The notes under the pieces are model-generated. The model did no database searches and was not told the DNA's origin. It was given only the letters and a program-made list of their open reading frames with translations. A DNA stretch of 64,000 bases from an uncultured Pseudomonadota bacterium (GTDB taxonomy: Bacteria > Pseudomonadota > Gammaproteobacteria > Burkholderiales > Thiobacillaceae). The translations under genes and the position numbers were made by a program. The stretch spans positions 1-64,000 of the forward strand of contig CAILNT010000129.1 in assembly GCA_903835655.1 (NCBI GenBank). The letters are read 5' to 3'. Positions 1-64,000 of the stretch are shown here, piece by piece; position 1 is the first letter of the stretch, and each line of letters opens with the position of its first letter.

Positions 1-93
1 CGTTGTTGCGAATACACCATCACCAATCCCGTGAGCGCCGGACTTTGCAAGCGACCGGAAGACTGGCCGTGGAACAGCCGGTTTGCGGCGTAG
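1..93 (+). CDS. REP-associated tyrosine transposase (RAYT), C-terminal end only
   Basis: Reading frame 1 from the first base gives 30 residues and a stop at 91-93, including 'NPVSAGLCKRPEDWPWNS'. This closely resembles the conserved tail of the IS200-like transposases that accompany REP palindromes: an NPV.AGL segment followed by a W-P-W-S motif. The catalytic HUH and tyrosine motifs would lie before the window, so activity cannot be judged. It converges on murG. The nested palindrome directly behind its stop codon is the expected companion of this family. Seen: the peptide. Known: the family motif. Inferred: an intact gene upstream. Confidence 0.72.
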   Translation, partial: RCCEYTITNPVSAGLCKRPEDWPWNSRFAA

Positions 94-181
94 CGCGGGT
101 TCAGGAAGCATCCTGCTCCCTGTTCCTGTTTTCACGGAGCAGGATGCTCCGTTAACCCGCAGGCAAGGATGCCTGCGCTAC
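90..181. repeat. Nested palindrome (REP/BIME-like) downstream of the RAYT
   Basis: Three concentric inverted repeats: GTAGCGC at 90-96 with GCGCTAC at 175-181; GCGGGTT at 95-101 with AACCCGC at 154-160; and a perfect 13-bp stem AGCATCCTGCTCC at 107-119 with its complement at 136-148. The outer arms overlap the RAYT stop codon. This is the layout of a REP pair mobilised by a RAYT enzyme. It may also end transcripts from both convergent genes, but there is no T-run. Confidence 0.7.
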
Positions 182-210
182 ATTGGTGCCGTTAGTCAGT
201 GTGTGGTGAC

Positions 211-1335
211 TCATTTCGCCAACTCCTTCATCACCGCCGCCACCCGCGCAGTCGCGTCCGGCTTAGCCAGGCCACGAGCCTTCACCGCGCGAGCCAGCAG
301 TTCAGTCCGGGTCAACCCGGCGAACCAGGCCGCGAGCTTTTCAGGATTCATGTCGCGCTGCTGCATCAACCACCCGGCGTCCTGGTTTGCCAGAAATGCG
401 GCATTGGCGCTCTGGTGGTCATCCACCGCGAACGGGAAGGGCACGAACAGCGCGGGCAGGCCGGCCGCGGCGATTTCCGCAACCGTCAGGGCGCCGCCGC
501 GGCAGATCACGACATCTGCCCAGGCGTAGGCCGCGGCCATGTCGTCGATGAAAGCGAGGGGTTCCGCTGCCACGCCCGCCTGCGCGTAATTTTTCATGAG
601 CGCGGCGAGATGCCGGGCACCCGACTGGTGGCGCACCCGCGGGCGCTGTGCGGCAGGGAGCCGCTGTAACGCTTGCGGAATCATTTCATTCAATGCCGCC
701 GCACCCAGGGAACCGCCGATCACCAGCAGGTGCAACGGGCCCTCGCGGCCGCTCAGGCGCACTTCCGGCGCCGGCAGGGCGGCGATCTCCGGGCGTACCG
801 GGTTGCCCACCCATACGCCTCGTTTCGCCAGGTGCGAGTCGCGCGCAGCCACGGGCAACCCGAGCAGGACACGATCGGCGAAGCGCGCCAGGATCCGGTT
901 GGTGAGTCCGGCGATGGCATTCTGTTCATGGATCACCAGGGGGGTGTTCAGCAGCACGGCCATCATGCCGCCGGGAAAGGAGACATAGCCGCCCATCCCC
1001 AGGGCGACATCGGGGCGCTCGCGTACAATCGCACGCGCGGCTTGCCAGAAGGCGACGAGCAGGTTGAACGGCAGCAGCAAGCTGGATAGAAGGCCCTTGC
1101 CGCGCACCCCGGCGACTTTCACCCAGGCCATGTCGAAGCCTTTCGCCACGGCCAGATTCGCTTCCATGCCGGCCCGCGTGCCCAGCCAGACCACGCGCCA
1201 GGACTCGCCGCGCAGGTCCTCGGCCACGGCCAGCGCCGGCATCACGTGGCCGCCCGTGCCGCCGGCCATGACGAGTAGCGTGCGACGGGAGACGAAGGGC
1301 GAGGGGCGGCTTGAGACGGACGGCGCGTCGTTCAT
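211..1335 (-). CDS. murG: UDP-GlcNAc:lipid I N-acetylglucosaminyltransferase MurG
   Basis: Converts lipid I to lipid II at the inner face of the cytoplasmic membrane, the last cytoplasmic step of peptidoglycan precursor synthesis. The 374 residues form two GT-B halves. The N-terminal glycine loop GGTGGH is at residues 25-30, a second loop 'VIGGSLGA' opens the C-terminal half, and 'RGGALTVAEIAAAGLP' is the UDP-GlcNAc-binding segment. The start overlaps the ftsW stop (ATGA). The first roughly 17 residues before the glycine loop are longer than usual, so a slightly later start is possible. It is the last gene of this cluster: the usual murC-ddl-ftsQAZ does not follow, and a RAYT/REP unit comes next. 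Confidence 0.96.
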   Translation of the reverse strand: MNDAPSVSSRPSPFVSRRTLLVMAGGTGGHVMPALAVAEDLRGESWRVVWLGTRAGMEANLAVAKGFDMAWVKVAGVRGKGLLSSLLLPFNLLVAFWQAARAIVRERPDVALGMGGYVSFPGGMMAVLLNTPLVIHEQNAIAGLTNRILARFADRVLLGLPVAARDSHLAKRGVWVGNPVRPEIAALPAPEVRLSGREGPLHLLVIGGSLGAAALNEMIPQALQRLPAAQRPRVRHQSGARHLAALMKNYAQAGVAAEPLAFIDDMAAAYAWADVVICRGGALTVAEIAAAGLPALFVPFPFAVDDHQSANAAFLANQDAGWLMQQRDMNPEKLAAWFAGLTRTELLARAVKARGLAKPDATARVAAVMKELAK

Positions 1336-2597
1336 CCCTTCTTCCCCTCGTATGGAGGACGCCGACCCCGAGAGTCGGCGGAGCCGCCAGCGGCACCCTT
1401 CATCATGCAGCGGTTTTCGTAATCCACACGGAGCAGGATGGCCAGGCCCAGGCAGTTGGAGACGATGCCGGAGCCGCCGTAACTCATCATCGGCAGGGTC
1501 AGTCCCTTGGTGGGCAGCAAGCCCAAATTGACCCCCATGTTGATGAAGGATTGCAGCCCGATCCAGACGCCCACGCCTTGCGCCACCAAGGCGGCGTAGT
1601 TGCGGCCCATCAGGCTGGCCTGCCAGCCGATGGAAAATGCGCGCCAGGTCAACCAGGCAAACAGGCCGATGACCCCGAGCACGCCGATCAGGCCCAGCTC
1701 CTCGCCGATCACCGCCAGCAGGAAGTCCGTGTAGGACTCGGGCAGGTAGAACAGTTTTTCCACGCTATCGCCCAGCCCGACCCCGAGAATTTCACCGCGG
1801 CCCAGGGCGATCAGCGCGTGCGAGAGCTGGTAGCCCGCGCCGTAAGGATCGTTCCAGGGGTCGAGGTAGCTGGTCACCCGCGCCAGGCGGTAAGGAGACA
1901 TCACCACCAGCAACACGAAACCCACGGCAAGCAGGGCGATCAGGCCGAAGAACAGTCGCGCATTGAGACCGCCCAGGAATAGCGCGGCCAGGGCGATGGT
2001 AACGATGACCACGAAGGCGCCAAAGTCGGGCTCCATGAGCAACACGCTGCCCACCCCCAGCATCACCAGGAACATGGGCAGGAAGCCGCGCGCCAGGTTT
2101 TGCATGTGGGCCGCCTTGCGTACCGTGTAGTCGGCAGCGTAGAGGATGGTAGCGAACTTCATGAATTCGGACGGCTGGAAATTGCCCAGCGGCCCCAGCG
2201 GAATCCAGCGTCGGCTGCCGTTCACTTCGCGGCCGAGGTGCGGAATCAGCACCAGCACCAGCAGCAGGGCACCGGCGATGAACAGGCCCGGTGCCAGCTT
2301 CTGCCAGAGCGGGGTCGGCACCTGGAAGGCGGCATACCCCGCACCCAGGCCGATCACCAGATACATGGCGTGGCGCACCAGGTAGTAGGTGTGTTCATGC
2401 GAGGCCGATTTCGCCTCGGCCACGCTCGACGACGCCGAGAACACCATCACCAGTCCCATCACGAGCAAGCCGGTGGCGGCGAACACCAGCCCCCAGTCAT
2501 AAGGGGTCAGCGCGGTACGTTTGAGGGCCGCGTTATGAAACATGACGCCCGCGCCCCACTCGTGCGCGCCGCTCGTCGTCCGGCTGTGCACCCTCAT
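1332..2597 (-). CDS. ftsW: Lipid II polymerase / cell division protein FtsW
   Basis: SEDS-family glycosyltransferase that polymerises lipid II at the septum together with FtsI. About 10 membrane segments; 'PYDWGLVFAATGLLVMG' starts the first, and the C-terminal 'LPMMSYGGSGIVSNCLGLA' is the SEDS signature. I chose the ATG at 2597 because AGGAG lies 10 nt ahead of it; the ATG at 2543 (MFHNAAL) is closer to the usual family start but lacks a clear ribosome site. Either start overlaps the 3' end of murD. The tail is hydrophilic and ends in the murG start. Confidence 0.94.
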   Translation of the reverse strand: MRVHSRTTSGAHEWGAGVMFHNAALKRTALTPYDWGLVFAATGLLVMGLVMVFSASSSVAEAKSASHEHTYYLVRHAMYLVIGLGAGYAAFQVPTPLWQKLAPGLFIAGALLLVLVLIPHLGREVNGSRRWIPLGPLGNFQPSEFMKFATILYAADYTVRKAAHMQNLARGFLPMFLVMLGVGSVLLMEPDFGAFVVIVTIALAALFLGGLNARLFFGLIALLAVGFVLLVVMSPYRLARVTSYLDPWNDPYGAGYQLSHALIALGRGEILGVGLGDSVEKLFYLPESYTDFLLAVIGEELGLIGVLGVIGLFAWLTWRAFSIGWQASLMGRNYAALVAQGVGVWIGLQSFINMGVNLGLLPTKGLTLPMMSYGGSGIVSNCLGLAILLRVDYENRCMMKGAAGGSADSRGRRPPYEGKKG

Positions 2598-4080
2598 GGA
2601 TGCGTCGCTCCTGCTGGCTACGCCCCTCCCCCACGCCGACCAACAGCCTTTGCACGGCGGCGATGAAGACTTCGGCGCGGTGGGCGTAGTTGCGGAACAT
2701 GTCCCAACTGGCGCAGGCGGGCGAGAGGAGGATGGCGTCACCGGGCAGGGACAGCTCGAATGCCCGGTTTACCGCTTCCTCCATGCACTGTGCGCGGTAG
2801 ACCGGGCAGGCGCCGGCGATGGCCCGTTCCAGTAGCGGCCCGTCGCGGCCAATCTGGATCACCGCGCGCGCGTTCTTCACCGCGGAGCGCAGCGGCGTGA
2901 AATCCTGCCCCTTGCCATCGCCTCCGGCGATCAGCACCACGGGCACGGTAAAACCCAGCAGCGCCGCCGCGGTGGCACCGACATTGGTGCCCTTGGAATC
3001 GTCGTAGAAGGTGCGTTCGGCCACCATGGCCACGCGCTGCACCCGATGCGGCAGGCCGGCGAAGGTCTTCAGCGCGGGGATCAATCCCTCATAAGGCAGG
3101 TCGATGGCGCGGCACAAGGCCAGCGCCGCCAGGGCGTTGGCCGCGTTGTGCAGGCCGGCGATGGGCAGTTTGTCCACCGGCAGCAAGGCCTCCTCGCCCT
3201 CACACAGCCAGAGGCGCTCCTTGCGATGGGTCAAACCAAAACATCCAGGGGCAAGGGGCAAGGGGCAAGGGACAGCCGCGATGCCAAATGTCCACACCGT
3301 CTGGTCTGCCCTGGCCATCGCCATCACCATAGGGTCATCCCGGTTCAACACCTGGATGCAGGGAGCCAGCCCGAACACCCGCGTCTTGGCCACCGCGTAG
3401 TCATCCAGGCCAGCGTAGCGATCCATGTGGTCCTGGGAAATGTTGAGCACGGTGGCGGCGTCCGCTTGCAAACTGGACGTGGTCTCCAACTGGAAGCTAG
3501 ACAGCTCCAGCACCCACACGTCGGGCGCATGGCCCGTGGTCTCCCGATCATCCAGTGCGTCCAGCACCGGCAAGCCGATGTTGCCAGCGACCACCACGTC
3601 CAGGCCGACCGCCGCGCAGAGGTGCCCGACCAGGCTGGTGACGGTGCTCTTGCCGTTTGACCCGGTAATGGCGATAACCTTGGCGGAGGTGCACGCGATG
3701 GAACGGGCAAACAATTCCACATCACCCAGCACTTCCTTGCCAGCCTGGATCGCCACCTGCAATTCCGGGGTGGACAGGGCGACCCCGGGGCTGACGACGA
3801 GGAGGTCCGCCCAGTCGAAGTCGGCCGAATCGAAACCACCCAGCGACAACCGTACTTCCGGGAAGGCCTCGCGCAGGTGTTGCGCATGCGGCGGTTCGGC
3901 GCGCGTATCCGTGGCGCGCACCAGCGCGTCGCGCTCGATCAACCAGCGCACGCAGGATGCGCCCGTATCGCCCAGGCCGATTACCAAGGCCCGGCGAGCG
4001 GCGAGCGGCGAGATTCGTATGGCGGCCACCTCGCCCGACTCGCGACTTGTGGCTTGCGATTTCCCGGCTTGCATGTTCAT
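2533..4080 (-). CDS. murD: UDP-N-acetylmuramoyl-L-alanine:D-glutamate ligase MurD
   Basis: Adds D-glutamate to UDP-MurNAc-L-alanine using ATP in the cytoplasm. The ATP loop '[13 protein letters not shown]' and '[11 protein letters not shown]' are clear Mur-ligase signatures. The ATG at 4080 overlaps the mraY stop. At 515 residues it is longer than the usual roughly 450. Three additions explain this: an N-terminal stretch and a mid-protein stretch (containing '[10 protein letters not shown]') that are both written in 7-bp repeats, and a charged C-terminal tail overlapping ftsW. All are in frame, so the enzyme is probably functional. The reading frame continues open upstream of 4080, but that part is mraY read in another frame. 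Confidence 0.94.
3248..3268. repeat. Heptamer tandem repeat GGGGCAA x3 inside murD
   Basis: Three exact copies of GGGGCAA (3248-3254, 3255-3261, 3262-3268) followed by a partial fourth. Twenty-one bases keep the murD frame and encode the Pro/Leu-rich insert 'CPLPLAPG'. Gain or loss of one copy would shift the frame. Confidence 0.85.
3992..4012. repeat. Heptamer tandem repeat CGGCGAG x3 near the murD start
   Basis: Three exact copies at 3992-3998, 3999-4005 and 4006-4012, coding for part of the non-conserved N-terminal extension of MurD. A second, degenerate set of 7-bp units follows up to about 4075, so the first roughly 30 codons of murD are largely repeat-derived. Confidence 0.8.
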
Positions 4081-5162
4081 CGCAGCTTCAAGGTCGACAG
4101 GCCGATCAGCACCAACATCATGCTGATGATCCAGAAGCGCACGACCACCTGGGTTTCCTTCCAGCCCTTCTTCTCGAAGTGGTGGTGGATGGGCGCCATG
4201 AGAAACACGCGTTTGCCGCGCAGCTTGAATGAACCGACCTGAAGCATCACCGAGACGGTTTCGGCGACGAACACGCCGCCCATGATGAACAGCACGATTT
4301 CCTGGCGCACGATCACCGCCACCACGCCCAGCGCAGCACCCAATCCGAGCGCGCCGACGTCGCCCATGAACACTTCGGCCGGGTAGGCGTTGAACCAGAG
4401 GAAGGCCAGGCCCGCCCCCACCAGCGCGGCGCAGAACACCACCAGTTCGCCGGCACCGGGGATGTGCGGCAGTCCGAGGTATTTCGAGAACACGGCGTGG
4501 CCGGCGACGTAAGAGAACACGGCCAGGGCCCCAGCCACCATCACCGTGGGCAGGATGGCCAGGCCATCGGCGCCATCGGTCAGGTTCACCGCGTTGCTGG
4601 TGCCGACGATGACGAAATAGGCCAGCAAGACGAAGCCCGTCACCCCCAGCGGCATGACCAGATGCTTGAAGAAGGGCACGATCAGCTCGGTCTGCGCCGG
4701 AAGATGCGCGGACCAAGCCAGCCATCCGGCCACGGCAAAGCCGAGCAGCGACTGCCAGAAGTATTTCCAGCGTGAAGCCAGGCCCCTGGGGTTCTTCTCC
4801 ACCACCTTGAGCCAGTCGTCCACCCAGCCGATGGCGCCGAAGCCGACCAGGGTCACCAGGGCGATCCAGACGTAATTGTTGTTGAGGTCCGCCCACAGCA
4901 GCGTGGTGATCGTCACCGCGGAGAGGATCAGGGCACCGCCCATGGTCGGCGTCCCAGCCTTGACCAGGTGTGTCTGCGGGCCGTCATCGCGCACCGGTTG
5001 ACCCACCTTCAACAAGGTGAGCTTGCGGATCATCCAGGGGCCGACGACGAAGGAGATGAGCAGCGCGGTCAGCGCGGCCAGCACCGCGCGCAGGGTGATG
5101 TAGTTGAAGACGTTGAACAGGCGGATGTCATGACCGAGCCACTGTGCGAGCATCAAGAGCAT
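4077..5162 (-). CDS. mraY: Phospho-MurNAc-pentapeptide translocase MraY
   Basis: Transfers phospho-MurNAc-pentapeptide onto undecaprenyl phosphate to make lipid I in the inner membrane. 361 residues with about 10 membrane helices, the normal length. Signatures present: '[11 protein letters not shown]' near residue 70, '[13 protein letters not shown]' in the middle (the catalytic Asp region) and '[13 protein letters not shown]' with the HHH motif near the C terminus. It overlaps murF by 10 nt and murD by 4, so translation is probably coupled along the cluster. Confidence 0.97.
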
Positions 5163-6568
5163 GTGGATTGCCCTCCGGTTTCATTGGAGCCGCAAGCTTC
5201 AAGGGGCGCAGTGTCTCCCTCTTGCCCCCCCACGAAGGACTGCACTACCCGTTCCATCTTCATGAACCGGGAGCCCTTCACCAGAACGGTGACTTCCGGT
5301 TCCAGGGCGCACTCGATTTCCGCCAGCAGTTCCTCTACGCGTTCGAAATGCATGGCACCGGCGCCGAAACCTTGCACCGCATGCAGCGACATCTCGCCCA
5401 GGCAGAGCAGGCGGTCGATGCCGGCGGCGCGGGCGCGTTCGCCCACTTCGCGATGCAACTCCGCCGCCTCGTCTCCGAGTTCGCCCATGTCGCCCAGAAC
5501 CAGGATGCGCAGTCCCGTACGTGCGCCCAGCACCTCGATGGCGGCCGCCACGGAATCCGGGTTGGCGTTATAGCTGTCGTCGATCAAGGTGGCGCCGAGG
5601 ATGCCGGCCTGGTATTGCAATCGCCCCTTGCTGCCGGCGTAAGCCGCGAGGCCACGCGCCACCGCGTCCGCCGGGACACCCAGACCCAAGGCTGCGGTGG
5701 CGGCCGCGGCGGCATTGCGCAGGTTGTGGATACCAGGAACCTGCAACTTGAGTTCGATGCGCCCAGCCGGCGTTTCCAGGTAGGCAGCCCGCGCAGTATC
5801 CGCCGCCTGTTCGGCGTGGATGCGCACATCGGCACCCTCGGCATAGCCGAAGCCGAGTACCTTGTGGCCACCCGCGAGGCCGCGCCAGAGGTCGGCATGC
5901 GGATCGTCGGCGTTGATGATGGCGATGCCATCGTCCCCGAGGCCGGCGTAGATCTCGCCCTTGGCACGCGCCACCGCCTCAACGCTGCCCAGTCCTTGCA
6001 GATGGGCGCGCAGGGCGTTGTTGATCAGGGCCACGTCGGGCCGGGCCAGTTCCGTCAGATAAGCGATTTCGCCGGGATGGTTCATGCCCATCTCGATGGC
6101 GGCGTAGCGATGTTCCTGGGTCAGTTTCAGCAGCGTCAAAGGCATGCCGATGTCGTTGTTGAGATTGCCGTGGGTCGCCAGCACGGCGGCCTCGCCCACT
6201 GCGGCGGCGAGGATCGCCGCGAGCATCTCCTTTACTGTGGTCTTGCCGTTGCTGCCGGTGATCGCGGCCACTTTGGCCGGCATCCGCGCACGCTGCCAGG
6301 CCGCCAAACGGCCCAGGGCGAGCCGGGTGTCGTCGACTTGCATGGCCGGCGCGATCTCCAGCCCGGCATCGGCATCCACCATCACGGCGGCAGCGCCATT
6401 TTCCAGCGCCTTCTGCGCATAGGCGTGGCCGTCGAAACGCGGCCCTTTCAGGGCGACGAAGAGGCAGCCTGGCGGCAGGTTGCGGCTGTCGCTGGAGACG
6501 ATGCCCAGTGCCACGTCGGTGCCTACGGCACGGGCGCCGATGGCTTGGGCGGCTTCAAATAGATGCAC
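5153..6568 (-). CDS. murF: UDP-MurNAc-tripeptide:D-Ala-D-Ala ligase MurF
   Basis: Adds D-Ala-D-Ala to complete the UDP-MurNAc-pentapeptide. 471 residues with the Mur N-terminal domain, ATP loop '[14 protein letters not shown]' near residue 105, and '[14 protein letters not shown]' in the C-terminal part, the typical MurF signature. The start is GTG at 6568, supported by AGGA about 7 nt upstream and by conserved N-terminal residues ([10 protein letters not shown]). It overlaps the end of murE by 14 nt. The C-terminal tail after 'QSFVGGQE' is non-conserved and overlaps the mraY start. Confidence 0.96.
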
Positions 6569-8051
6569 TTGCTTTCCTTTCTTCGTGCAAGGCCGCGAGC
6601 GCGGCTTGCGCTTCTTCCACGTCCGAGAATGGGGTTCTCACCCCGTGGCTTTCCTGATAAGTCTCGTGCCCCTTGCCGGCCAGCAGGACGATATCTCCAG
6701 CGCTGGCGGAATGAATCGCCCTACGGATCGCCGTACGGCGGTCGAGGATGGCTTCCTGGCCACTTGGCATGCCGGCCAGGATGTCGGCCAGGATGCTGGA
6801 TGGATCCTCATTGCGCGGGTTGTCGCTGGTGACGATGGCGCGGTCTGCGCGGGCCGCCACGACCGCCCCCATCAAGGGCCGCTTCGCCGCATCGCGGCCG
6901 CCGCCGCAGCCGAATACGCAGATCAGTCTGCCGTGAGCAAGCGGCTTCAAGGTGGTTAGCACCTTCTCCAGCGCATCCGGGGTATGCGCGAAATCGACGA
7001 TCACGGTGGGCTCGCCCTCCGCGAGCGGCTCCGACGAGCATGGAGGTACGCTTGCCACCCGCTGCATCCGCCCAGGTACGGACTCCACCCTGGCCAGGGC
7101 GGCCAGGGCGGCATCCAGTTTTACGCCGCCAGCGAGCAGAGTGCCGAGGGCGGCGAGCAGGTTATAGGCATTGAATTCGCCCAGCAGCGGGCTCGCCAGC
7201 TCGCCCCTGCCCCAGGGGCTGACGACGCTCATGCGCAAGCCATCGTGGTCGGCACGCAGTTTTTCCGCGTAGAGGTCGCCGGCATGCAGGCCATAGCCGA
7301 GCACTTCCGTCGTGCCACCGCGTAGCTGTTGCGCCAGGCGGGCGCCGAGTTCGTCGTCGCCGTTGAGTACGGCCCACTTCAAGCCGGGCCAGGAAAAAAG
7401 GCGCGCCTTCGCGGCCGCATAACTGGCCATGTCGCCGTGATAATCGAGGTGATCCTGGGTGAGATTGGTCAGCACCGCGACGTCGAACGCCACTTCCGCC
7501 ACGCGGCCCTGAGCCAGGCCGTGCGAGGAGACTTCCATCGCCACGCCTTGCGCGCCGGCATCGCGGTAACTGGCCAGCAGGCCTTGCAGGCTGACCGCGT
7601 CGGGCGTGGTGTGACTGCTTCCCGTCAGATTGCCCGGAAATCCGTTGCCCAAGGTGCCTATCGTCGCCGTCCTGCGGCCCAACAGCGTCCAGGCCGCGGA
7701 CAGCCAGTGCGCGACCGAGGTCTTGCCGTTGGTGCCGGTGATGCCAGTCATCCAGAGGTGCTGCGAGGGCTGCCCGTACCAGGCGGCGGCAAGGCCCGCC
7801 GCGACGGATTTCAACCCCGGCACGGCCAGGTTGGGCAACTTGCCGGCGTTCCAGGCGTAGCCGGCCGGTTCCCACAGCACCACAGCCGCGCCCTGGGCGA
7901 TAGCACTGGGGATGTGGTCGCGGCCGTCATGGGCGTCGCCCGGGTAGGCGAGAAAGACGTCACCCGAGCGAATCTGGCGGCTGTCGCCGGACAAGCCGTG
8001 CGCGCCCGGGGCCAGTGCGCGCAGTCGCGAAGTCATGGCGCCCATGTCCAT
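6555..8051 (-). CDS. murE: UDP-MurNAc-dipeptide:meso-diaminopimelate ligase MurE
   Basis: Adds the third stem-peptide residue. 498 residues; ATP loop 'ITGTNGKTSVAHWL' near residue 108 and 'VDFAHTPDALE' mark the ligase. The motif DNPRNEDP selects meso-diaminopimelate over lysine, as expected for a Gram-negative, and fits dapF elsewhere in this window. The ATG at 8051 shares its A with the ftsI stop (TGATG); a GTG one codon earlier is an alternative start. Confidence 0.96.
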   Translation of the reverse strand: MDMGAMTSRLRALAPGAHGLSGDSRQIRSGDVFLAYPGDAHDGRDHIPSAIAQGAAVVLWEPAGYAWNAGKLPNLAVPGLKSVAAGLAAAWYGQPSQHLWMTGITGTNGKTSVAHWLSAAWTLLGRRTATIGTLGNGFPGNLTGSSHTTPDAVSLQGLLASYRDAGAQGVAMEVSSHGLAQGRVAEVAFDVAVLTNLTQDHLDYHGDMASYAAAKARLFSWPGLKWAVLNGDDELGARLAQQLRGGTTEVLGYGLHAGDLYAEKLRADHDGLRMSVVSPWGRGELASPLLGEFNAYNLLAALGTLLAGGVKLDAALAALARVESVPGRMQRVASVPPCSSEPLAEGEPTVIVDFAHTPDALEKVLTTLKPLAHGRLICVFGCGGGRDAAKRPLMGAVVAARADRAIVTSDNPRNEDPSSILADILAGMPSGQEAILDRRTAIRRAIHSASAGDIVLLAGKGHETYQESHGVRTPFSDVEEAQAALAALHEERKASASI

Positions 8052-9796
8052 CACACCGACTCCGGAACCACGGGCGCCTCGCCCGGCGGCGCGCTGTCGC
8101 TGTCGAACGAGGTGTCCGGCGGCACGGCCAGGAAGCGCAGCGCGCCGGCCATCACCTTCGAGAACACGGGGGCTGCCACCAAGCCGCCGTAGTAATCGTG
8201 GCCACCCGGTTCGTCTATCATCACCGCCACCACCAGGCGCGGGTTGGACGCGGGCGCCAGGCCGATGAAGGAGCTGATGTACTTGTTCGTCTCGTAGCCG
8301 CCGCCTTGCAGCTTGAATTTGTGCGCGGTGCCGGTCTTGCCGGCGACACGATAGCCCGCCACCCGGGCCATGGGCGCGGTGCCACCGTTTTGGGTGACCA
8401 GTTCCAGCATGGCCAGCACCTGTTTCGCCGCATTGGACGACATCACGCGCACACCCGTGGCGGTGTCATCCCGGCGCAGTATGGTCAGTGCCGGCATGAC
8501 GCCGCCATTGGCGAACGCGGTGTAGGCATGCGCCAGTTGCAACAGGCTGACCGAAAGCCCGTGGCCGAAAGCCATCGTCGCCTTCTCGATCGGCCGCCAG
8601 GTGGCAAAGTGGCGCAGCCTGCCATGCACTTCGCCCGGCATGCCGGAGTTCGGTGCGGCACCCAGGCCGGCACGCGTGAGCAATCGCCAGTAGTCCTCCC
8701 CGCGCATCTCCAGGACGATCTTGGCGGCCGCCACATTGCTGGAATACTGGATGGCCTGGGCGACGGTGATCACGCCCCTGGCATGGGTGTCGGTGATCTT
8801 CCGGTCGCCGACGATGAACCAGCCCGGGCCGGTGTCGATGGGGGTCTCCGGTGTGACCACATGTGCATCCAGCGCAGCCGAGACCATCAGAGGTTTCATG
8901 ACGGAGCCCGGCTCGAACTCGTCGGTGACCGCGCGGTTGCGCAGCCGCTCCGGGGTGTAGGTGGCGCGGCTGTTCGGATTGAAGCTGGGTGTGTTGGCCA
9001 GCGCCAGAATTTCGCCACTGCGTGCGTCGAGCACCACCACGGAGCCGGCACGGGCATTGTGCTTCTCGACGGCTTCGGAGAGCTCGCGATAGGCCAGGTA
9101 CTGGATGTGCTGATTCAGGGAGAGCACCAGATCGCGGCCCGGCTTGGGCGGTTTGATCTGCTCCAGCACTTCGACCACGTTGCCGAGGCGGTCGCGCAAC
9201 ACGCGCTGGGAACCGGCCTCGCCCGCTAACCAGGACTGGAACGCCAGTTCCACGCCTTCCTGGCCATGGTCATCGAGATTGGTAATCCCCAGCACATGCC
9301 CCATGACCTCGCCGGCCGGGTAGTAGCGGCGGAATTCCGGCTTGCTATACACGCCCGCCATGTTGAGGGCCATGATCTGGTGCGCCTTGGGCGGTTCGAG
9401 CAGACGCTCCAGATAGACGAAGCCATGGCTCTTGTCGGCGAACAGACGCGCGATCTGGGCGGGGTCGCGTTCCAGTATCTTGCCCAGGCCGCGAATCTGC
9501 TCCGGCGTGGCATTGGCCTGCCTGGGATTGATCCAGAGGGTTTCCACCGGAGTGCTCACCGCCACCGGCTCGCCACGCCGGTCGCTGATCACGCCGCGAT
9601 AGGCGGGAATGGGCGCCACCCGCTGCACCCGTTTTTCCCCCTCCTCGTTGAGGAAGTCGTTGTGCCAGGCTTGCAGGTACACCGCGCGCACGGACAGTGC
9701 GGCAAATCCGCCGAACAAGAGCGCCAGGGTCAGGCGCATGCGCCAGCGTTGCAGATCCAGGTGCAGCACGGTGTGGGCGCGGCGTGGCGGGCTCAT
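8051..9796 (-). CDS. ftsI: Septal peptidoglycan transpeptidase FtsI (PBP3)
   Basis: Class B penicillin-binding protein that crosslinks septal peptidoglycan. 581 residues with a short cytoplasmic N terminus, one membrane anchor (about residues 18-38, 'MRLTLALLFGGFAALSVRAV'), a dimerisation domain and a transpeptidase domain. Active-site motifs: SVMK (SxxK) near residue 300, SSN in 'QYSSNVAAAK', and KTG in 'VAGKTGTAHKF'. The start is supported by GAGGAG 7 nt upstream. It lies 31 nt after ftsL. Confidence 0.97.
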   Translation of the reverse strand: MSPPRRAHTVLHLDLQRWRMRLTLALLFGGFAALSVRAVYLQAWHNDFLNEEGEKRVQRVAPIPAYRGVISDRRGEPVAVSTPVETLWINPRQANATPEQIRGLGKILERDPAQIARLFADKSHGFVYLERLLEPPKAHQIMALNMAGVYSKPEFRRYYPAGEVMGHVLGITNLDDHGQEGVELAFQSWLAGEAGSQRVLRDRLGNVVEVLEQIKPPKPGRDLVLSLNQHIQYLAYRELSEAVEKHNARAGSVVVLDARSGEILALANTPSFNPNSRATYTPERLRNRAVTDEFEPGSVMKPLMVSAALDAHVVTPETPIDTGPGWFIVGDRKITDTHARGVITVAQAIQYSSNVAAAKIVLEMRGEDYWRLLTRAGLGAAPNSGMPGEVHGRLRHFATWRPIEKATMAFGHGLSVSLLQLAHAYTAFANGGVMPALTILRRDDTATGVRVMSSNAAKQVLAMLELVTQNGGTAPMARVAGYRVAGKTGTAHKFKLQGGGYETNKYISSFIGLAPASNPRLVVAVMIDEPGGHDYYGGLVAAPVFSKVMAGALRFLAVPPDTSFDSDSAPPGEAPVVPESV

Positions 9797-9827
9797 CGAG
9801 GTCTCCTCGCGCGAACGTGCGGGCCGC

Positions 9828-10103
9828 TCATGGCCTGACGCCCTGTGCGTGCAGGACGTAGATGTGCCTGGGGTCGGGGATCGCCATGTGCAAGCGCTCG
9901 CGCGCCACTTCCTCGACCCGGTTGTGCATCAGCCAGGTGGAAATCTCCAGCTGCAACTGGCCCCACTCCACATCCAGGGCACGGGCGCGTGCCTGCTGCG
10001 CCTGCAAGGCCATAAATAATTTGCGCGCCTGATGGCGCGCCGAAACGACGGAGAGGGCGCAGGCGACCAAGGCCGCGACCAGGACCAGGTTCAGCTTAAC
10101 CAT
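9828..10103 (-). CDS. ftsL: Cell division protein FtsL
   Basis: Small bitopic divisome protein that links FtsQ and FtsB with FtsWI. 91 residues: one N-terminal membrane helix ([17 protein letters not shown]), then a periplasmic heptad-like helix ([20 protein letters not shown]) and a short conserved tail. Recognition rests on size, topology and position between rsmH and ftsI, because FtsL sequences diverge. The ATG at 10103 overlaps the rsmH end by 13 nt. Confidence 0.88.
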
Positions 10104-11086
10104 GGCACCTCCGTGCGCTCGGCTACTCGCATGGTCGCGCTGCGCGCGCGCGGGTTCGCCGACGCTTCGATTGCGGAAGGCCTGGTCGCCCGGCCGACCA
10201 GCGCCAGGCAACCGCCACGCAGCGCGGATGCGGGCAGGGGAATCTCCAGCGGCACCTGCTCGCCCTGTGATTCCTGGCGCATGTAGTGCTTCACCATGCG
10301 GTCTTCCAGGGAATGAAAGCTGATCACCACCAGGCGTCCGCCCGTTTTCAGCAAGGTCGCGGCTTGCGGCAACGCCTGTGCAATCTCTTCAAGCTCGCGG
10401 TTAATGAAAATCCGCACAGCCTGAAATGTTCGCGTCGCCGGGTCCTGGCCGCGTTCGCGGCTGCGCACGGCACTGGCGACCACGACTGCAAGCTGGCGGG
10501 TGCTCGTGAGCGGCGCGATCGTTCTTGCCTGCGCAATCGCCCTTGCAACGGCCTTAGCAAACCGCTCTTCCCCATAGTCCCTGACAACTTTGGCAATCTC
10601 CTCTACCGGTGCCTGATTCAGCCATTCCGCGGCGGTCATGCCACGACTGGTGTCCATGCGCATATCCAGGGGGGCATCGAAACGAAAACTGAAACCCCGT
10701 TCCGCCTCGTCCAGCTGCGGGCTGGATACGCCCAGGTCGAACAACACCCCATCCACTTGCGTCAGGCCCGCCGCGCGCACGGCCGAGGCCAGATCAGAAA
10801 ACGGTGCATGGACCATGTGAAAGCGCGTATCGGCCATCGCCTGCCCCACCGCGACCGCCGCCGGGTCGCGATCCAGCGCGATCAATCTGCCGCGAGGCCC
10901 GAGTCGTTCCAGAATCGCCCGGCTGTGGCCGCCGCGACCGAAGGTGGCATCCACGTAGACGCCATCCTCGCGTATCTTCAGAGCGGCAACCGCCTCCTCC
11001 AGCAACACGGCAACGTGGGTCGCCCCCGCGCCGCTCTCCGGCCCGCGATCCGGGCTGTTGTGGCGCAGTGCCTGCGCCGCGCTCAC
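10091..11086 (-). CDS. rsmH: 16S rRNA (cytosine-1402-N4)-methyltransferase RsmH
   Basis: Methylates C1402 of 16S rRNA with S-adenosylmethionine. 331 residues; SAM loop '[16 protein letters not shown]' near residue 45, '[15 protein letters not shown]' in the middle, and '[15 protein letters not shown]' near the C terminus, all hallmarks of the former MraW family. The start is GTG, overlapping the mraZ stop (GTGA). Confidence 0.96.
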
Positions 11087-11556
11087 AGGGAAAACCCCTT
11101 GAGACCCTCGGACAGCGTGCCGTCGCGGGCCGCGTTGGCCAGCAACTGCGGGAATTGAGCGGCTTGCTCGAACAGGCCCTGCCAGGTGGCATCGTCCCAG
11201 ATCTCGAATTTCTCACCCTGACCGACCAGAGCCACGCTTTTTTCCAGCTTGGCGAAGCGCCGCAGCATGGGGTTAACCAGGATGCGGCCAGCGCTATCGG
11301 GATCGACTTCCTCGGCCGACCCGATCACCAGACGTTTCAACTCCTTGGCAATCGGGTCCAGGCTGGGCAGTGCGTTGAGTCGGGACGCGACTCTTTCCCA
11401 CTCGGGGTAGGGGTAGAGCAGCAAGCAGCCGCTGGTTGGGTCGGCCGTCAGGACGAGGTGGCCGGCGCAAGAGGCGGTCAGGCGCTCGCGCAGACGCGCG
11501 GGAATGGCCAATCGGCCCTTCCCATCCAGCGCCATCTGCGTCGATCCTGTAAACAT
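11083..11556 (-). CDS. mraZ: Transcriptional regulator MraZ
   Basis: DNA-binding regulator of the division and cell wall cluster. 157 residues with two SpoVT/AbrB-like halves: '[16 protein letters not shown]' near residue 10 and '[18 protein letters not shown]' near residue 85. An excellent ribosome site (GAGGAG, 5 nt spacing) sets the ATG at 11556; three codons are open upstream but not needed. It heads the operon, and GTGGGA repeats upstream are its likely own operator. Confidence 0.96.
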
Positions 11557-11591
11557 GCATCCTCCTCTGTAATCCACTGGGCAACACTATT

Positions 11592-11617
11592 CCACACCAT
11601 TTCCCACTTCTTCCCAC
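11592..11617 (-). promoter_or_regulatory. MraZ-box operator
   Basis: On the minus strand GTGGGA occurs at 11617-11612 and again at 11607-11602, followed by GTGTGG at 11597-11592. The period is exactly 10 bp, the arrangement known for MraZ boxes in other proteobacteria. It sits between the predicted -10 element and mraZ, so binding should repress the cluster. Confidence 0.8.
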
Positions 11618-11645
11618 TTTAGTTCACGCAAAACCCCACCGTCAA
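11616..11645 (-). promoter_or_regulatory. Sigma-70-type promoter for the mraZ-murG cluster
   Basis: Minus strand TTGACG at 11645-11640 (five of six bases match -35), an 18-nt spacer, and TAAAGT at 11621-11616 (four of six match -10). The -10 overlaps the first MraZ box, which fits autorepression. Confidence 0.6.
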
Positions 11646-11820
11646 GGACGAAATAGGGAAAATTTCAATCGGCTCAATGACTTACGAAATGTGGGCGATT
11701 CATCCGGTTGTTCCTATCGAATGAGCGGCCTAGGCGTGAAACTTAAAGCTCCACATTAAGTGATGCGGCGAAGTCGGGGCGAATTTGGGCCGGATAGCCG
11801 TTGGCGCTTGAGCGCCTTAC

Positions 11821-11920
11821 GAATCCGGCGTGCCCCTTGCGAGGGCAGCGGAGTCGTTGGCGGGTAACCGCCTTACGAATCCGGCGTCCTCCTTGCGAGG
11901 ACAGCGGAGTCGTTGGCGGG
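11821..11920. repeat. 56-bp repeat, two tandem copies (second truncated)
   Basis: Copies start with GAATCCGGCG at 11821 and 11877, exactly 56 bp apart. The unit contains the interrupted palindrome GGCGGGTAACCGCC and CGGAGTCG/CGAATCCG outer arms, so it can fold as a REP-like hairpin. The same unit recurs at 12184-12240 and four times at 22044-22224. There is no convincing coding region in the whole 11646-12425 spacer; the open frames there are repeat shadows. Confidence 0.8.
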
Positions 11921-11935
11921 CCAGGAGCGGTCTTC

Positions 11936-12180
11936 TGGGCGCGATCGACGTAAGGCTGGTGACTTTGGCCGGGGGTAGCCCGGCGGCTAGTTACTTTTCT
12001 TGCGCGGCCAAGAAAAGTAACCCAAAGAAGGCCGCCCCCGCTGCCGCCGACTTCCCCGTGCGTGCCTGCGTCGAGTGGGCGGAGAAAGAACTCGCTACGC
12101 TCAGACAGCTTTCTCCGGCCTTCGGCTACCCCACACGCCGCCGTCCCGCCCGGCTGCGGCAGAGGGGGAAGGATATATCT
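11936..12180. repeat. Dispersed non-coding repeat element with TTACTTTTCTTG palindrome
   Basis: Contains a perfect 13-bp inverted repeat, GTTACTTTTCTTG at 11990-12002 and its complement at 12009-12021, with a 6-nt loop. Flanking sequence of this type is familiar as a dispersed element in beta- and gammaproteobacterial genomes, often misannotated as a short hypothetical protein. It lies between copies of the 56-bp repeat, as if inserted into an older array. The boundaries are approximate. Confidence 0.45.
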
Positions 12181-12183
12181 AAC

Positions 12184-12240
12184 CTTGCGAGGACAGCGGA
12201 GTCGTTGGCGGGTAACCGCCCTACGAATCCGGCGTGCCCC
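12184..12240. repeat. 56-bp repeat, single copy
   Basis: One copy of the unit also found at 11821 and 22044, on the far side of the TTACTTTTCTTG element. A short palindrome TCACCC-AAA-GGGTGA follows at 12299-12313. Nothing else recognisable precedes the gene ending at 12426. Confidence 0.7.
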
Positions 12241-12425
12241 ATGTGGGTGCAACGCAGCCAGGCGGCTCGCCTGGCGTGCAATCGGGTGCGTAGCGGGTTC
12301 ACCCAAAGGGTGAGCGTGATCAAAGGCACAAACCTCAATGTCCATGGGGCCTCACGGGAGAGAATGAGCGGTCAACTGAGGAATCAAGGATGATGGGAAA
12401 CGGAGGCCCTCCGGCCATGCCCGAC

Positions 12426-13103
12426 TCAAGCCAGCCAGGCCAGATACCCACCCAACGCAACCAGTAGCAGGCCCAGGGCCTGTTTCAAACGCAGCGAGAA
12501 GGCCAGCAAACCACGCGACTGAGCATAAGCCTGAACCAGGCCGGTGAAGGTGCCTGCGGCCAGCATCAACGCACAGTGGCCAAGGGCGTAGACGAACAAC
12601 AAGGAAACGCCGTAGGCCACCTCGCCTTGGGTTGCCACCAAACCAAGTAATGCCACCAGCGCCGGTGTCGCGCAAGGGCTGGAGACGATGCCAAACACCG
12701 AGCCCAGCAGTAACGCACCCAAAGGCCCGGCCACTCTCGGTTGCCAGTGAAAGCCGCCGGGTGAGCGTAGCGGCAGCCATCCCATGAGATTCAGACCCAT
12801 CGCCGCCGCCAGCAAGCCGAGGGCGACGAACCACGGCCCACCCAGGGTGCCCATGAACTGCCCGAGCAAGGCGGCTGCCGCGCCCAGCGCGGTGAAGGTG
12901 CTGGCCAGCCCGAGCACGAAGGCCAGGGAATGGAGAAACGCGCGCCGCTTGTCGTCACCGGCATGACCACCGACATAGCCCACCACCAGCGGTACCGTCG
13001 CCAACGCGCAGGGGCTGGCGGAAGACACCACTCCGGCGACAAACACCAGACCGTAGGCCAGCAGAGGATAAGTGGCGAGAAGGTCGGGGACATGTTCGAA
13101 CAT
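12426..13103 (-). CDS. CcdA/DsbD-type membrane thiol-disulfide transporter
   Basis: Carries electrons from cytoplasmic thioredoxin across the inner membrane to periplasmic thiol proteins. 225 residues, six predicted helices in two inverted halves. Each half has the family cysteine motif: 'SSASPCALATVP' near residue 27 and 'GIVSSPCATPALVAL' near residue 138. Its partner is probably the exported thioredoxin-like protein that ends only 2 nt before this start. The role could be cytochrome c maturation or general periplasmic reduction. Confidence 0.85.
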   Translation of the reverse strand: MFEHVPDLLATYPLLAYGLVFVAGVVSSASPCALATVPLVVGYVGGHAGDDKRRAFLHSLAFVLGLASTFTALGAAAALLGQFMGTLGGPWFVALGLLAAAMGLNLMGWLPLRSPGGFHWQPRVAGPLGALLLGSVFGIVSSPCATPALVALLGLVATQGEVAYGVSLLFVYALGHCALMLAAGTFTGLVQAYAQSRGLLAFSLRLKQALGLLLVALGGYLAWLA

Positions 13104-13105
13104 GG

Positions 13106-13534
13106 TCAGCGCGCGCCTAGCTCGTGTAGTTTTTGCGCCACCTTTACTTCATCCTGGTAGCCGTAACGGCGATCCACCTCGCGGCCTTTGGCATCAAAGA
13201 ACACCAAGGTGGGAATGACCATGATCTTGAGTTGCCGGGTGAGGCCCTTGTCGCGATTGACGTTGACCTGGACGATCTGTGCGCGGCCCTGATAGCCGCG
13301 CGAAATGCCGTCCAGCACGACTTTCATGCGCTTGCACTGGCTGCAGGTCTCGGCGCCGAATTCGATCAGCACGGGCTGGCCGGAGGCCAGGGCTGTTTGC
13401 ACCGCTATAGCCGTGTTGATGTTGACGCTGGCCGGCCAGGAGCACGTGGGCAGCATCAAGGCGGCCCCGGCCAGGAGCAGGCGTACAGCCTTGAGCAGAC
13501 GGGCGTATGTCGGAGAGCGATTCATTAAGGTCAT
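13106..13534 (-). CDS. Exported thioredoxin-like protein
   Basis: About 142 residues: a signal-like N terminus (LLLAGAALMLPTCSWPA), then a thioredoxin fold with the redox motif CSQC in 'FGAETCSQCKRMKVVL' and the cis-proline segment 'IMVIPTLVFFDAKGRE'. It probably receives electrons from the adjacent CcdA-like protein, making a split DsbD-like pair. I chose the ATG at 13534; 13525 is an equally possible start. The frame stays open far upstream, but that region is the remnant of a CDF transporter, which suggests this gene was brought next to it by deletion. Confidence 0.82.
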   Translation of the reverse strand: MTLMNRSPTYARLLKAVRLLLAGAALMLPTCSWPASVNINTAIAVQTALASGQPVLIEFGAETCSQCKRMKVVLDGISRGYQGRAQIVQVNVNRDKGLTRQLKIMVIPTLVFFDAKGREVDRRYGYQDEVKVAQKLHELGAR

Positions 13535-13815
13535 TGTGAGTTGCTTGTCGGAGAAGGCGCACCAACTGACCGACCAGATGTGCAAATCGTATACCGAGGC
13601 CACGCCGGGCACGCCGGCCAGCGCTTGGCTAACTGCTTCCGGGTCGACATTGAATGGTGCCCTTCCATTAGCCCATGTAGCGCCTCGCGCAGCAGCGCCA
13701 AGCTGGAGACCAGGATCAGCGCACCGATGGCTAGGGACAACAGTGGGTCGACGGATGTCCCGCCGGTGAAGGCGATGACGAGACCGGCGAGCCAGGCCAC
13801 CAGTATGGCCATGTT
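13535..13815 (-). pseudogene. Cation diffusion facilitator (CzcD-like) remnant
   Basis: Two pieces of a CDF metal exporter in different frames: 'FTGGTSVDPLLSLAIGALIL' through 'LLREALHGLMEG' in one frame, then 'NVDPEAVSQALAGVPGVASV' and 'YDLHIWSVS' in the next. The first piece is the last membrane helices, the second the start of the cytoplasmic domain. The N-terminal half is absent, there is a frameshift near 13660, and the C terminus is cut off by the thioredoxin gene. It cannot make a working transporter. Confidence 0.72.
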
Positions 13816-13829
13816 CGAGGCTCATCGCC

Positions 13830-14029
13830 TCAGCGCTCGTAGCCCGAACGGGGAATGCACACATGCTTGTCGCCGAGCACCCGCAGATAGGCCCGCGCCG
13901 TGAATTCGTGGCAGGCGGCGCAAGGGTTGACCAGCCGACCGCGCAGCCACGCGCGCGGTTCGGATTCATGGCGCAATCGATGGGAGCGGGCGAGCAATCC
14001 GGGACGGATGCGTATCGACCTGCGCTCGC
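13830..14029 (-). pseudogene. Possible remnant of a small haem c-binding protein
   Basis: Between the CDF remnant and the MBL gene a minus-strand frame encodes 'LVNPCAACHEFTARAYL' and ends 'CIPRSGYER' plus stop. CAACH is a canonical haem c attachment motif, but no signal peptide, no ATG and no complete cytochrome domain are visible; TTG codons are the only in-frame starts. It may be a degraded cytochrome linked to the neighbouring thioredoxin genes, or a chance motif. Confidence 0.3.
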
Positions 14030-14030
14030 G

Positions 14031-14960
14031 TCATTCGCTTTCGAACTCGATGAAGGCCCGGTTCATGTTGGCGCGATGCAGGTCGGCGTAGTTTTTCAGG
14101 TGGCGGAAGGCGGGCAGATCGGCGTACCGGTCCAGCACCGCACTCATCGGCTGCATGTCGCGTGCGGCGGTGCCAATGGTGTCGGCCAGGAAGCCGTCGT
14201 AGTCGCCGGTTTCGCGTTTCGCCTGGGCCAGATCGCAGACCCGGCCGTGGCCCGGCACGATGCGGACCGGGTGCAGCGCTTCGAGCATGTGGTATGCCTG
14301 GCGCGCCTTTATCACGCTCGACCAGGGCAGCACGCCAAGCAGGCGGTCGACGAATACCAGATCGCCGGTTATTGCGACTTGCTGTTTCGGCAACCAAACC
14401 AGGGCATCACCCGGGAAGTGGGCATCGGTGTAGCGCAGTTCCAGGCTCTCACCGCCCAGCGTCAGTGGCACGGCATCGCCTTCCAGTGGGTGCGGCGCAG
14501 GCAGCGCCTGGGTGCCGGCCAGGCGCTCGCCCAGGAAACGTTGCAGAGCGGCGAGGTGTTGCTCTGCGAACTGGGCCTGGTTGATGGCGGTGCGTTTCAG
14601 GGCAACGATTTCCGCGCCGTGGCGGGCGAAGTAATCGTTGCCCAGCCAGCGATGGTCCTGGCTGCCGGTGTTGACGACCCAGCGCACCGGCAGGGGGGTA
14701 ACGGTGTGGATCGCGACGGCGAGTTTCCCAGCGCCCAGTCGGCTGGCACCGGAATCGATCAAGATCACGCCCTGGGCCGTGACGACGAAGGCGTAGTTGG
14801 CGTTAAGGCCATCGTTGTCGGTACTGCGCTGGTCAAGCGGTCCGACGATGGCATAGACGTTGTCGGAGACTGCCTCGGCACGTGGCTGATAATCAGCACG
14901 AGCAAGGCCAATGCTGGCGATCAGACTGGCGACCAGAACGAAGAAAACATGCTTCAGCAT
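14031..14960 (-). CDS. Exported MBL-fold protein with atypical metal motif
   Basis: 309 residues with a signal peptide (VFFVLVASLIASIGLARA) and a metallo-beta-lactamase fold: 'NYAFVVTAQGVILIDSGASR', 'DAHFPGDALVWLPKQQVAITGD' and 'IVPGHGRVCDL'. The usual HxHxDH zinc motif reads NTGSQDHRWLGN, so only the final Asp-His pair is kept. Metal site and activity may therefore differ from typical hydrolases. AAGGA 8 nt upstream supports ATG 14960. It follows a TlpA-like thioredoxin by 56 nt and is probably co-transcribed with it. Related exported MBL proteins are found beside quinoprotein and sulfur-oxidation genes, but nothing here fixes the substrate. Confidence 0.7.
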   Translation of the reverse strand: MLKHVFFVLVASLIASIGLARADYQPRAEAVSDNVYAIVGPLDQRSTDNDGLNANYAFVVTAQGVILIDSGASRLGAGKLAVAIHTVTPLPVRWVVNTGSQDHRWLGNDYFARHGAEIVALKRTAINQAQFAEQHLAALQRFLGERLAGTQALPAPHPLEGDAVPLTLGGESLELRYTDAHFPGDALVWLPKQQVAITGDLVFVDRLLGVLPWSSVIKARQAYHMLEALHPVRIVPGHGRVCDLAQAKRETGDYDGFLADTIGTAARDMQPMSAVLDRYADLPAFRHLKNYADLHRANMNRAFIEFESE

Positions 14961-15016
14961 GAAAAATTCCTTTCGACAAATGTGATGCGAATGCTGGCCA
15001 CAGAGCGCTACCGCCA

Positions 15017-15535
15017 TTATTTCCTGGCTCTCGGGTGCTCCCGCTTCCAGCCTTCCATGAACGCCTGCAATCTATCCTCGCGTACCTGGCCGGGGATGAA
15101 CATGACGATCTCGCCGGTGGGGTCGTAGAGATAGGACGTGGGGAAGAAATCCACAGGGCCGACCTGGCGGTAGACGCTGTTGGAATCACTACGCGCGCCG
15201 CCAGCGACGGTGATGACTTCCAGGTCGTGGTGCTTGGCGGTGGCACGGACGGTACTTTCCTCGGGGCCATAGTCGAGGCCGACGCCGATCACCACGAAAT
15301 CTCGGTGCTTGTGCAGCGTATTGAGGGTCGTCGTCTCGGCCCAACACAGCGGACACCAGGGCGCCCAGAAATTCACCAGCACCCATTTGCCACGGTAGTC
15401 GGACAGATGCAGTGTCTTGCCGTTGACCTCGGTGAACTGGAAGTCGATGGCTTTCTCGGCGAAGACCGATTGAGAAACGAGCGCGACCAGGGCAAGCGAG
15501 AGAAGCGCGCGTTTGATCCAGTTTCCAGATTTCAT
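15017..15535 (-). CDS. TlpA/ResA-like periplasmic thioredoxin
   Basis: 172 residues with an N-terminal signal or anchor (LLSLALVALVSQSVFA) and a thioredoxin fold whose redox site is WCPLC in 'LVNFWAPWCPLCWAETTTL'. 'VDFFPTSYLYDPTGEIV' carries the cis-proline and beta-hairpin of the AhpC-TSA/TlpA family. Its start overlaps the RND pump stop (ATGA), so it belongs to the efflux operon, an unusual partner. A role in thiol repair of exported proteins is inference. Confidence 0.82.
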   Translation of the reverse strand: MKSGNWIKRALLSLALVALVSQSVFAEKAIDFQFTEVNGKTLHLSDYRGKWVLVNFWAPWCPLCWAETTTLNTLHKHRDFVVIGVGLDYGPEESTVRATAKHHDLEVITVAGGARSDSNSVYRQVGPVDFFPTSYLYDPTGEIVMFIPGQVREDRLQAFMEGWKREHPRARK

Positions 15536-18500
15536 CGGTTTCCTTTTACCCAGACATAGAACATCGGCAGATAGAACAGCGAGAGCACGGTACCCACCAG
15601 CAAGCCGCCGATGGCGGTATCGGCCAGCGGCGACAGACGTTCCAGGCCGACGGCGTGCTCCAGCGCCACCGGCAGCAGGCCGGCGATGGTGCCGAAGGCG
15701 GTCATCAGGATGGGCCGGTAACGCAGGCGGATGGAATCACGCGCGGCATCCAGAGATGCGGCACCTTCGCGCTCGCGGGTGTGGATGAAATCCACCATCA
15801 GGATGGAGTTCTTCACGATGATGGAGAACAGCAGAATGATGCCCAGAATAGCGGGCAGCGCCATGGCCTTGTCGAACAGCAGCAAACCCCACACCGCGCC
15901 GATGGCCGACAGCGGCAGCACCAGCATGGCGATGCCGGCCAGGGTGAAGCTGCCGTAGGCCGGCACCAGCACTGCGAACAGCAGCAGCATGCCCAACATC
16001 ATGCCGGCCATCATCGCCTTGCTGGATTCGGTGCCCTGGCCGTTGTCGCCCGTTTCCACCAACGTCACGCCGGGTGGCAGCACTGCGCGGGCGGCGGCCT
16101 CGGCCTGTGCGGAAAGCATGCTGGAGGGCGCTTTCTCGCGCCAGGCCAAGATGTCCAGACTGTATTGCATGCGGTCGCGGGTGAGTGTGGAAACGGCCTG
16201 GACGCGGGTAAGCCGGCCCAGCTCGCCCAGGCTGACCGACTGTCCAATAGTCGGTTGCGTATTCGGTAGTTGAATGGGCAACAACATCAGGGTTGCGGGT
16301 TCGGCCCGGTAGGCGTCGCTGAAGTAGCTGCGTACCGGAATCGCGCTCACCGTGGACAGCTTGGAGAGACTCGCCACTGCTCCACCCTTGAGCGGCAGTT
16401 GCGCCACCACCGCTTCGGGGGTCAGCCCTAAGCTGCGCAGGCGCTCTTCATCAAGGGTCAATACGGTCTCCTGGGCGTCTGCGTCCCACACCGTGGACAC
16501 TGAAGTCAGCCCCGGCACCTTGGCCAGTGCCGCTCTAACCTTGGTGGCGGCTTCGGGCAATCGACGCCAGTCCTCGGAATAGAGGCGGATATCCACCGTG
16601 GCCTTGATGGTGGACATGGGTGTGATGCCGAAGCTATACACGTCGGCGGCGGTCACACCCGGCAACGCGGCCAGGCGATTACGCAGGTTGGCCTCGATCT
16701 GCCAGGTGTCTTCGGCACGCTCGAAGCGGTTGACGTAGGCCAGGGTGAAGGTCGCCTCGGCCGGAAGTTGGCCGGAGCCGAGCGAGATCACGCCCGCCTC
16801 GGAGCCGAACACCAGGCTGATCCGTTTCAGCCGCTCGTCCCGCATCAGTTCCCGCTCGAATGCGGCCAGTCGGGCTTCAGCCACCGTCACCGGTTCGTTG
16901 GCGGAAAAACGCACATGCGCCTTGACGATACCGGTATCCATCGGCGGCATGGCGTCGCGTCCCACTAGGGGCATGACGAAGGCGAAGCTGGCCAGCAGCA
17001 GGCCGTAGGCCGGCAGCACCAGCAGCCAGCGGCGCAGGCGGCCACCGGCGAAAGACCAGTCCAGCCCGCGCATATACAGGGCAGCGCCCGGCCCCAGGGT
17101 GCGTTGATAGAACCGTTCCAGGAAGCGCTCGAAGCTGTTCTTCGGCGGCAGGCCGTTTCGGTACCAGAAGAAGGACAGACGCGGAATGAAGGTCACCGCG
17201 ATGAAGTAGGACACCCCCACCGCGATCACCAGAGGATAAACCAGATGCTTGAACATCGCTTCGGTGAAGTCGCCGACGAACATCAAGGGTCCGATCACTA
17301 CGACCGTGGCGAGGGTGCCGATGAACACCGGAAACAACACCTCCTCGGTGCCATGCTGGATGGCCGTGGACACATCCTCGTGCAACTCGCCTAGGTGGCG
17401 CTCGATGTTCTCCAGCACCACCACGGCGTCATCCACCAACATCCCCAAAGCCAAGATCACGGCGGTGAGGACGATGGTATTCATCTCCCAGCCGGTCAGC
17501 CAGAGTACCGCCAGGGTGATGAGAAATACCAGCGGGATAGAAATCAAGGCGGTCGTCACCGCGCGCCAGTTGCCAAGGAAGAACAGGATGACGACGCTGG
17601 TGAAAAGTATGGCATCGCGCAGGGCTTCCATCATGTTGCTGTTGGAGTCCTCGATCAGTTCACCCTGGGTGTCGGCGATGGCGATCTCCAGACCGGGATA
17701 GCGCGCCTTCAAGTCGGGCAACTTCGCTTCCGCTTCGGCGATGGCCGTGGCCACCGCGCCGCCCGGCGCCCGTTGGATGGCCACGGCGATGGCCGGCTTG
17801 CCATTGCCGTGATAGGAAGAAAAAAGCTCGCCCTCACCCAGGCGGATGTCGGCCAGGTCGCCCAGGGACAGACCAGGCGCCACAGTCAGCAGGCGCAGGC
17901 GCTCGGCGTCACTGCCTTCGCCATAGATGGTCAGCGTGGTCGCAGCACGACCGCCTTGCAGCGTGCCCAGCGGCCAGTCGCGGTTGACCTTGGTCAGTAA
18001 ATCCTGGAACTGGGCCTGGGAGAGGCCGTAGTGGGCCAGCTTGAGCGGATCGAATTCCACCCGTACCGTCGGCTCGTGGCCGCCGAATACCTCGACGTTG
18101 GCAATGTGCGACTGGGTGATGAGGGCGGCGCGCAAATCGTTTTCCGCCAGCAGTCGCACTTGCGAGAGGCTCAAGCCGCTGCCTGGCTTGGGCGAAACCG
18201 CCAGCACCATGACCGGATTGGTGAAGCTGCCTATGGGGTAGATTGCCGACGGGGGCACTTCCGCCGGCAGCTTGGCGCGCACCCGCGAGAGCGCGTTGGA
18301 AATATCCACCAGGGCGGCATTCAGTCCCTTGGTGTACTCGAACTCGGCCCGGACAATGGATACCTCGTTCTTGCTGGTGCTCTCCACGTTGCGCACGCCG
18401 GACAGGGCATACAACTCCTGCTCGATGGGGCGCGACAGTTTCTGCGCCACGGTCAGCGCTGCCGCCCCCGGCAACTGGGTGATCACCGTGACCTGGGGGC

Positions 18501-18618
18501 GCTCCATGTCCGGATACATGTTGCGCGGCAGCTTGAGATACCCCACCACCCCGAGCAGGGAGGCCAGCAGCAGAATGATGGCCAACAGTTGGGGGCGAGC
18601 GTGGAAGAAGCGGAACAT
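15532..18618 (-). CDS. RND-family efflux permease
   Basis: 1028 residues, the usual length for an AcrB/MexB-like inner membrane proton antiporter. Layout: first helix about residues 9-29, large periplasmic loop, helices 2-6 with the proton-relay motif 'ALGMLVDDAVVVLENIER' near residue 400, second periplasmic loop from about residue 560, and helices 8-12 with 'GIILLFSIIVKNSILMVDF'. It works with the adaptor and TolC-like channel encoded just upstream under a TetR regulator. The substrate cannot be read from sequence; the two Asp of helix 4 suit drug or solvent pumps at least as well as metal pumps. Confidence 0.92.
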   Translation of the reverse strand: MFRFFHARPQLLAIILLLASLLGVVGYLKLPRNMYPDMERPQVTVITQLPGAAALTVAQKLSRPIEQELYALSGVRNVESTSKNEVSIVRAEFEYTKGLNAALVDISNALSRVRAKLPAEVPPSAIYPIGSFTNPVMVLAVSPKPGSGLSLSQVRLLAENDLRAALITQSHIANVEVFGGHEPTVRVEFDPLKLAHYGLSQAQFQDLLTKVNRDWPLGTLQGGRAATTLTIYGEGSDAERLRLLTVAPGLSLGDLADIRLGEGELFSSYHGNGKPAIAVAIQRAPGGAVATAIAEAEAKLPDLKARYPGLEIAIADTQGELIEDSNSNMMEALRDAILFTSVVILFFLGNWRAVTTALISIPLVFLITLAVLWLTGWEMNTIVLTAVILALGMLVDDAVVVLENIERHLGELHEDVSTAIQHGTEEVLFPVFIGTLATVVVIGPLMFVGDFTEAMFKHLVYPLVIAVGVSYFIAVTFIPRLSFFWYRNGLPPKNSFERFLERFYQRTLGPGAALYMRGLDWSFAGGRLRRWLLVLPAYGLLLASFAFVMPLVGRDAMPPMDTGIVKAHVRFSANEPVTVAEARLAAFERELMRDERLKRISLVFGSEAGVISLGSGQLPAEATFTLAYVNRFERAEDTWQIEANLRNRLAALPGVTAADVYSFGITPMSTIKATVDIRLYSEDWRRLPEAATKVRAALAKVPGLTSVSTVWDADAQETVLTLDEERLRSLGLTPEAVVAQLPLKGGAVASLSKLSTVSAIPVRSYFSDAYRAEPATLMLLPIQLPNTQPTIGQSVSLGELGRLTRVQAVSTLTRDRMQYSLDILAWREKAPSSMLSAQAEAAARAVLPPGVTLVETGDNGQGTESSKAMMAGMMLGMLLLFAVLVPAYGSFTLAGIAMLVLPLSAIGAVWGLLLFDKAMALPAILGIILLFSIIVKNSILMVDFIHTREREGAASLDAARDSIRLRYRPILMTAFGTIAGLLPVALEHAVGLERLSPLADTAIGGLLVGTVLSLFYLPMFYVWVKGNR

Positions 18619-18620
18619 AA

Positions 18621-19868
18621 TTATTTCCCGACGACGTAAGGCGCACCCGCCAGCAGCCGGGTGAGGATGTCCGGGCTGGCGCAGGCGATGCGGGCGCTGA
18701 TGAGGTTCGTGTCGCTGCTCGCCACGCCCTCTTCACCCTGGGCAGCCACGGCCATGTCGAGACGCTGCACCCGGCCCTGGTCGAGTAGTTTCAGCACGGA
18801 GGCACGGCCGCCGTCATCGCCCAGCAGGCAGGCGCGCGGCAACAGCACGGCGGAATCGGCGCGGAACACTTCCAACCGAGCCGAGGCGCGGGTTCCCGGT
18901 TGCAGCGCCACCCGCTCCCCTCCCCCCTGGGGGCAAGCAGCGACTTGGCAGGCGCCCTTTGCCTGCCTAGTCGATTGCTTGGTAGTTCCATCAGAGGGGC
19001 TGGGGGAGAGTGTGTTCTTGCTTTTTGCTTCGAAGCGGGCCATGCCTTGCCCCACTGCCTCCGGCCAGGGATTGAGCGGCAAGTTCTCCTGGCCGATGTG
19101 GAGTGTCTTGGGATGCAGGCCATCCGGCACGTTCACCAGCAAGCGTACCCCGGCGGACAGATCCATCACCTTGATCAGCGACTTGCCGGGTGCGGCCAGA
19201 TCGCCGGGCTGGGCCAGGCGTTGCGTCACCACGCCGTCGAAGGGCGCTGTGATGACGCCGTAGCGCAGGTTCTCCCGCGCCGCGCCGGCCTGCGCTACTG
19301 TGGCTTGCAACAGGGCACGAAAACTCTTCACCGCGTTGCCGGCGGCGGTTTCACGGGCGCGCGCCGCTTCCAGTCCGGCCTGACCCGTTTGCACCTGTTC
19401 CAAGGACACGCCACCGATGGCGAGCAACGATTCCATGCGCTGGTTGCGTTCCTGCTCGGCCTTCAGGTTGCTACGGGCGGCGGCCAGGTCGGCGGCGAAA
19501 CTGCTTTCCTGCAAACGCACCCGCGCCAGTTCCGCATCGGCGCGCAAACGGTCGGCATCGGCCTGAGCCAGGTCCAGGCGCACCAGCACGTCGCCTTTCT
19601 TGAAGCGGTCGCCTTCGAGGCGGGTCAACTCGGTGATGTTGGCGGAGAAGCGGCTGGCCAACATCGCCTCGCGCACGGCTTGCACCTCGACACTGGCGGG
19701 CAGGGTCAGCGATACCGGCCCGGCGCTGAGCTGGCGGGATTCCACTACCACGGCGGGGATGCCGGCGCGGGGGCGTTCGGCCACTTGGGCGCGCTTGTGT
19801 TTGACGGCCAGCATGGCGCCGCCGAGCAATGCCAGGAGGAGGATGGCGATCAGGAGTTGCTTTTTCAT
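18621..19868 (-). CDS. RND efflux adaptor (membrane fusion protein)
   Basis: 415 residues: N-terminal signal or anchor (LLIAILLLALLGGAMLAV), lipoyl half 'LEGDRFKKGDVLVRLDLAQ', alpha-hairpin (about residues 115-185), second lipoyl half 'GVITAPFDGVVTQRLAQPGD' and a beta-barrel. It bridges the inner membrane pump and the outer membrane channel. About 38 residues, including 'SDGTTKQSTRQAKGA' and 'QVAACPQGGGERV', interrupt the beta-barrel region; their DNA looks like an inserted G/C-tract palindromic element, yet the frame is kept. It overlaps the tolC-like gene by 4 nt. Confidence 0.88.
   Translation of the reverse strand: MKKQLLIAILLLALLGGAMLAVKHKRAQVAERPRAGIPAVVVESRQLSAGPVSLTLPASVEVQAVREAMLASRFSANITELTRLEGDRFKKGDVLVRLDLAQADADRLRADAELARVRLQESSFAADLAAARSNLKAEQERNQRMESLLAIGGVSLEQVQTGQAGLEAARARETAAGNAVKSFRALLQATVAQAGAARENLRYGVITAPFDGVVTQRLAQPGDLAAPGKSLIKVMDLSAGVRLLVNVPDGLHPKTLHIGQENLPLNPWPEAVGQGMARFEAKSKNTLSPSPSDGTTKQSTRQAKGACQVAACPQGGGERVALQPGTRASARLEVFRADSAVLLPRACLLGDDGGRASVLKLLDQGRVQRLDMAVAAQGEEGVASSDTNLISARIACASPDILTRLLAGAPYVVGK
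18905..19020. repeat. In-frame palindromic insert within the adaptor gene
   Basis: C-rich CTCCCCTCCCCCC at one end and its G-rich counterpart GGGGCTGGGGGAGAG at the other bracket about 115 bp. Protein conservation on both sides ('LNPWPEAVGQGMARF' and 'VALQPGTRASARLEV') resumes normally, so the piece looks inserted. It is a small repeat of a type often seen between genes in beta- and gammaproteobacteria; the edges are approximate. Confidence 0.5.
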
Positions 19869-21124
19869 TTGGTATCCAATGCTTCGATGTATCCGGCTTC
19901 TGCTGTACCCGCCAGCACCTGGGCGGCGGACCAGGCATAGGCGGCCTGGGCACGACTGCTGGCGAGGCGGTATTCGGCGTCGAGCAGGTCGCGCTCAGTG
20001 CGCAGCAGGTTTTCCAGGGTCTGCGCGCCCAGGCGGGTCTTTTCCCGTTCCACGGCGACAACCTCGGTGCGGTAGGCGACCTCCGCGTCCAGGGCGGCCA
20101 CGCCGGCGCGGGCGCTGGCATACGCGGCTTTCAGGCTGGCGAGTTGTTTCGCCGTGTCGCGCTCACTGGCGCGGCGTTCGTCATCCGCGACGCGTGCCCG
20201 GGCCGATTCGGCATCGGTCGATCGCCAGCCGCTGGGGGTGAGCGGCACGGACAGTTGCACGCCGGCTTCCCACACCGCGTTGTCGGCGCCGCCGCCGTGC
20301 TGATCGAACCAACTGCCGTTCAGGGACAGTTGCGGGCGATTGCCGCGGCGGGCCTCCTCGGCACGAGCGCGGGCAGCAACGGCACGGGTAGCGGCCAGCT
20401 TTACCGGCAGGGTTTCGGACAGGGCGTATTCACGCCAGGCCGGCAACGGGATGTTCGTATCGGCGGGATGACTGCGCTGGCCACTGGCTTCCTCCAGTTC
20501 TGCCAGGGCGGACTCCACCTGGGCGGTCAACAGCGCCTCGTCGGCCAGCACCCGTTGGTATTCACTCTCGGCCAGGCGCTGATTTACTCTTGCGCTCTTG
20601 CCCAGCGCGACTTCCTTCACCAGGCGGTCGCGAAAGACCATCACGCTGGCCTTGAGTTTGCCTAGCGCCTCGCTTTGCCGGATCAGGGCTTGCAGGCGGA
20701 ACCAGGCGGAGGCGGTCTGGTGCATATGAGCGAGACGATCCTGAGCCTCGATTAGACGTGCGGCTTGCAGGTTGCTTTGTGCCCGCTCTCGCGCTTTCGC
20801 CACCGTGCCGAACACGTCCACCGGCAGGCTATAGATCACTCCGGCACGAGCGATGTCGCGGCTGGTGTCGGCCGGCATCGGGTCGCCGGGGGAATACATG
20901 CCCACTACTCGCGGATGCTCATACCGGGACAGCCCGGCCACCAGGCTACCCTGGCCGTAGTAGCGGGCTTCGGCGGCTTTGAGATCATCTCCAGCGGCGG
21001 ACACATCGCCAGCGCGAGCGGCGGCGCGGGGATGGTCCAGGCTGGCGCGGAGCAGATCCGACAAATTGTTTGCCTGGGCGCCGAGAGTGACCAGTAACAG
21101 TGTCAATAGAGGGAGGAACTTCAC
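19865..21124 (-). CDS. TolC-family outer membrane efflux protein
   Basis: 419 residues with a signal peptide (FLPLLTLLLVTLGAQA) and two repeats of long coiled-coil hairpins rich in Ala, Arg and Glu, the pattern of the TolC/OprM channel family (for example 'AYASARAGVAALDAEVAYRT' and 'TLENLLRTERDLLDAEYRLA'). It is the exit duct for the pump below. The start is GTG, overlapping the tetR stop, with AAGGAAAG just upstream. Confidence 0.86.
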   Translation of the reverse strand: MKFLPLLTLLLVTLGAQANNLSDLLRASLDHPRAAARAGDVSAAGDDLKAAEARYYGQGSLVAGLSRYEHPRVVGMYSPGDPMPADTSRDIARAGVIYSLPVDVFGTVAKARERAQSNLQAARLIEAQDRLAHMHQTASAWFRLQALIRQSEALGKLKASVMVFRDRLVKEVALGKSARVNQRLAESEYQRVLADEALLTAQVESALAELEEASGQRSHPADTNIPLPAWREYALSETLPVKLAATRAVAARARAEEARRGNRPQLSLNGSWFDQHGGGADNAVWEAGVQLSVPLTPSGWRSTDAESARARVADDERRASERDTAKQLASLKAAYASARAGVAALDAEVAYRTEVVAVEREKTRLGAQTLENLLRTERDLLDAEYRLASSRAQAAYAWSAAQVLAGTAEAGYIEALDTK

Positions 21125-21753
21125 GAACTTTCCTTGGCCGCGCCGATGGCGGCGAGATAGAGAGGAAACAGTTGTCGGCCGGTCGCCACCGGATCGGCGA
21201 CGACGCCCAGCACGCAGGACTGAAAGGCCAGGCCTTGGATGCAGGTCAGCAGCAGCTTGGCGGCGGCCGGCGCCTGCAAATCGGCGCGCACTTCATCCAA
21301 CTCGGCCGCCTCGGCGAGCCATAGTGCCAACTGTCCCTCGCAGCCTTGCACCATCGCCTGCAAACGCGCATGTAATCGGGGATAGGGATGATGGAAGGTG
21401 TCGGAGAAGAACAACCGGGGCACCGACGGGTAGGCGGAAAACAATGCCATGTAGGCACTGAATATGCGCGTTACCTCAGCCAGGGGCGAGGCACCCGGAA
21501 CGGGCTGGAATACCACGCCCAGCTGTGCCTGAAGCCAGTCCAGCACGGCAACCCAGATCGCCTCCTTGTTGGGGAAGTGGCGGAACACCGCACCCTGGGT
21601 CAGCCCCATGTGTTCGGCGATGGCCTGGGTAGTGATGGCCTCCACCCCGCGCTCCTGTGCCAATGTCAGCACGGTGAGTACGATTTCCTGCTGGCGGTCT
21701 CCAGTGGAACGGCGGATGGGCGGATGGGCGGGGGCTTCGACAACAGAGGTCAT
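21121..21753 (-). CDS. TetR-family regulator of the efflux operon
   Basis: 210 residues; N-terminal helix-turn-helix 'ITTQAIAEHMGLTQGAVFRHFPNKEAI' (residues about 40-66) typical of TetR repressors, followed by a helical ligand-binding domain. It is the first gene of the tetR-tolC-MFP-RND operon and probably represses it until an inducer binds. ATG 21753 was chosen over an upstream TTG. A 20-bp imperfect palindrome 30 nt ahead of the start is a candidate operator. Confidence 0.87.
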   Translation of the reverse strand: MTSVVEAPAHPPIRRSTGDRQQEIVLTVLTLAQERGVEAITTQAIAEHMGLTQGAVFRHFPNKEAIWVAVLDWLQAQLGVVFQPVPGASPLAEVTRIFSAYMALFSAYPSVPRLFFSDTFHHPYPRLHARLQAMVQGCEGQLALWLAEAAELDEVRADLQAPAAAKLLLTCIQGLAFQSCVLGVVADPVATGRQLFPLYLAAIGAAKESS

Positions 21754-21782
21754 GATGGGATGGATGTGCAATGGCAATAAGA

Positions 21783-21802
21783 TAGTAATTGATTACATAC
21801 TA
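21783..21802. promoter_or_regulatory. Candidate TetR operator
   Basis: TAGTAATTGATTACATACTA is an imperfect inverted repeat (outer TAGTA/TACTA arms, inner ATT/GAT region) in an AT-rich patch 30 nt upstream of the TetR start. Its position suits autorepression. The rest of 21803-22040 shows no gene. Confidence 0.4.
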
Positions 21803-22043
21803 ACTCTAATCCAGACAGAGTGTGGTCACAAGCGTCAGGATCTGGTTGGCCACGCCCAGCCAGGTTGCGGCGTGGCCACTCTCAGGGTAGTAACCGTGTA
21901 ATACCGACATGGAGCGCCATGGCGACAAGTCCCCCAAGGGCGTACACACACGGCAAGGCACCCGAGGTCGTAATTCCGCGTGGACACCAATCTTTGAAGA
22001 AAATCAGCTTCGCCAGCGGTAGTGGATAGTAGACAACCTTCAC

Positions 22044-22224
22044 GAATCCGGCGTCCTCCCTGCGAGGGCAGCGGAGTCGTTGGCGGGTAACCGCCTTACG
22101 AATCCGGCGTGCCCCTTGCGGGTACAGCGGAGTCGTTGGCGGGTAACCGCCTTACGAATCCGGCGTCCTCCTTGCGAGGGCAGCGGAGTCGTTGGCGGGT
22201 AACCGCCTTACGAATCCGGCGGGG
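22044..22224. repeat. 56-bp tandem repeat, three full copies plus a partial
   Basis: GAATCCGGCG recurs at 22044, 22100, 22156 and 22212, a strict 56-bp period. Units differ at a few positions only (for example GTCCTCC versus GTGCCCC after the start). Each carries the GGCGGGTAACCGCC palindrome. The array ends abruptly inside the last bases before the DUF484 stop codon. Same family as 11821-11920 and 12184-12240. Confidence 0.88.
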
Positions 22225-22232
22225 CGCTGCGC

Positions 22233-22886
22233 CTAGACGAAGCGGGCGCAGGCGGCCGCGGCCAGATCCGACAGCCAGGTCAGGTAGAGCGTGCCCATTT
22301 CCGGGTAGAAACGCCTGCCGTCTTCGGAAGCCAGCACCATGAGGCCGTTGAGCCTGCCTTCCTTGAGCGGTGCCAGGGCAAAGGATTTCTGATGCGCACC
22401 CACTTCGCCAAACCAGCCGCGCACCTCCTCGGGCACGTCGGGGCCGCATTGCGGCTGGTTCAGGCCTTCGACCAGCACCTGGATATCGACGCTCACGCCG
22501 GAAAATTCCGGCCCGGGCACCTCGGGTGCATGATCCGTCCAGATACGCATGACGGCATGGGGCACCGCGAAACTTTCGGATAGGCTGAGATAAAATGACT
22601 GCAAGGCCACTTCCAGCGTTTTGGCGCGCATCAGCGCCAGGGACAGCTTGTGCAGCTTATCGCCGATGGCATCGTTCTCCTCGGCAAAGCGAATGAAGTC
22701 GCGCAATTTCAGATCCTGGTCGCGCGCCTTTTCACGCAGCGCGATCACCTGGCGCTCGCCCAGCGAGATCGCCTGGCCGCTGAAAGGATGCGGCACCGTG
22801 ATGTCGGCAAGGATTTCCGGGTTGCCGAGGAAATAATCCGGGTTGAGGGTAAGGAATTCGCTGATCTGTTCGGAGGTGAGGGTCAT
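22233..22886 (-). CDS. DUF484 family protein (GAF-like)
   Basis: 217 residues, the usual length for DUF484. The opening 'MTLTSEQISEFLTLNPDYFL' and 'SLGERQVIALREKARDQDLK' are the conserved N-terminal helix of the family; the rest resembles a GAF fold. Function is not established; the gene is very often found between dapF and xerC. Here dapF is upstream but no xerC follows, and the 56-bp repeat array takes its place. ATG 22886 matches the family start; more codons are open upstream. Confidence 0.85.
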   Translation of the reverse strand: MTLTSEQISEFLTLNPDYFLGNPEILADITVPHPFSGQAISLGERQVIALREKARDQDLKLRDFIRFAEENDAIGDKLHKLSLALMRAKTLEVALQSFYLSLSESFAVPHAVMRIWTDHAPEVPGPEFSGVSVDIQVLVEGLNQPQCGPDVPEEVRGWFGEVGAHQKSFALAPLKEGRLNGLMVLASEDGRRFYPEMGTLYLTWLSDLAAAACARFV

Positions 22887-22994
22887 GGGTGTAAGTCGGT
22901 TTGGATGGAGGAGACGGCATCGCTTACACGATACTACGCATAAGGTCCGAGTAAGCGCGAGCCGTCGACCAGCGCGCCACTGCAACCGGGTCGG

Positions 22995-23825
22995 TCATAG
23001 TTCGATCTCGCCCCGGAAAACGGTCACGGCCGGGCCGGTGAGGAAGACCGGGTGGCCAGGGCCGGCCCAGCGAATGACAAGGTCGCCGCCAAGGGCGTGG
23101 ACCCGCACGGGGCTGTCGAGCAGGCAGCGACGTATGCCCGCGACCACGGCGGCGCAGGCGCCGGTGCCGCAGGCCAGGGTCTCGCCGGTGCCGCGTTCGA
23201 ACACGCGCAATTTGATCTCGCGTCGATGCAGTATCTGCATGAAGCCGACGTTGACCCGTTCCGGAAAGCGGGCGTGGTGTTCGATCCGTGCACCCAGTTC
23301 CCGCACCGGCGCGGCATCGGCGTCACAGACTACGCGCACGGCATGGGGATTGCCCATGGACAGGACCGAGAGCTCGATGGGCTCGCCGTCGACGTCGATC
23401 ACATAGGCGTCCGCCGGCGCCTCCGCCTGGAAAGGAATCTCGGCCGGGGCGAAGCGCGGCGGCCCCATGTCCACGGTGACCTGGCCATCGTCCTCCAGGC
23501 GCGGGACGATGATGCCGGAAGCGGTTTCCACACGGATTTCCCGCTTCGAAGTCAGTCCCCGCTCGTGCACGAAACGAGCGAAACAGCGCGCACCGTTACC
23601 GCACTGCTGCACCTCGCCGCCGTCGGCGTTGAATATGCGGTAGCGGAAATCGCATCCGTCCTGGCTGGCCACCTCCACCAGCAGTATCTGGTCGCAGCCG
23701 ATGCCGAAATGGCGCTCAGCCAGGGCCCGGTACTGGGCGGGAGCCAGGTCGATGTACCGGGTGACGCCGTCGAGCACGACGAAGTCGTTGCCCGCACCCT
23801 GCATCTTGGTGAATTCGAGTCTCAT
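22995..23825 (-). CDS. dapF: Diaminopimelate epimerase DapF
   Basis: Interconverts LL- and meso-diaminopimelate for lysine and cell wall synthesis. 276 residues with the two catalytic cysteines in '[13 protein letters not shown]' (near residue 73) and '[14 protein letters not shown]' (near residue 222), and the N-terminal signature '[15 protein letters not shown]'. Its product feeds MurE, whose DNPR motif accepts meso-DAP. The start overlaps the stop of the CoA-binding gene (ATGA). Confidence 0.97.
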
Positions 23826-24274
23826 GAGGCTATCGTCGCCAGGTTCACGGCGGAAAGCCGTACCCGGTCCTTCCAGATGCAGCGGTCCATCACCACGGTC
23901 AATCCCTGCGCGCGGGCATGCCGGGCGGCGGCTTCATGAACGATGCCTTCCTGGATCCAGATCGCCGGCGCGCCATGAGTTTGCCCTAGGGCCAGAATTT
24001 CCGCCACCACACCGGGGATGGCCGCCGAGTCGCGGAACACGTTGACCAGGTCCACCGGGAAGGGGATGTCGGCCAGCCTGGCATAGGTCTTCTCGCCGAG
24101 TATGGCACCGGTCGCGGGGCGTACCGGCACGATGCGGTAACCGAGGCCCTGCATGGCTCGCGAGACGGCAAAGCTCGGCCGGTCCGGCTTGGGCGAGAGA
24201 CCGACCACGGCGATGGTCTTCACGCGCGCGAGCAGCGCCGCAATATCTTCAAGGGTGGGATTCTGAAAATTCAT
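23822..24274 (-). CDS. CoA-binding domain protein (YccU-like)
   Basis: 150 residues forming one Rossmann-like CoA-binding domain: '[20 protein letters not shown]' near residue 21 and '[20 protein letters not shown]' near the C terminus. Members are single-domain relatives of succinyl-CoA synthetase alpha subunits without a known reaction. Overlapping ATGA junctions on both sides place it in one transcript with the GNAT gene and dapF. Confidence 0.85.
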
Positions 24275-24810
24275 GGTAGCGCCCTGGTCATGACATAGTC
24301 GTCCATCACGAAACCCCCGCCGATGTCCTCCAGGTGAATGGTGGACACCGTGAAGCCGTGTTTGAGATAGGCATCGATGCCGCCCTGATTTTGTCGGTTC
24401 ACCCGCAACACCAGGCGGGTGTGGCCGCGCCTCGCCGCGCGTGATGCGACCTCGCGGATCAGCGCGCCGCCGATGCCCTGGCGCTGCCAGTCGAGATCGA
24501 CATAGAGTTGGTCGAGCTTGTAATCGCCCTCGGCCAGCGGCTCGCCGTGAGCGAAGCCCACGAGATCACCGCCTCCAGCCCGTTCGCCGGAGTCCGGATT
24601 CACCCGCGCGGCCAGCCAGAGGTCGCCACGGGCCAGGAGCTGGCGTACCAGGTCGGGTTTGTAGCGGCGCTCCAGCATGTACTCGATCTGCCGCGGCGTG
24701 ATGATGCCGGTGTAGTGTGCACGCCAGACGCGCCCGGCCAGTTCCACCAGTGCTTCGGCCTCTTCCGGGCGCAGGGGGCCCAGCGAGAGAGTGTCGATAT
24801 GCGTCGTCAT
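24271..24810 (-). CDS. GNAT-family N-acetyltransferase
   Basis: 179 residues with an acetyl-CoA-binding core 'LYVDLDWQRQGIGGALIREV' (R-Q-G-I-G-G pyrophosphate loop, about residue 105) and the following helix. The acceptor is unknown. ATG 24810 was chosen because the conserved fold begins shortly after it; the longer upstream frame is dut read in a different frame. It lies 28 nt after dut. Confidence 0.83.
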   Translation of the reverse strand: MTTHIDTLSLGPLRPEEAEALVELAGRVWRAHYTGIITPRQIEYMLERRYKPDLVRQLLARGDLWLAARVNPDSGERAGGGDLVGFAHGEPLAEGDYKLDQLYVDLDWQRQGIGGALIREVASRAARRGHTRLVLRVNRQNQGGIDAYLKHGFTVSTIHLEDIGGGFVMDDYVMTRALP

Positions 24811-24838
24811 GCGGGCCAGTGCCTCCCGTCTTCCGCGG

Positions 24839-25276
24839 CTAGCGCCCGGTGCTGCCGAAGCCGTTTTCGCCGCGATGGCTGGCGTCGAAGTCTTCGACCA
24901 GATTGAACCGGGCCTGCACCACCGGGACGATGACCATCTGGGCGATGCGCTCCAGGGGCTCGATGGTGAAGGGCTCCTGGCCACGGTTCCAGAGCGAGAC
25001 CATGAGCTGGCCCTGGTAATCGGAATCGATCAGGCCGACCAGATTGCCCAGAACCACGCCGTGCTTATGCCCCAGGCCGGAGCGCGGCAAGATCATGGCG
25101 GCATAGCCTGGATCGGCCAGGTGTATGGCCAGGCCGGTGGGAATCAACCGGGTCTCGCCGGGATCGAGGCGGATGGCCGCGTCCAGGCAGGCGCGCAGGT
25201 CGAGGCCGGCGCTGCCGGGTGTGGCGTACCGGGGTTCGCCGACCCGGGGGTCGAGAATTTTCAGGTCGATTTGCAT
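24839..25276 (-). CDS. dut: dUTP diphosphatase Dut
   Basis: Hydrolyses dUTP to dUMP and pyrophosphate, keeping uracil out of DNA and supplying the dTMP pathway. 145 residues, trimeric dUTPase type. Motifs in order: '[11 protein letters not shown]', '[15 protein letters not shown]', '[16 protein letters not shown]', '[13 protein letters not shown]' and the C-terminal '[10 protein letters not shown]' arm. The coaBC-dut order is common in proteobacteria. Confidence 0.96.
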
Positions 25277-25381
25277 GGGCTTACGGGTATCGAGTGATTG
25301 GGTGCAGGTCGGATTGGACACGATATTTTGCGCCGTAACGAGGCTTCAAGCGGAAGTCAGGTTACGCCGCACTCACCCGAC

Positions 25382-26647
25382 CTACTCGTAGTGGGTGTTG
25401 TACAACTCGGCGATGTGCGCCACCAGCTTCCTGGCCTGGGTGCGCTTGTCGGCTTTTTCCAGGACATGGCGGCCGGCCGCGTCGAGCAGGATGAGCTGCA
25501 CGGCATCGCTGCCTACGGACGCCTTGACGTCGTTGGCGACGATCAGCGGCAGATGTTTGCGGCGGCGCTTGATTTCGGCGTATTCCTCGATGTTCTCGCT
25601 CTCGGCGGCGAACCCCACGCAGAACGGTGGCTTGGGCCGGCTGCTGATACCCGCGAGGATGTCCGGGTTGGGTGCCAGTTCCAGGGTGAGGATGTGGGCG
25701 TCCTTCTTGATCTTCTGCTCGGACGGATTGAGCACGTAATAGTCGGCCACGGCGGCGACGCTGATAAAGATGTCGGCCTCATCGACGACCGCTTCGACGG
25801 CCGTGAGCATCTCCTGGGCGCTTCCCACCCGCAGGATGCGCGCCTCGCGGGGCGGTGCCAGGCAAACGCGTCCGGAAATCAGGGTGACCGAGGCGCCGGC
25901 CTCGATGGCGGCGCGAGCCACAGCGTACCCCATCTTGCCGGAACTGGCGTTGGTGAGTCCCCGCACGGCGTCGATGGCCTCATACGTGGGACCGGCGGTG
26001 ACCACCACCTTGAGGCCCTCGAACAGCTTGGGTTGGAAGTGGGCTTCCAGGGCTTCCAGGAGGAACTCGGGCTCCAGCATGCGGCCGAAGCCGACTTCAC
26101 CGCAGGCTTGCTCGCCGCTGTCCGGTCCCAGGATGGTCACGCCATCGGCGGTGAGTTGCGCAATGTTGCGTTGGGTGGCGGACGCTTCCCACATCTGCCG
26201 ATTCATGGCTGGGGCGACCAGCAGGGGACAGTCGCGGGCCAGGCACATCGTGGAGAGCAGGTCGGAGGCGGCGCCCTGCACCAGCTTGGCCAGGAAGTCG
26301 GCAGAGGCCGGCGCTACCAGGATGGCATCGGCGCCCCGCGACAGGTCGATGTGGGCCATGCCGTTGTCCACGCGTTCGTCCCAGAGGTCGCTGAACACCG
26401 GGTGGCCGGTGATGGCCTGGAAGGTGGCCGCACCCACGAAATGCCGCGCCGCTTCGCTCAATACCACCTGCACGTCGATATTTTCCTTCACCAGCAAGCG
26501 CGCCAGTTCCGCTGCCTTGTAAGCAGCCACGCCGCCGGTCACGCCCAGTACGATGCGCTTGAGATCCATGCGCTTGTCCGGCTGCTGGATTCCCCGGGTG
26601 ATGAATTCTTCCGCGGTCATCACGACCTGGCGTTGCGGCAATCCCAT
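25382..26647 (-). CDS. coaBC: Bifunctional phosphopantothenoylcysteine decarboxylase/ligase CoaBC
   Basis: Two successive steps of coenzyme A synthesis: CTP-dependent ligation of cysteine to 4'-phosphopantothenate, then decarboxylation. The N-terminal FMN-binding CoaC half contains 'VLGVTGGVAAYKAAELA' and 'LVAPAMNRQMW'; the CoaB half contains 'VVTAGPTYEAIDAVRGLTN', 'GKMGYAVA' and 'SVAAVADYY'. I used ATG 26647 because GAGGGG lies 7 nt upstream; that gives a 26-residue leader before the family start 'MDLKRIVLGVTGG' at 26569, which is the conservative alternative. Confidence 0.94.
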   Translation of the reverse strand: MGLPQRQVVMTAEEFITRGIQQPDKRMDLKRIVLGVTGGVAAYKAAELARLLVKENIDVQVVLSEAARHFVGAATFQAITGHPVFSDLWDERVDNGMAHIDLSRGADAILVAPASADFLAKLVQGAASDLLSTMCLARDCPLLVAPAMNRQMWEASATQRNIAQLTADGVTILGPDSGEQACGEVGFGRMLEPEFLLEALEAHFQPKLFEGLKVVVTAGPTYEAIDAVRGLTNASSGKMGYAVARAAIEAGASVTLISGRVCLAPPREARILRVGSAQEMLTAVEAVVDEADIFISVAAVADYYVLNPSEQKIKKDAHILTLELAPNPDILAGISSRPKPPFCVGFAAESENIEEYAEIKRRRKHLPLIVANDVKASVGSDAVQLILLDAAGRHVLEKADKRTQARKLVAHIAELYNTHYE

Positions 26648-26714
26648 GGTTCGCCCCTCGTGAGTCAACGCGGCCGATTGTAGCGCCGCCGTGCCCCTCG
26701 GCAGGATATCGGCA

Positions 26715-27254
26715 CTATGGCGACGCGCGCCCCCCGCTCACCGCAGCGAGGATGCCCCTGAGCAGGGCGGTGGGCGTGGGGGGGCAGCCGGGCACTTCCA
26801 CGTCCACCGGGATCACGTTGGCGACCTTGCCGCAGGAGGCGTAATTTTCGCCGAACATCGCGCCAACACTGCCGTGGCCACCGGCGCAATCCCCCATCGC
26901 CACCACCCATTTCGGTTCCGGCGTGGCATCAAAAGTGCGCTTCAGCGCGGTTTCCAGGTTGCGCGACACCGGGCCTGTGACCAGCAGCAGGTCGACATGC
27001 CGGGGGCTCGCGGCAAACTTCACGCCCAGGCCCTCGATGTTGTAATGCGCCCCACCCAGGGCGTGAATCTCAAGTTCACAGCCGTTGCAGGAGCCGGCGT
27101 CGACGTGACGGATGGTCACCGCCGACCCGAACACCTTAAGGATTTCCGCGTGCAGCGCCTGTTCGCACGTGCGCAGGTTCGGATCGGCCAAGGGTGCTGG
27201 CTCGGAGACGATGCCGGTCTTGAAGATCTTTTGCAGTATGAGTCGGGTGGCCAT
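26715..27254 (-). CDS. Small subunit of Hyf-like membrane complex (HyfI/NuoB type)
   Basis: 179 residues related to HycG/HyfI and complex I NuoB, which carry the 4Fe-4S cluster next to the quinone or NiFe site. All four ligand cysteines are visible: C56 and C59 in 'DAGSCNGCELEIHALGG', C123 in 'VAMGDCAGGHG' and C157 in 'EVPGCPPTPTALL'. So the electron-carrying cluster is kept although the partner large subunit has lost its metal site. ATG 27254 is chosen; in-frame codons upstream are written in 7-bp repeats. Last gene of the operon. Confidence 0.9.
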   Translation of the reverse strand: MATRLILQKIFKTGIVSEPAPLADPNLRTCEQALHAEILKVFGSAVTIRHVDAGSCNGCELEIHALGGAHYNIEGLGVKFAASPRHVDLLLVTGPVSRNLETALKRTFDATPEPKWVVAMGDCAGGHGSVGAMFGENYASCGKVANVIPVDVEVPGCPPTPTALLRGILAAVSGGRASP

Positions 27255-27282
27255 GGGAGTGGGGAGCGGTGAGCGGGGAGTG
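27255..27282. repeat. Heptamer tandem repeat between the large and small subunit genes
   Basis: GGGAGTG, GGGAGCG, GTGAGCG, GGGAGTG: four 7-bp units filling the junction directly ahead of the small-subunit start codon. Confidence 0.75.
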
Positions 27283-27299
27283 GTGTTACCGCTCACCCA

Positions 27300-28835
27300 T
27301 TACAAGTCCTGTCCGCTATAGGAAAGGTTGAACGATTTGTTGATCAGCGGGAAGTCGGGAACGATGTTGCCTAGCACGCCCACTTCCAGGAGCGGCCAGT
27401 TCTGCCAGGAGGGGTCGTGCGGGTGGACGCGGTCGAGTCGGCCCGTGGCATCGATGCGCACCGCCACCAGCACTTCGCCACGCCAGCCTTCCACCCAGCC
27501 CAGGCCTTCGCACACACCGGGTACCGCCGCGAGCGGCTGCCGGATCGCGCCGGCAGGCAGACGCCCGAGGATTTCCCGAATCAGGCGCAAGGACTCGTGG
27601 ACTTCGGCGAAACGCACTTCGGCGCGCGCCAGCACGTCGCCGCGGCGTGCAGTCGCCATGTTCACGTCCAACTGATCGTAGGGAGCTTGCGGAAACTGCG
27701 CGCGGGCATCCCAGGCCTGGGCGCTGGCGCGACCGGCCAGGCCGGTCAGCCCCAGGCGCGCGGCCATCTGTGGCTTGACGACACCGGTGTGGGTGAAACG
27801 ATCCTGAAGGGTGGCGTGTTCGTCGTAGACGGCCTTGAGTTCGCGCACCTCGGCGTCGATCGCCAGCGTCAGCGCCGCTAGTTGCGTCCGGCAAGCGTCG
27901 TCCAGATCGACGCCGACGCCGCCGGGCACGATGCAGTCGAACAAGTAGCGATGGCCGAAGCATTTTTCACACAGGCGCAGCCAGTCCTCCTTGATGCGCC
28001 AGAACTGCATGAAACCGAAGGAAAAGGCGACATCGTTGCCGAGGTAGCCGAGATCGCCAAGGTGGTTGGCGATGCGCTCGATCTCCAGGAACAGGGCGCG
28101 CAGCCAGGCGGCGCGCGCGGGAATTTCGCCGCCGCAGGCCTGCTCCACCGCCATGCAGTAGGCCCAGGCGTAGGCACTGTGGGAATCGCCCGAAACGCGC
28201 CCGGCAAGCCGGGCTCCGGTGGCGATATCCAACCCATCGAAGCGTTTTTCCACGCCCTGATGGGTGTAGCCCAGGCGCTGCTCCAGTTTGAGGACGCGCT
28301 CGCCGACGACGGAGAAGCGAAAATGCCCCGGCTCGATGACCCCGGCGTGGATGGGGCCGACCGGGATTTCGTGGACGCCGTCGCCTTCGACGCGGATGAA
28401 GGGATAGGCGTCGAATTCGGCGCGTGGCGGCTGGCCATCCGCTGCGCGCGCGGCGTAGTCGCGGCGCAACGGGAATTCGTCCTCATTCCAGGCCTTGTGG
28501 CGCAGCCATTTGCGGGCATCCACCGCGCCCGTGGCCTGGATTCCGAGCAGGTCGAAGTTGGCACGCTGCATGCGCTCGGCCTGCGGGAAGACACCGGCCA
28601 GGTCGGGGTGGGCCGGCGCCGGCGCCTCCAGGTCCGCGCTGATCCAAACGAGGCCCAGGGCGGTGATGAAGGTGACGTGGAGGGCGTAGCCCGCGCCCAG
28701 ATGGTGGTCGTCCGACCCCCAGAGAGCGACGAGCCGCCCGCCTTCCTCCTTCACGACCTGCGCGAAGGCGGGCAAGGCCTCCGCCGCGATGCGGCCGCGC
28801 CGGATGTGGGGAGCGAACGGTTGCAACTGGATCAT
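27300..28835 (-). CDS. Large subunit of Hyf-like complex lacking NiFe ligands (HyfG, NuoC-NuoD type)
   Basis: 511 residues: N-terminal NuoC-like domain (about 1-120) fused to a NuoD/HycE-like domain, as in hydrogenase-3/-4 large subunits. Family signatures 'HEIPVGPIHAGVIEPGHFRF' (155-174) and 'LGYTHQGVEKRF' are present. The first NiFe motif, normally RxCGxC, reads RVSGDS (213-218): both cysteines are replaced. The second, normally DPCxxC near the C terminus, reads NLSYSG within 'LINKSFNLSYSGQDL' at the extreme C terminus. No NiFe site can form and no C-terminal processing peptide is present, so this is not a hydrogenase. It fits the energy-converting hydrogenase-related (Ehr) group. Its start is 1 nt after the HyfF-like stop. 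Confidence 0.9.
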   Translation of the reverse strand: MIQLQPFAPHIRRGRIAAEALPAFAQVVKEEGGRLVALWGSDDHHLGAGYALHVTFITALGLVWISADLEAPAPAHPDLAGVFPQAERMQRANFDLLGIQATGAVDARKWLRHKAWNEDEFPLRRDYAARAADGQPPRAEFDAYPFIRVEGDGVHEIPVGPIHAGVIEPGHFRFSVVGERVLKLEQRLGYTHQGVEKRFDGLDIATGARLAGRVSGDSHSAYAWAYCMAVEQACGGEIPARAAWLRALFLEIERIANHLGDLGYLGNDVAFSFGFMQFWRIKEDWLRLCEKCFGHRYLFDCIVPGGVGVDLDDACRTQLAALTLAIDAEVRELKAVYDEHATLQDRFTHTGVVKPQMAARLGLTGLAGRASAQAWDARAQFPQAPYDQLDVNMATARRGDVLARAEVRFAEVHESLRLIREILGRLPAGAIRQPLAAVPGVCEGLGWVEGWRGEVLVAVRIDATGRLDRVHPHDPSWQNWPLLEVGVLGNIVPDFPLINKSFNLSYSGQDL

Positions 28836-28836
28836 G

Positions 28837-30291
28837 TCAGCCCCCCAGCAATGCCGCGGCCTGGCGATACCACATCGCCAGGTAGGGCGGAATGAACAAG
28901 CCCAGCATCAGCACCAGCCCCAGGTGCAGGAATACCGGCGTCAAGGCGGGCTGATGCGGCAGCCTGGGCAGCTCGGTCTCGCCGAACACCATGGGCTGGA
29001 CCCGGCCGAAGATGGCGGCGAAGGCCACGCCCAGCGCGATGAGCAGGAAGGGCGTGGCCCAGGCATGCTCGTGCATGGCGGTGGTAATGATCAGGAATTC
29101 GCTGGCGAACACGCCGAAAGGCGGTACTCCCAAAATGGCGATGCTACCCAACATCAGGCCCCAGCCCAGGGTGGGGTTGGTTCGGATTAGGCCGCGAATG
29201 CCGTCCATCAGCTGCGTGCCCGCGCTCTGGGTGGCATGGCCCACGGCGAAGAAGATGGCGGACTTGGTCAGGCTGTGCATGGTCATGTGCAACAGGCCGG
29301 CGAAGCTGGCGATCGGCCCTCCCATGCCGAAGGCGAAGGTGATGAGCCCCATGTGCTCGATCGAAGAATAGGCAAACATGCGCTTCACGTCGGTCTGGCG
29401 CTTGATCAGGAAGGCGGCCGTCACCACCGAGAGCAAGCCGAAACCCATCATCAGGTTGCCAGCCAGGTCGTTGCCCAGCGCGCCGTCCACCAAAACCTTG
29501 GAACGCATCACCGCATACAGGGCGACGTTGAGCAGCAGGCCGGAGAGCACGGCGGAGACCGGGGTCGGGCCTTCGGCGTGGGCATCCGGCAGCCAGTTAT
29601 GCAGCGGTGCCAGGCCCACTTTGGTGCCGTAGCCCACCAACAGGAAGACAAAGGCCAGTTGCAGCACCGTGGGTTCCAGGTGCGTCTTGACGCCGTTCAA
29701 GTGGGTCCAGAGCAGGGCGCTGCCGCCGGCACCCAGGACTCTCTCCGCCGCGAAGTAGAGCAGGATGGTGCCGAAAAGGGCCTGGGCGATGCCGACCCCG
29801 CAGAGAATGAAGTATTTCCAGGCCGCCTCCAGCGAGGCCGGAGTGCGGTACAGCGAGACCAGCAGGACGGTGGCGAGCGTGGCCGCTTCCATCGACACCC
29901 AGAGGATACCCATGTTGTTGGTGGTCAGCGCCAGCAACATGGCGGCGATGAACACCTGATAACTGCTGTGATACAAGCGCAATCGCTGGGTCGAGAGACG
30001 ACCGTGTTCCTGCTCGATGCGCATGTAGGGGCGCGAGAACAGCGACGTGGTGAAGGCCACGAAGGCCGTGAGCGCCACCAGGAATACATTGAAGGAGTCG
30101 ATGAAGAACCAGCCTTCGCCGCCCACCAGCATCGGCCCGGACGCGACGATGCGCGCCGTGAGCACACCCGCCGCGAGCAAGGTGAGCAGGCTGAACAGGG
30201 CGTTGATCTCCGGGGCGTTGCGGCGATTTCCCCAGAGCGCGAGAAACAGGCCGCCGGTGAGCGGAATGCCGAGTAAGCAGTAGATTTCCAT
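28837..30291 (-). CDS. Antiporter-like membrane subunit (HyfF type)
   Basis: 484 residues, about 14 helices, of the proton-conducting NuoL/M/N-MrpA/D family. Channel residues expected for ion transfer are kept: Glu in 'LWVSMEAATLATVLLV' and Lys in 'GYGTKVGLAPLHNWLPDAH', followed by 'GPTPVSAVLSGLLLNVALYA'. It should be able to move protons or sodium. Upstream spacer of 67 nt to the HyfE-like gene. Confidence 0.91.
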   Translation of the reverse strand: MEIYCLLGIPLTGGLFLALWGNRRNAPEINALFSLLTLLAAGVLTARIVASGPMLVGGEGWFFIDSFNVFLVALTAFVAFTTSLFSRPYMRIEQEHGRLSTQRLRLYHSSYQVFIAAMLLALTTNNMGILWVSMEAATLATVLLVSLYRTPASLEAAWKYFILCGVGIAQALFGTILLYFAAERVLGAGGSALLWTHLNGVKTHLEPTVLQLAFVFLLVGYGTKVGLAPLHNWLPDAHAEGPTPVSAVLSGLLLNVALYAVMRSKVLVDGALGNDLAGNLMMGFGLLSVVTAAFLIKRQTDVKRMFAYSSIEHMGLITFAFGMGGPIASFAGLLHMTMHSLTKSAIFFAVGHATQSAGTQLMDGIRGLIRTNPTLGWGLMLGSIAILGVPPFGVFASEFLIITTAMHEHAWATPFLLIALGVAFAAIFGRVQPMVFGETELPRLPHQPALTPVFLHLGLVLMLGLFIPPYLAMWYRQAAALLGG

Positions 30292-30358
30292 AGTGGTTCG
30301 TCGGTCGGGTTAGCGGCTTTTCGCGACATCGTCCCCGAATGGGGAAACCCGACGCCCT

Positions 30359-31021
30359 TTAGCGTTCCTTGAGTTTTTCCATGTGCTTCAGGTCCAGCGA
30401 ATCGAAAGTTTCGCGGATCTGGAAGAAGAAGATGCCCAGCACGAACACGCCCACGAGTACGTCGAGTGCGACCCCCATTTCGACGACCAGGGGCATGCCA
30501 TAGGTGGCGCTGGTGGCCGCGAAGAACAGGCCGTTTTCCATGGCCAGGAAGCCGATCACCTGGGGAATGGCCTTGCTGCGCGTGATCATCATGAGGAAAG
30601 CGAGCAGGACCGTGGCCATGGCGATCCCCAGGGTCGAGCGCGTCACCGTGCCGGACATCTGCGAGATGGGCAAGGCCAGGTTGAAGGCGAAGATCACCAG
30701 GACGATGCCGATCAGCATGGTGGTGGGAATGTTGATCATCGGCTCGACATCGCGGTCCACGTCCAGTTTCCTCACCAGGCGGTAGAAAAACCAGGGCATG
30801 GCGATGACCTTGAGCGCCAGGGTGATGCCCGCGGACCAATACAGGTGATGCTGCCCGGTGGACCCGGCTACGATGGCGGTGGAAGCCGCCAGAGCCGCGC
30901 CCTGCCAGGCAAACAGGGTGATGAGCCCGACGATGCGGCGCTGCGACAGCATGGCGAAGGAGATCAGCAGCAAGAGTGCCGCGAGCAGGTTGACCACTTG
31001 CAGATAGTAGGTCAGGGACAT
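30359..31021 (-). CDS. Hydrogenase-4 component E-like membrane subunit (HyfE type)
   Basis: 220 residues with about six to seven helices ('LLAALLLLISFAMLSQRRIV', 'IGIVLVIFAFNLALPIS'). HyfE proteins correspond to NuoK plus extra helices in complex I-like assemblies and line the ion path; 'IGFLAMENGLFFAA' is the NuoK-like segment with its buried Glu. AAGGAG 7 nt upstream fixes ATG 31021. The spacer before it contains heptamer repeats. Confidence 0.86.
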   Translation of the reverse strand: MSLTYYLQVVNLLAALLLLISFAMLSQRRIVGLITLFAWQGAALAASTAIVAGSTGQHHLYWSAGITLALKVIAMPWFFYRLVRKLDVDRDVEPMINIPTTMLIGIVLVIFAFNLALPISQMSGTVTRSTLGIAMATVLLAFLMMITRSKAIPQVIGFLAMENGLFFAATSATYGMPLVVEMGVALDVLVGVFVLGIFFFQIRETFDSLDLKHMEKLKER

Positions 31022-31035
31022 GGTGAGCTCCTTCG

Positions 31036-31063
31036 GTCGAGCGCCGAGAGCCGAGAGCCATCC
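31036..31063. repeat. Heptamer repeat in the hyfC-hyfE junction
   Basis: GTCGAGC, GCCGAGA, GCCGAGA, GCCATCC: 7-bp units starting at 31036, in the 88-nt gap between the HyfC-like stop and the HyfE-like start. Confidence 0.6.
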
Positions 31064-31109
31064 ACCCTCCGCGCGCCATGCTCCGCTGTCCACTCTCGGC
31101 GGTCTTGCA

Positions 31110-32054
31110 TCACACCTCCAGCAGAAAATGGGTCAGCATGCCCAACACCGCCAGCATGAAGGCGGTGCCGAGAAACTCGGGTGCGCGGAACAGCCTGACC
31201 TTGGCCGCGGTGGCTTCCAGCAGCGATAGCGTGGCCCCCCCGACGACCATCTTCAGCGTCAGCGCCAAAAAGGCCAGTGGCAGGGCCGCGAAATCTCCCC
31301 GCGCAGCGATGCCCCAGGGCACGAACAGGGCGATGCCCAGCGCCGAATAGGTGAACAGTTTCAGGGACACAGCCCACTCGATCAGGGCCAGGTGGCGCGC
31401 CGAATATTCCAGGATCATGGCTTCGTGGATCATGGTCAGTTCCAGATGGGTGGCGGGGTTGTCCACCGGAATGCGTGCGTTTTCCGCGGTCGACACCATC
31501 CAGAACGCAACCGCGGCGAACGCCATGCTCGGGTAGATGACGAACTCCTTGTGCGCCAGGGTTTCGACGATGGTGGGTAGCGCGGTGGAATGGGAGATCA
31601 GGCTGGCGGTGAAGAACACCATCAAGAGCGCGGGTTCCGCCAGGAAGGAGATCAGCATCTCGCGGCGTGCGCCCAGGGTGCCGAAGGAAGTGCCGATGTC
31701 CATCGCAGCCAGGGCCAGGAACACCCGCGCCAGGGCGAACACGCCGACCAGGGCAATGGCATCCGCCGCCGGCGAGAAGGCCAGGTCGTTGGCGAAGGTG
31801 GGCACGATGCCGGCGGCCAGCGCCATGCAGGCGAACACCATGTAGGGCGCGAAGCGGAACAGCGGCGAGGCCGTATGGGCGATCACCGCATCCTTGTGGA
31901 ACAGCTTCTTCAGGACGCGGTAGGGCTGCGTCAGGGGTGGCGCGCGGCGGCCTTGCAGCCAGGCGCGGCACAGGTTGACCCAGCCCAGGAGCAAAGGGGC
32001 CAACAGGATGGCGACCAGGGTCTGGATGATTTGCAGGAGGATGCCGGGAATCAT
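31110..32054 (-). CDS. NuoH-like membrane subunit (HyfC type)
   Basis: 314 residues, eight predicted helices. It anchors the peripheral arm to the membrane and, in complex I, forms the quinone chamber. Signatures: 'QPYRVLKKLFHKDAVIAHTA' near residue 45 and 'AENARIPVDNPATHLELTMI' near residue 190 (complex I-like EARxPxD/ELT motifs). GGGAGGTG 3 nt upstream supports ATG 32054. It starts 53 nt before the HyfB-like stop, measured along the minus strand. Confidence 0.9.
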   Translation of the reverse strand: MIPGILLQIIQTLVAILLAPLLLGWVNLCRAWLQGRRAPPLTQPYRVLKKLFHKDAVIAHTASPLFRFAPYMVFACMALAAGIVPTFANDLAFSPAADAIALVGVFALARVFLALAAMDIGTSFGTLGARREMLISFLAEPALLMVFFTASLISHSTALPTIVETLAHKEFVIYPSMAFAAVAFWMVSTAENARIPVDNPATHLELTMIHEAMILEYSARHLALIEWAVSLKLFTYSALGIALFVPWGIAARGDFAALPLAFLALTLKMVVGGATLSLLEATAAKVRLFRAPEFLGTAFMLAVLGMLTHFLLEV

Positions 32055-32106
32055 GTCACCTCCCATTGCCAAAGGGGGAGCATAAGCCTGTCGATACGCA
32101 TGGTTT

Positions 32107-34152
32107 TCATCGCGCCACAAATACCAGCAGGAAGATCAGCGTGGCGAAACTGTAGATCAAATACCACTGGATCCGGCCATGTTGCAGCCGTCCGGCCTGG
32201 GACGAAGCCCAGGCCACGAGAGTGGCGATGGGCCGGTAGACCAGGCCCCAGATCATGTCTCGGCTCTCTCCGCTGTAGCGGGGATGGCGCTCGAACGGGT
32301 CCGGTGTTTCCCGGTCCACCTGCATGAAGCTGCTGAAGATCTGACGGATCGGCTGGCCGAAACCTTCGGCGCTGTCCTGCATGCGCGCATCCTGTTCCGG
32401 GTAGCCGCAATCCCAGGGGTCGGCACGGCGCACGCGACCGTGGTAGACACTACGCACCCAGAGGAACACCCCCAGCAGGGTCGCGAGCACCACCGCGAAG
32501 AACACCAGAGGCGCATAGCTGGCGCGCTCGGCATCCACCGGCGCCAACAGGAACCAGCTGGGGCTCTGCGCCAGGGCGTGGCCACTGAGCATGCGCACCG
32601 CCGGCGCCAGCCAGGCGATGACCTGAGTCGGGAACAGGCCCAGCAGGATGCAACCCGTGGCCAGCCAGAGCATCCCCGCGCGCTCGCGCCAGCTCGCCTC
32701 GTGGGCGTGCTGGACGGAGTCGGAGCGAGCGACCCCCAGAAAGGTCACGCCGAAAAACTTGACCATCACGTAGGCGGCGAGGGCCGCAGCCAGAGCGACG
32801 GAGGCCGCGGCGACCGGAATCACCATGTTCAGGGAGGGCTGGGAGAGGCCTGGTGTGAGCAGGAAAGCCTGAAGCAACAACCATTCCGAGACGAAGCCGT
32901 TGAGAGGCGGCAGGCCGGCGATGGCGAGGGCACCGACCAAGGTCAGCCAGGCGGTCCAGGGCATCCACCGCATCAGGCCTCCCAGCCGGTCCATGTTGCG
33001 TTCGCCGGTGGCGTGCAGCACGGCCCCCGCGCCGGTGAACAGCAGACCCTTGAAAAAAGCGTGATTGAGTGCGTGGTAGAACATCGCGGTCAGCGCCAGC
33101 GCAGCCAGCGCGCCCTTGCCATCGGTGGCGAAGATCAGGGTGAGGCCGAAGCCGGCCAGGAGCACGCCGATGTTCTCGATGGAAGACCAGGCCAGCAGCC
33201 GCTTCATGTCCGACTGCACGGCGGCGAAGAGGACGCCATAGAGCGCGGTTACCAGACCCAGGCCCAGCGCCAGGATGCCCCACCAGGCGAAGCGCACATG
33301 GAGCAGGTCGAAGGTCACGCGCAGCAGTCCGTAGATGGCGGTCTTCAGCATGACCCCGGACATCAGCGCCGACACGGGCGCGGGCGCGGCCGGGTGCGCC
33401 TCCGGCAGCCAGACATGCAGGGGCACCAGACCGGCCTTGGCGCCGAAACCGAACAGGGCCAGAAGAAAGGCGGTCGAAGCCCAGAACGGCGTCATGCGGG
33501 CATGGCGCATGGCAGAGAAGGTGTAGGTGCCGAGGTTTCCACTGTGGTTGCCAGCGAGGTTGCCACCGAGGTTGCCTATCTCGCCGCCCTGCATGACCCC
33601 GAAACAGAGCAGCAAGGAGACCGCGCCGACGTGCGCCATGAGCAGATAGAGGAAGCCGGCGCGGCGAATCTCGGGGTCCTCGTGCTCACTGGTGACCAGG
33701 AAGTAGGAAGACAGCGCCATCAGTTCCCACACCACCATGAAGGCATAGGCGTCGTCGGCCAGCAACACCAGGAGCATGCTGGCCAGAAACAGGTGGTACT
33801 CCAGGCAGAGCAGGCGCAGCCCGTCCTGGCCTTTTCCGGGGCGGAAATAGCCGGAGGCGAACCAGCCGATACCGCCGCCGGCCAGCCCCAGCAGGGTGAC
33901 GAAGAGCGCGGAAAGGCTGTCCAGCCGCAGGTGAAAGGGCAGGTCGGGCAGGCCGATCGCCAATATCGCCACCTGCGCGGATTCGCCGGAAAAGCCGACG
34001 CCGACCAGGCCCACTCCCAGGCTGATCAGGGCGCCCAGGGGGAAAAGCATGCGTCCGAACCAGGCCGAGTGCGAGGGCAGCGCGAGACCCGCCACGCCGA
34101 GCAGCAACCAGCCGGCGACGGCGAGCATCAGGAAGTCGATGGGCAGGAGCAT
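32107..34152 (-). CDS. Antiporter-like membrane subunit with C-terminal extension (HyfB/NuoL type)
   Basis: 681 residues; core of about 14 antiporter helices plus a longer C-terminal part ending in a last helix ('LIYSFATLIFLLVFVAR'), as in HycC/HyfB. Key ion-path residues are present: Glu in 'FMVVWELMALSSYFLV' and Lys in 'FGFGAKAGLVPLHVWLPEAH'. A loop after helix 6 contains a four-fold tetrapeptide repeat (NLGG, NLAG, NHSG, NLGT). First Hyf-type gene, 94 nt after the SulP gene. Confidence 0.91.
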   Translation of the reverse strand: MLLPIDFLMLAVAGWLLLGVAGLALPSHSAWFGRMLFPLGALISLGVGLVGVGFSGESAQVAILAIGLPDLPFHLRLDSLSALFVTLLGLAGGGIGWFASGYFRPGKGQDGLRLLCLEYHLFLASMLLVLLADDAYAFMVVWELMALSSYFLVTSEHEDPEIRRAGFLYLLMAHVGAVSLLLCFGVMQGGEIGNLGGNLAGNHSGNLGTYTFSAMRHARMTPFWASTAFLLALFGFGAKAGLVPLHVWLPEAHPAAPAPVSALMSGVMLKTAIYGLLRVTFDLLHVRFAWWGILALGLGLVTALYGVLFAAVQSDMKRLLAWSSIENIGVLLAGFGLTLIFATDGKGALAALALTAMFYHALNHAFFKGLLFTGAGAVLHATGERNMDRLGGLMRWMPWTAWLTLVGALAIAGLPPLNGFVSEWLLLQAFLLTPGLSQPSLNMVIPVAAASVALAAALAAYVMVKFFGVTFLGVARSDSVQHAHEASWRERAGMLWLATGCILLGLFPTQVIAWLAPAVRMLSGHALAQSPSWFLLAPVDAERASYAPLVFFAVVLATLLGVFLWVRSVYHGRVRRADPWDCGYPEQDARMQDSAEGFGQPIRQIFSSFMQVDRETPDPFERHPRYSGESRDMIWGLVYRPIATLVAWASSQAGRLQHGRIQWYLIYSFATLIFLLVFVAR
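33531..33578. repeat. 12-bp tandem repeat, four copies, inside the HyfB-like gene
   Basis: Units at 33531, 33543, 33555 and 33567 share the core GAGGTTGCCA or close variants. Being 12 bp it keeps frame and yields a run of Asn-Leu/His-Gly/Ala/Ser-Gly/Thr tetrapeptides in a loop, so copy-number changes would be tolerated. Confidence 0.7.
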
Positions 34153-34246
34153 TCTGTTTGACAGGTTTTATCGGCACCGCTTCAGGAACGGCGTGCCGGG
34201 CGGCGCGCAGCTTATCCAGCGCACCAGCTTATTCACTATCGAGCGT

Positions 34247-35953
34247 TTAGGCGAGCACCCGGTTCAAATACTCTAGCGCTTCCGCATCCGAAGAGAAGAG
34301 GTGCTCGTGGCCGATCTTGTCCACGAGGCCGGTGCGCTCGATCACTTCCTGGACCTGTTTCTTGAAACCGCTGAAGTTCAGGGTGATGCCGCTGTCGCGA
34401 AAGCGAACGATCAGATTGGCCAGCATGTCGACGCCCGAGGCGTCGAGGTAATTGATGCCGCTGCTCTTGATCAGGATCTGCTTCACTTCCGGATTTTCCC
34501 GTTCCAGCTTCAGCAAGGCATCCTCGAAGTAGGAGACGTTGACGAAACGCAGGGCGCCATCGAAACGCAAGGCGCTCAAGCGAGGGTGCATCGGCGGCAG
34601 GTCATGGCGCTGGGCGTCGCGCAAGGTGCCTTCGTGGTGCAGGCCCAGGATCGCGATGTGGGGCCGCATCATGCGATACAGCAGCAGCGAGAGGGAAAGG
34701 AGGATGCCGGTGACGATGCCATTCTGGATGTTGGGCGCGAAGGCCAGCGTGGCCACGAAGGTGACCACGGAGGAGATGCCGTCATCGCGGTTGGCATGCC
34801 AGGCCGTGCTGAAATTCTTGAAGTTCACCAGGCTCAGCACCGCCACCATGATGATGGCCGCCAGCACTGGCTTGGGCAGGTTGTAGAGCAGCGGCGTGAA
34901 GAACAGCAGGGTGAGCATCACGAACACGGCGGAGATGACCGAAGACAGACCGGTGCGGGCATGGGTGGCCAGATTCAGAGCGGAGCGCGAGAACGAGCCG
35001 GATACCGGCATGGAATGGCTGAAGGCCGCGGCCACCTTGGCCAGGCCCTGGCCGATCAGTTCCCGGTTCTGGTCCCAGGGCTGCCGGGTCTTGATGGCGA
35101 TGACCTTGGCGCTGGACATGGCTTCCATGAAGCTGATCAGGGCGATCACGAAACCGGCGGGCAGCAGGGCGATGGTGGCGTGCCAGTCCAGCGGCGGCAC
35201 GGAGAGGCTGGGCAGGCCTTTGGGGATGGCGCCCACGACGTGCCCCCCGATACCGACGAAATCGAGGGCATAACTGGCCCAGGTGAGCAACACCACGGTG
35301 ATGAGCACGCCTGGCAGTTTGGGCGCGAACTTCTTGAAGCCCAGCAGGATTGCGATGGCGGTCGCACCGAAGGCCAGAGACATCTCATGCACGTTTCCGG
35401 CACTGGAGAGCACGCCCCAGGTGTCGATCAGGAAGTGGCTACTCTGCTGCGAGGGAATGCCCAGCAGGGTCGGCAGTTGCGACAGGCTGATGATCAGAGC
35501 CGCGGCGTTGATGAAGCCCATGAGCACGGGGTGCGAGAGGAAGTTCAGCAACACGCCCATGCGCAGCAAGCCGAAGGCGATCTGGAACAGCCCCGAGACC
35601 AGGGCCAGCAGGATCACGTAGGCGTAGAACAGCTCCGTGCCGTGTGCCGCCAGGGGGGCGATGCTGGCGGCGGTCAGCAGCGAAGTCATCGCCACCGGGC
35701 CGGTGGAGAGCTGGCGCGAGGAACCGAACAGGGCACCGATGATGGTGGGAATCAGCGAGGCATAGAGTCCGTAGTAGGCGGGAACGCCGGCCAGTTGCGC
35801 ATAGGCCAGCGCCTGCGGGATGGCTACCAGGGAAACCGTGATGCCCGCGATCAGGTCGCCCTTGATCGAGTCGGCCGAGAAGGAGAACCGCTGTAGAAAA
35901 ACCAGTGGGTTGAAAAAGGGTTTTCCTGGGTGGGGCAAGCGTTGCGTGGTCAT
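34247..35953 (-). CDS. SulP-family anion transporter with STAS domain
   Basis: 568 residues: membrane transporter domain (about 1-400, 'VAIPQALAYAQLAGVPAYYG' and 'ASLIPTIIGALFGSSRQLST' are the SulP signatures) and a C-terminal STAS domain (about 430-560, 'IKSSGINYLDASGVDMLANL'). SulP proteins carry sulfate, bicarbonate (BicA) or other anions, usually by Na+ or H+ coupling. Its place ahead of the Hyf-like genes suggests joint function, with bicarbonate or sulfate the leading candidates. ATG 35953 is used; a GTG at 35971 overlapping the upstream stop is an alternative. Confidence 0.92.
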   Translation of the reverse strand: MTTQRLPHPGKPFFNPLVFLQRFSFSADSIKGDLIAGITVSLVAIPQALAYAQLAGVPAYYGLYASLIPTIIGALFGSSRQLSTGPVAMTSLLTAASIAPLAAHGTELFYAYVILLALVSGLFQIAFGLLRMGVLLNFLSHPVLMGFINAAALIISLSQLPTLLGIPSQQSSHFLIDTWGVLSSAGNVHEMSLAFGATAIAILLGFKKFAPKLPGVLITVVLLTWASYALDFVGIGGHVVGAIPKGLPSLSVPPLDWHATIALLPAGFVIALISFMEAMSSAKVIAIKTRQPWDQNRELIGQGLAKVAAAFSHSMPVSGSFSRSALNLATHARTGLSSVISAVFVMLTLLFFTPLLYNLPKPVLAAIIMVAVLSLVNFKNFSTAWHANRDDGISSVVTFVATLAFAPNIQNGIVTGILLSLSLLLYRMMRPHIAILGLHHEGTLRDAQRHDLPPMHPRLSALRFDGALRFVNVSYFEDALLKLERENPEVKQILIKSSGINYLDASGVDMLANLIVRFRDSGITLNFSGFKKQVQEVIERTGLVDKIGHEHLFSSDAEALEYLNRVLA

Positions 35954-35967
35954 GGCGGCAGAGATCC

Positions 35968-36186
35968 TCACGGCTTCAATCGGGCCTTCGCCAGCATCGG
36001 GTTGGCGAATTCGAAAGCGGATGCATCCCGGCGGAAGTGCAACACGTTGTCCGGGCTCACGCGCTCGGGCGTCGTTTTCACCGCCACCGGGAAGTCGCGT
36101 TCGAGCACGCGATGGAATTCGCTCAAAGTGCCGACATTGGCGAAAGAGAGGCCGTTGAGGAGTCGATGGAACAGGGATTCGGACAT
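35968..36186 (-). CDS. Small uncharacterised protein leading the SulP-Hyf operon
   Basis: 72 residues beginning 'MSESLFHRLLNGLSFANVGT'; soluble, amphipathic, Phe- and Arg-rich, ending in a basic tail 'PMLAKARLKP'. I do not recognise a family. ATG 36186 lies about 25 nt after the transcript start predicted from the sigma-54 promoter, which supports it over earlier ATGs that fall within or upstream of that promoter. Its stop is next to the SulP start. It could be a regulatory or assembly subunit of the transporter. Confidence 0.6.
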   Translation of the reverse strand: MSESLFHRLLNGLSFANVGTLSEFHRVLERDFPVAVKTTPERVSPDNVLHFRRDASAFEFANPMLAKARLKP

Positions 36187-36220
36187 TTCAGTGCTCGGGA
36201 AGCGGGAGATGCGAGAACTT

Positions 36221-36237
36221 AAGCATGTTCCATGCCA
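36221..36237 (-). promoter_or_regulatory. Sigma-54 (RpoN) promoter for the SulP-Hyf operon
   Basis: Minus strand reads TGGCATGGAACATGCTT: -24 element TGGCATG and -12 element ATGCT, with the invariant GG and GC exactly 10 nt apart as in TGGCACG-N4-TTGCW. It points to the 72-residue gene 35 nt away. The divergent genes encode an NtrC-type activator that would be needed to open such a promoter. Confidence 0.75.
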
Positions 36238-36384
36238 TGAATTCATATTGTTGATTATTATGATTATTTCAGGATGGCCGCGCTTATTTCCCGGCGCCAG
36301 GGCGACGCGATGCAACAGTCGTGGGCGCTTGAATTCTCTCCCCGGGGGCGGGCATCCCTCACAATCAGCGGCCAGCCGGGCTTT

Positions 36385-36420
36385 GTTGCAAAGGTGGGCG
36401 CGTACGTTGCATACTGCAAC
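36385..36420. promoter_or_regulatory. Candidate activator-binding sites (upstream activating sequence)
   Basis: Perfect palindrome GTTGCA-TAC-TGCAAC at 36406-36420 and another GTTGCA half-site at 36385-36390, 21 bp upstream (two helical turns). They sit about 150-185 bp upstream of the sigma-54 promoter, a normal distance for NtrC-type enhancers, and directly before the kinase gene, so they may also control it. Confidence 0.5.
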
Positions 36421-36443
36421 ACCCCGTTCAGCGGCAACGCTCC

Positions 36444-37909
<1,466 letters not shown>

Positions 37910-37913
<4 letters not shown>

Positions 37914-39328
37914 CCGACACGACGCCCCGCCTCCTGATCGTCGATGACGAGGAAATCGCCCTGCGCAACCTCGAACGGGTGATGAAGAAGGCCGGCTATC
38001 GGGTCACGACCAGCAGCAGTGGCGCCCGCGCCTTGGCCCTGATCGAGATGGGCGAATTCGACCTCCTACTCAGCGACCTGCGCATGGAAGGCGTGGATGG
38101 CATGCAGTTGCTCCGTGCCTGCCGCGCGCGCCATCCGGACGTCGAAGTCATCATGATCACCGGCTTCGCCACCACGGAATCGGCGGTCAAGGCCATGAAG
38201 GAAGGGGCTTTCAACTACATCGCCAAACCCTTTCGCCTCGACGAGGTGCGCCGCGTGGTGAGCGAGGCTCTGGAAAAAAGGTCGCTGCGGCGGGAAAACC
38301 GCAGCCTCAAGGAGCAGATCGAAGTCTACGAGGGTGAGGTCCGGATCATCACCCAGAATCCCGAGATGCGCAGACTGTTGGCGCTGGCGGAGCAAATCGC
38401 CCCTTCCGACTGCAACGTTTTGATCGAGGGGGACAGCGGCACCGGCAAGGAGTTGCTGGCGCGCTACGTGCACAAGCACAGCACCCGACGCGACGGTCCC
38501 TATGTCGCGGTCAACTGCGGCGCGCTCAATGCCGACTTGCTGGCCAACGAACTCTTCGGCCATGAGCGCGAGGCCTATACGGGGGCGAGTTCCGCGCGCC
38601 GCGGCCTGATCGAGAGCGCTTCGGGCGGCACCCTGTTCCTCGACGAGGTCACCGAGATGCCGGCCGAGATGCAGGTCAAGCTGCTGCGCGTGATCCAGGA
38701 ACGCGAGGTATTGCGGGTCGGCGCCACCCGGCCGCTGCCGGTGGATATCCGCGTCATCGCCGCCAGCAACCGTATCCTCACCGAGGCCGTGGCCGCCGGC
38801 CTGCTGCGACGCGACCTCTACTACCGCCTCAATGTGGTGGGCCTGCACATCCCCTCCCTGGCGCGGCGGGCGGGCGACATACCCTTGTTGGTCAATCATT
38901 TCCTGGGAAAGCATGCGGCGCGCATGCGCAAGGGCGTACTCTGCGTGGCGCCGGAAGTGCTGGAAGTCCTGAGCCACCACGATTTTCCCGGCAACGTGCG
39001 CGAACTGGAAAATCTGGTGGAGCGCGGTGTGGCCGTGGCCAGCGGCGAACGCATCGAGTTGGCGCATCTGCCGGAAGCTTTGCGCGGCCCCTTGCCTCTG
39101 GCCTATCGCCGGGTCGATGGTGCCCTGCCAACGCTGGAGGAACAGGAGCGGCGTTATATCGAGTGGGTGATGGACACGGTCGGCGGCAACCAGACGCTGG
39201 CCGCGCAGAAATTGGGGATCAATCGGGTGTCGCTGTGGCGGAAGCTAAAGAAACAGGTCGAAGCGGCAAGGACAGGCAGTACTAACGCAGTTGTTTCCAA
39301 CCAATGGGGTATCGACGATGAAAAGTAG
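37910..39328 (+). CDS. Sigma-54-dependent response regulator (NtrC family)
   Basis: 472 residues: receiver domain (phospho-acceptor D56, acidic pair D12/D13, K106), AAA+ domain with Walker A 'GDSGTGKE' (174-181) and Walker B 'GTLFLDE' (240-246), and a Fis-type C-terminal helix-turn-helix ('NQTLAAQKLGINRVSLWRKL'). The sigma-54 contact loop, normally GAFTGA, is EAYTGA (221-226), an uncommon variant. The partner promoter is probably the divergent one at 36221-36237. The C terminus overlaps the next gene by 11 nt. Confidence 0.92.
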
Positions 39329-39665
39329 CATTCTCGTGTTGGGGCTGATGCTGTTCAGCCCCGCCTTGTACGCCGCGGGCGCAATAGCGGTGGACGATGA
39401 GGTGGGCGAAAAAGAGCCGGGTTATGGCCTGGTCTATGGCTACGGCACGCGCGATCAGGCGGGGGAAGCGGCCCTGGCCGAGTGCTACAAACAGGGCAAC
39501 GCGCATTGCCAGGTGGTGGCGCGATTCGACAAATGCGGCGCCTATGCCGCTTCGATGAAACACTACGGTGTCGGCTGGGGCGATTCCGCCGCCGCAGCCC
39601 AGAGCATGGCCATGGATGGCTGCGGCAACAGCAATTGCCGGGTTGTGCTCGTCGATTGCGAATAG
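39318..39665 (+). CDS. Exported DUF4189-like cysteine-rich protein
   Basis: 115 residues: signal peptide (SILVLGLMLFSPALYAAG) and a small Gly/Ala-rich domain with six cysteines in 'ALAECYKQGNAHCQVV', 'KCGAYA', 'DGCGNSNCRVV' and 'VDCE', the pattern of DUF4189 proteins. Function not established; the even cysteine number suggests disulfides. It overlaps the response regulator gene by 11 nt and is likely co-transcribed. Confidence 0.65.
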   Translation: MKSSILVLGLMLFSPALYAAGAIAVDDEVGEKEPGYGLVYGYGTRDQAGEAALAECYKQGNAHCQVVARFDKCGAYAASMKHYGVGWGDSAAAAQSMAMDGCGNSNCRVVLVDCE

Positions 39666-39671
39666 GCAACG

Positions 39672-39701
39672 GGACGAGGTGGGGATGCCCTCACCTCGTC
39701 C
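39672..39701. terminator. Hairpin between convergent genes
   Basis: GGACGAGGTG at 39672-39681 pairs with CACCTCGTCC at 39692-39701 (10-bp stem, 10-nt loop). It follows the DUF4189-like stop directly and faces the end of the next minus-strand gene. No T-run on either side, so it may be a processing or Rho-assisted end. Confidence 0.5.
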
Positions 39702-39758
39702 GCGCCCCTCGCTTTGGGCGCAGTCATGCTCATGACGCTTGCCCTTCCGGAGGGTGCG

Positions 39759-40166
39759 TCAACAGCGCGCAATGATGGCCAGCAGGATCGCCAGCAGCGA
39801 ACCGAAGAATCCGTTGATCCAGAACAGGCGGGTGGAGTAGTGCCGGTTTTTACGACGGGCATCCAGCCAGCGCACACTTTCTCCCAGCGTGACCAGCATG
39901 ATGACCACCAGAAGCGGCGAGAGCGTGTACAGAATTGCCAGGCGGAATTCGCTGAACTGCTCGGCGCATCCTCGCAAATCCATACGGACGCCGGCGCTGC
40001 GCGTGTAGATGTACACGATGGCCAGGAGCAAGCCGACCAGGTACAGAAACCAGACCGCGGCCAGCCGCGCGTGCGGGTCCCTCGCAACCCGAACCGCGTG
40101 CAACATCACGAGGTAAGGCTGCTTGAGTACGGCGCTGCAAAATCGTACGAATCCGCGGGTAGTCAT
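39759..40166 (-). CDS. Uncharacterised membrane protein
   Basis: 135 residues with three predicted helices ('LAAVWFLYLVGLLLAIVYIY', 'LAILYTLSPLLVVIMLVTLG', 'INGFFGSLLAILLAIIA') and basic connecting loops. I do not recognise the family. It begins 74 nt after the downstream end of the esterase gene and may be the tail of the same minus-strand group. Confidence 0.6.
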   Translation of the reverse strand: MTTRGFVRFCSAVLKQPYLVMLHAVRVARDPHARLAAVWFLYLVGLLLAIVYIYTRSAGVRMDLRGCAEQFSEFRLAILYTLSPLLVVIMLVTLGESVRWLDARRKNRHYSTRLFWINGFFGSLLAILLAIIARC

Positions 40167-40240
40167 GTCTCACCAGTGGGGGAGTCTACCTCGGCGACGA
40201 TACCACGAACCTCGCAACGGAAACCGCGCGGCCAAGCTCG

Positions 40241-40969
40241 TCAAAGGTAGAGCGGCGCCATCTGGCGCCAGTATGCGCCGCGGTGGGCGCGGCCCCGCCA
40301 GACATGAAACTTGTGCCTGATACCCTTGGCGTGGAGCAGTGCGCTCAGGTGACGGTTATTGGCGAGGAACGGGTCGTCCGCGCCGATGACGATCGCGATC
40401 TCCATGTTGCGCAGAAGCTCCAGGCGATCGGCACACTCCAGATTGGGCAGGAAGTGGGTCGGGGTGTGGAAATAGATATTTTCGTCGTAGTAACCGTCGA
40501 ACAGGTCGGCGAAGCTTTCCACGTTCAGGGTCAGGTCATAGCGGCCCGAAAAAGCGACCAGTTTCTGGAACAGACCAGGGTGTCTGAAGGCGATGTTGGC
40601 TGCTTGGTATGCGCCGAGGCTACAGCCATGGGCGATGGTGCAAGGATGCGGATTCTTCCGCCGCATCAGCGGCAGCACTTCGTCGAGGAGGTATTCCTCG
40701 AACTGGATGTGGCGGCGGATACGGCCCGCGGGCTCGCACCAGAAGCAGTAAAGGGACTCCGAGGCGATGCTGTCCACGCACCAGAGCTGCAACTGCCCCG
40801 CATCGATCTTCTCCGACAGGCTGCGCACCAGGCCGAGATTTTCGTATTCGTAAAAGCGCCCGTCCCGTGTGGGGAACACCAGCACCTTGGCGCCCGCATG
40901 GCCGAAGACCAGCAACTCCATATCCCGCTGCAGGCGGGGGCTGAACCAGCGGTGATATTCCCGGTTCAT
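40241..40969 (-). CDS. Esterase-like alpha/beta hydrolase
   Basis: 242 residues of the putative esterase (antigen 85/esterase D-like) superfamily: nucleophile elbow 'HGCSLGAYQAANIAFRHP' (GxSxG), an acidic residue in 'VIGADDPFLANN' and His in 'HVWRGRAHRGAYWRQ' complete a plausible catalytic triad. No signal peptide, so cytoplasmic. The ATG overlaps the stop of the preceding hydrolase gene. Substrate unknown. Confidence 0.78.
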   Translation of the reverse strand: MNREYHRWFSPRLQRDMELLVFGHAGAKVLVFPTRDGRFYEYENLGLVRSLSEKIDAGQLQLWCVDSIASESLYCFWCEPAGRIRRHIQFEEYLLDEVLPLMRRKNPHPCTIAHGCSLGAYQAANIAFRHPGLFQKLVAFSGRYDLTLNVESFADLFDGYYDENIYFHTPTHFLPNLECADRLELLRNMEIAIVIGADDPFLANNRHLSALLHAKGIRHKFHVWRGRAHRGAYWRQMAPLYL

Positions 40970-41928
40970 GTCAGGAAACTTGCGGCTTCCCGCGCCAATT
41001 CCCGTTCCCGCGCCGCCCTTCCGGGGTAATCGAAGTGGCCCGCCGCCAGCAGAAACAGACGCCGCCGCGACGCTGGAATCGCGTTGTAGATGGCGAACTG
41101 GCCAGGCGGCGGCACAGCCGGGTCGAACAGGGCAGCCGCCACCAGGGTCGGGATGCGCAGGTTGCGGGCGGCGCACGCGGCATCGTAGTAGACCAGGGTT
41201 TCCATGACATCGAAGGAATGGTGCCGCTGGTAGTTGCGCACGGCATCGCAGCTACCCACGCTGGGTAGCACCATGCGCAAGCCGTGGTGGCCGAACGTGG
41301 GCACCTCGATGCACAGATGGCCGATGCGCCGATCCCACGGGGTGGCCAGCGCGCCGATGCCGCCGCCGAAGCTGCTGCCCCGGTAGGCCAGGCGGCCCGC
41401 CACCTCTGGAATCAGGGTGAGCAAGGCGGAGACACCCAGCCAGAGATCCTCCACGCAGCCGCCCAGGACATAGCGATCCCGGTCCTCGATCCCGTGCACG
41501 ACGTGGAAAGCTGGCTGCGGCGAAATCCCCGCGACCGGGCTGGCGCCCATGCCGCGGAAGCAGGGAAACAACACCGCGGCGTCATCCAGGCCGAAAGGGG
41601 CATCGGGCGCGGCTCTTCCTCCATAGCCATGCCCGATGAGCACGCCGCGCCGTGGCGGGCCGGCCAGCGGCAGCAACAACCAGCCACCGATCTCCACCCC
41701 GTCCGTGGAGCCGTAGCGCAGCTCATGCACCGCGTGATTTCCCAACACCTGGCCGCTGGGGCGCGTGCGCGGCTTCGGCGCCAGCGCCATCGCCGCGGCA
41801 AAACGACGCCGCCAGAAATCGGCGAAGTCCGCTGGTGGGTGCGGTGGATCGATGTCCAGCAAGCGCCCCAGATCCATGCCGTAGCCTGGGTCGAAGTCGT
41901 AATCGTGGAGGAACGCCTTGCCGGGCAT
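40966..41928 (-). CDS. Acetyl xylan esterase-like alpha/beta hydrolase
   Basis: 320 residues. 'GWLLLPLAGPPRRGVLIGHG', 'AVLFPCFRGMGAS', the nucleophile elbow 'YRGSSFGGGIGAL' and C-terminal 'LLAAGHFDYPG' follow the AXE1/cephalosporin deacetylase type. No secretion signal is seen, so an intracellular deacetylase or esterase is likely. Pairs with the esterase gene by a 4-nt overlap and lies 30 nt after the P-loop ATPase. Confidence 0.72.
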   Translation of the reverse strand: MPGKAFLHDYDFDPGYGMDLGRLLDIDPPHPPADFADFWRRRFAAAMALAPKPRTRPSGQVLGNHAVHELRYGSTDGVEIGGWLLLPLAGPPRRGVLIGHGYGGRAAPDAPFGLDDAAVLFPCFRGMGASPVAGISPQPAFHVVHGIEDRDRYVLGGCVEDLWLGVSALLTLIPEVAGRLAYRGSSFGGGIGALATPWDRRIGHLCIEVPTFGHHGLRMVLPSVGSCDAVRNYQRHHSFDVMETLVYYDAACAARNLRIPTLVAAALFDPAVPPPGQFAIYNAIPASRRRLFLLAAGHFDYPGRAARERELAREAASFLT

Positions 41929-41958
41929 GCGCTACGGGCGGTGTGTGGCCGCGCGGAC

Positions 41959-42807
41959 TCAGCCCTGGCGCGAGATGGCGGTTTCCACCAGGGTGATAAA
42001 ATCCGCCTCGCTCTTCACCTGCGCGACCTCCTGCGAGGTGACCGTGTATCCATGCGGGCCAGCGATGGCTTCGTAACGAGGTACGCGCGCGTGGAACAGA
42101 CGCGGGAAGACCCAGCGGGTGAAGTCGTCGGGCTCCACCTGAGCCACGAACTCCAGGCCCTTTTCCGCCATATAGAGCGGCAGGTTCTCGGCCAGGAAAG
42201 ACGGGCGGTAGTAGAGCGGCTTGGGGGCGGATTGCGCGCGGCGGATCAGGGTCTTTTCTTCCTCCCGCGTGGTGACCTGGATGTAGAGGATCAGGGTGTG
42301 GGCGGCAAGCAGGCCGATCACCGCGTCGTCTTCCAGTTCGCACAGGCTGCCGCCGACATCGTTGACGAAATGGGCGTAGCCGTAGATTTCCTGCGCCTTG
42401 TGGATGAATTCCGGTACGTCCTGCATGGCGGCGATCTCCGCCTCCCGGTACATGGCCTGGCGACGGCTGAATTCGGGCAGGGACAGGCCGGCGTGATCCG
42501 GGTCGCCCAACTTGCCGACGAAGGACAGCACCGGCCCGAGATCCTGGATCTTGATGTTGTTGCGGATGTCGATCCAGTCGTGGCGCAGCAGTTCGCGCAG
42601 GAATGGCACTTGCATCGCCTGCTGCTTGATCAGGTCGAGGATGGGCTCATCGAGATAGCGCGTGCCGATACGGTAGTCGCCGGAATAATGGAACCAGTCG
42701 TTGCGGCGCAGCAGCCCGGAGAGGTAGGTCTTGCCGACGCCGGACATGCCCAGCAGGGTGATCTTCTTGTGCTCCCAGGCGCGGAAGGCTTCGGGGGTGA
42801 ATTTCAT
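41959..42807 (-). CDS. P-loop ATPase/kinase-like protein of unknown function
   Basis: 282 residues. Walker A 'ITLLGMSGVGKTYLSGLL' lies at residues 16-33, right at the N terminus. 'FVNDVGGSLCELED' could be the Walker B/sensor region, and 'LILYIQVTTREEEKTLIRRA' a later strand. It resembles shikimate- or adenylate-kinase-like folds but I cannot assign a substrate. Operon position between the exporter and two hydrolases suggests a shared pathway. Confidence 0.65.
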   Translation of the reverse strand: MKFTPEAFRAWEHKKITLLGMSGVGKTYLSGLLRRNDWFHYSGDYRIGTRYLDEPILDLIKQQAMQVPFLRELLRHDWIDIRNNIKIQDLGPVLSFVGKLGDPDHAGLSLPEFSRRQAMYREAEIAAMQDVPEFIHKAQEIYGYAHFVNDVGGSLCELEDDAVIGLLAAHTLILYIQVTTREEEKTLIRRAQSAPKPLYYRPSFLAENLPLYMAEKGLEFVAQVEPDDFTRWVFPRLFHARVPRYEAIAGPHGYTVTSQEVAQVKSEADFITLVETAISRQG

Positions 42808-42949
42808 GGAATGGTTCCAGGAAGGGAAAGGCCTTCAGTGTGCCCCAGCGTGCGCGTTCGGTGTAAGGCCGGCGGTGTGAGCCGCCCCGGATCGGATGAA
42901 AATTTCAGAATCCGGAAACCTCCGCGGGCGCACCCGGAGCGGGAGGCGC

Positions 42950-43711
42950 TCATCGCAACAGCCGCCGCCGGGTCTGACGCAGCCCGAACAGGAAGCCCGC
43001 CAGGCCATAAGCCAGCAGCACCAGCGCATGCAGCGCCACCGCATCGGGCCAGCGGCCCAGCAGCAGCGGCCGTGCCAGGTTCACCGCGTGGGTCAGAGGC
43101 AACCAGTCGGCCGCGACCGCCAGCCAGGCCGGCAGGGCAGTGGGCGGGTAGAACACGCCGCCTAGCAACACCTGGGGCGTGATGCACAAGGTGAAGTAGT
43201 AGAGGAAAAAATCGTAGTTGGGCGAGACCGCATTCACGGCCAATCCCAGGCCGGAAAAGCACAAGCCGGTGAGCACGATCACCGGAACCAGCGCCAGGGT
43301 CAGGGAAAAGTCCGTGTACAGCCCCAGCCCCCAGATCACCAGGATGATGGCCACGCCGGAGAGCAGGCTCTTGGATGCCGCCCATAACCATTCGCCAACC
43401 AGCACGTCGCGCAGCGTCAAAGGTGTGTTCAGGATGGCCTCCCAGGTTTTTTGCACATGCATGCGCGAGAAGGCGGAATACAGGGTCTCGAAGGTGGCGC
43501 TGTTCATCACGCTGTAGCAGAGCGTGCCGGCGGCGAGGAAATGCAGATAAGGCACGCCGTTCACCTGGTGCAGCAGCCCGCCCAGGCCATAGCCCAGGCC
43601 CAGCATGTAGAGCATCGGGTCGGCCAGATTGCCTAGCAGCGAAGGCATGGCCAGTTTCTTCCAGACCAGGAAGTTGCGCTGCCAGACCGGAAACCAGTTG
43701 AGATTAATCAC
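42950..43711 (-). CDS. ABC-2 type exporter permease (NodJ-like)
   Basis: 253 residues, six helices, with the NodJ family start 'VWQRNFLVWKKLAMPSLLGN' and 'DPMLYMLGLGYGLGGLL'. Such permeases export lipids or lipo-oligosaccharides, and in non-symbionts their substrate is usually unknown. Start is GTG, overlapping the ATPase gene end by 8 nt. The 142-nt gap after it (42808-42949) contains only short palindromes. Confidence 0.87.
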   Translation of the reverse strand: MINLNWFPVWQRNFLVWKKLAMPSLLGNLADPMLYMLGLGYGLGGLLHQVNGVPYLHFLAAGTLCYSVMNSATFETLYSAFSRMHVQKTWEAILNTPLTLRDVLVGEWLWAASKSLLSGVAIILVIWGLGLYTDFSLTLALVPVIVLTGLCFSGLGLAVNAVSPNYDFFLYYFTLCITPQVLLGGVFYPPTALPAWLAVAADWLPLTHAVNLARPLLLGRWPDAVALHALVLLAYGLAGFLFGLRQTRRRLLR

Positions 43712-44615
43712 GCAGATCCCTGCCCGTCAGCTTGAGGAACACGTCTTCCAGGTTGGCCGGGCGATGCAGGTAGCGCAACCCGGGGTGAGCGGCCAATTCG
43801 GCGACGACTTTCGAAGGTGTCTGCGTGTAGCAGAACAGCGTTTCGCCTGCCTGCTCGCAGCGGTGACAGTGCCGGCTGCCGCAGGCCTGCCATTCATTCA
43901 GGCCATCGCCGTAGATTTCCACCACATGCGGCTCGATGTGGGTCTGGATGAGTTCGCGCGGACTGCCCTGGACGATGACGCGCCCCTGGTCGATGACGCT
44001 GATGTCGTCGCACAGGCGTTCGGCTTCTTCCATGAAATGGGTGGTGAGCAGCAGGGTCTTGCCCTGCCCCATGAGGCGGCGCAGGCCTTGCCAGATCAGG
44101 TGCCGGGCCTGCGGATCAAGGCCGGTGGTGGGTTCGTCCAGGATCACCAGATCGGGATCGTTGACCAGGGCGCGCGCCAAGGTCAGGCGCCGCTTCATGC
44201 CGCCCGACAAGGTGGCGATGAGCGCCTCGCTCTTCCCCGCGAGCCCGGCGAAGTCCAGCAGTGCCGGGATGCGGCCGATCATTTCACGTTTCGACAGGCC
44301 GAAATAGCGGCCGTAGATCTGCAAGTTCTCCCGCACCGTGAAGTCCGGGTCGAGATTGTCCATCTGCGGCACCACACCAACGCGCTCGCGCGCCACCTCG
44401 GCTCGGGCCGGCAGCCGCTGGCCCAACAAATCCACCGTACCGGCGTCCGCCGCGATCAGGCCGAGAGCGAGACGCAGCGTCGTGGTCTTGCCGGCGCCAT
44501 TGGGGCCGAGCAGCCCATGGCAGCGCCCTGCCTTCAGTTCCAGGTCGAGCCCGTCCACCACTACGGTGTCACCGTAGCGCTTGGTCAGGCCGCTGAGTTT
44601 CAGGGGAGAGGTCAT
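43704..44615 (-). CDS. ABC exporter ATPase (NodI-like)
   Basis: 303 residues: Walker A 'LLGPNGAGKTTTLRLALG', Q-loop 'VVPQMDNLDPDFTVRENL', signature 'ATLSGGMKRRLTLARALV', Walker B 'PDLVILDEPTTGLD' and H-loop 'LLLTTHFMEEAERLCD', then a C-terminal domain typical of the NodI/DRA family. Partner of the adjacent permease. The start is the ATG at 44615; another ATG two codons upstream is possible. Confidence 0.9.
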   Translation of the reverse strand: MTSPLKLSGLTKRYGDTVVVDGLDLELKAGRCHGLLGPNGAGKTTTLRLALGLIAADAGTVDLLGQRLPARAEVARERVGVVPQMDNLDPDFTVRENLQIYGRYFGLSKREMIGRIPALLDFAGLAGKSEALIATLSGGMKRRLTLARALVNDPDLVILDEPTTGLDPQARHLIWQGLRRLMGQGKTLLLTTHFMEEAERLCDDISVIDQGRVIVQGSPRELIQTHIEPHVVEIYGDGLNEWQACGSRHCHRCEQAGETLFCYTQTPSKVVAELAAHPGLRYLHRPANLEDVFLKLTGRDLRD

Positions 44616-44675
44616 GGGCATCGGTTCAAAGGGGGGACCTGCCAACGTCGTCAGGGCTCGAAAGTTCGTCGGCTC

Positions 44676-44933
44676 TCATGTGAACAAGGGCAACTCCGGG
44701 GAGAGCATGGGCGCTTCGGACTGGGAATGATTGGCGCCCGGAAAGTATACATACCTCGAATACGGGATGTTGAACACACCCTTCAGATAAGGCTCCCATT
44801 CAGGATTAAGCTCCACAGGAGGTTCGCCCGCATTAATACCATCTTCGTCCACGATTTGTACATCGACATCACCAATGCACAAATAATCCACCACTCCGCC
44901 GCTCATAATAATTAACACTTTTGCTTTAGTCAT
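44676..44933 (-). CDS. Small uncharacterised protein of the SGGVV type
   Basis: 85 residues; 'VLIIMSGGVVDYLCIGDVDV' followed by 'IVDEDG' resembles short proteins with a GGVV/DxD pattern seen on plasmids and islands, function unknown. GAGGAG 9 nt upstream fixes ATG 44933. Base composition is AT-richer than the neighbours, like the endonuclease genes next to it, suggesting shared arrival. Confidence 0.6.
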   Translation of the reverse strand: MTKAKVLIIMSGGVVDYLCIGDVDVQIVDEDGINAGEPPVELNPEWEPYLKGVFNIPYSRYVYFPGANHSQSEAPMLSPELPLFT

Positions 44934-44988
44934 GTGCAATTACTCCTCAGCAAATATCTGGGGAACCGCTGAACAAATCGGCTTCGTC

Positions 44989-45047
44989 GTTCCCACGCAG
45001 GCGGGAACCCAGAAAAAAACAGCCTGGATGCCCGCCTGCGCGGGCAT
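44989..45047. repeat. Paired REP-like palindromes
   Basis: GTTCCC/GGGAAC (44989-45008) and ATGCCCGC-CTGC-GCGGGCAT (45028-45047), separated by an A-rich stretch. This is the common cgcaggcgggaa-type dispersed repeat. It lies between the DpnI-like stop and the small protein gene and may end transcription. Confidence 0.7.
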
Positions 45048-45100
45048 GAAGAATAAATCAGTGCATCCCTAGCCCGACACGGCTACACATTTTTTTGCAG

Positions 45101-45871
45101 TCAATTCCCTATGAATTTGTTAGTCAAGGCATAGGCGCCATTACCATGAAACTCAATAAATCCCATGTCACGAAGTCGTTGTAATTGCTGGCGCAGCTTT
45201 GCCTTTACGTTCTTGTTATTTGGAAAAAGACGTGATGCTCGCGATTCGTAAGCATAAATATCATCTATCGAGAAAAATCCACTTCCTATCGAATCGACTA
45301 TCCCTAGCGCTACTGCAATCCATCCACGCTCTGCGCCTTCGATGCTCTCCAGCTCCTCCGTGGCGGCCCAAGATCGCTGAATATTCTCTTGCGGAACCGG
45401 CGCCCCATTAATAACACAGTGGATCAGTGCGCTCTTTGGAATTATTTCCAGGTCAAGATTGCAGCCTACCCACCCCGCTCTCCTAGCATTTTTAGAAAGC
45501 GGTGTTCTGGCCACAACCATCGGCTCAACAATGAACCGACGTGGCAATATAAACAGGTCTAAAACAGAGAATGGCAGCCTGTAGTTCATCAAAATCAAAT
45601 TTGGCTGACGTCCTTCCCTAATGGATGCAATCATTGACCCATAGGCGCCATCCACTACTTTTTTGCCAAACTTTGTTTTTGAGCCCTTTAACTCAAACGG
45701 ACGCGTACAGGACTTGCAGTTAAAGTCCAACACCTTCGTATTATTCGGTGTTTTTACATAAGCTCCACCACATGCAGGGCATAAAGCGTTTACAGCAAGC
45801 CACGATTCCGTTAAAACGCGAGCACGTTGTGATGCGCTCTTGTAGTCTAACTCAGTAAGTTGAATGGACAT
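45101..45871 (-). CDS. DpnI-family methyl-directed restriction endonuclease
   Basis: 256 residues (DpnI has about 254). Zinc-binding pairs C31/C34 in 'CPACGG' and C52/C55; the PD-(D/E)xK active site lines up as D49, E60, K62 in 'VLDFNCKSCTRPFELKG'. 'SKNARRAGWVGCNLDLEIIP' and the C-terminal winged helix 'KLRQQLQRLRDMGFIEFHGN' match DpnI closely. DpnI cuts GATC only when adenine is methylated, so no partner methylase is needed and none is seen. ATG 45871 fits the family start. AT-rich composition compared with neighbours indicates transfer. Confidence 0.9.
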   Translation of the reverse strand: MSIQLTELDYKSASQRARVLTESWLAVNALCPACGGAYVKTPNNTKVLDFNCKSCTRPFELKGSKTKFGKKVVDGAYGSMIASIREGRQPNLILMNYRLPFSVLDLFILPRRFIVEPMVVARTPLSKNARRAGWVGCNLDLEIIPKSALIHCVINGAPVPQENIQRSWAATEELESIEGAERGWIAVALGIVDSIGSGFFSIDDIYAYESRASRLFPNNKNVKAKLRQQLQRLRDMGFIEFHGNGAYALTNKFIGN

Positions 45872-46184
45872 AGACTGACTGGCAAATTGGCCGGGAAGAT
45901 GATTCCGCTCCATAAACCTCCAGCGTGATCAGTAAATCGCCCTTGATGCGGGTCTCATGCCAGCCTTTGGGCCTGAGCAATGTGGAGAGTATCTTGGGTG
46001 CGCTGGATTCGTTGCCACCAGGTGCCGTGATGTCGGCGATACTCAGTCGATATTCCAGAAGTGCCTCGGTCAGGTCATCGAGTTCGCCGCGACAACCGGT
46101 GTGCAGCACCTCTGCCGCATGGCGGAAGTTGTGCACCTCATAGATGTCCAGCAATTCAGCAGGTAAGAAGGGGATGGTGTTCAT
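45852..46184 (-). pseudogene. Truncated BglII-like restriction endonuclease, N-terminal part
   Basis: 110 residues starting 'MNTIPFLPAELLDIYEVHNF'; 'RHAAEVLHTGC', 'ITAPGGNES' and 'LLRPKGWHETRIKGDLLITL' resemble the N-terminal region of BglII-type endonucleases. The catalytic half is missing: after 'LITLEVYGAE' the sequence loses resemblance and runs into the DpnI-like gene, overlapping its start by 20 nt. Probably broken when that gene arrived. Family match is from memory of the pattern, so moderately sure. MPTMNT at 46193 is an alternative start. Confidence 0.5.
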
Positions 46185-46390
46185 GGTCGGCATTGTATGG
46201 CCGCTTCGGGCTCGCCGCCTCAGCCCTGGCAAGTGAGAACGTTTCAATTTCGACAGGGCGCGGCCACCCCCGACGAGAACAGCACGAGTATATGACCGAG
46301 CGCCGTGCGACACTGGCCACCTGGACCGATCTCATGGCCTGCGGCGTATCTGGCCGGGCCAACGTGTCCCCCCCGCCGGGCGCCCCATGG

Positions 46391-46413
46391 AAAAGGGCAG
46401 CTCAAGGCTGCCC
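46391..46413 (-). terminator. Intrinsic terminator after rpmG
   Basis: Minus strand: GGGCAGC, loop CTTGA, GCTGCCC, then TTTT. A 7-bp perfect stem with a short T-run, 33 nt beyond the rpmG stop. Confidence 0.72.
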
Positions 46414-46446
46414 TGTACTTGCCGCTGGAGTCAACCACCCACCGGC

Positions 46447-46614
46447 TTATTTCAGCTTGATTTCCTTGTAAGCCACATGCTTGCGCGCCTTGGGATCGAA
46501 CTTGCTGATCTCCATCTTGCCGGGCATGGTCTTCTTGTTCTTGGTAGTGGTGTAGAAATGACCGGTGCCCGCGGTGGACTCCAGCTTGATTTTTTCACGT
46601 CCGCCTTTCGCCAT
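46447..46614 (-). CDS. rpmG: Ribosomal protein bL33
   Basis: 55 residues beginning [20 protein letters not shown] and ending '[17 protein letters not shown]', the full bL33 of the 50S subunit. It has no CxxC zinc pairs, so it is the zinc-independent (C-) form. 11 nt after rpmB; the pair is usually co-transcribed, often with radC nearby as here. Confidence 0.96.
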
Positions 46615-46625
46615 GATCGTTCTCC

Positions 46626-46871
46626 TTACTGCGCAATGTCGGTGGACCGACTCGCGCGCAAATCGGCCAGGACGGTCTCGATGCCCTTCTTGTCGATCAG
46701 ACGCAGACCGGCGTTGCTGACGCGAAGTCGCACCCAGCGACTCTCGCTTTCCAGCCAGAAGCGGCGGGATTGCAGATTGGGCAGGAAGCGACGCTTGGTT
46801 CTGTTATTTGCGTGGGAGACGTTGTTACCCACCATCGGCTTCTTGCCGGTGACCTGACATACGCGGGCCAT
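46626..46871 (-). CDS. rpmB: Ribosomal protein bL28
   Basis: 81 residues: '[20 protein letters not shown]' and '[19 protein letters not shown]' are the bL28 signatures. Component of the 50S subunit. Followed by rpmG; radC lies upstream on the same strand with 63 nt between. Confidence 0.97.
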
Positions 46872-46934
46872 GATTGTTACCCCTGCTACACGAATACGGA
46901 AAGTCCGCCTTTATACGCGAAACCTGCGCGGAGG

Positions 46935-47609
46935 TCAAAGCCATCCTCGTTCACAGAAGGAGAAACCTTCGCCGTCGGCGACGATGAAGTGGTCGATCAC
47001 CTTCACATCGACCAGCCCCAGCGCGGCCTTCAACTGCTCGGTCAGCCAGCGGTCGGCCTGCGAGGGCGAAGCCACGCCGGAAGGATGGTTGTGCGCCAGG
47101 ATCACGCCGGCCGCATTGTGATGCAAGGCGCGGATGACGACTTCGCGCGGGTACACCGAAGTCTGGGTGAGGCTACCCCGGAACAGCTCCTCGGCGGCCA
47201 GGACGCGGTTCTGGGAGTCGAGAAACACCCCCATGAAGACCTCATGGCGAAGGCGGCCCAGGCGCAGGCGCAGGTAATCGCGTACCGCGCCCGGCGAATT
47301 GAGTGCGTCGTCGTGCTTCATGTTTTCGCCCAGGGCGCGCCGCGCCATCTCCAGCACCGCCTGCAACTGCGCGTACTTGGCCGGCCCCATGCCGGGAAAG
47401 GCGCTGAATTCGGCCTGCGCGGCGTTGAACAGCCGGGTGAGCCCGCCGAAATGCAGCAACAGGTCGCGCGCCAGATCGACCGCGCTTTTTCCCGTCACGC
47501 CCACGCGCAAAAATATCGCCAGTAATTCCGCATCGGACAAGGCACCCGCTCCGCGTTGCAGCAGCTTTTCCCGAGGTCGATCGCCCTCGGGCCAATCGGT
47601 GATCGCCAT
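46935..47609 (-). CDS. radC: RadC family JAB-domain protein
   Basis: 224 residues: N-terminal helix-hairpin-helix part ('[20 protein letters not shown]') and a C-terminal MPN/JAB domain with the metal motif '[17 protein letters not shown]' (H-x-H...D). Cellular role remains unclear despite the name; not a proven DNA repair enzyme. GGAGGTG just upstream fixes ATG 47609. Confidence 0.93.
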
Positions 47610-47887
47610 GACACCTCCCGGATGCGGCTCGCGTGTGACGAGTCGCAAGGCGCGATTGCATGAACCTCGCCACGCGCGCTGCTTCTTTATAGCAGGCGGC
47701 TCCCCCCAAGCGTTCGCCTGATACTGGAATACCCAACAAAAACAATCAACTTTGTACGGTACGGATTGCGTCTCATAATGCGAACACAAACGCTTCCCTT
47801 CGGGTCATCGACCTGGGGCGGGCCTGAACGTGCATGCCGAGGCCCGGCCGCAGAGGAGCGGGGAATAACCGATACGGGAAGTACGCC

Positions 47888-48211
47888 ATGGGCATGTTGG
47901 AAACCTTCGAAAAAATGCTGGCCGCCGGCAAGGACAACCCCCTGCTGCGGTTTTCTCTGGGCAGCGAATATTTCAAGCTGGGCCAGCATGCGAGTGCGCG
48001 TGCGCACCTGCAAGCGGCGCTGGACTTCGATCCGGGCTATTCCGCCGCATGGAAATTGCTGGGGAGAACGCTCGCCGAAGCAGGCGACCTGGAGCAGGCG
48101 CGGGAAGCCTACCGTCGCGGCATCGCGGCCGCCCAGGAGAAGGGGGACTTGCAGGCGGCGAAGGAAATGCAGGTATTCGCCCGCCGCATCGAGAAGCAGT
48201 TGCCGGGTTAA
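47888..48211 (+). CDS. Tetratricopeptide repeat protein
   Basis: 107 residues with two to three TPR units: 'LLRFSLGSEYFKLGQHASAR', 'SAAWKLLGRTLAEAGDLEQA'. A small scaffold for protein-protein contacts; partner unknown. ATG 47888 begins the first helix. The 277-nt gap before it (47610-47887) is divergent to radC and holds no other gene. Confidence 0.8.
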   Translation: MGMLETFEKMLAAGKDNPLLRFSLGSEYFKLGQHASARAHLQAALDFDPGYSAAWKLLGRTLAEAGDLEQAREAYRRGIAAAQEKGDLQAAKEMQVFARRIEKQLPG

Positions 48212-48358
48212 CGGGCCGAGTAAGCCGCCCGCGGATCATGAACGTCTGGCCATGCCCGTTTCCCTCACCCCCAACACACCCAGAGATGACAGCCGGGTGA
48301 CGCCCGCTGCCGCCTTGGGCTACCATCCGTCAGATCGAACCCTACTCAGGAGCAACAC

Positions 48359-48625
48359 ATGGCGCGCACGGTGAATTGCGTAAAACTCGGCCGCGAAGCC
48401 GAAGGTCTGGATTTTCCGATGCTGCCCGGTGAACTGGGCAAGCGCGTGTTCGAAAACGTTTCCAAGGAGGCGTGGGCCGGCTGGATCAAGCTCCAGACCA
48501 TGATCATCAACGAGAACCGCCTCAACCTGGCTGATGCCCAGCATCGCAAGTATCTGATGGAACAGGCGGAAAAATATTTCTTCGGCGAGGGCGTCGGCGC
48601 TCCCGATGGCTTCAAGCCGCATTGA
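48359..48625 (+). CDS. yggX: Probable Fe(2+)-trafficking protein YggX
   Basis: 88 residues, full length: '[20 protein letters not shown]' with the conserved N-terminal Cys, 'ISKEAW-like [13 protein letters not shown]', and '[20 protein letters not shown]'. Implicated in iron supply and protection of Fe-S enzymes against oxidation. Its stop lies 1 nt before the ubiE start. Confidence 0.95.
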
Positions 48626-48626
48626 C

Positions 48627-49358
48627 ATGACCGACACCCATTTCGGCTTCAAGACCGTCGCGGAAGAGGAAAAGGCTGCCCGCGTCGCGGAGGTGTTCCA
48701 TTCCGTGGCGAAGCGCTATGACGTGATGAATGACCTCATGTCCCTGGGGCTCCACCGCATCTGGAAACGCTTCCTCTCCTTGCACGCGCGCGTGCGCCCG
48801 GGAGCGAAGATTCTCGATATCGCCGGCGGCACCGGCGACATCGCCCGCCTCCTGGCCGAGGATGCCGGCCCCGGCGGCGAAGTCTGGCTCACCGACATCA
48901 ACGGCTCCATGCTGGGCGTGGGCCGCGACCGCATGCTGGATCGGGGCCTGATGCTGCCAGTGGCGCAGTGCGATGCCGAGAAACTGCCCTTCCCCGGCGA
49001 GTATTTCGACCTGGTCACGGTCGCCTTCGGCCTGCGCAACATGACCCACAAGGAAAACGCCCTGGCCGAGATGCTGCGTGTGCTCAAGCCCGGCGGCAAG
49101 CTGATGGTGCTGGAGTTTTCCAAGGTGTGGAAACCGCTCGCACCGCTCTACGACACCTATTCCTTCCAGTTGTTGCCGCGTCTGGGCAGCCTGGTGACCA
49201 AGGATGCAGACAGCTACCGCTATCTCGCGGAATCCATCCGCATGCACCCGGACCAGGAAACGCTGAAGGCCATGATGGAATCGGTCGGCTTCCAGCGCGT
49301 GGATTACTTCAATCTCAGCGTCGGCGTGGTCGCACTGCACGTGGGCTACAAGATTTAA
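48627..49358 (+). CDS. ubiE: Ubiquinone/menaquinone C-methyltransferase UbiE
   Basis: SAM-dependent C-methylation step in ubiquinone (and menaquinone) synthesis. 243 residues; '[20 protein letters not shown]', SAM loop '[15 protein letters not shown]', and '[20 protein letters not shown]' are the UbiE signatures. hemF follows 30 nt downstream, so the two may share a transcript. Confidence 0.95.
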
Positions 49359-49388
49359 CCGCCCCTCTCACCCTCCCTGATCACGCCC

Positions 49389-50315
49389 ATGAACACCCAG
49401 CCGGTCAAGAAATTTCTCCTGGAATTGCAGGAACTCATCGTCGAACGCATGGAGCAGATCGACGGCAGCCCGTTTCGCCGCGACGCATGGGAACGCCCCG
49501 GTGGCGGTGGTGGCATCACGCGGCTGATCGAGGAAGGCGATTTCCTCGAACGCGGTGGCGTGAATTTCTCGCACGTGACCGGTGACCGGCTGCCGCCCTC
49601 GGCCAGCGCGCAGCGCCCGGAATTGGCGGGCCGTTCCTGGGAGGCGATGGGGGTTTCGCTGGTGATGCATCCGCGCAATCCCTATGTGCCCACCACCCAC
49701 ATGAATGTGCGCTACTTCGTCGCGACCCGGCCGGGTGAAGCGCCCGTGTGGTGGTTCGGCGGCGGCATGGACCTCACGCCTTATTACGGTTTCGAGGAAG
49801 ATGCCACACATTTTCACGCCATGTGCCGCCGCGCCCTCGATCCCTTCGGCGCCGCCTATCACCCGCGCTTCAAACAAGGGTGCGACGAATATTTCCACCT
49901 CAAGCACCGGAATGAGCCGCGCGGTATAGGCGGCATCTTTTTCGACGACCTGGCCGAGGGCGGATTCGAGCACTGCTTCAACCTCACGGAAAGCGTCGGC
50001 GACCATTTCCTCGCGGCCTATCTGCCCATCGTCGAACGCCGTGGCGACCTGCCTTACGGCGAGCGAGAACGCGACTTCCAGGCCTACCGGCGCGGTCGCT
50101 ATGTCGAATTCAACCTGGTATTCGACCGCGGCACCCTGTTTGGCCTGCAATCCGGCGGGCGCACCGAATCCATCCTGATGTCCATGCCGCCCATCGTGAA
50201 ATGGCGCTACGACTGGCATCCCGAACCGGGCAGCGAGGAGGCGCGCCTCTACAGCGACTTCCTGCGGCCGCGCGACTGGCTGGGTGAATTCAACACCGCC
50301 CCCGATGCAGCCTGA
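49389..50315 (+). CDS. hemF: Oxygen-dependent coproporphyrinogen III oxidase HemF
   Basis: Oxidative decarboxylation of coproporphyrinogen III to protoporphyrinogen IX using O2, so the host can live aerobically. 308 residues; '[20 protein letters not shown]', '[20 protein letters not shown]', '[16 protein letters not shown]' and '[20 protein letters not shown]' are conserved blocks. The end overlaps the next gene by 11 nt. Confidence 0.97.
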
Positions 50316-53300
50316 CGCCGGTTACGAGCAGGGCACCGGGCCGATTCCACCCGACCCGGTCAGGCGCAGGAAGCGCCGCTTCCTGATCGGTGCGGTGATC
50401 CTGCTACTGCTGATCGTCGGCGCCGTATTCGCCGCCTATGAACTGATCGCCTCGCCCTTCCAGGCCATGCTGCTCGCCGGATACGGCAAGCGCCTGACGT
50501 TCCAGACCGAGGCCGGCGAAAATCCGGCCCTGCGCGTACCGAAATTCGGCCCCTACAACATCCGCAATGGCTATGCGGACCTGCCGCGATACGTGCGCAG
50601 ATTGAAGGCGAAAGGATTCGAGGTCACCGCCCAAGCGCGCGTCTCTCCAGACATGGCCCACATCCTCGACTACGGGCTGTACCTGCCCTACAAGGAGAAA
50701 TCGGTCACCGGCCTTTCCCTGCTCGATTGCAGCAACAAGCCGATCTACGAAACGCGGTTCCCGCGATATTCCTATGCGGACTTCAACGCCATCCCGCCGG
50801 TCATCGCCAACACCTTGTTGTTCATCGAAAACCGTGAGCTGCTCGACCCCAATCATCCGCAGCGCAACCCCGCCGTGGAATGGGATCGCCTGGCCGAAGC
50901 GGTGATGGAAAAAGCGATTCAGACCGTGGACCCCTCCCGCAACGTGCCGGGCGGCTCCACTCTGGCCACGCAGATCGAGAAATACCGCCATTCGCCCGAT
51001 GGTCTGACCATGACGGCGACCGACAAGCTCACCCAGATGGCCTCGGCCTCGCTGCGCGCCTACCTCGACGGCGAGGACACCCGCGCCACGCGGCGCCGCA
51101 TCGTCCTGGACTATCTCAACACCGTGCCGCTCTCCGCGACCCCGCGTTTCGGAGAAGTGAACGGCATCGCCGAAGGACTGGAGGCCTGGTTCGGGATCGA
51201 TTTCGCCAAGGCAAACCACCTGCTGATGCAGCCCGGCCAAACACCGGAAGCAGCGCGCGCGTTCAAGCACGTGCTGGGCCTGTTGATCTCGCAGCGCAAG
51301 CCTTCGTACCACCTCCTCGTCGGACGCCACAACCTGGACGCCTACACCAACACCTATCTCCGGCTGCTGGCCACGGCCCACGTCATCACCCCCGCCTTTC
51401 GCGACCTCGCCCTGGGGGAAAAGATCACGTTCCAGCGCAACGGCGGCAAACGCCCGGCGAGCGGCAGCTACGCAGAAAACAAGGCCGCGAGCACCCTGCG
51501 CGTGGAACTTGCCGGCAACCTGGGCATTCAACGCCTCTATGACCTCGACCGCATCGACCTGAAGGCCAACGTCACCTTGCATGCCACCACGCAGCGCGCG
51601 GTTTCCGATTTCCTGCGACGCCTGTCCGATCCGGTGGTGGTCGAGGCCGCGGGCCTCTACGGGCACTTGCTGTTCTCTCCCGGCGACGACCTGACCCGCC
51701 CGATCTACAGCTTCACCCTCTACGAGAATACCGAGGACGGTGCCATGCTGCGGGTGCAGGCGGACAACCTGGATCAGCCCTTCGACATCAACCGCGGCGC
51801 GAAGCTGGACATGGGCTCCTCGGCCAAGCTGCGTACCCTCATCACCTATCTGCAACTGGTGGCCGAGTTGCACGATCGCTATGCCGACATCCCGCCCGCG
51901 GAGCTCCAGAAACTGAAGATCGCCGACAAGGACCTGCTGCTGCAATGGGTGCGCGACTACCTCCTGCGCACCGAGGACAAGTCCCTGACACCCATGCTGG
52001 AGGCGGCGATGTCGCGGCAGTACTCGGCGAGTCCGGCGGAGGCCTTCTACACCGGTGGCGGGGTGCACCATTTCCACAACTTCCATAGCGCCGACAACGG
52101 CAAGGTGATGGACTTGTGGGAAGCCACACGCAATTCCGTGAACCTGCCCTTCATCCGCCTGATGCGCGATCTCGTGCGGCATTTCATGTACCGCGACGCG
52201 AACGGCGCCGCGACCATCCTGGCCGATCCCGATGACCCACGGCGCGAGGAGTACCTCAAGCAGTTCGCCGACAAGGAGGGCAAATCCTATCTCATCCGCT
52301 TTAACAAGAAATACAAGGGCTTGAAACCGGAGGAGACGAGCGCGGCCCTGCTCAACCACCTCACCGCCAACCCCAAGCGCCTGGCCGCCGTATTCCGCTA
52401 TCTGGAGCCGAACGCCGACGTGGCGGCCATGACCCGTTTCCTGAAGACACGGCTCAACAACCCCGGCAGGCTGGACGACAGCGATTACCAGTATCTGTTC
52501 GATACCTATGGGCCGGACAAATTCGACCTGGCCGACCGCGGCTACATCGCCCAGATTCATCCCCTGGAACTCTGGCTGGTCGCCTACCTGCGCGCCCATC
52601 CTGGCGCCGGCTGGCATGAGATCGTCAAGGCCAGCGAACAGGAGCGAATCGACGTCTACGACTGGCTGATCAACACCAGCCACAAGAACGCCCAGGACAT
52701 CCGTATCTACTCCCTGCTGGAGATCGAGGCCTTCCAGGAAATCCACCGCCGCTGGCGTCTCCTGGGTTACCCCTTCAGCAGCCTGGTCCCCTCCTACGCC
52801 ACCGCCATCGGCTCCTCCGCCGACCGACCCGCAGCGCTGGCAGAACTCATGGGCGTGATCGCCGACGATGGACTGAAACTGCCCCCGGTCACTGTGACCC
52901 GCATGGAATTCGGCGCGGGCACCCCCTATCACACTGTACTCAAGCGCACCCGGCCGGAACCGAAGCGGGTATTCCCGACGCAGATCGCAGCGGTGGTCAA
53001 ACACGCCCTGGCCGCCGTGGTCGAGGAAGGCACGGCGCGGCGTCTGCGCGGCGCCTTCGCACTCGGCGACGGCACCACTCTGGCAATCGGCGGCAAGACC
53101 GGGACCGGGGACGATCGCTTCGAAGTCTATTCCGCACGCGGCCAGGTGATCGAATCCAGGGTCATGAACCGCACCGCCACGTTTGCCTTCTACCTCGGGC
53201 CGCGTTTCTTCGGCGTGATGACGGTATTCGTGCCGGGCGAGGCCGCGGCGAACTACAGCTTCACCAGCGCCGTCGCCGTGCAGATCATCAAGGACATGGA

Positions 53301-53679
53301 GCCGGCCCTGCGCCCCCTGGTGCTGGGCAGCACAGGCCCGGAGAAGAGCTGGGAGGAACTGGCGAAGGCATTCGACGCCGAGGCCGGCGTGCCTGCACGC
53401 GCACCCCAGGCCTTGACGCCGACGTCCGCAGCACCGGCCGCGGAAAAGCCCGCGCCGGCGCCCGTCGTGAAGAAAACGCAGGAGAAGACGGCAAGGAAAC
53501 CGCTGGCGGTCAGGCCCAAGCCGACGCCCAAGCCAGTCTCGCCCCCCGAAGAGGAGGATGAACCGCCGCAGGCCCCACCACCGCCACAGATAGACAAACC
53601 CGAGCCGCCCCCACCGCAGCCGCCACCCGCCAAACCCAGGCGCGCCACCTGGCAGGAAGGCGACCATCCCCTGTTCTGA
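50305..53679 (+). CDS. Large class A penicillin-binding protein (glycosyltransferase/transpeptidase)
   Basis: 1124 residues, far longer than a usual class A PBP (about 650-850). N-terminal membrane anchor (about 26-46), glycosyltransferase domain with 'FIENREL' (173-179) and 'GGSTLATQ' (216-223), transpeptidase motifs SSAK (S505-K508), SVN (S611-N613) and KTGT (931-934). Extra residues between the SVN and KTG motifs (about 320) and a Pro/Lys/Glu-rich tail after about 1030 account for the size. The periplasmic tail may bind peptidoglycan or a partner. ATG 50305 sits inside the end of hemF. Confidence 0.85.
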
Positions 53680-53808
53680 GTCCAGGCTGTGGTTTCCGGG
53701 ATCGATCGTCCCCATACCGCGTAGCCACGCCGGCAGCTTCGCGGGTCGTGCGCAGAACCGCTCCGGGCACGCGCATCCGCGTCGACTCGCACCCGCGGAT
53801 CGCCGTCT

Positions 53809-54564
53809 CTATGCGACGCTCTCGGCCGACGCCGGGCCTCCTATGGCTACCGCCACCGCTACCGCCACCAGGGCCAGGACGATAGCGGCCCCGGAAGGCA
53901 GGTCGAACAGTCCGGACGCGACCAGGCCCAGTGCGTACCCGGCAGCGCCGAGGAGATAACCGCGCACCAGGCGTCCCCGTGCGACCAGGGCCGGGACGAT
54001 CAGGCTGGCGAACACCAGATAGATGCCCACGACCTGGACCGAGGCGGTAATGGTGATGGCGAACAGGGCGTAGAAACCCAGCGGCGAGGCACGCCAGTTC
54101 AGGCCGAACCACGCGGCCAGCACCAGCGCCGTGACCATGGCCAGTGGCAGCAGGCCGACCCAGGTAGTCCAGAGGATCTGCCCAACCAGCAAATCCTGTA
54201 GGTGTTCCGCACCATGCGGGTCGTGGCTCATCAGGATCAGCGCGAAGCAGGCGGCGGCGACGAAGGTCGTGCCGATGATCGCCTCCTGCCGCGACGAGGA
54301 GCGCTGTTCCATGAGGTGCAGGAACAGGGCGCCCAGCAGGGCGGCCGTGACGGCACCGATCTGGGTCAGCCAGGGCCAAGCCTCACCGCCCAGGCTGTGC
54401 ACCAGCACGACGCCGAGACCCGCGATCTGGGCGATGGCCAGGTCGAGAAAGACGATGCCCCGCTTGAGCACCGCCTGCCCCAGGGGAACGTGGCTGGCCA
54501 GCACCAGCAGGCCGGCCGCGAAGGCAGGGGCGAGGATGGTCGGTTCGATGCCGCCGAGATTCAT
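53809..54564 (-). CDS. Zinc/manganese-type ABC transporter permease (ZnuB-like)
   Basis: 251 residues, seven to eight helices, of the ABC-3 permease family: 'LKRGIVFLDLAIAQIAGLGV' and 'QVVGIYLVFASLIVPALVAR' are conserved. Works with the metal-binding protein encoded 4 nt upstream in overlap. No ATPase gene is found beside it, although the family needs one. The 129-nt gap to the PBP gene end is without features. Confidence 0.85.
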   Translation of the reverse strand: MNLGGIEPTILAPAFAAGLLVLASHVPLGQAVLKRGIVFLDLAIAQIAGLGVVLVHSLGGEAWPWLTQIGAVTAALLGALFLHLMEQRSSSRQEAIIGTTFVAAACFALILMSHDPHGAEHLQDLLVGQILWTTWVGLLPLAMVTALVLAAWFGLNWRASPLGFYALFAITITASVQVVGIYLVFASLIVPALVARGRLVRGYLLGAAGYALGLVASGLFDLPSGAAIVLALVAVAVAVAIGGPASAESVA

Positions 54565-55460
54565 TTCATCGCTTCCTTGAGTTTCATCACCGTGTCCTCA
54601 TACAGCCCGAACAGGTCATGCGCCGCGGGCGACCCGCCCACGGTGTACGGCAACTCCACCGTGGGGATGCCGGCGTGTTCGGCCAGCCACTCGCCGGGTT
54701 TGGGCGACTGGTAGGCGGCATGCAGAATCATGCGCGCGGGCCGCGCCTTCTGATGTTCCAGGAGACTGGAAAGGAAGGACACGGAGGGGTCGATGCCGGG
54801 CTTGGGTTCGAGGTCGGCGACGATGGACAGGCCCAGCCAGTCGGCCAGGTAGACCCAGTTCTTGTGGTGCACCACCACTGCCACACCGCGCAGGCCGGCG
54901 GCCTGCTTCTCCCAGCGGGCGATGGCCAGGCCCATGCGCTTCTGGAAATCGTGGTTGCGCGCGGCATAATAGGCGGCGTTGGCCGGGTCCAGCTCCGCCA
55001 GGCGCTGCGTCAGGGCGACGGCCACCTTCAGCAGGTTGCGCGGATCGCTGATGAGATGCGGATTGCCGTCGGGGTGGATGTCGCCCTGGGCGCGGTCCAG
55101 CCGCGAGGGCTTCTCCAGCAGCGCCACATGCTGTGCGGCCTCGAAGGAACCGGGCAGGCCGGACTGGAGGCGGGCATTGCCCGATTGCCGCTGCAGCAGG
55201 GGCAGCCAGCCGATTTCCAGTTCCGCGCCAGTGCACACCAGCAAGTCGGCGTTGCGAGCCCGGGCTATCAGGGAAGGCCGCGCCTGGACGTGGTGCGGGT
55301 CCTGGAAGGCCGTGGTGGCGGAGGTCACGCGCGCCTTGTCGCCGGCCAGTTCCTCGGTGAGCGCGGCCCACTCCGGCTCGCAGGCGAGCACGTTGAGTGC
55401 GGCCTGGGCGCTTTGGCTGGCCAGCAAGAGGCCGGCGATGAAGATCAAAGACTTGAACAT
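54561..55460 (-). CDS. Periplasmic metal-binding protein of ABC transporter (ZnuA-like)
   Basis: 299 residues, signal peptide 'FIAGLLLASQSAQA', cluster A-1 fold. Metal-ligand histidines plausible in 'FQDPHHVQARPSL', 'DIHPDGNPHLISDP' and 'VVVHHKNWVYLADWLG'. It lacks the His-rich loop typical of ZnuA, so zinc or manganese cannot be decided. Lies between an outer-membrane protein gene and the permease gene. Confidence 0.85.
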   Translation of the reverse strand: MFKSLIFIAGLLLASQSAQAALNVLACEPEWAALTEELAGDKARVTSATTAFQDPHHVQARPSLIARARNADLLVCTGAELEIGWLPLLQRQSGNARLQSGLPGSFEAAQHVALLEKPSRLDRAQGDIHPDGNPHLISDPRNLLKVAVALTQRLAELDPANAAYYAARNHDFQKRMGLAIARWEKQAAGLRGVAVVVHHKNWVYLADWLGLSIVADLEPKPGIDPSVSFLSSLLEHQKARPARMILHAAYQSPKPGEWLAEHAGIPTVELPYTVGGSPAAHDLFGLYEDTVMKLKEAMK

Positions 55461-55500
55461 GATGCTGCTTCCTCGTGTGGATGGACTCGCGCTGGGGCGA

Positions 55501-56838
55501 TCAGAAATTGTGCGCGCCGTGGGGCCCCAGGCTGTAAATGTATTGCAGCGATAACTGCTTGTCGTCCGGGTTGCCCGACATGGCGTGGTCGCGCGCCCAT
55601 TGCAGGCGGAACTGGGAAAACTCGCTGGGCGAGAAGTCCGTCATCAGGCTCCACTTTGTCGGATCGTAAGCCGCCGGCAACAAAGTGGCGTTGTTGGTAC
55701 CGTAGTCGATACCGCCGTGGTTGAGTCGGTCATAACGCAAGCCCGCGCGCCAGGACGGCATGAACTGCCAAACCCCTTGCGCGTAGTAGCCGGTCTGTTT
55801 GCCGTGATAGCCCCCGGTTTTCACGTCGTTAAGCAAGTCGCCGCCCTCGTCGCGCTGGAAAAACTCGCTCTGGAACTTGAAGTTGCGATCCTTGGGGTTG
55901 CCTTCCGGCGCCCATTTCCAGACGAAATCCGCGATCCATGTGTTCGACGACCCGCTGAAGCGCGTGTTTGCGGCGATGCCTGCGGTGTCGGTCACGAGGC
56001 TGGCGCGGTCGAGCGGCCGCGCCGACAGATAGGACAGGCCGGCACGCCAGGACTGGGAATTGCCGAGATCGTCACCGACATGGACGTAGGCGGCCCAGTC
56101 GCCGGCGCCGTTGCGATCCACAGCACTGCCAGGGAAAGCTGCGCCATTACCTACTTCCGCGCCGAATTCCACGAAGGTATCGCTGGGGGCCAGCCACTTG
56201 AGTTGCAGCCCGTCCTGGACCAGGTGCTCACCGAACAGGGTCTGGTACATCAGATTGTTGTCGACGAAATCCCAGGCGTGCGGGTGCTGCTCGTTCTGGT
56301 AGCCGATGCCGGAAATATAGCGGCCGCCCTTGAGGGTAAAGCCATGGTCCAGGCTCAGGCTCTGGAACCAGGCTTCCTCGATGCTCGCCTGATCGTCGTG
56401 CAGGACGATGTTGGTGGATCCGCGGAAATACGGGTCGATGTTGGCGGCCACGACCAGTTCCGTGTCGTTCAGGGAAAAGCCGCGCGAGGGCGCGGTAATG
56501 GCGGCATCCTGCAAATAGCCCGTGGGTAGGCGGGTGCCCGCCTTGCGGTTGACATAGCCGCCTTGCAGGATCAGGGAGATTTCCGGGTTGAAGGCATTGC
56601 CGTTGGCCGGAGCAGGTACCGCCGGATCGGCCGTGGCCCGGGCCGCATTTACGCCTTCGTTCGATTTCGCCAAGCGCCCTTCCATTTCCTGGAGGCGGGC
56701 CTCGTAGACGGCCTGGAGGTCTTTCAACTTCTGCTCGAACTCACCGCGCAGAGCAGCGATGTCGGCGTCGCTCACCGCCAGCGCCGGCATGGGGAGCACG
56801 GCCGCCAGGGCGGCGGCGAACAGGGTGGGCTTGAACAT
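55501..56838 (-). CDS. Outer membrane protein/porin linked to metal uptake
   Basis: 445 residues: signal peptide ('LFAAALAAVLPMPALAVSDA'), a short coiled-coil ('LRGEFEQKLKDLQAVYEARL'), then a beta-barrel ending in a C-terminal Phe ('YIYSLGPHGAHNF'), the outer-membrane assembly signal. Related proteins with this coiled-coil start often sit next to zinc ABC genes and may admit the metal. First of the three-gene group; 40 nt separate it from the binding-protein gene. Confidence 0.75.
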   Translation of the reverse strand: MFKPTLFAAALAAVLPMPALAVSDADIAALRGEFEQKLKDLQAVYEARLQEMEGRLAKSNEGVNAARATADPAVPAPANGNAFNPEISLILQGGYVNRKAGTRLPTGYLQDAAITAPSRGFSLNDTELVVAANIDPYFRGSTNIVLHDDQASIEEAWFQSLSLDHGFTLKGGRYISGIGYQNEQHPHAWDFVDNNLMYQTLFGEHLVQDGLQLKWLAPSDTFVEFGAEVGNGAAFPGSAVDRNGAGDWAAYVHVGDDLGNSQSWRAGLSYLSARPLDRASLVTDTAGIAANTRFSGSSNTWIADFVWKWAPEGNPKDRNFKFQSEFFQRDEGGDLLNDVKTGGYHGKQTGYYAQGVWQFMPSWRAGLRYDRLNHGGIDYGTNNATLLPAAYDPTKWSLMTDFSPSEFSQFRLQWARDHAMSGNPDDKQLSLQYIYSLGPHGAHNF

Positions 56839-57045
56839 GGCGTTTCCTTTCGAGTCGGGTGGAGCCTGACCGCTCGCCGGGTGAATCCGGCGCGAGACGG
56901 TGGCGGATGCTATCGCGATGGCCGGCCGGTGAGGATGCTGCGGCGTGTAAAGTCTGGCAAGGCCAGCCCGCGTGAAGCGTGGCCGGGGCCAAGCGCGGGC
57001 AGCCAGGGTTAAAATCCAGGCTGACGATAGATAAAGGTAGCCGTG

Positions 57046-57687
57046 ATGCACGATTTCAAAGGAAACTTTCTCGAATTCGCAATCGGCGAGCAAGTGCTGC
57101 TGTTCGGAGAGTTCAAGACCAAGGCTGGAAGGATGAGCCCCTATTTCTTCAACGCCGGCCTGTTCAACGACGGGATGGCGCTGAAACGGCTGGGCGAGTT
57201 CTACGCGCAGGCGATCCGCCATTCCGGCATCGCCTTCGACGGCCTGTTCGGGCCCGCCTACAAGGGTATTCCCCTGGCGGCCTCGGTCGCCATCGCCTTC
57301 GCGGCCGATGGGCACAACCTGCCCTACAGCTACAACCGCAAGGAAGCGAAGGATCACGGCGAGGGCGGCCACATCGTCGGCGCGCGGCTCGAAGGCCGCA
57401 TCCTGATCGTCGACGACGTGATTTCCGCCGGCACTTCCGTGCGCGAGTCGGTCGAATTGATCCGCGCCGCCGGCGCGACCCCCTGCGGCGTGGCCATCGC
57501 CCTGGACCGCATGGAACGCGGCTTGGGACAACTGTCCGCGGTCCAGGAGGTCAGCCGCGACTACGGTTTGCCGGTGGTGAGTATCGTCGACCTGAACGAT
57601 CTGGCCCGGCATCTCGACGGCCGGCCGGAATGGCGCGATACCCTCGCGGCCATCGAGCGCTATCGCGCCCAATATGGGGTCGGCTAG
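57046..57687 (+). CDS. pyrE: Orotate phosphoribosyltransferase PyrE
   Basis: Makes orotidine 5'-phosphate from orotate and PRPP in pyrimidine synthesis. 213 residues with the PRPP-binding motif 'RILIVDDVISAGTSVRESV' near residue 118 and the N-terminal 'FGEFKTKAGRMSPYFFNAG'. ATG 57046 follows AAAGG with suitable spacing; a GTG one codon earlier is less likely. Confidence 0.96.
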   Translation: MHDFKGNFLEFAIGEQVLLFGEFKTKAGRMSPYFFNAGLFNDGMALKRLGEFYAQAIRHSGIAFDGLFGPAYKGIPLAASVAIAFAADGHNLPYSYNRKEAKDHGEGGHIVGARLEGRILIVDDVISAGTSVRESVELIRAAGATPCGVAIALDRMERGLGQLSAVQEVSRDYGLPVVSIVDLNDLARHLDGRPEWRDTLAAIERYRAQYGVG

Positions 57688-57692
57688 CCCCC

Positions 57693-58385
57693 ATGGCTTC
57701 GTTCCTGAGTGAATTCGGCCCCGATTTCTTCGCCCTTCTGGCCAGCGCGGGCGTCATCGGCGCTTACTATGCGTTCCTGATCCGCAGGGTGCGCAAGAAC
57801 CCGACCTATACCATCCACGGCGTCAACGAAATCGCGCGCACCCTCTGGGTCGAAAACGTCATGCAGACGGCGGGGGAGAACGTGATGGCGGTGCAGACCC
57901 TGCGCAACTTCATCATGGCCTCCATCTTTATGGCGAGCACGGCTTCCATGCTCATCATCGGCACCATGACGTTGTCCGGGCAAGCCGAGAACATCGCCCA
58001 CAGCTGGCACCTGCTCAGCAATACGAGCAGTTACGCGGCCCAGATATGGATCGTCAAAGTCTTGTTTCTGCTGGTGAATTTCATCTTCGCCTTCTTCGCC
58101 TTCGCCATGTCGGTGCGGCTGTCGAATCACGTGCTGTTCATGATCAACGTGAAGGAACACGCGGCGAATCACAATCTCGGACCCCAGGCAGTGGCACGCC
58201 GACTGGTCCGCGCCGGCAGCCTGTACGCCATCGGCATGCGCTCCTTCTTCTTCGCCGTCCCCCTGGTCTTCTGGCTGTTCGGCCCGGTGTTCCTGTTCGT
58301 CGCTTCGCTCGTGCTGGTCTTCGCGCTGTTCCACTTCGACCGCAGCGAGGCGGACCCGCACACCCTCCCACAACGCCTGACTTAA
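57693..58385 (+). CDS. DUF599 family membrane protein
   Basis: 230 residues, four predicted helices ('LLASAGVIGAYYAFLIRRVR', 'FIMASIFMASTASMLIIGTM', 'VLFLLVNFIFAFFAFAMSVR', 'VFLFVASLVLVFALFHFD'). 'TLRNFIMASIFMASTA' is the conserved block. Function unknown. Starts 5 nt after pyrE and converges on gatB with only 2 nt between the stops. Confidence 0.85.
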   Translation: MASFLSEFGPDFFALLASAGVIGAYYAFLIRRVRKNPTYTIHGVNEIARTLWVENVMQTAGENVMAVQTLRNFIMASIFMASTASMLIIGTMTLSGQAENIAHSWHLLSNTSSYAAQIWIVKVLFLLVNFIFAFFAFAMSVRLSNHVLFMINVKEHAANHNLGPQAVARRLVRAGSLYAIGMRSFFFAVPLVFWLFGPVFLFVASLVLVFALFHFDRSEADPHTLPQRLT

Positions 58386-58387
58386 GG

Positions 58388-59854
58388 TCAGGCGGTCAGG
58401 CGGGCTCGCAGTAGTTCGTTGACCTGGGCCGGATTGGCCTTGCCTTTGGACGCTTTCATCACCTGGCCGACCAGGGCGTTGAAGGCCTTCTCCTTGCCGG
58501 AGCGGAATTCCTCCACCGACTTGGTGTTGGCCGCCATCACCTCGTCGATGATGGCCACGATGGCGCCGGAGTCGGAAACCTGCTTCAGGCCGCGGGCCTC
58601 GATGATTCCATCCGCGTCCGCACCTTCGCCTTTCCATAGCGCATCGAAGATTTCTTTCGCGATCTTGCCGTTGATGGTCCCGTCTGCCACTCGCTTCACC
58701 ACACCTGCCGCCTGTTGCGGCGTAACAGGGCATAGGTCCGGGCCGTAGTCCATCTGATTGAGGAAAGCGGCGAGTCCTCCCGTGACCCAATTGGCGCAGG
58801 CTTTGGCTTGGCCGACGCCGGCAGGGGCAAGCATAGCCTCGAAATAGTCCGCGCTCCACTTACTGCTGGTGAGCACTGAGGCGTCATACGCCGATAACCC
58901 CAATTCGCTCACATAGCGTGCCTGCTTCTGCCTTGGCAATTCCGGCAGGCCCGCGCGCACCTGTTCGATCCAGTCCTCGTCCAGTTTCACCGGCAGCAGG
59001 TCGGGATCGGGGAAGTAGCGGTAATCGTGGGCATCTTCCTTGCTGCGCATCATGCGCGTCTCGCCGCTGTCCGGGTCGAACAGCACGGTGGCCTGCACGA
59101 TCCTGTGGCCGTCCTCGATCTGCTCGATCTGCCAGCGCACCTCGTAGTTGATGGCCTGTTCCAGAAACTTGAACGAGTTGAGGTTCTTGATCTCGCGTCG
59201 GGTGCCGTATTCCGCCTGACCCTTGGGGCGCACCGAGACATTGGCGTCTACCCGGAAGCTGCCTTCCTGCATGTTGCCGTCGCAGATGCCGATCCAGGTC
59301 ACCAGGGTGTGCAGGGCACGGGCATAGGCCACGGCCTCCTTGGCCGAGCGCATGTCCGGCTCGGAGACGATCTCCAGCAGCGGCGTACCGGCGCGGTTCA
59401 GGTCGATACCGCTCAGTGGACGGCCATCCTCGCCGTGAAAATCCTCGTGCAGCGACTTGCCGGCGTCTTCTTCCAGATGCGCGCGGGTGATGCGGATGGT
59501 CTTTTCCACCGCCTTGTCACCTTCACCCAGCTGCACCGTCAGTTCACCCGCCTCGACGATGGGCAGCGCCAACTGGCTGATCTGGTAGCCCTTGGGGAGA
59601 TCCGGGTAGAAGTAATTCTTGCGGTCGAACACGTTGTTGCGGTTCAGCCTGGCGCCGATCGCGAGTCCAAAGCGGATCGCCCGCTCCACCGCGCCGCGGT
59701 TCAACACCGGCAACACGCCGGGTAGGGCGATATCGACCGCGCAGGCCTGGGTGTTGGGTGCGGCACCGAAAGCGGTGGAGGCACCGGAGAATATCTTGGT
59801 CCGGGTGGAGAGCTGGGAATGCACTTCCAGCCCGATGACGGTTTCCCATTGCAT
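58388..59854 (-). CDS. gatB: Asp/Glu-tRNA amidotransferase subunit B
   Basis: Kinase/transamidase subunit that turns Glu-tRNAGln or Asp-tRNAAsn into the amide form. 488 residues: '[20 protein letters not shown]' start, '[17 protein letters not shown]', '[18 protein letters not shown]' and C-terminal YqeY-like tail. Last of the gatC-gatA-gatB unit, 52 nt after gatA. Confidence 0.97.
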
Positions 59855-59906
59855 TTTCGTTACCTCGCAAGGAATGAGGGTAAGCGCGCGAGGCGTAAAG
59901 ACAAGC

Positions 59907-61361
59907 TCATACCTCTAGTAGCGGCGCCCGTGTGTGCCAGTCGGTCGCCAACTGGTACTGGTGGGCCACGTTCAGCATCCTGGCTTCGGCAAAGTAGTTG
60001 CCGATGAGTTGCATGCCGATGGGCAGGCCCTGTGCGTCGAAGCCGCAGGGTAGGCTCATGCCCGGCAGACCGGCCAGATTGACGGCGATGGTGTAGATGT
60101 CGGAGAGATACATCTGCACCGGGTCCGCGGTTTTTTCCCCCAGCTTGAAGGCGGTGGTGGGGGCGGTGGGACCGAGGATGACGTCGCATTCCTTGAAGGC
60201 TTCGACGAAGTCCTGGGCGATCAGGCGCCGCAGCTTCTGTGCTTGCAGGTAATAGGCGTCGTAATAGCCATGGCTGAGTACGTAGGCGCCGATCATGATG
60301 CGCCGCTTGACCTCGGGCCCGAAGCCTTCGGCACGCGTCTTCTCATACATTTCGGCCAGGTCGCCGTATTCCGGTGTGCGGTAGCCGTAACGCACGCCAT
60401 CGAAACGCGACAGGTTGCTAGAGGCTTCCGCCGGCGCCAGCACGTAATAAGCGGCGACCGACAGCTTCGAGTTGGGCAGGCCGATGTCCACGATCCGCGC
60501 GCCCAGCTTCTGCAACTGCGCGACGGCCGCCTCGACCGCGCGGGCGGTGTCGCCGGTGAGGCCCGCGCCGAAGAACTCGCGCGGCAAGCCGACCTTCAGG
60601 CCGGCCAGGGGGCTGGCCAGATCGCATGCGTAGTCCTCCTTGTCCCGTTCCAGGCTGGTGGAATCGCGCGGGTCATGACCGGCCATGACGTTCAACAACC
60701 AAGCGCAATCCTCCGCGGTCTGCGCCATGGGCCCGGCCTGGTCCAGGCTGGAAGCGAAGGCGATCATGCCGTAGCGCGACACCACGCCATAGGTGGGTTT
60801 CAGGCCGGTGATCCCGGTGAGCGCGGCCGGCTGCCGGATCGAACCGCCGGTATCCGTGCCGGTCGCCCCCGGGCACAGGCGCCCGGCCACCGCGGCGGCA
60901 CTACCGCCCGACGAACCGCCCGGAACGCGGCGGGTGTCCCAGGGATTCTTCACCGGACCGAAGTAGCTGGTCTCGTTGGAGGAGCCCATGGCGAACTCAT
61001 CCATGTTGGTCTTGCCCAGGCAGGGCATGCCGGCCGCCTTGAACTGCCCGATGACGTGGGCGTCGTAGGGCGAAACAAAGTTGGACAGCATCTTCGAGCC
61101 GCAGGTGGTGAGCCAGCCCTCGGCGCAAAAGATGTCCTTGTGCGCAATCGGTACGCCGGTGAGCGGGCCAATATCCCCAGCGGCACGACGGGCGTCGGCG
61201 GCCGCGGCGTCGAGCAGGGTCTGGTCGGTGTTCACCGTGACGAAGGCGTTGAGCAGCGGATTCAGCTGCGCGATGCGCCCCAGATAATCCTGGCACAGCT
61301 CGACGCTGGAGGCTTGGCCCGTGGCGAGCAGGACGGAGAGGGATACGATTGTGTCGGTCAT
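59907..61361 (-). CDS. gatA: Asp/Glu-tRNA amidotransferase subunit A
   Basis: Amidase subunit that frees ammonia from glutamine. 484 residues with the amidase signature: catalytic Lys in '[11 protein letters not shown]' (about residue 74), and Ser-cisSer in '[15 protein letters not shown]' and '[17 protein letters not shown]'. Follows gatC by 14 nt and makes the GatCAB complex with it and gatB. Confidence 0.97.
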
Positions 61362-61375
61362 GGGGTTGCCACTCG

Positions 61376-61663
61376 CTATTCAATAACTTTGGGCACCAGA
61401 TACAGTCCGTTCTCGACCTGCGGCGCCACGGCCTGGAATGCTGCGCGGCGGTCGGATTCGGAGACGACATCGGCGCGCAGGCGCTGCGACAGGTCCTGTG
61501 CGTGGGACATGGGTAGAATGCCACGGGTATCGACGGCCTGCATTTCCTCGATCAAGCCGAAAATGCCGTTGAGTTGCGTCTGATAACCGGCGGCCTCGGC
61601 TTCATCCACGCGTATTCGCGCCAGGTGGGCGATGCGCTGGACGTCTTGCAGGGATAGCGGCAT
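61376..61663 (-). CDS. gatC: Asp/Glu-tRNA amidotransferase subunit C
   Basis: 95 residues that tie GatA to GatB: '[18 protein letters not shown]', '[20 protein letters not shown]' and '[10 protein letters not shown]' at the end. First of the unit, divergent to mreB. Confidence 0.95.
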
Positions 61664-61681
61664 GTGTTTGGCCAGTTGCGG

Positions 61682-62858
<1,177 letters not shown>

Positions 62859-62880
62859 TCGAAGGAGCCGCGACCAGCAA

Positions 62881-62926
62881 GTGGCGACTCGCCTGGCTCG
62901 CCACCCACCACTAGCGACTAGCCGCC
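62881..62926. repeat. Heptamer repeats between mreB and mreC
   Basis: GTGGCGA-CTCGCCT-GGCTCGC-CACCCAC-CACTAGC-GACTAGC, ending just before the mreC ATG at 62931. Degenerate but in register every 7 bp. Confidence 0.65.
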
Positions 62927-62930
62927 TCCC

Positions 62931-63776
62931 ATGCTCCACACGCCGCAAGCCCCACTGTTCGTACGGGAAATGGGGCTGCCCACGCGGTTTTCTCTGTACG
63001 TGCTGGCCTGTCTGGCCTTGCTCGCCATGGACGCGCGCTATTCGGCCCTGGCCTGGCTGCGCGGCGGGCTCAATACGGCGCTATATCCGATGCAGCAGAT
63101 CCTGGCCATGCCCTGGGAATGGAGCCAGGAGGTATCGGGCTTCTTCGTCGCCCACGGGGAACTCAAGCGCGACAACGAACGCCTGCGCGCGGAACGCGAT
63201 CGCATGCGCATCGCCCAACAGGATCGCGCGACCCTGCTGTCCGAGAACAACACCCTGCGACAACTCCTGGCCTTGCCGGCGCGTGCCGATTCGGTGCCGC
63301 ATGTGGCGGAGATCGTGCAAACCCTGCCCAGCCCGTTCTCGCGCAAGGTGATCATCAACCGTGGATTGTTGCAGGGATTGCAGGCAGGCTGGCCCGTGGT
63401 CGATGCGACCGGCCTGGTGGGGCAGGTGACGCGCAGCGACCCATTGACCTCCGAGGTGACCCTGCTGACCGACAACGATCAGGGCGCACCCGTGCAGAGC
63501 CTGCGCAACGGCCTGCGCCTGATCGTCTCCGGAACCGGGTCGGACCGCCTGCTGGAGGTGCGCTTTCTCGACATGCACGCCGACATCCATGAGGGCGACC
63601 TGTTGTACACCTCGGGCATAGACGGCACCTACCCGGCCGGCATCCCGGTGGCGCAAGTGGTCAGAACCGAGCCGCCGCGCAATACCCCGTTCGCGCGTGC
63701 CTATTGCCGCCCGCTGGGCGGCGTCGGTCGTTACCGCCACGTGGTGGTCCTGAAACCGGCCACGCGCAGACCATGA
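62931..63776 (+). CDS. mreC: Rod shape-determining protein MreC
   Basis: Bitopic protein that links MreB to periplasmic wall enzymes. 281 residues: one N-terminal helix (about 19-38), coiled-coil ('HGELKRDNERLRAERDRMRI'), then two beta-barrels ('KVIINRGLLQGLQAGWPVVD', 'VRFLDMHADIHEGDLLYTSG'). It ends with ATGA into mreD. Confidence 0.96.
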   Translation: MLHTPQAPLFVREMGLPTRFSLYVLACLALLAMDARYSALAWLRGGLNTALYPMQQILAMPWEWSQEVSGFFVAHGELKRDNERLRAERDRMRIAQQDRATLLSENNTLRQLLALPARADSVPHVAEIVQTLPSPFSRKVIINRGLLQGLQAGWPVVDATGLVGQVTRSDPLTSEVTLLTDNDQGAPVQSLRNGLRLIVSGTGSDRLLEVRFLDMHADIHEGDLLYTSGIDGTYPAGIPVAQVVRTEPPRNTPFARAYCRPLGGVGRYRHVVVLKPATRRP

Positions 63777-64000
63777 TGCCTCGTTCCTCGGCCACGAATG
63801 CGCGCCCGCTCTTGCCACAGGGCGCCGAACTGGCAACGCCCCCCTCGCGGCTCAAGGTCATGGCCTCGCTGTTCGCCGCACTTTGCCTCACCTTATTGCC
63901 GTGGGCGGACGAACTGCGATGGCTGCTGCCCGATTTCACACTGATGGTTCTGCTCTACTGGTGCATCCACGCACCGCGCCTGGCCGGACTGGGCATTGCT
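63773..64000 (+). CDS. mreD: Rod shape-determining protein MreD, N-terminal part
   Basis: 76 codons to the window edge. After a Pro/Arg-rich leader two hydrophobic segments appear: 'VMASLFAALCLTLLPWA' and 'PDFTLMVLLYWCIHAP', the usual MreD pattern (the PDxxLxxLLYWxxxxP block). Identity follows from this and the mreBCD order. The gene is cut by the window edge. Confidence 0.88.
   Translation, partial: MMPRSSATNARPLLPQGAELATPPSRLKVMASLFAALCLTLLPWADELRWLLPDFTLMVLLYWCIHAPRLAGLGIA

Follow-up and report, generated by a model that had tools for sequence, protein, structure and literature searches.

An uncultured bacterium of the Thiobacillaceae encodes a set of hydrogenase-like subunits directly behind a SulP-family anion transporter, and the locus raises the question of what such a complex does in the company of an anion transporter. 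The window, the whole 64,000-nucleotide stretch of contig CAILNT010000129.1 that was analysed, belongs to a host that is probably a sulfur-oxidising Thiobacillus. We assign a probability of roughly 0.6 to the reading that the locus serves an autotrophic bacterium of the Thiobacillus type in the uptake of inorganic carbon, with an energy-coupled HyfBCEFGI complex in place of DAB behind SulP. This reading is based on the interchange of Hyf with DAB, the SulP tree, and a common sigma-54-type site and repeat, and also on gamma-carbonic anhydrase and CsoSCA-like genes, cbb neighbours, co-occurrence with RuBisCO, and the several SulP lineages found beside Hyf.

The genes SulP-HyfB-C-E-F-G-I are all located on the minus strand, with intergenic gaps of approximately 1 to 94 bases in the list of open reading frames; some of the gene starts were chosen by the analysts. 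The SulP-family transporter with a STAS domain occupies positions 34247..35971, and its start is perhaps an internal ATG at 35953. It is followed by HyfB, a NuoL/M-type antiporter-like subunit (32107..34152; NF005086, 868 bits versus a cut-off of 667), HyfC, a NuoH-like membrane anchor (31110..~32054; PF00146 (NADHdh), 2e-31), and HyfE, a small membrane subunit (30359..31021; NF008556, 89 bits, under the cut-off of 136). Orthologs of HyfE are present in the syntenic clusters of relatives, with identities of mostly 60–95% within the order. The series continues with HyfF, a second antiporter-like subunit (28837..30291; NF005045, 867 bits versus a cut-off of 543), HyfG, a NuoC-NuoD/HycE-like large subunit (27300..28835; Complex1_49kDa and 30kDa), and HyfI, a NuoB-like subunit (26715..27296; Oxidored_q6, PF01058, 1e-26). 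The series is flanked downstream by CoaBC (25382..26668, minus strand, identified by Pfam/NCBIfam) and a dUTPase-type open reading frame, and upstream by genes for a histidine kinase and a response regulator. The original prediction counted eight genes in this series; the seven from SulP to HyfI stand, but the eighth, a 72-residue open reading frame, is not conserved.

The large subunit HyfG lacks all four [NiFe] ligands. The positions of the CxxC pairs are occupied by RVSGDS and SFNLSYSG, which place Ser215/Ser218 and Ser505/Gly508 (window numbering) where the ligands would be. Cysteine occurs in 0 of 158 aligned HyfG rows at either of the C-terminal ligand columns, and the N-terminal columns contain serine in 143 and 127 of the 158 rows and cysteine in 7 and 2. 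A true group 4 hydrogenase (Hyd-4/FHL-2) therefore has next to no probability, even though HyfB and HyfF score above the NCBIfam hydrogenase-4 cut-offs, and assignment of the complex to this group was rejected because the NiFe ligands are missing from HyfG. The HyfB-C-E-F-G-I core with its ligand-free large subunit belongs instead, as had been proposed, to the Ehr or non-hydrogenase Hyf complexes. NiFe ligands have likewise been lost in A. ferrooxidans hyfBCEFGI, which has the same six-subunit set, and in the complexes of comammox Nitrospira and Sulfobacillus. Among solved structures, HyfG is closest to formate hydrogenlyase subunit 5. The formate hydrogenlyases Hyd-3 and Hyd-4 of E. coli contain homologous HyfB, C, E, F, G, and I, whereas the window set is without NiFe ligands; moreover, HyfA, HyfH, HyfD, and formate dehydrogenase were not recognised within the series and its immediate flanks, in agreement with the original prediction.

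The cysteines 70, 73, 137, and 171 of HyfI are kept in 142, 142, 141, and 139 of 142 rows (residue numbers of HyfB, HyfF, and HyfI refer to the window proteins). They correspond to the ligands of a predicted proximal 4Fe-4S cluster, as expected for the NuoB-like subunit of an Ehr complex. The notion of an unusual electron entry holds, since the cluster cysteines are retained with no gene for a ferredoxin-like subunit nearby. In an alignment of 127 rows, residues E143, K239, K317, H364, K368, and E423 of HyfB each reach a conservation of 98% or more, and E135 and K224 of HyfF are conserved in an alignment of 147 rows. His38 and Tyr87 of Nqo4, which we take to be quinone ligands, align to Ile167 and Gly216 of HyfG, so that the quinone-ligand residues of complex I are not present. 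No carbonic-anhydrase zinc site is recognisable in HyfG.

The retained HyfI cysteines and the conserved Glu, Lys, and His residues of the antiporter-like subunits are what would be expected if Hyf had no carbon chemistry of its own and instead pumped protons or sodium ions at the expense of a redox reaction, keeping up the local ion gradient on which SulP draws to import bicarbonate. The missing zinc-site signature in HyfG would fit such a pump, as would the encoding of the gamma-type and CsoSCA-like enzymes by separate genes. However, the electron-input subunits are not recognised nearby, the Nqo4 quinone-ligand positions are not conserved in HyfG, and the pump leaves unexplained why the same place is filled by DAB, described in the available text of PMC13144422 as a PMF-driven CO2 hydrator. 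We regard the pump as unlikely.

The SulP protein of the window has the domains of the SulP/SLC26 family (PF00916, 5e-96; STAS, 9e-16) and exceeds the cut-off of TIGR00815 (415 versus 380 bits). Its nearest solved relative is the plant protein 'Sulfate transporter 4.1, chloroplastic' (290 bits), as against 113 bits for 6ki1, presumably BicA. Sulfate is the end product of thiobacilli, and Thiobacillus also makes acid. A sulfate or pH-homeostasis unit, in which SulP moves sulfate and Hyf balances protons, could account for both the plant relative and this production of sulfate and acid, but not for the links to carbonic anhydrase, cbb genes, and DAB, nor for the SulP genes that adjoin Hyf in records of Methylobacter, Methylothermaceae, and Methylococcales (L215, L216, L221, L224); we consider it very improbable. 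The cargo of SulP is not readable from the sequence. The original prediction had left the choice between inorganic-carbon and sulfate uptake; the carbon half is favoured by DAB interchange, carbonic anhydrases, and cbb genes, and the sulfate half retains only the resemblance of SulP. The combination of SulP with STAS and the linkage to carbonic anhydrase in relatives are shared with BicA-type and can-linked SulP proteins, but the window protein reaches only 143.8 bits with the BicA model NF050096, far under its equivalog cut-off of 880. A comparable linkage of SulP to carbonic anhydrase is can2-sulP of A. ferrooxidans, as given in the available part of PMC6458275.

The arrangement is not restricted to the window genome. 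Of 110 assessable HyfB-HyfC pairs, 19 have a same-strand SulP gene whose end lies within 2.5 kb upstream of HyfB; one of the 19 loci (L059) holds only a 48-residue SulP remnant, and two (L037 and L156) are from one genome. The chance expectation is approximately 0.2 by the analysts' estimate, which ignores kinship of the loci and assumes about 4–5 SulP genes per genome of about 3.3 Mb, with some genes split. Because of this excess, the linkage of SulP to Hyf is not due to chance. In the SulP tree, every one of the rows closest to the window protein belongs to a Hyf locus, and the SulP of Hyf locus L036 is sister to that of DAB locus L283 (96/91), with those of DAB loci L284 and L286 next (98/97). 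Hyf-linked SulPs belong to at least four lineages of the tree; the further lineages adjoin Hyf in Rhodocyclaceae, Muproteobacteria, and Methylococcales.

In the family of the host, members of one SulP subfamily are followed either by HyfBCEFGI or by DabB-DabA with NuoL-like genes. Twelve DAB regions extend far enough to show what precedes DabB-DabA, and 10 of them have SulP there on the same strand; the SulP-DAB operon then encodes a further three PF00361 proteins, as verified with Pfam in L284 and L285. Among the 37 genomes of this family (f1, G000-G036), HyfG of the Hyf type is present in 18 and DabA in 13, with both in 1 and neither in 7 (Fisher p = 0.00026, phylogeny ignored). The exclusion holds within the genus (both/Hyf only/DabA only/neither, 0/13/6/4, p = 0.002), and p is 0.13 in the rest of the family. 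The host genome itself (G000) gave zero matches to DabA (PF10070). The phylum sample shows the exclusion only weakly (4/52/67/274, p = 0.013), and the counts among its RuBisCO genomes are 1/31/6/44 (p = 0.16). In family f25 it amounts to 3/66/18/47 (p = 0.0002), and the effect is gone when one genus is removed (p = 0.31); for this test, G530-G546 were taken as genus g269, shown for 14 of the 17, and G487, with a 35% match, was not scored as Hyf (scoring it gives p = 0.0008).

Hyf and DAB loci also have neighbours in common, namely a two-component sigma-54 regulator, a CsoSCA-like gene, and coaBC, with no single locus containing all three. In the window and in L039, the first gene recognised past Hyf is coaBC. 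With DAB, it follows the operon in genomes G006 and G016; by locus, it stands directly behind the DAB genes in L285 and behind DAB and a CsoSCA-like gene in L287. The window complex resembles DAB in that relatives carry DAB behind the same SulP subfamily, in its NuoL-like proton-path subunits, and partly in the kind of histidine kinase/sigma-54 regulator, CsoSCA-like gene, and coaBC neighbour. It differs in having the complex-I-like parts HyfC, E, G, and I with cluster cysteines, and in lacking DabA and therefore the beta-carbonic-anhydrase-like zinc site. FTIR has been applied to CO2 binding by DAB2 (PMC13144422), and an E. coli carbonic-anhydrase mutant is reported to be complemented by mpsAB (PMC6689103).

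The regulators of the window are encoded divergently on the plus strand and comprise a sensor histidine kinase (HAMP-HisKA-HATPase by Pfam, 36444..37913) and an NtrC-type sigma-54-activating response regulator (37910..39328; PF00158, 6e-66, with PF00072 and PF02954). A similar histidine kinase gene adjoins several Hyf and DAB operons, and of the 12 SulP-DAB regions only 6 have a similar kinase-regulator pair alongside. Comparison between loci identified a sigma-54-type promoter-like site, TGGCATGGAACATGCT, at 36222..36237 on the minus strand. Such a site precedes all 8 Hyf operons and 3 of the 6 DAB operons tested, at an offset of 165-167 in L034, L037, L040, L041, and L046 (Hyf) and in L283 and L284 (DAB). 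No strong site was found in the chosen SulP-to-response-regulator interval of the DAB loci L288, L289, and L291, where the kinase and regulator are on the same strand as SulP. A scan of the whole window returned 106 sigma-54 sites versus 127 expected, without excess over chance. An inverted repeat, GTTGCAGTATGCAAC, at 36406..36420 on the minus strand is a candidate regulator binding site. The pattern TTGCAN3TGCAA, with a frequency of 0.003 per kb across all loci, also occurs before L041 (Hyf) and L284 (DAB), and is absent from 8 of 11 intervals.

Carbon genes accompany Hyf in several relatives. A gamma-carbonic anhydrase gene lies just upstream of HyfB in L034, L037, L044, and L056, and in truncated form in L059; its product matches 1thj (1e-29), which we take to be the Methanosarcina enzyme Cam. 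A CsoSCA-like gene (PF20686) is beside or at most 3 kb from HyfI in L038, L046, L050, and L155, and follows DAB in L286 and L287. Both kinds of protein score under the NCBIfam equivalog cut-offs. Genes of the CbbQ (PF08406)-CbbO type, CbbO presumably being the name of the VWA protein, adjoin HyfI in L038 and L048, and L050 has a CbbR-type regulator and RuBisCO downstream of Hyf. The order in Thiomonas L192 is HyfBCEFGI-RuBisCO-CbbQ-type-CbbO-type. Beyond f1 and its close relatives, the majority of the Hyf loci that were examined have no carbon genes nearby. The 51 Hyf regions L100-L150 gave no RuBisCO, CbbQ/O, gamma-carbonic anhydrase, or CsoSCA match, and SulP in one. Among the nearest upstream open reading frames of 85 of 122 Hyf loci, no carbonic anhydrase or DabA was found in the 25 commonest of 103 families; the reading frames were picked by rule, and most of the loci with an adjacent SulP were among the 37 left out.

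RuBisCO is present in 32 of the 56 Hyf genomes of the phylum sample, leaving 24 without it, versus 50 of the 341 genomes without Hyf (p = 5e-11). DabA was not enriched with RuBisCO in the same sample (7/82 versus 64/315). RuBisCO matches (PRK13475 presumably denoting form II) under 370 bits were discarded, with an exception made for fragments in G116 and G179; Hyf genome G203 has a 57-bit fragment that was left out of the count, and HyfG matches were accepted from 299 bits, with the addition of partial G191. The corresponding test among 61 relatives was set aside in favour of the phylum sample because the family is nearly all autotrophic (RuBisCO in 42 of 61).

Co-occurrence with RuBisCO would suit any function in autotrophy, including that of an electron-transfer complex, whether for reverse electron transport or linked to ferredoxin or formate, with the carbon genes as mere neighbours in an autotrophy regulon. 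Hosts of Hyf include the iron and sulfur oxidisers Gallionella, Sideroxyarcus, Mariprofundus, and Thiomonas. The available text of PMC3826726 interprets the core hyf of A. caldus as formate linked; it also places this hyf next to a beta-carbonic anhydrase gene. However, such a complex does not predict the exchange with DAB behind one SulP lineage or the linkage to at least four SulP lineages, HyfG is without quinone ligands, and no dehydrogenase is recognised nearby. Electron transfer as the function of Hyf is accordingly rather improbable.

Cyanobacterial NDH-1MS (CupA/CupB) is a complex-I relative tied to CO2 hydration, which is its likeness to the complex proposed here; the window set differs in that no ferredoxin-docking subunits are recognised nearby and HyfG is without the quinone-ligand residues. 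Alongside NDH-1MS and DAB, HyfBCEFGI might represent a third and hydrogenase-derived class of energy-coupled pumps for inorganic carbon, a suggestion that we make tentatively, at less than even odds. That it would couple proton movement and Fe-S redox chemistry to one-way CO2 hydration, either feeding SulP or cooperating with it, is put forward with the same reserve. In the uptake unit favoured here, for which we infer the substrate, direction, coupling chemistry, and physical contact of SulP with Hyf, SulP would be the anion arm, most likely for bicarbonate, and HyfBCEFGI the energy-coupled membrane complex in the place of DAB. By analogy with complex I, protons may pass along the charged residues that are conserved in HyfB, HyfF, and HyfC, and the flux could perhaps be set by a redox change at a cluster held by the observed HyfI ligands and fed by a presumed donor. 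The proton flux would drive or rectify the hydration of CO2 at the cytoplasmic arm (HyfG/HyfI) or beside it, with a gamma-type or CsoSCA-type carbonic anhydrase assisting in some relatives, and bicarbonate would accumulate for RuBisCO. The adjoining two-component sigma-54 system probably switches the operon on.

Ligand-free Ehr/Hyf complexes are present in many bacteria, and the available portions of published accounts leave their function open or guess at a formate or H2 link; the SulP linkage and DAB interchange do not figure in those portions. A literature search covering sources other than subscription papers and preprints found, in the titles and abstracts returned and in the available texts of PMC7735108, PMC3826726, PMC10284858, PMC6349859, PMC4378227, PMC6458275, PMC10880623, and PMC13144422, no statement that Hyf/Ehr serves carbon uptake or is linked to SulP. 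In the 2024 toolkit review (PMC10880623), a term search of the main text returned zero instances of 'hyf' or of a word starting with 'hydrogenase'. That Hyf and DAB trade places downstream of one SulP lineage, partly along with the same type of regulator, promoter-like site, and neighbour gene, offers a direct test, namely whether Hyf can replace DAB for growth at low CO2. If it can, carbon concentration has drawn on relatives of complex I on at least three occasions, and chemoautotrophs have a larger CO2-concentrating toolkit than has been listed, in Thiobacillus and perhaps also in Gallionella, zetaproteobacteria, and acidithiobacilli. If Hyf is indeed a third pump class, the orphan Ehr/Hyf complexes of many autotrophic Pseudomonadota would be CO2-concentrating machines.

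The 72-codon open reading frame between the promoter-like site and SulP (35968..36186, minus strand, from the list of open reading frames) gave zero tblastn matches at E<=1 across the compared loci, and its 115-codon parent has no Pfam or NCBIfam match; it is possibly a leader or spurious. Promoter- and terminator-like consensus matches between 25300 and 39800 are no more frequent than in shuffles and have no bearing on co-transcription either way. In locus L197, SulP is fused to Usp domains.

The SulP, HyfB, HyfC, HyfE, HyfF, HyfG, and HyfI genes are consecutive on the minus strand of the window with gaps of approximately 1-94 bases, and their ORFs and families match the series described in the original prediction. 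Of the eight genes listed there, SulP and the six hyf genes hold, and the 72-residue ORF preceding SulP is not conserved, having no homolog in the loci examined. A histidine kinase (HK) and an NtrC-type response regulator (RR) are positioned divergently upstream of the series, and coaBC and a dut-type ORF follow it on the same, minus, strand. The host probably belongs to Thiobacillus, as the nearest named match of its HyfG is from 'Thiobacillus sp.' (locus L155, 76% identity). Its genome (3.67 Mb in 132 contigs) contains one RuBisCO, and a gamma-carbonic anhydrase (gamma-CA) on a different contig from Hyf.

The best match of HyfG among solved structures is subunit 5 of formate hydrogenlyase (1.5e-58), the four cysteine ligands of which are replaced in HyfG by Ser215, Ser218, Ser505, and Gly508 (window numbering). 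Across the 158 rows from relatives, cysteine never occurs at the two C-terminal ligand columns, and the two N-terminal columns contain serine in 143 and 127 rows and cysteine in 7 and 2. The claim of a hydrogenase relative without HyfG cysteine ligands is thereby confirmed, and the missing NiFe ligands rule out that Hyf is a hydrogenase. HyfG also differs from respiratory complex I: the positions of Nqo4 His38 and Tyr87, which we take to be quinone ligands, align with Ile167 and Gly216. The four cluster cysteines of HyfI are retained in 142, 142, 141, and 139 of 142 rows, and HyfB (n=127), HyfF (n=147), and HyfC (n=137) have conserved charged residues that would form proton paths; in these row sets, including that of HyfG, a few rows represent one genome counted twice. 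Thus, the catalytic metal ligands are gone, while the cluster ligands and membrane machinery are retained. Some genomes of family f64 have two adjoining HyfB-like genes ahead of HyfC (L113, L121, L137), and tandem pairs of hyf clusters of differing subtypes occur in L060 (genome G023), L178, and L179.

The search for SulP linkage in other genomes, proposed with the original prediction, covered 129 HyfB-HyfC pairs from relatives, a sample of 397 Pseudomonadota genomes (phylum sample), and 80 named loci. At least 2.5 kb of upstream sequence was available for 110 pairs, which were considered assessable. SulP ends at most 2.5 kb upstream of HyfB on the same strand in 19 of the 110, including a 48-residue SulP remnant (L059) and one genome present twice (L037, L156). 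The linkage is real and extends beyond this genome, and it is not universal. The 19 pairs are from the host's family f1; another family of the order (L050); Rhodocyclaceae (L190); Sulfuritalea (L194), where a DASS transporter separates SulP from HyfB; other Betaproteobacteria (L170, L197); Muproteobacteria (L223), where a CNNM/CorC-type ORF intervenes; and Methylococcales-type records (L216, L221, L224). Pfam confirms the SulP domains in L216, L221, L223, and L224, and in L127 and L215, which stand outside the 19 pairs. In the SulP tree (43 rows), SulPs near Hyf are distributed over four or more separate parts. Among solved structures, 'Sulfate transporter 4.1, chloroplastic' is the nearest to the SulP of the window. 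In the tree, the window's SulP clusters (100/100) with the SulPs of L190, L161, and L223, each of which belongs to a Hyf locus; that of L161 is encoded downstream of Hyf on the opposite strand.

Several variants of the transporter genes were observed. A 1286-aa ORF directly upstream of HyfB in L197 (576-4433) combines SulP, STAS, and two Usp domains. The SulP of L036 (12905-15019) and many similar ones are approximately 705-720 aa long and contain about 130 additional residues, inserted into the membrane domain behind residue ~220. This insertion is missing from the SulPs of the window, L037, L040, and L041. In L034 (3840-6758), L044 (13040-15947), and L059 (344-2994), the place of SulP upstream of Hyf is taken by a cassette that encodes a 109-aa membrane protein, a TauE/SafE (TSUP) permease, a double universal stress protein, and a gamma-CA. 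Similar genes in the window's own genome are located away from Hyf (L302, 9333-11605 and 16024-16608). DASS/CitMHS-type transporters are found adjoining or near HyfB, instead of or beside SulP, in L194 (2633-4567), L056 (12904-14880), and L048 (13248-15095).

The 61 relatives include 37 genomes of f1, of which 18 have Hyf and 13 have DabA of the inorganic-carbon pump DAB; G033 alone has both, and seven have neither (p=0.00026, phylogeny ignored). With phylogeny likewise ignored, the numbers of genomes with both, Hyf only, DabA only, and neither are 1/14/9/5 among those at least 90% complete (p=0.0015), 0/13/6/4 within the genus (p=0.002), and 1/4/6/3 in f1 outside it (p=0.13). Twelve of the 13 DAB regions are long enough to judge, the remaining one, L295, being a 4.4 kb contig. 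Ten of the twelve (L283-L289, L291-L293) have a same-strand SulP upstream of DabB-DabA; in L290 SulP is on the opposite strand, and in L294 it was not found. DAB thus occupies the same place behind SulP as Hyf, and the SulPs from Hyf and DAB loci are interleaved in the tree, indicating that a single SulP lineage has been combined with Hyf in some loci and with DAB in others. Unlike two-gene DAB, the f1 operons add NuoL/M-like genes (PF00361) after DabA, three each in L284 (11856-16566) and L285 (1324-5860). An HK and/or RR like those of the window adjoins SulP in six DAB regions (L283, L284, L286, L288, L289, L291), on the same strand as SulP in L288, L289, and L291. A gene similar to the carbonic anhydrase CsoSCA follows DAB in L286 and L287. 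The next recognised gene after Hyf is coaBC in the window and L039; among the DAB loci, coaBC likewise comes next behind the operon in L285 and behind the CsoSCA-like gene in L287. No single locus contains all of these shared neighbours (HK/RR, CsoSCA-like, coaBC) together.

A sigma-54-type site, TGGCA[C/T]-N5-[C/T/A]TGC[A/T], is present beside the HK in all eight Hyf loci tested (window, L034, L036, L037, L040, L041, L046, L050), including L034, where the first gene of the operon encodes a TauE-type permease instead of SulP. It is also present in three of six DAB loci (L283, L284, L286), and was not found in the interval adjoining the HK/RR of L288, L289, and L291. Per-locus shuffle fractions for the eleven sites are 0.002-0.036, and the offset is 165-167 in L034, L037, L040, L041, and L046 (Hyf) and L283 and L284 (DAB). 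A TTGCA-N3-TGCAA repeat, which occurs at 0.003 per kb overall, has an offset of 85-88 in three of the eleven intervals, those of the window, L041 (Hyf), and L284 (DAB), and was not found in the other eight. The common site and repeat suggest that the same regulator can act on Hyf and DAB operons alike.

Genes related to carbon fixation adjoin Hyf in some relatives. A gamma-CA-like protein (1.2e-29 to 1thj; Pfam Hexapep only, with CcmM/CA models below NCBIfam cut-offs) is encoded directly upstream of HyfB in L034, L037, L044, and L056, and is truncated in L059. A CsoSCA-like gene (PF20686 above cut-off, TIGR02701 below) adjoins HyfI in L038, L050, and L155, and is 2.6 kb away in L046. A CbbQ-type ATPase (PF08406) and a VWA protein, presumably CbbO, are encoded near HyfI in L048, and in L038 with the CsoSCA-like gene in between. 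In L050, the region approximately 4-6 kb downstream encodes a RuBisCO large subunit (801 bits, cut-off 438) and a regulator of the CbbR type, for which the best model, NF045990, gives 271 of 450 bits. In Thiomonas L192, RuBisCO (NF010002, 909 bits) directly follows HyfI, and is followed by CbbQ-type, VWA, and CbbR-type genes.

In the phylum sample, 56 genomes have HyfG-class proteins, 82 have RuBisCO, and 32 have both (odds ratio 7.8, p=5e-11); the association persists without the over-sampled f64 (both/Hyf only/RuBisCO only/neither 18/21/28/291, p=3e-8), and 24 of the 56 lack RuBisCO by the cut-offs used. No match to RuBisCO, CbbQ/O, gamma-CA, or CsoSCA was found in 51 Hyf regions of this sample (L100-L150, 5-20 kb each), one of which (L127) contains SulP, and no carbon family is among the 25 commonest of 103 families of nearest upstream ORFs at 85 loci. 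Phylum-wide, DAB and Hyf exclude each other weakly (4/52/67/274, p=0.013), and the exclusion does not reach significance among RuBisCO genomes (p=0.16); DabA is rarer than expected with RuBisCO (7/82 versus 64/315). In family f25 (134 genomes), the exclusion (3/66/18/47, p=0.0002) depends on genus g269, without which p=0.31. A carbon role of Hyf is therefore best supported in f1 and its near kin, and only suggested in other lineages.

According to its published description, DAB2 hydrates CO2 in a one-way reaction that is coupled to membrane potential (PMC13144422). By analogy, Hyf most likely does the same job as DAB, because it takes the place of DAB behind the same SulP lineage, partly with the same promoter-like site. 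No zinc site is visible in HyfG, and the conserved cluster cysteines of HyfI suggest a redox step; we therefore propose that Hyf may be a proton-coupled, possibly Fe-S-controlled device for CO2 hydration or bicarbonate retention, the carbonic anhydrase for which would be supplied by a partner gene. Alternatively, the sole task of Hyf could be to power SulP. None of the papers found in our literature searches attributes carbon uptake to Hyf or Ehr or links Hyf to SulP. The same HyfBCEFGI set in A. ferrooxidans is likewise termed non-hydrogenase in the account of that operon, which considers that it might oxidise formate (PMC7735108). The hyf of A. caldus adjoins a beta-CA and was interpreted as evolving H2 for pH and CO2 homeostasis; its core genes co-occur with carbon-fixation genes (PMC3826726). 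The function of Ehr is left unknown in the relevant passages on comammox Nitrospira and Sulfobacillus (PMC10284858, PMC4378227), and Ehr in Cyanobacteria siblings was linked to formate dehydrogenase by hypothesis (PMC6349859).

The window's genome contains a second complex-I-like cluster (L067, G000:C112:66000-85990, at 3131-12064). It encodes a 1045-aa antiporter-like protein, NuoH-, NuoB-, NuoC-, and NuoD-like proteins, and a 607-aa Fer4_20/Pyr_redox_2 oxidoreductase, followed by a rubrerythrin-like ORF, and appears similar to a complex of the Mbx/Ehr type linked to NAD(P)H or ferredoxin.
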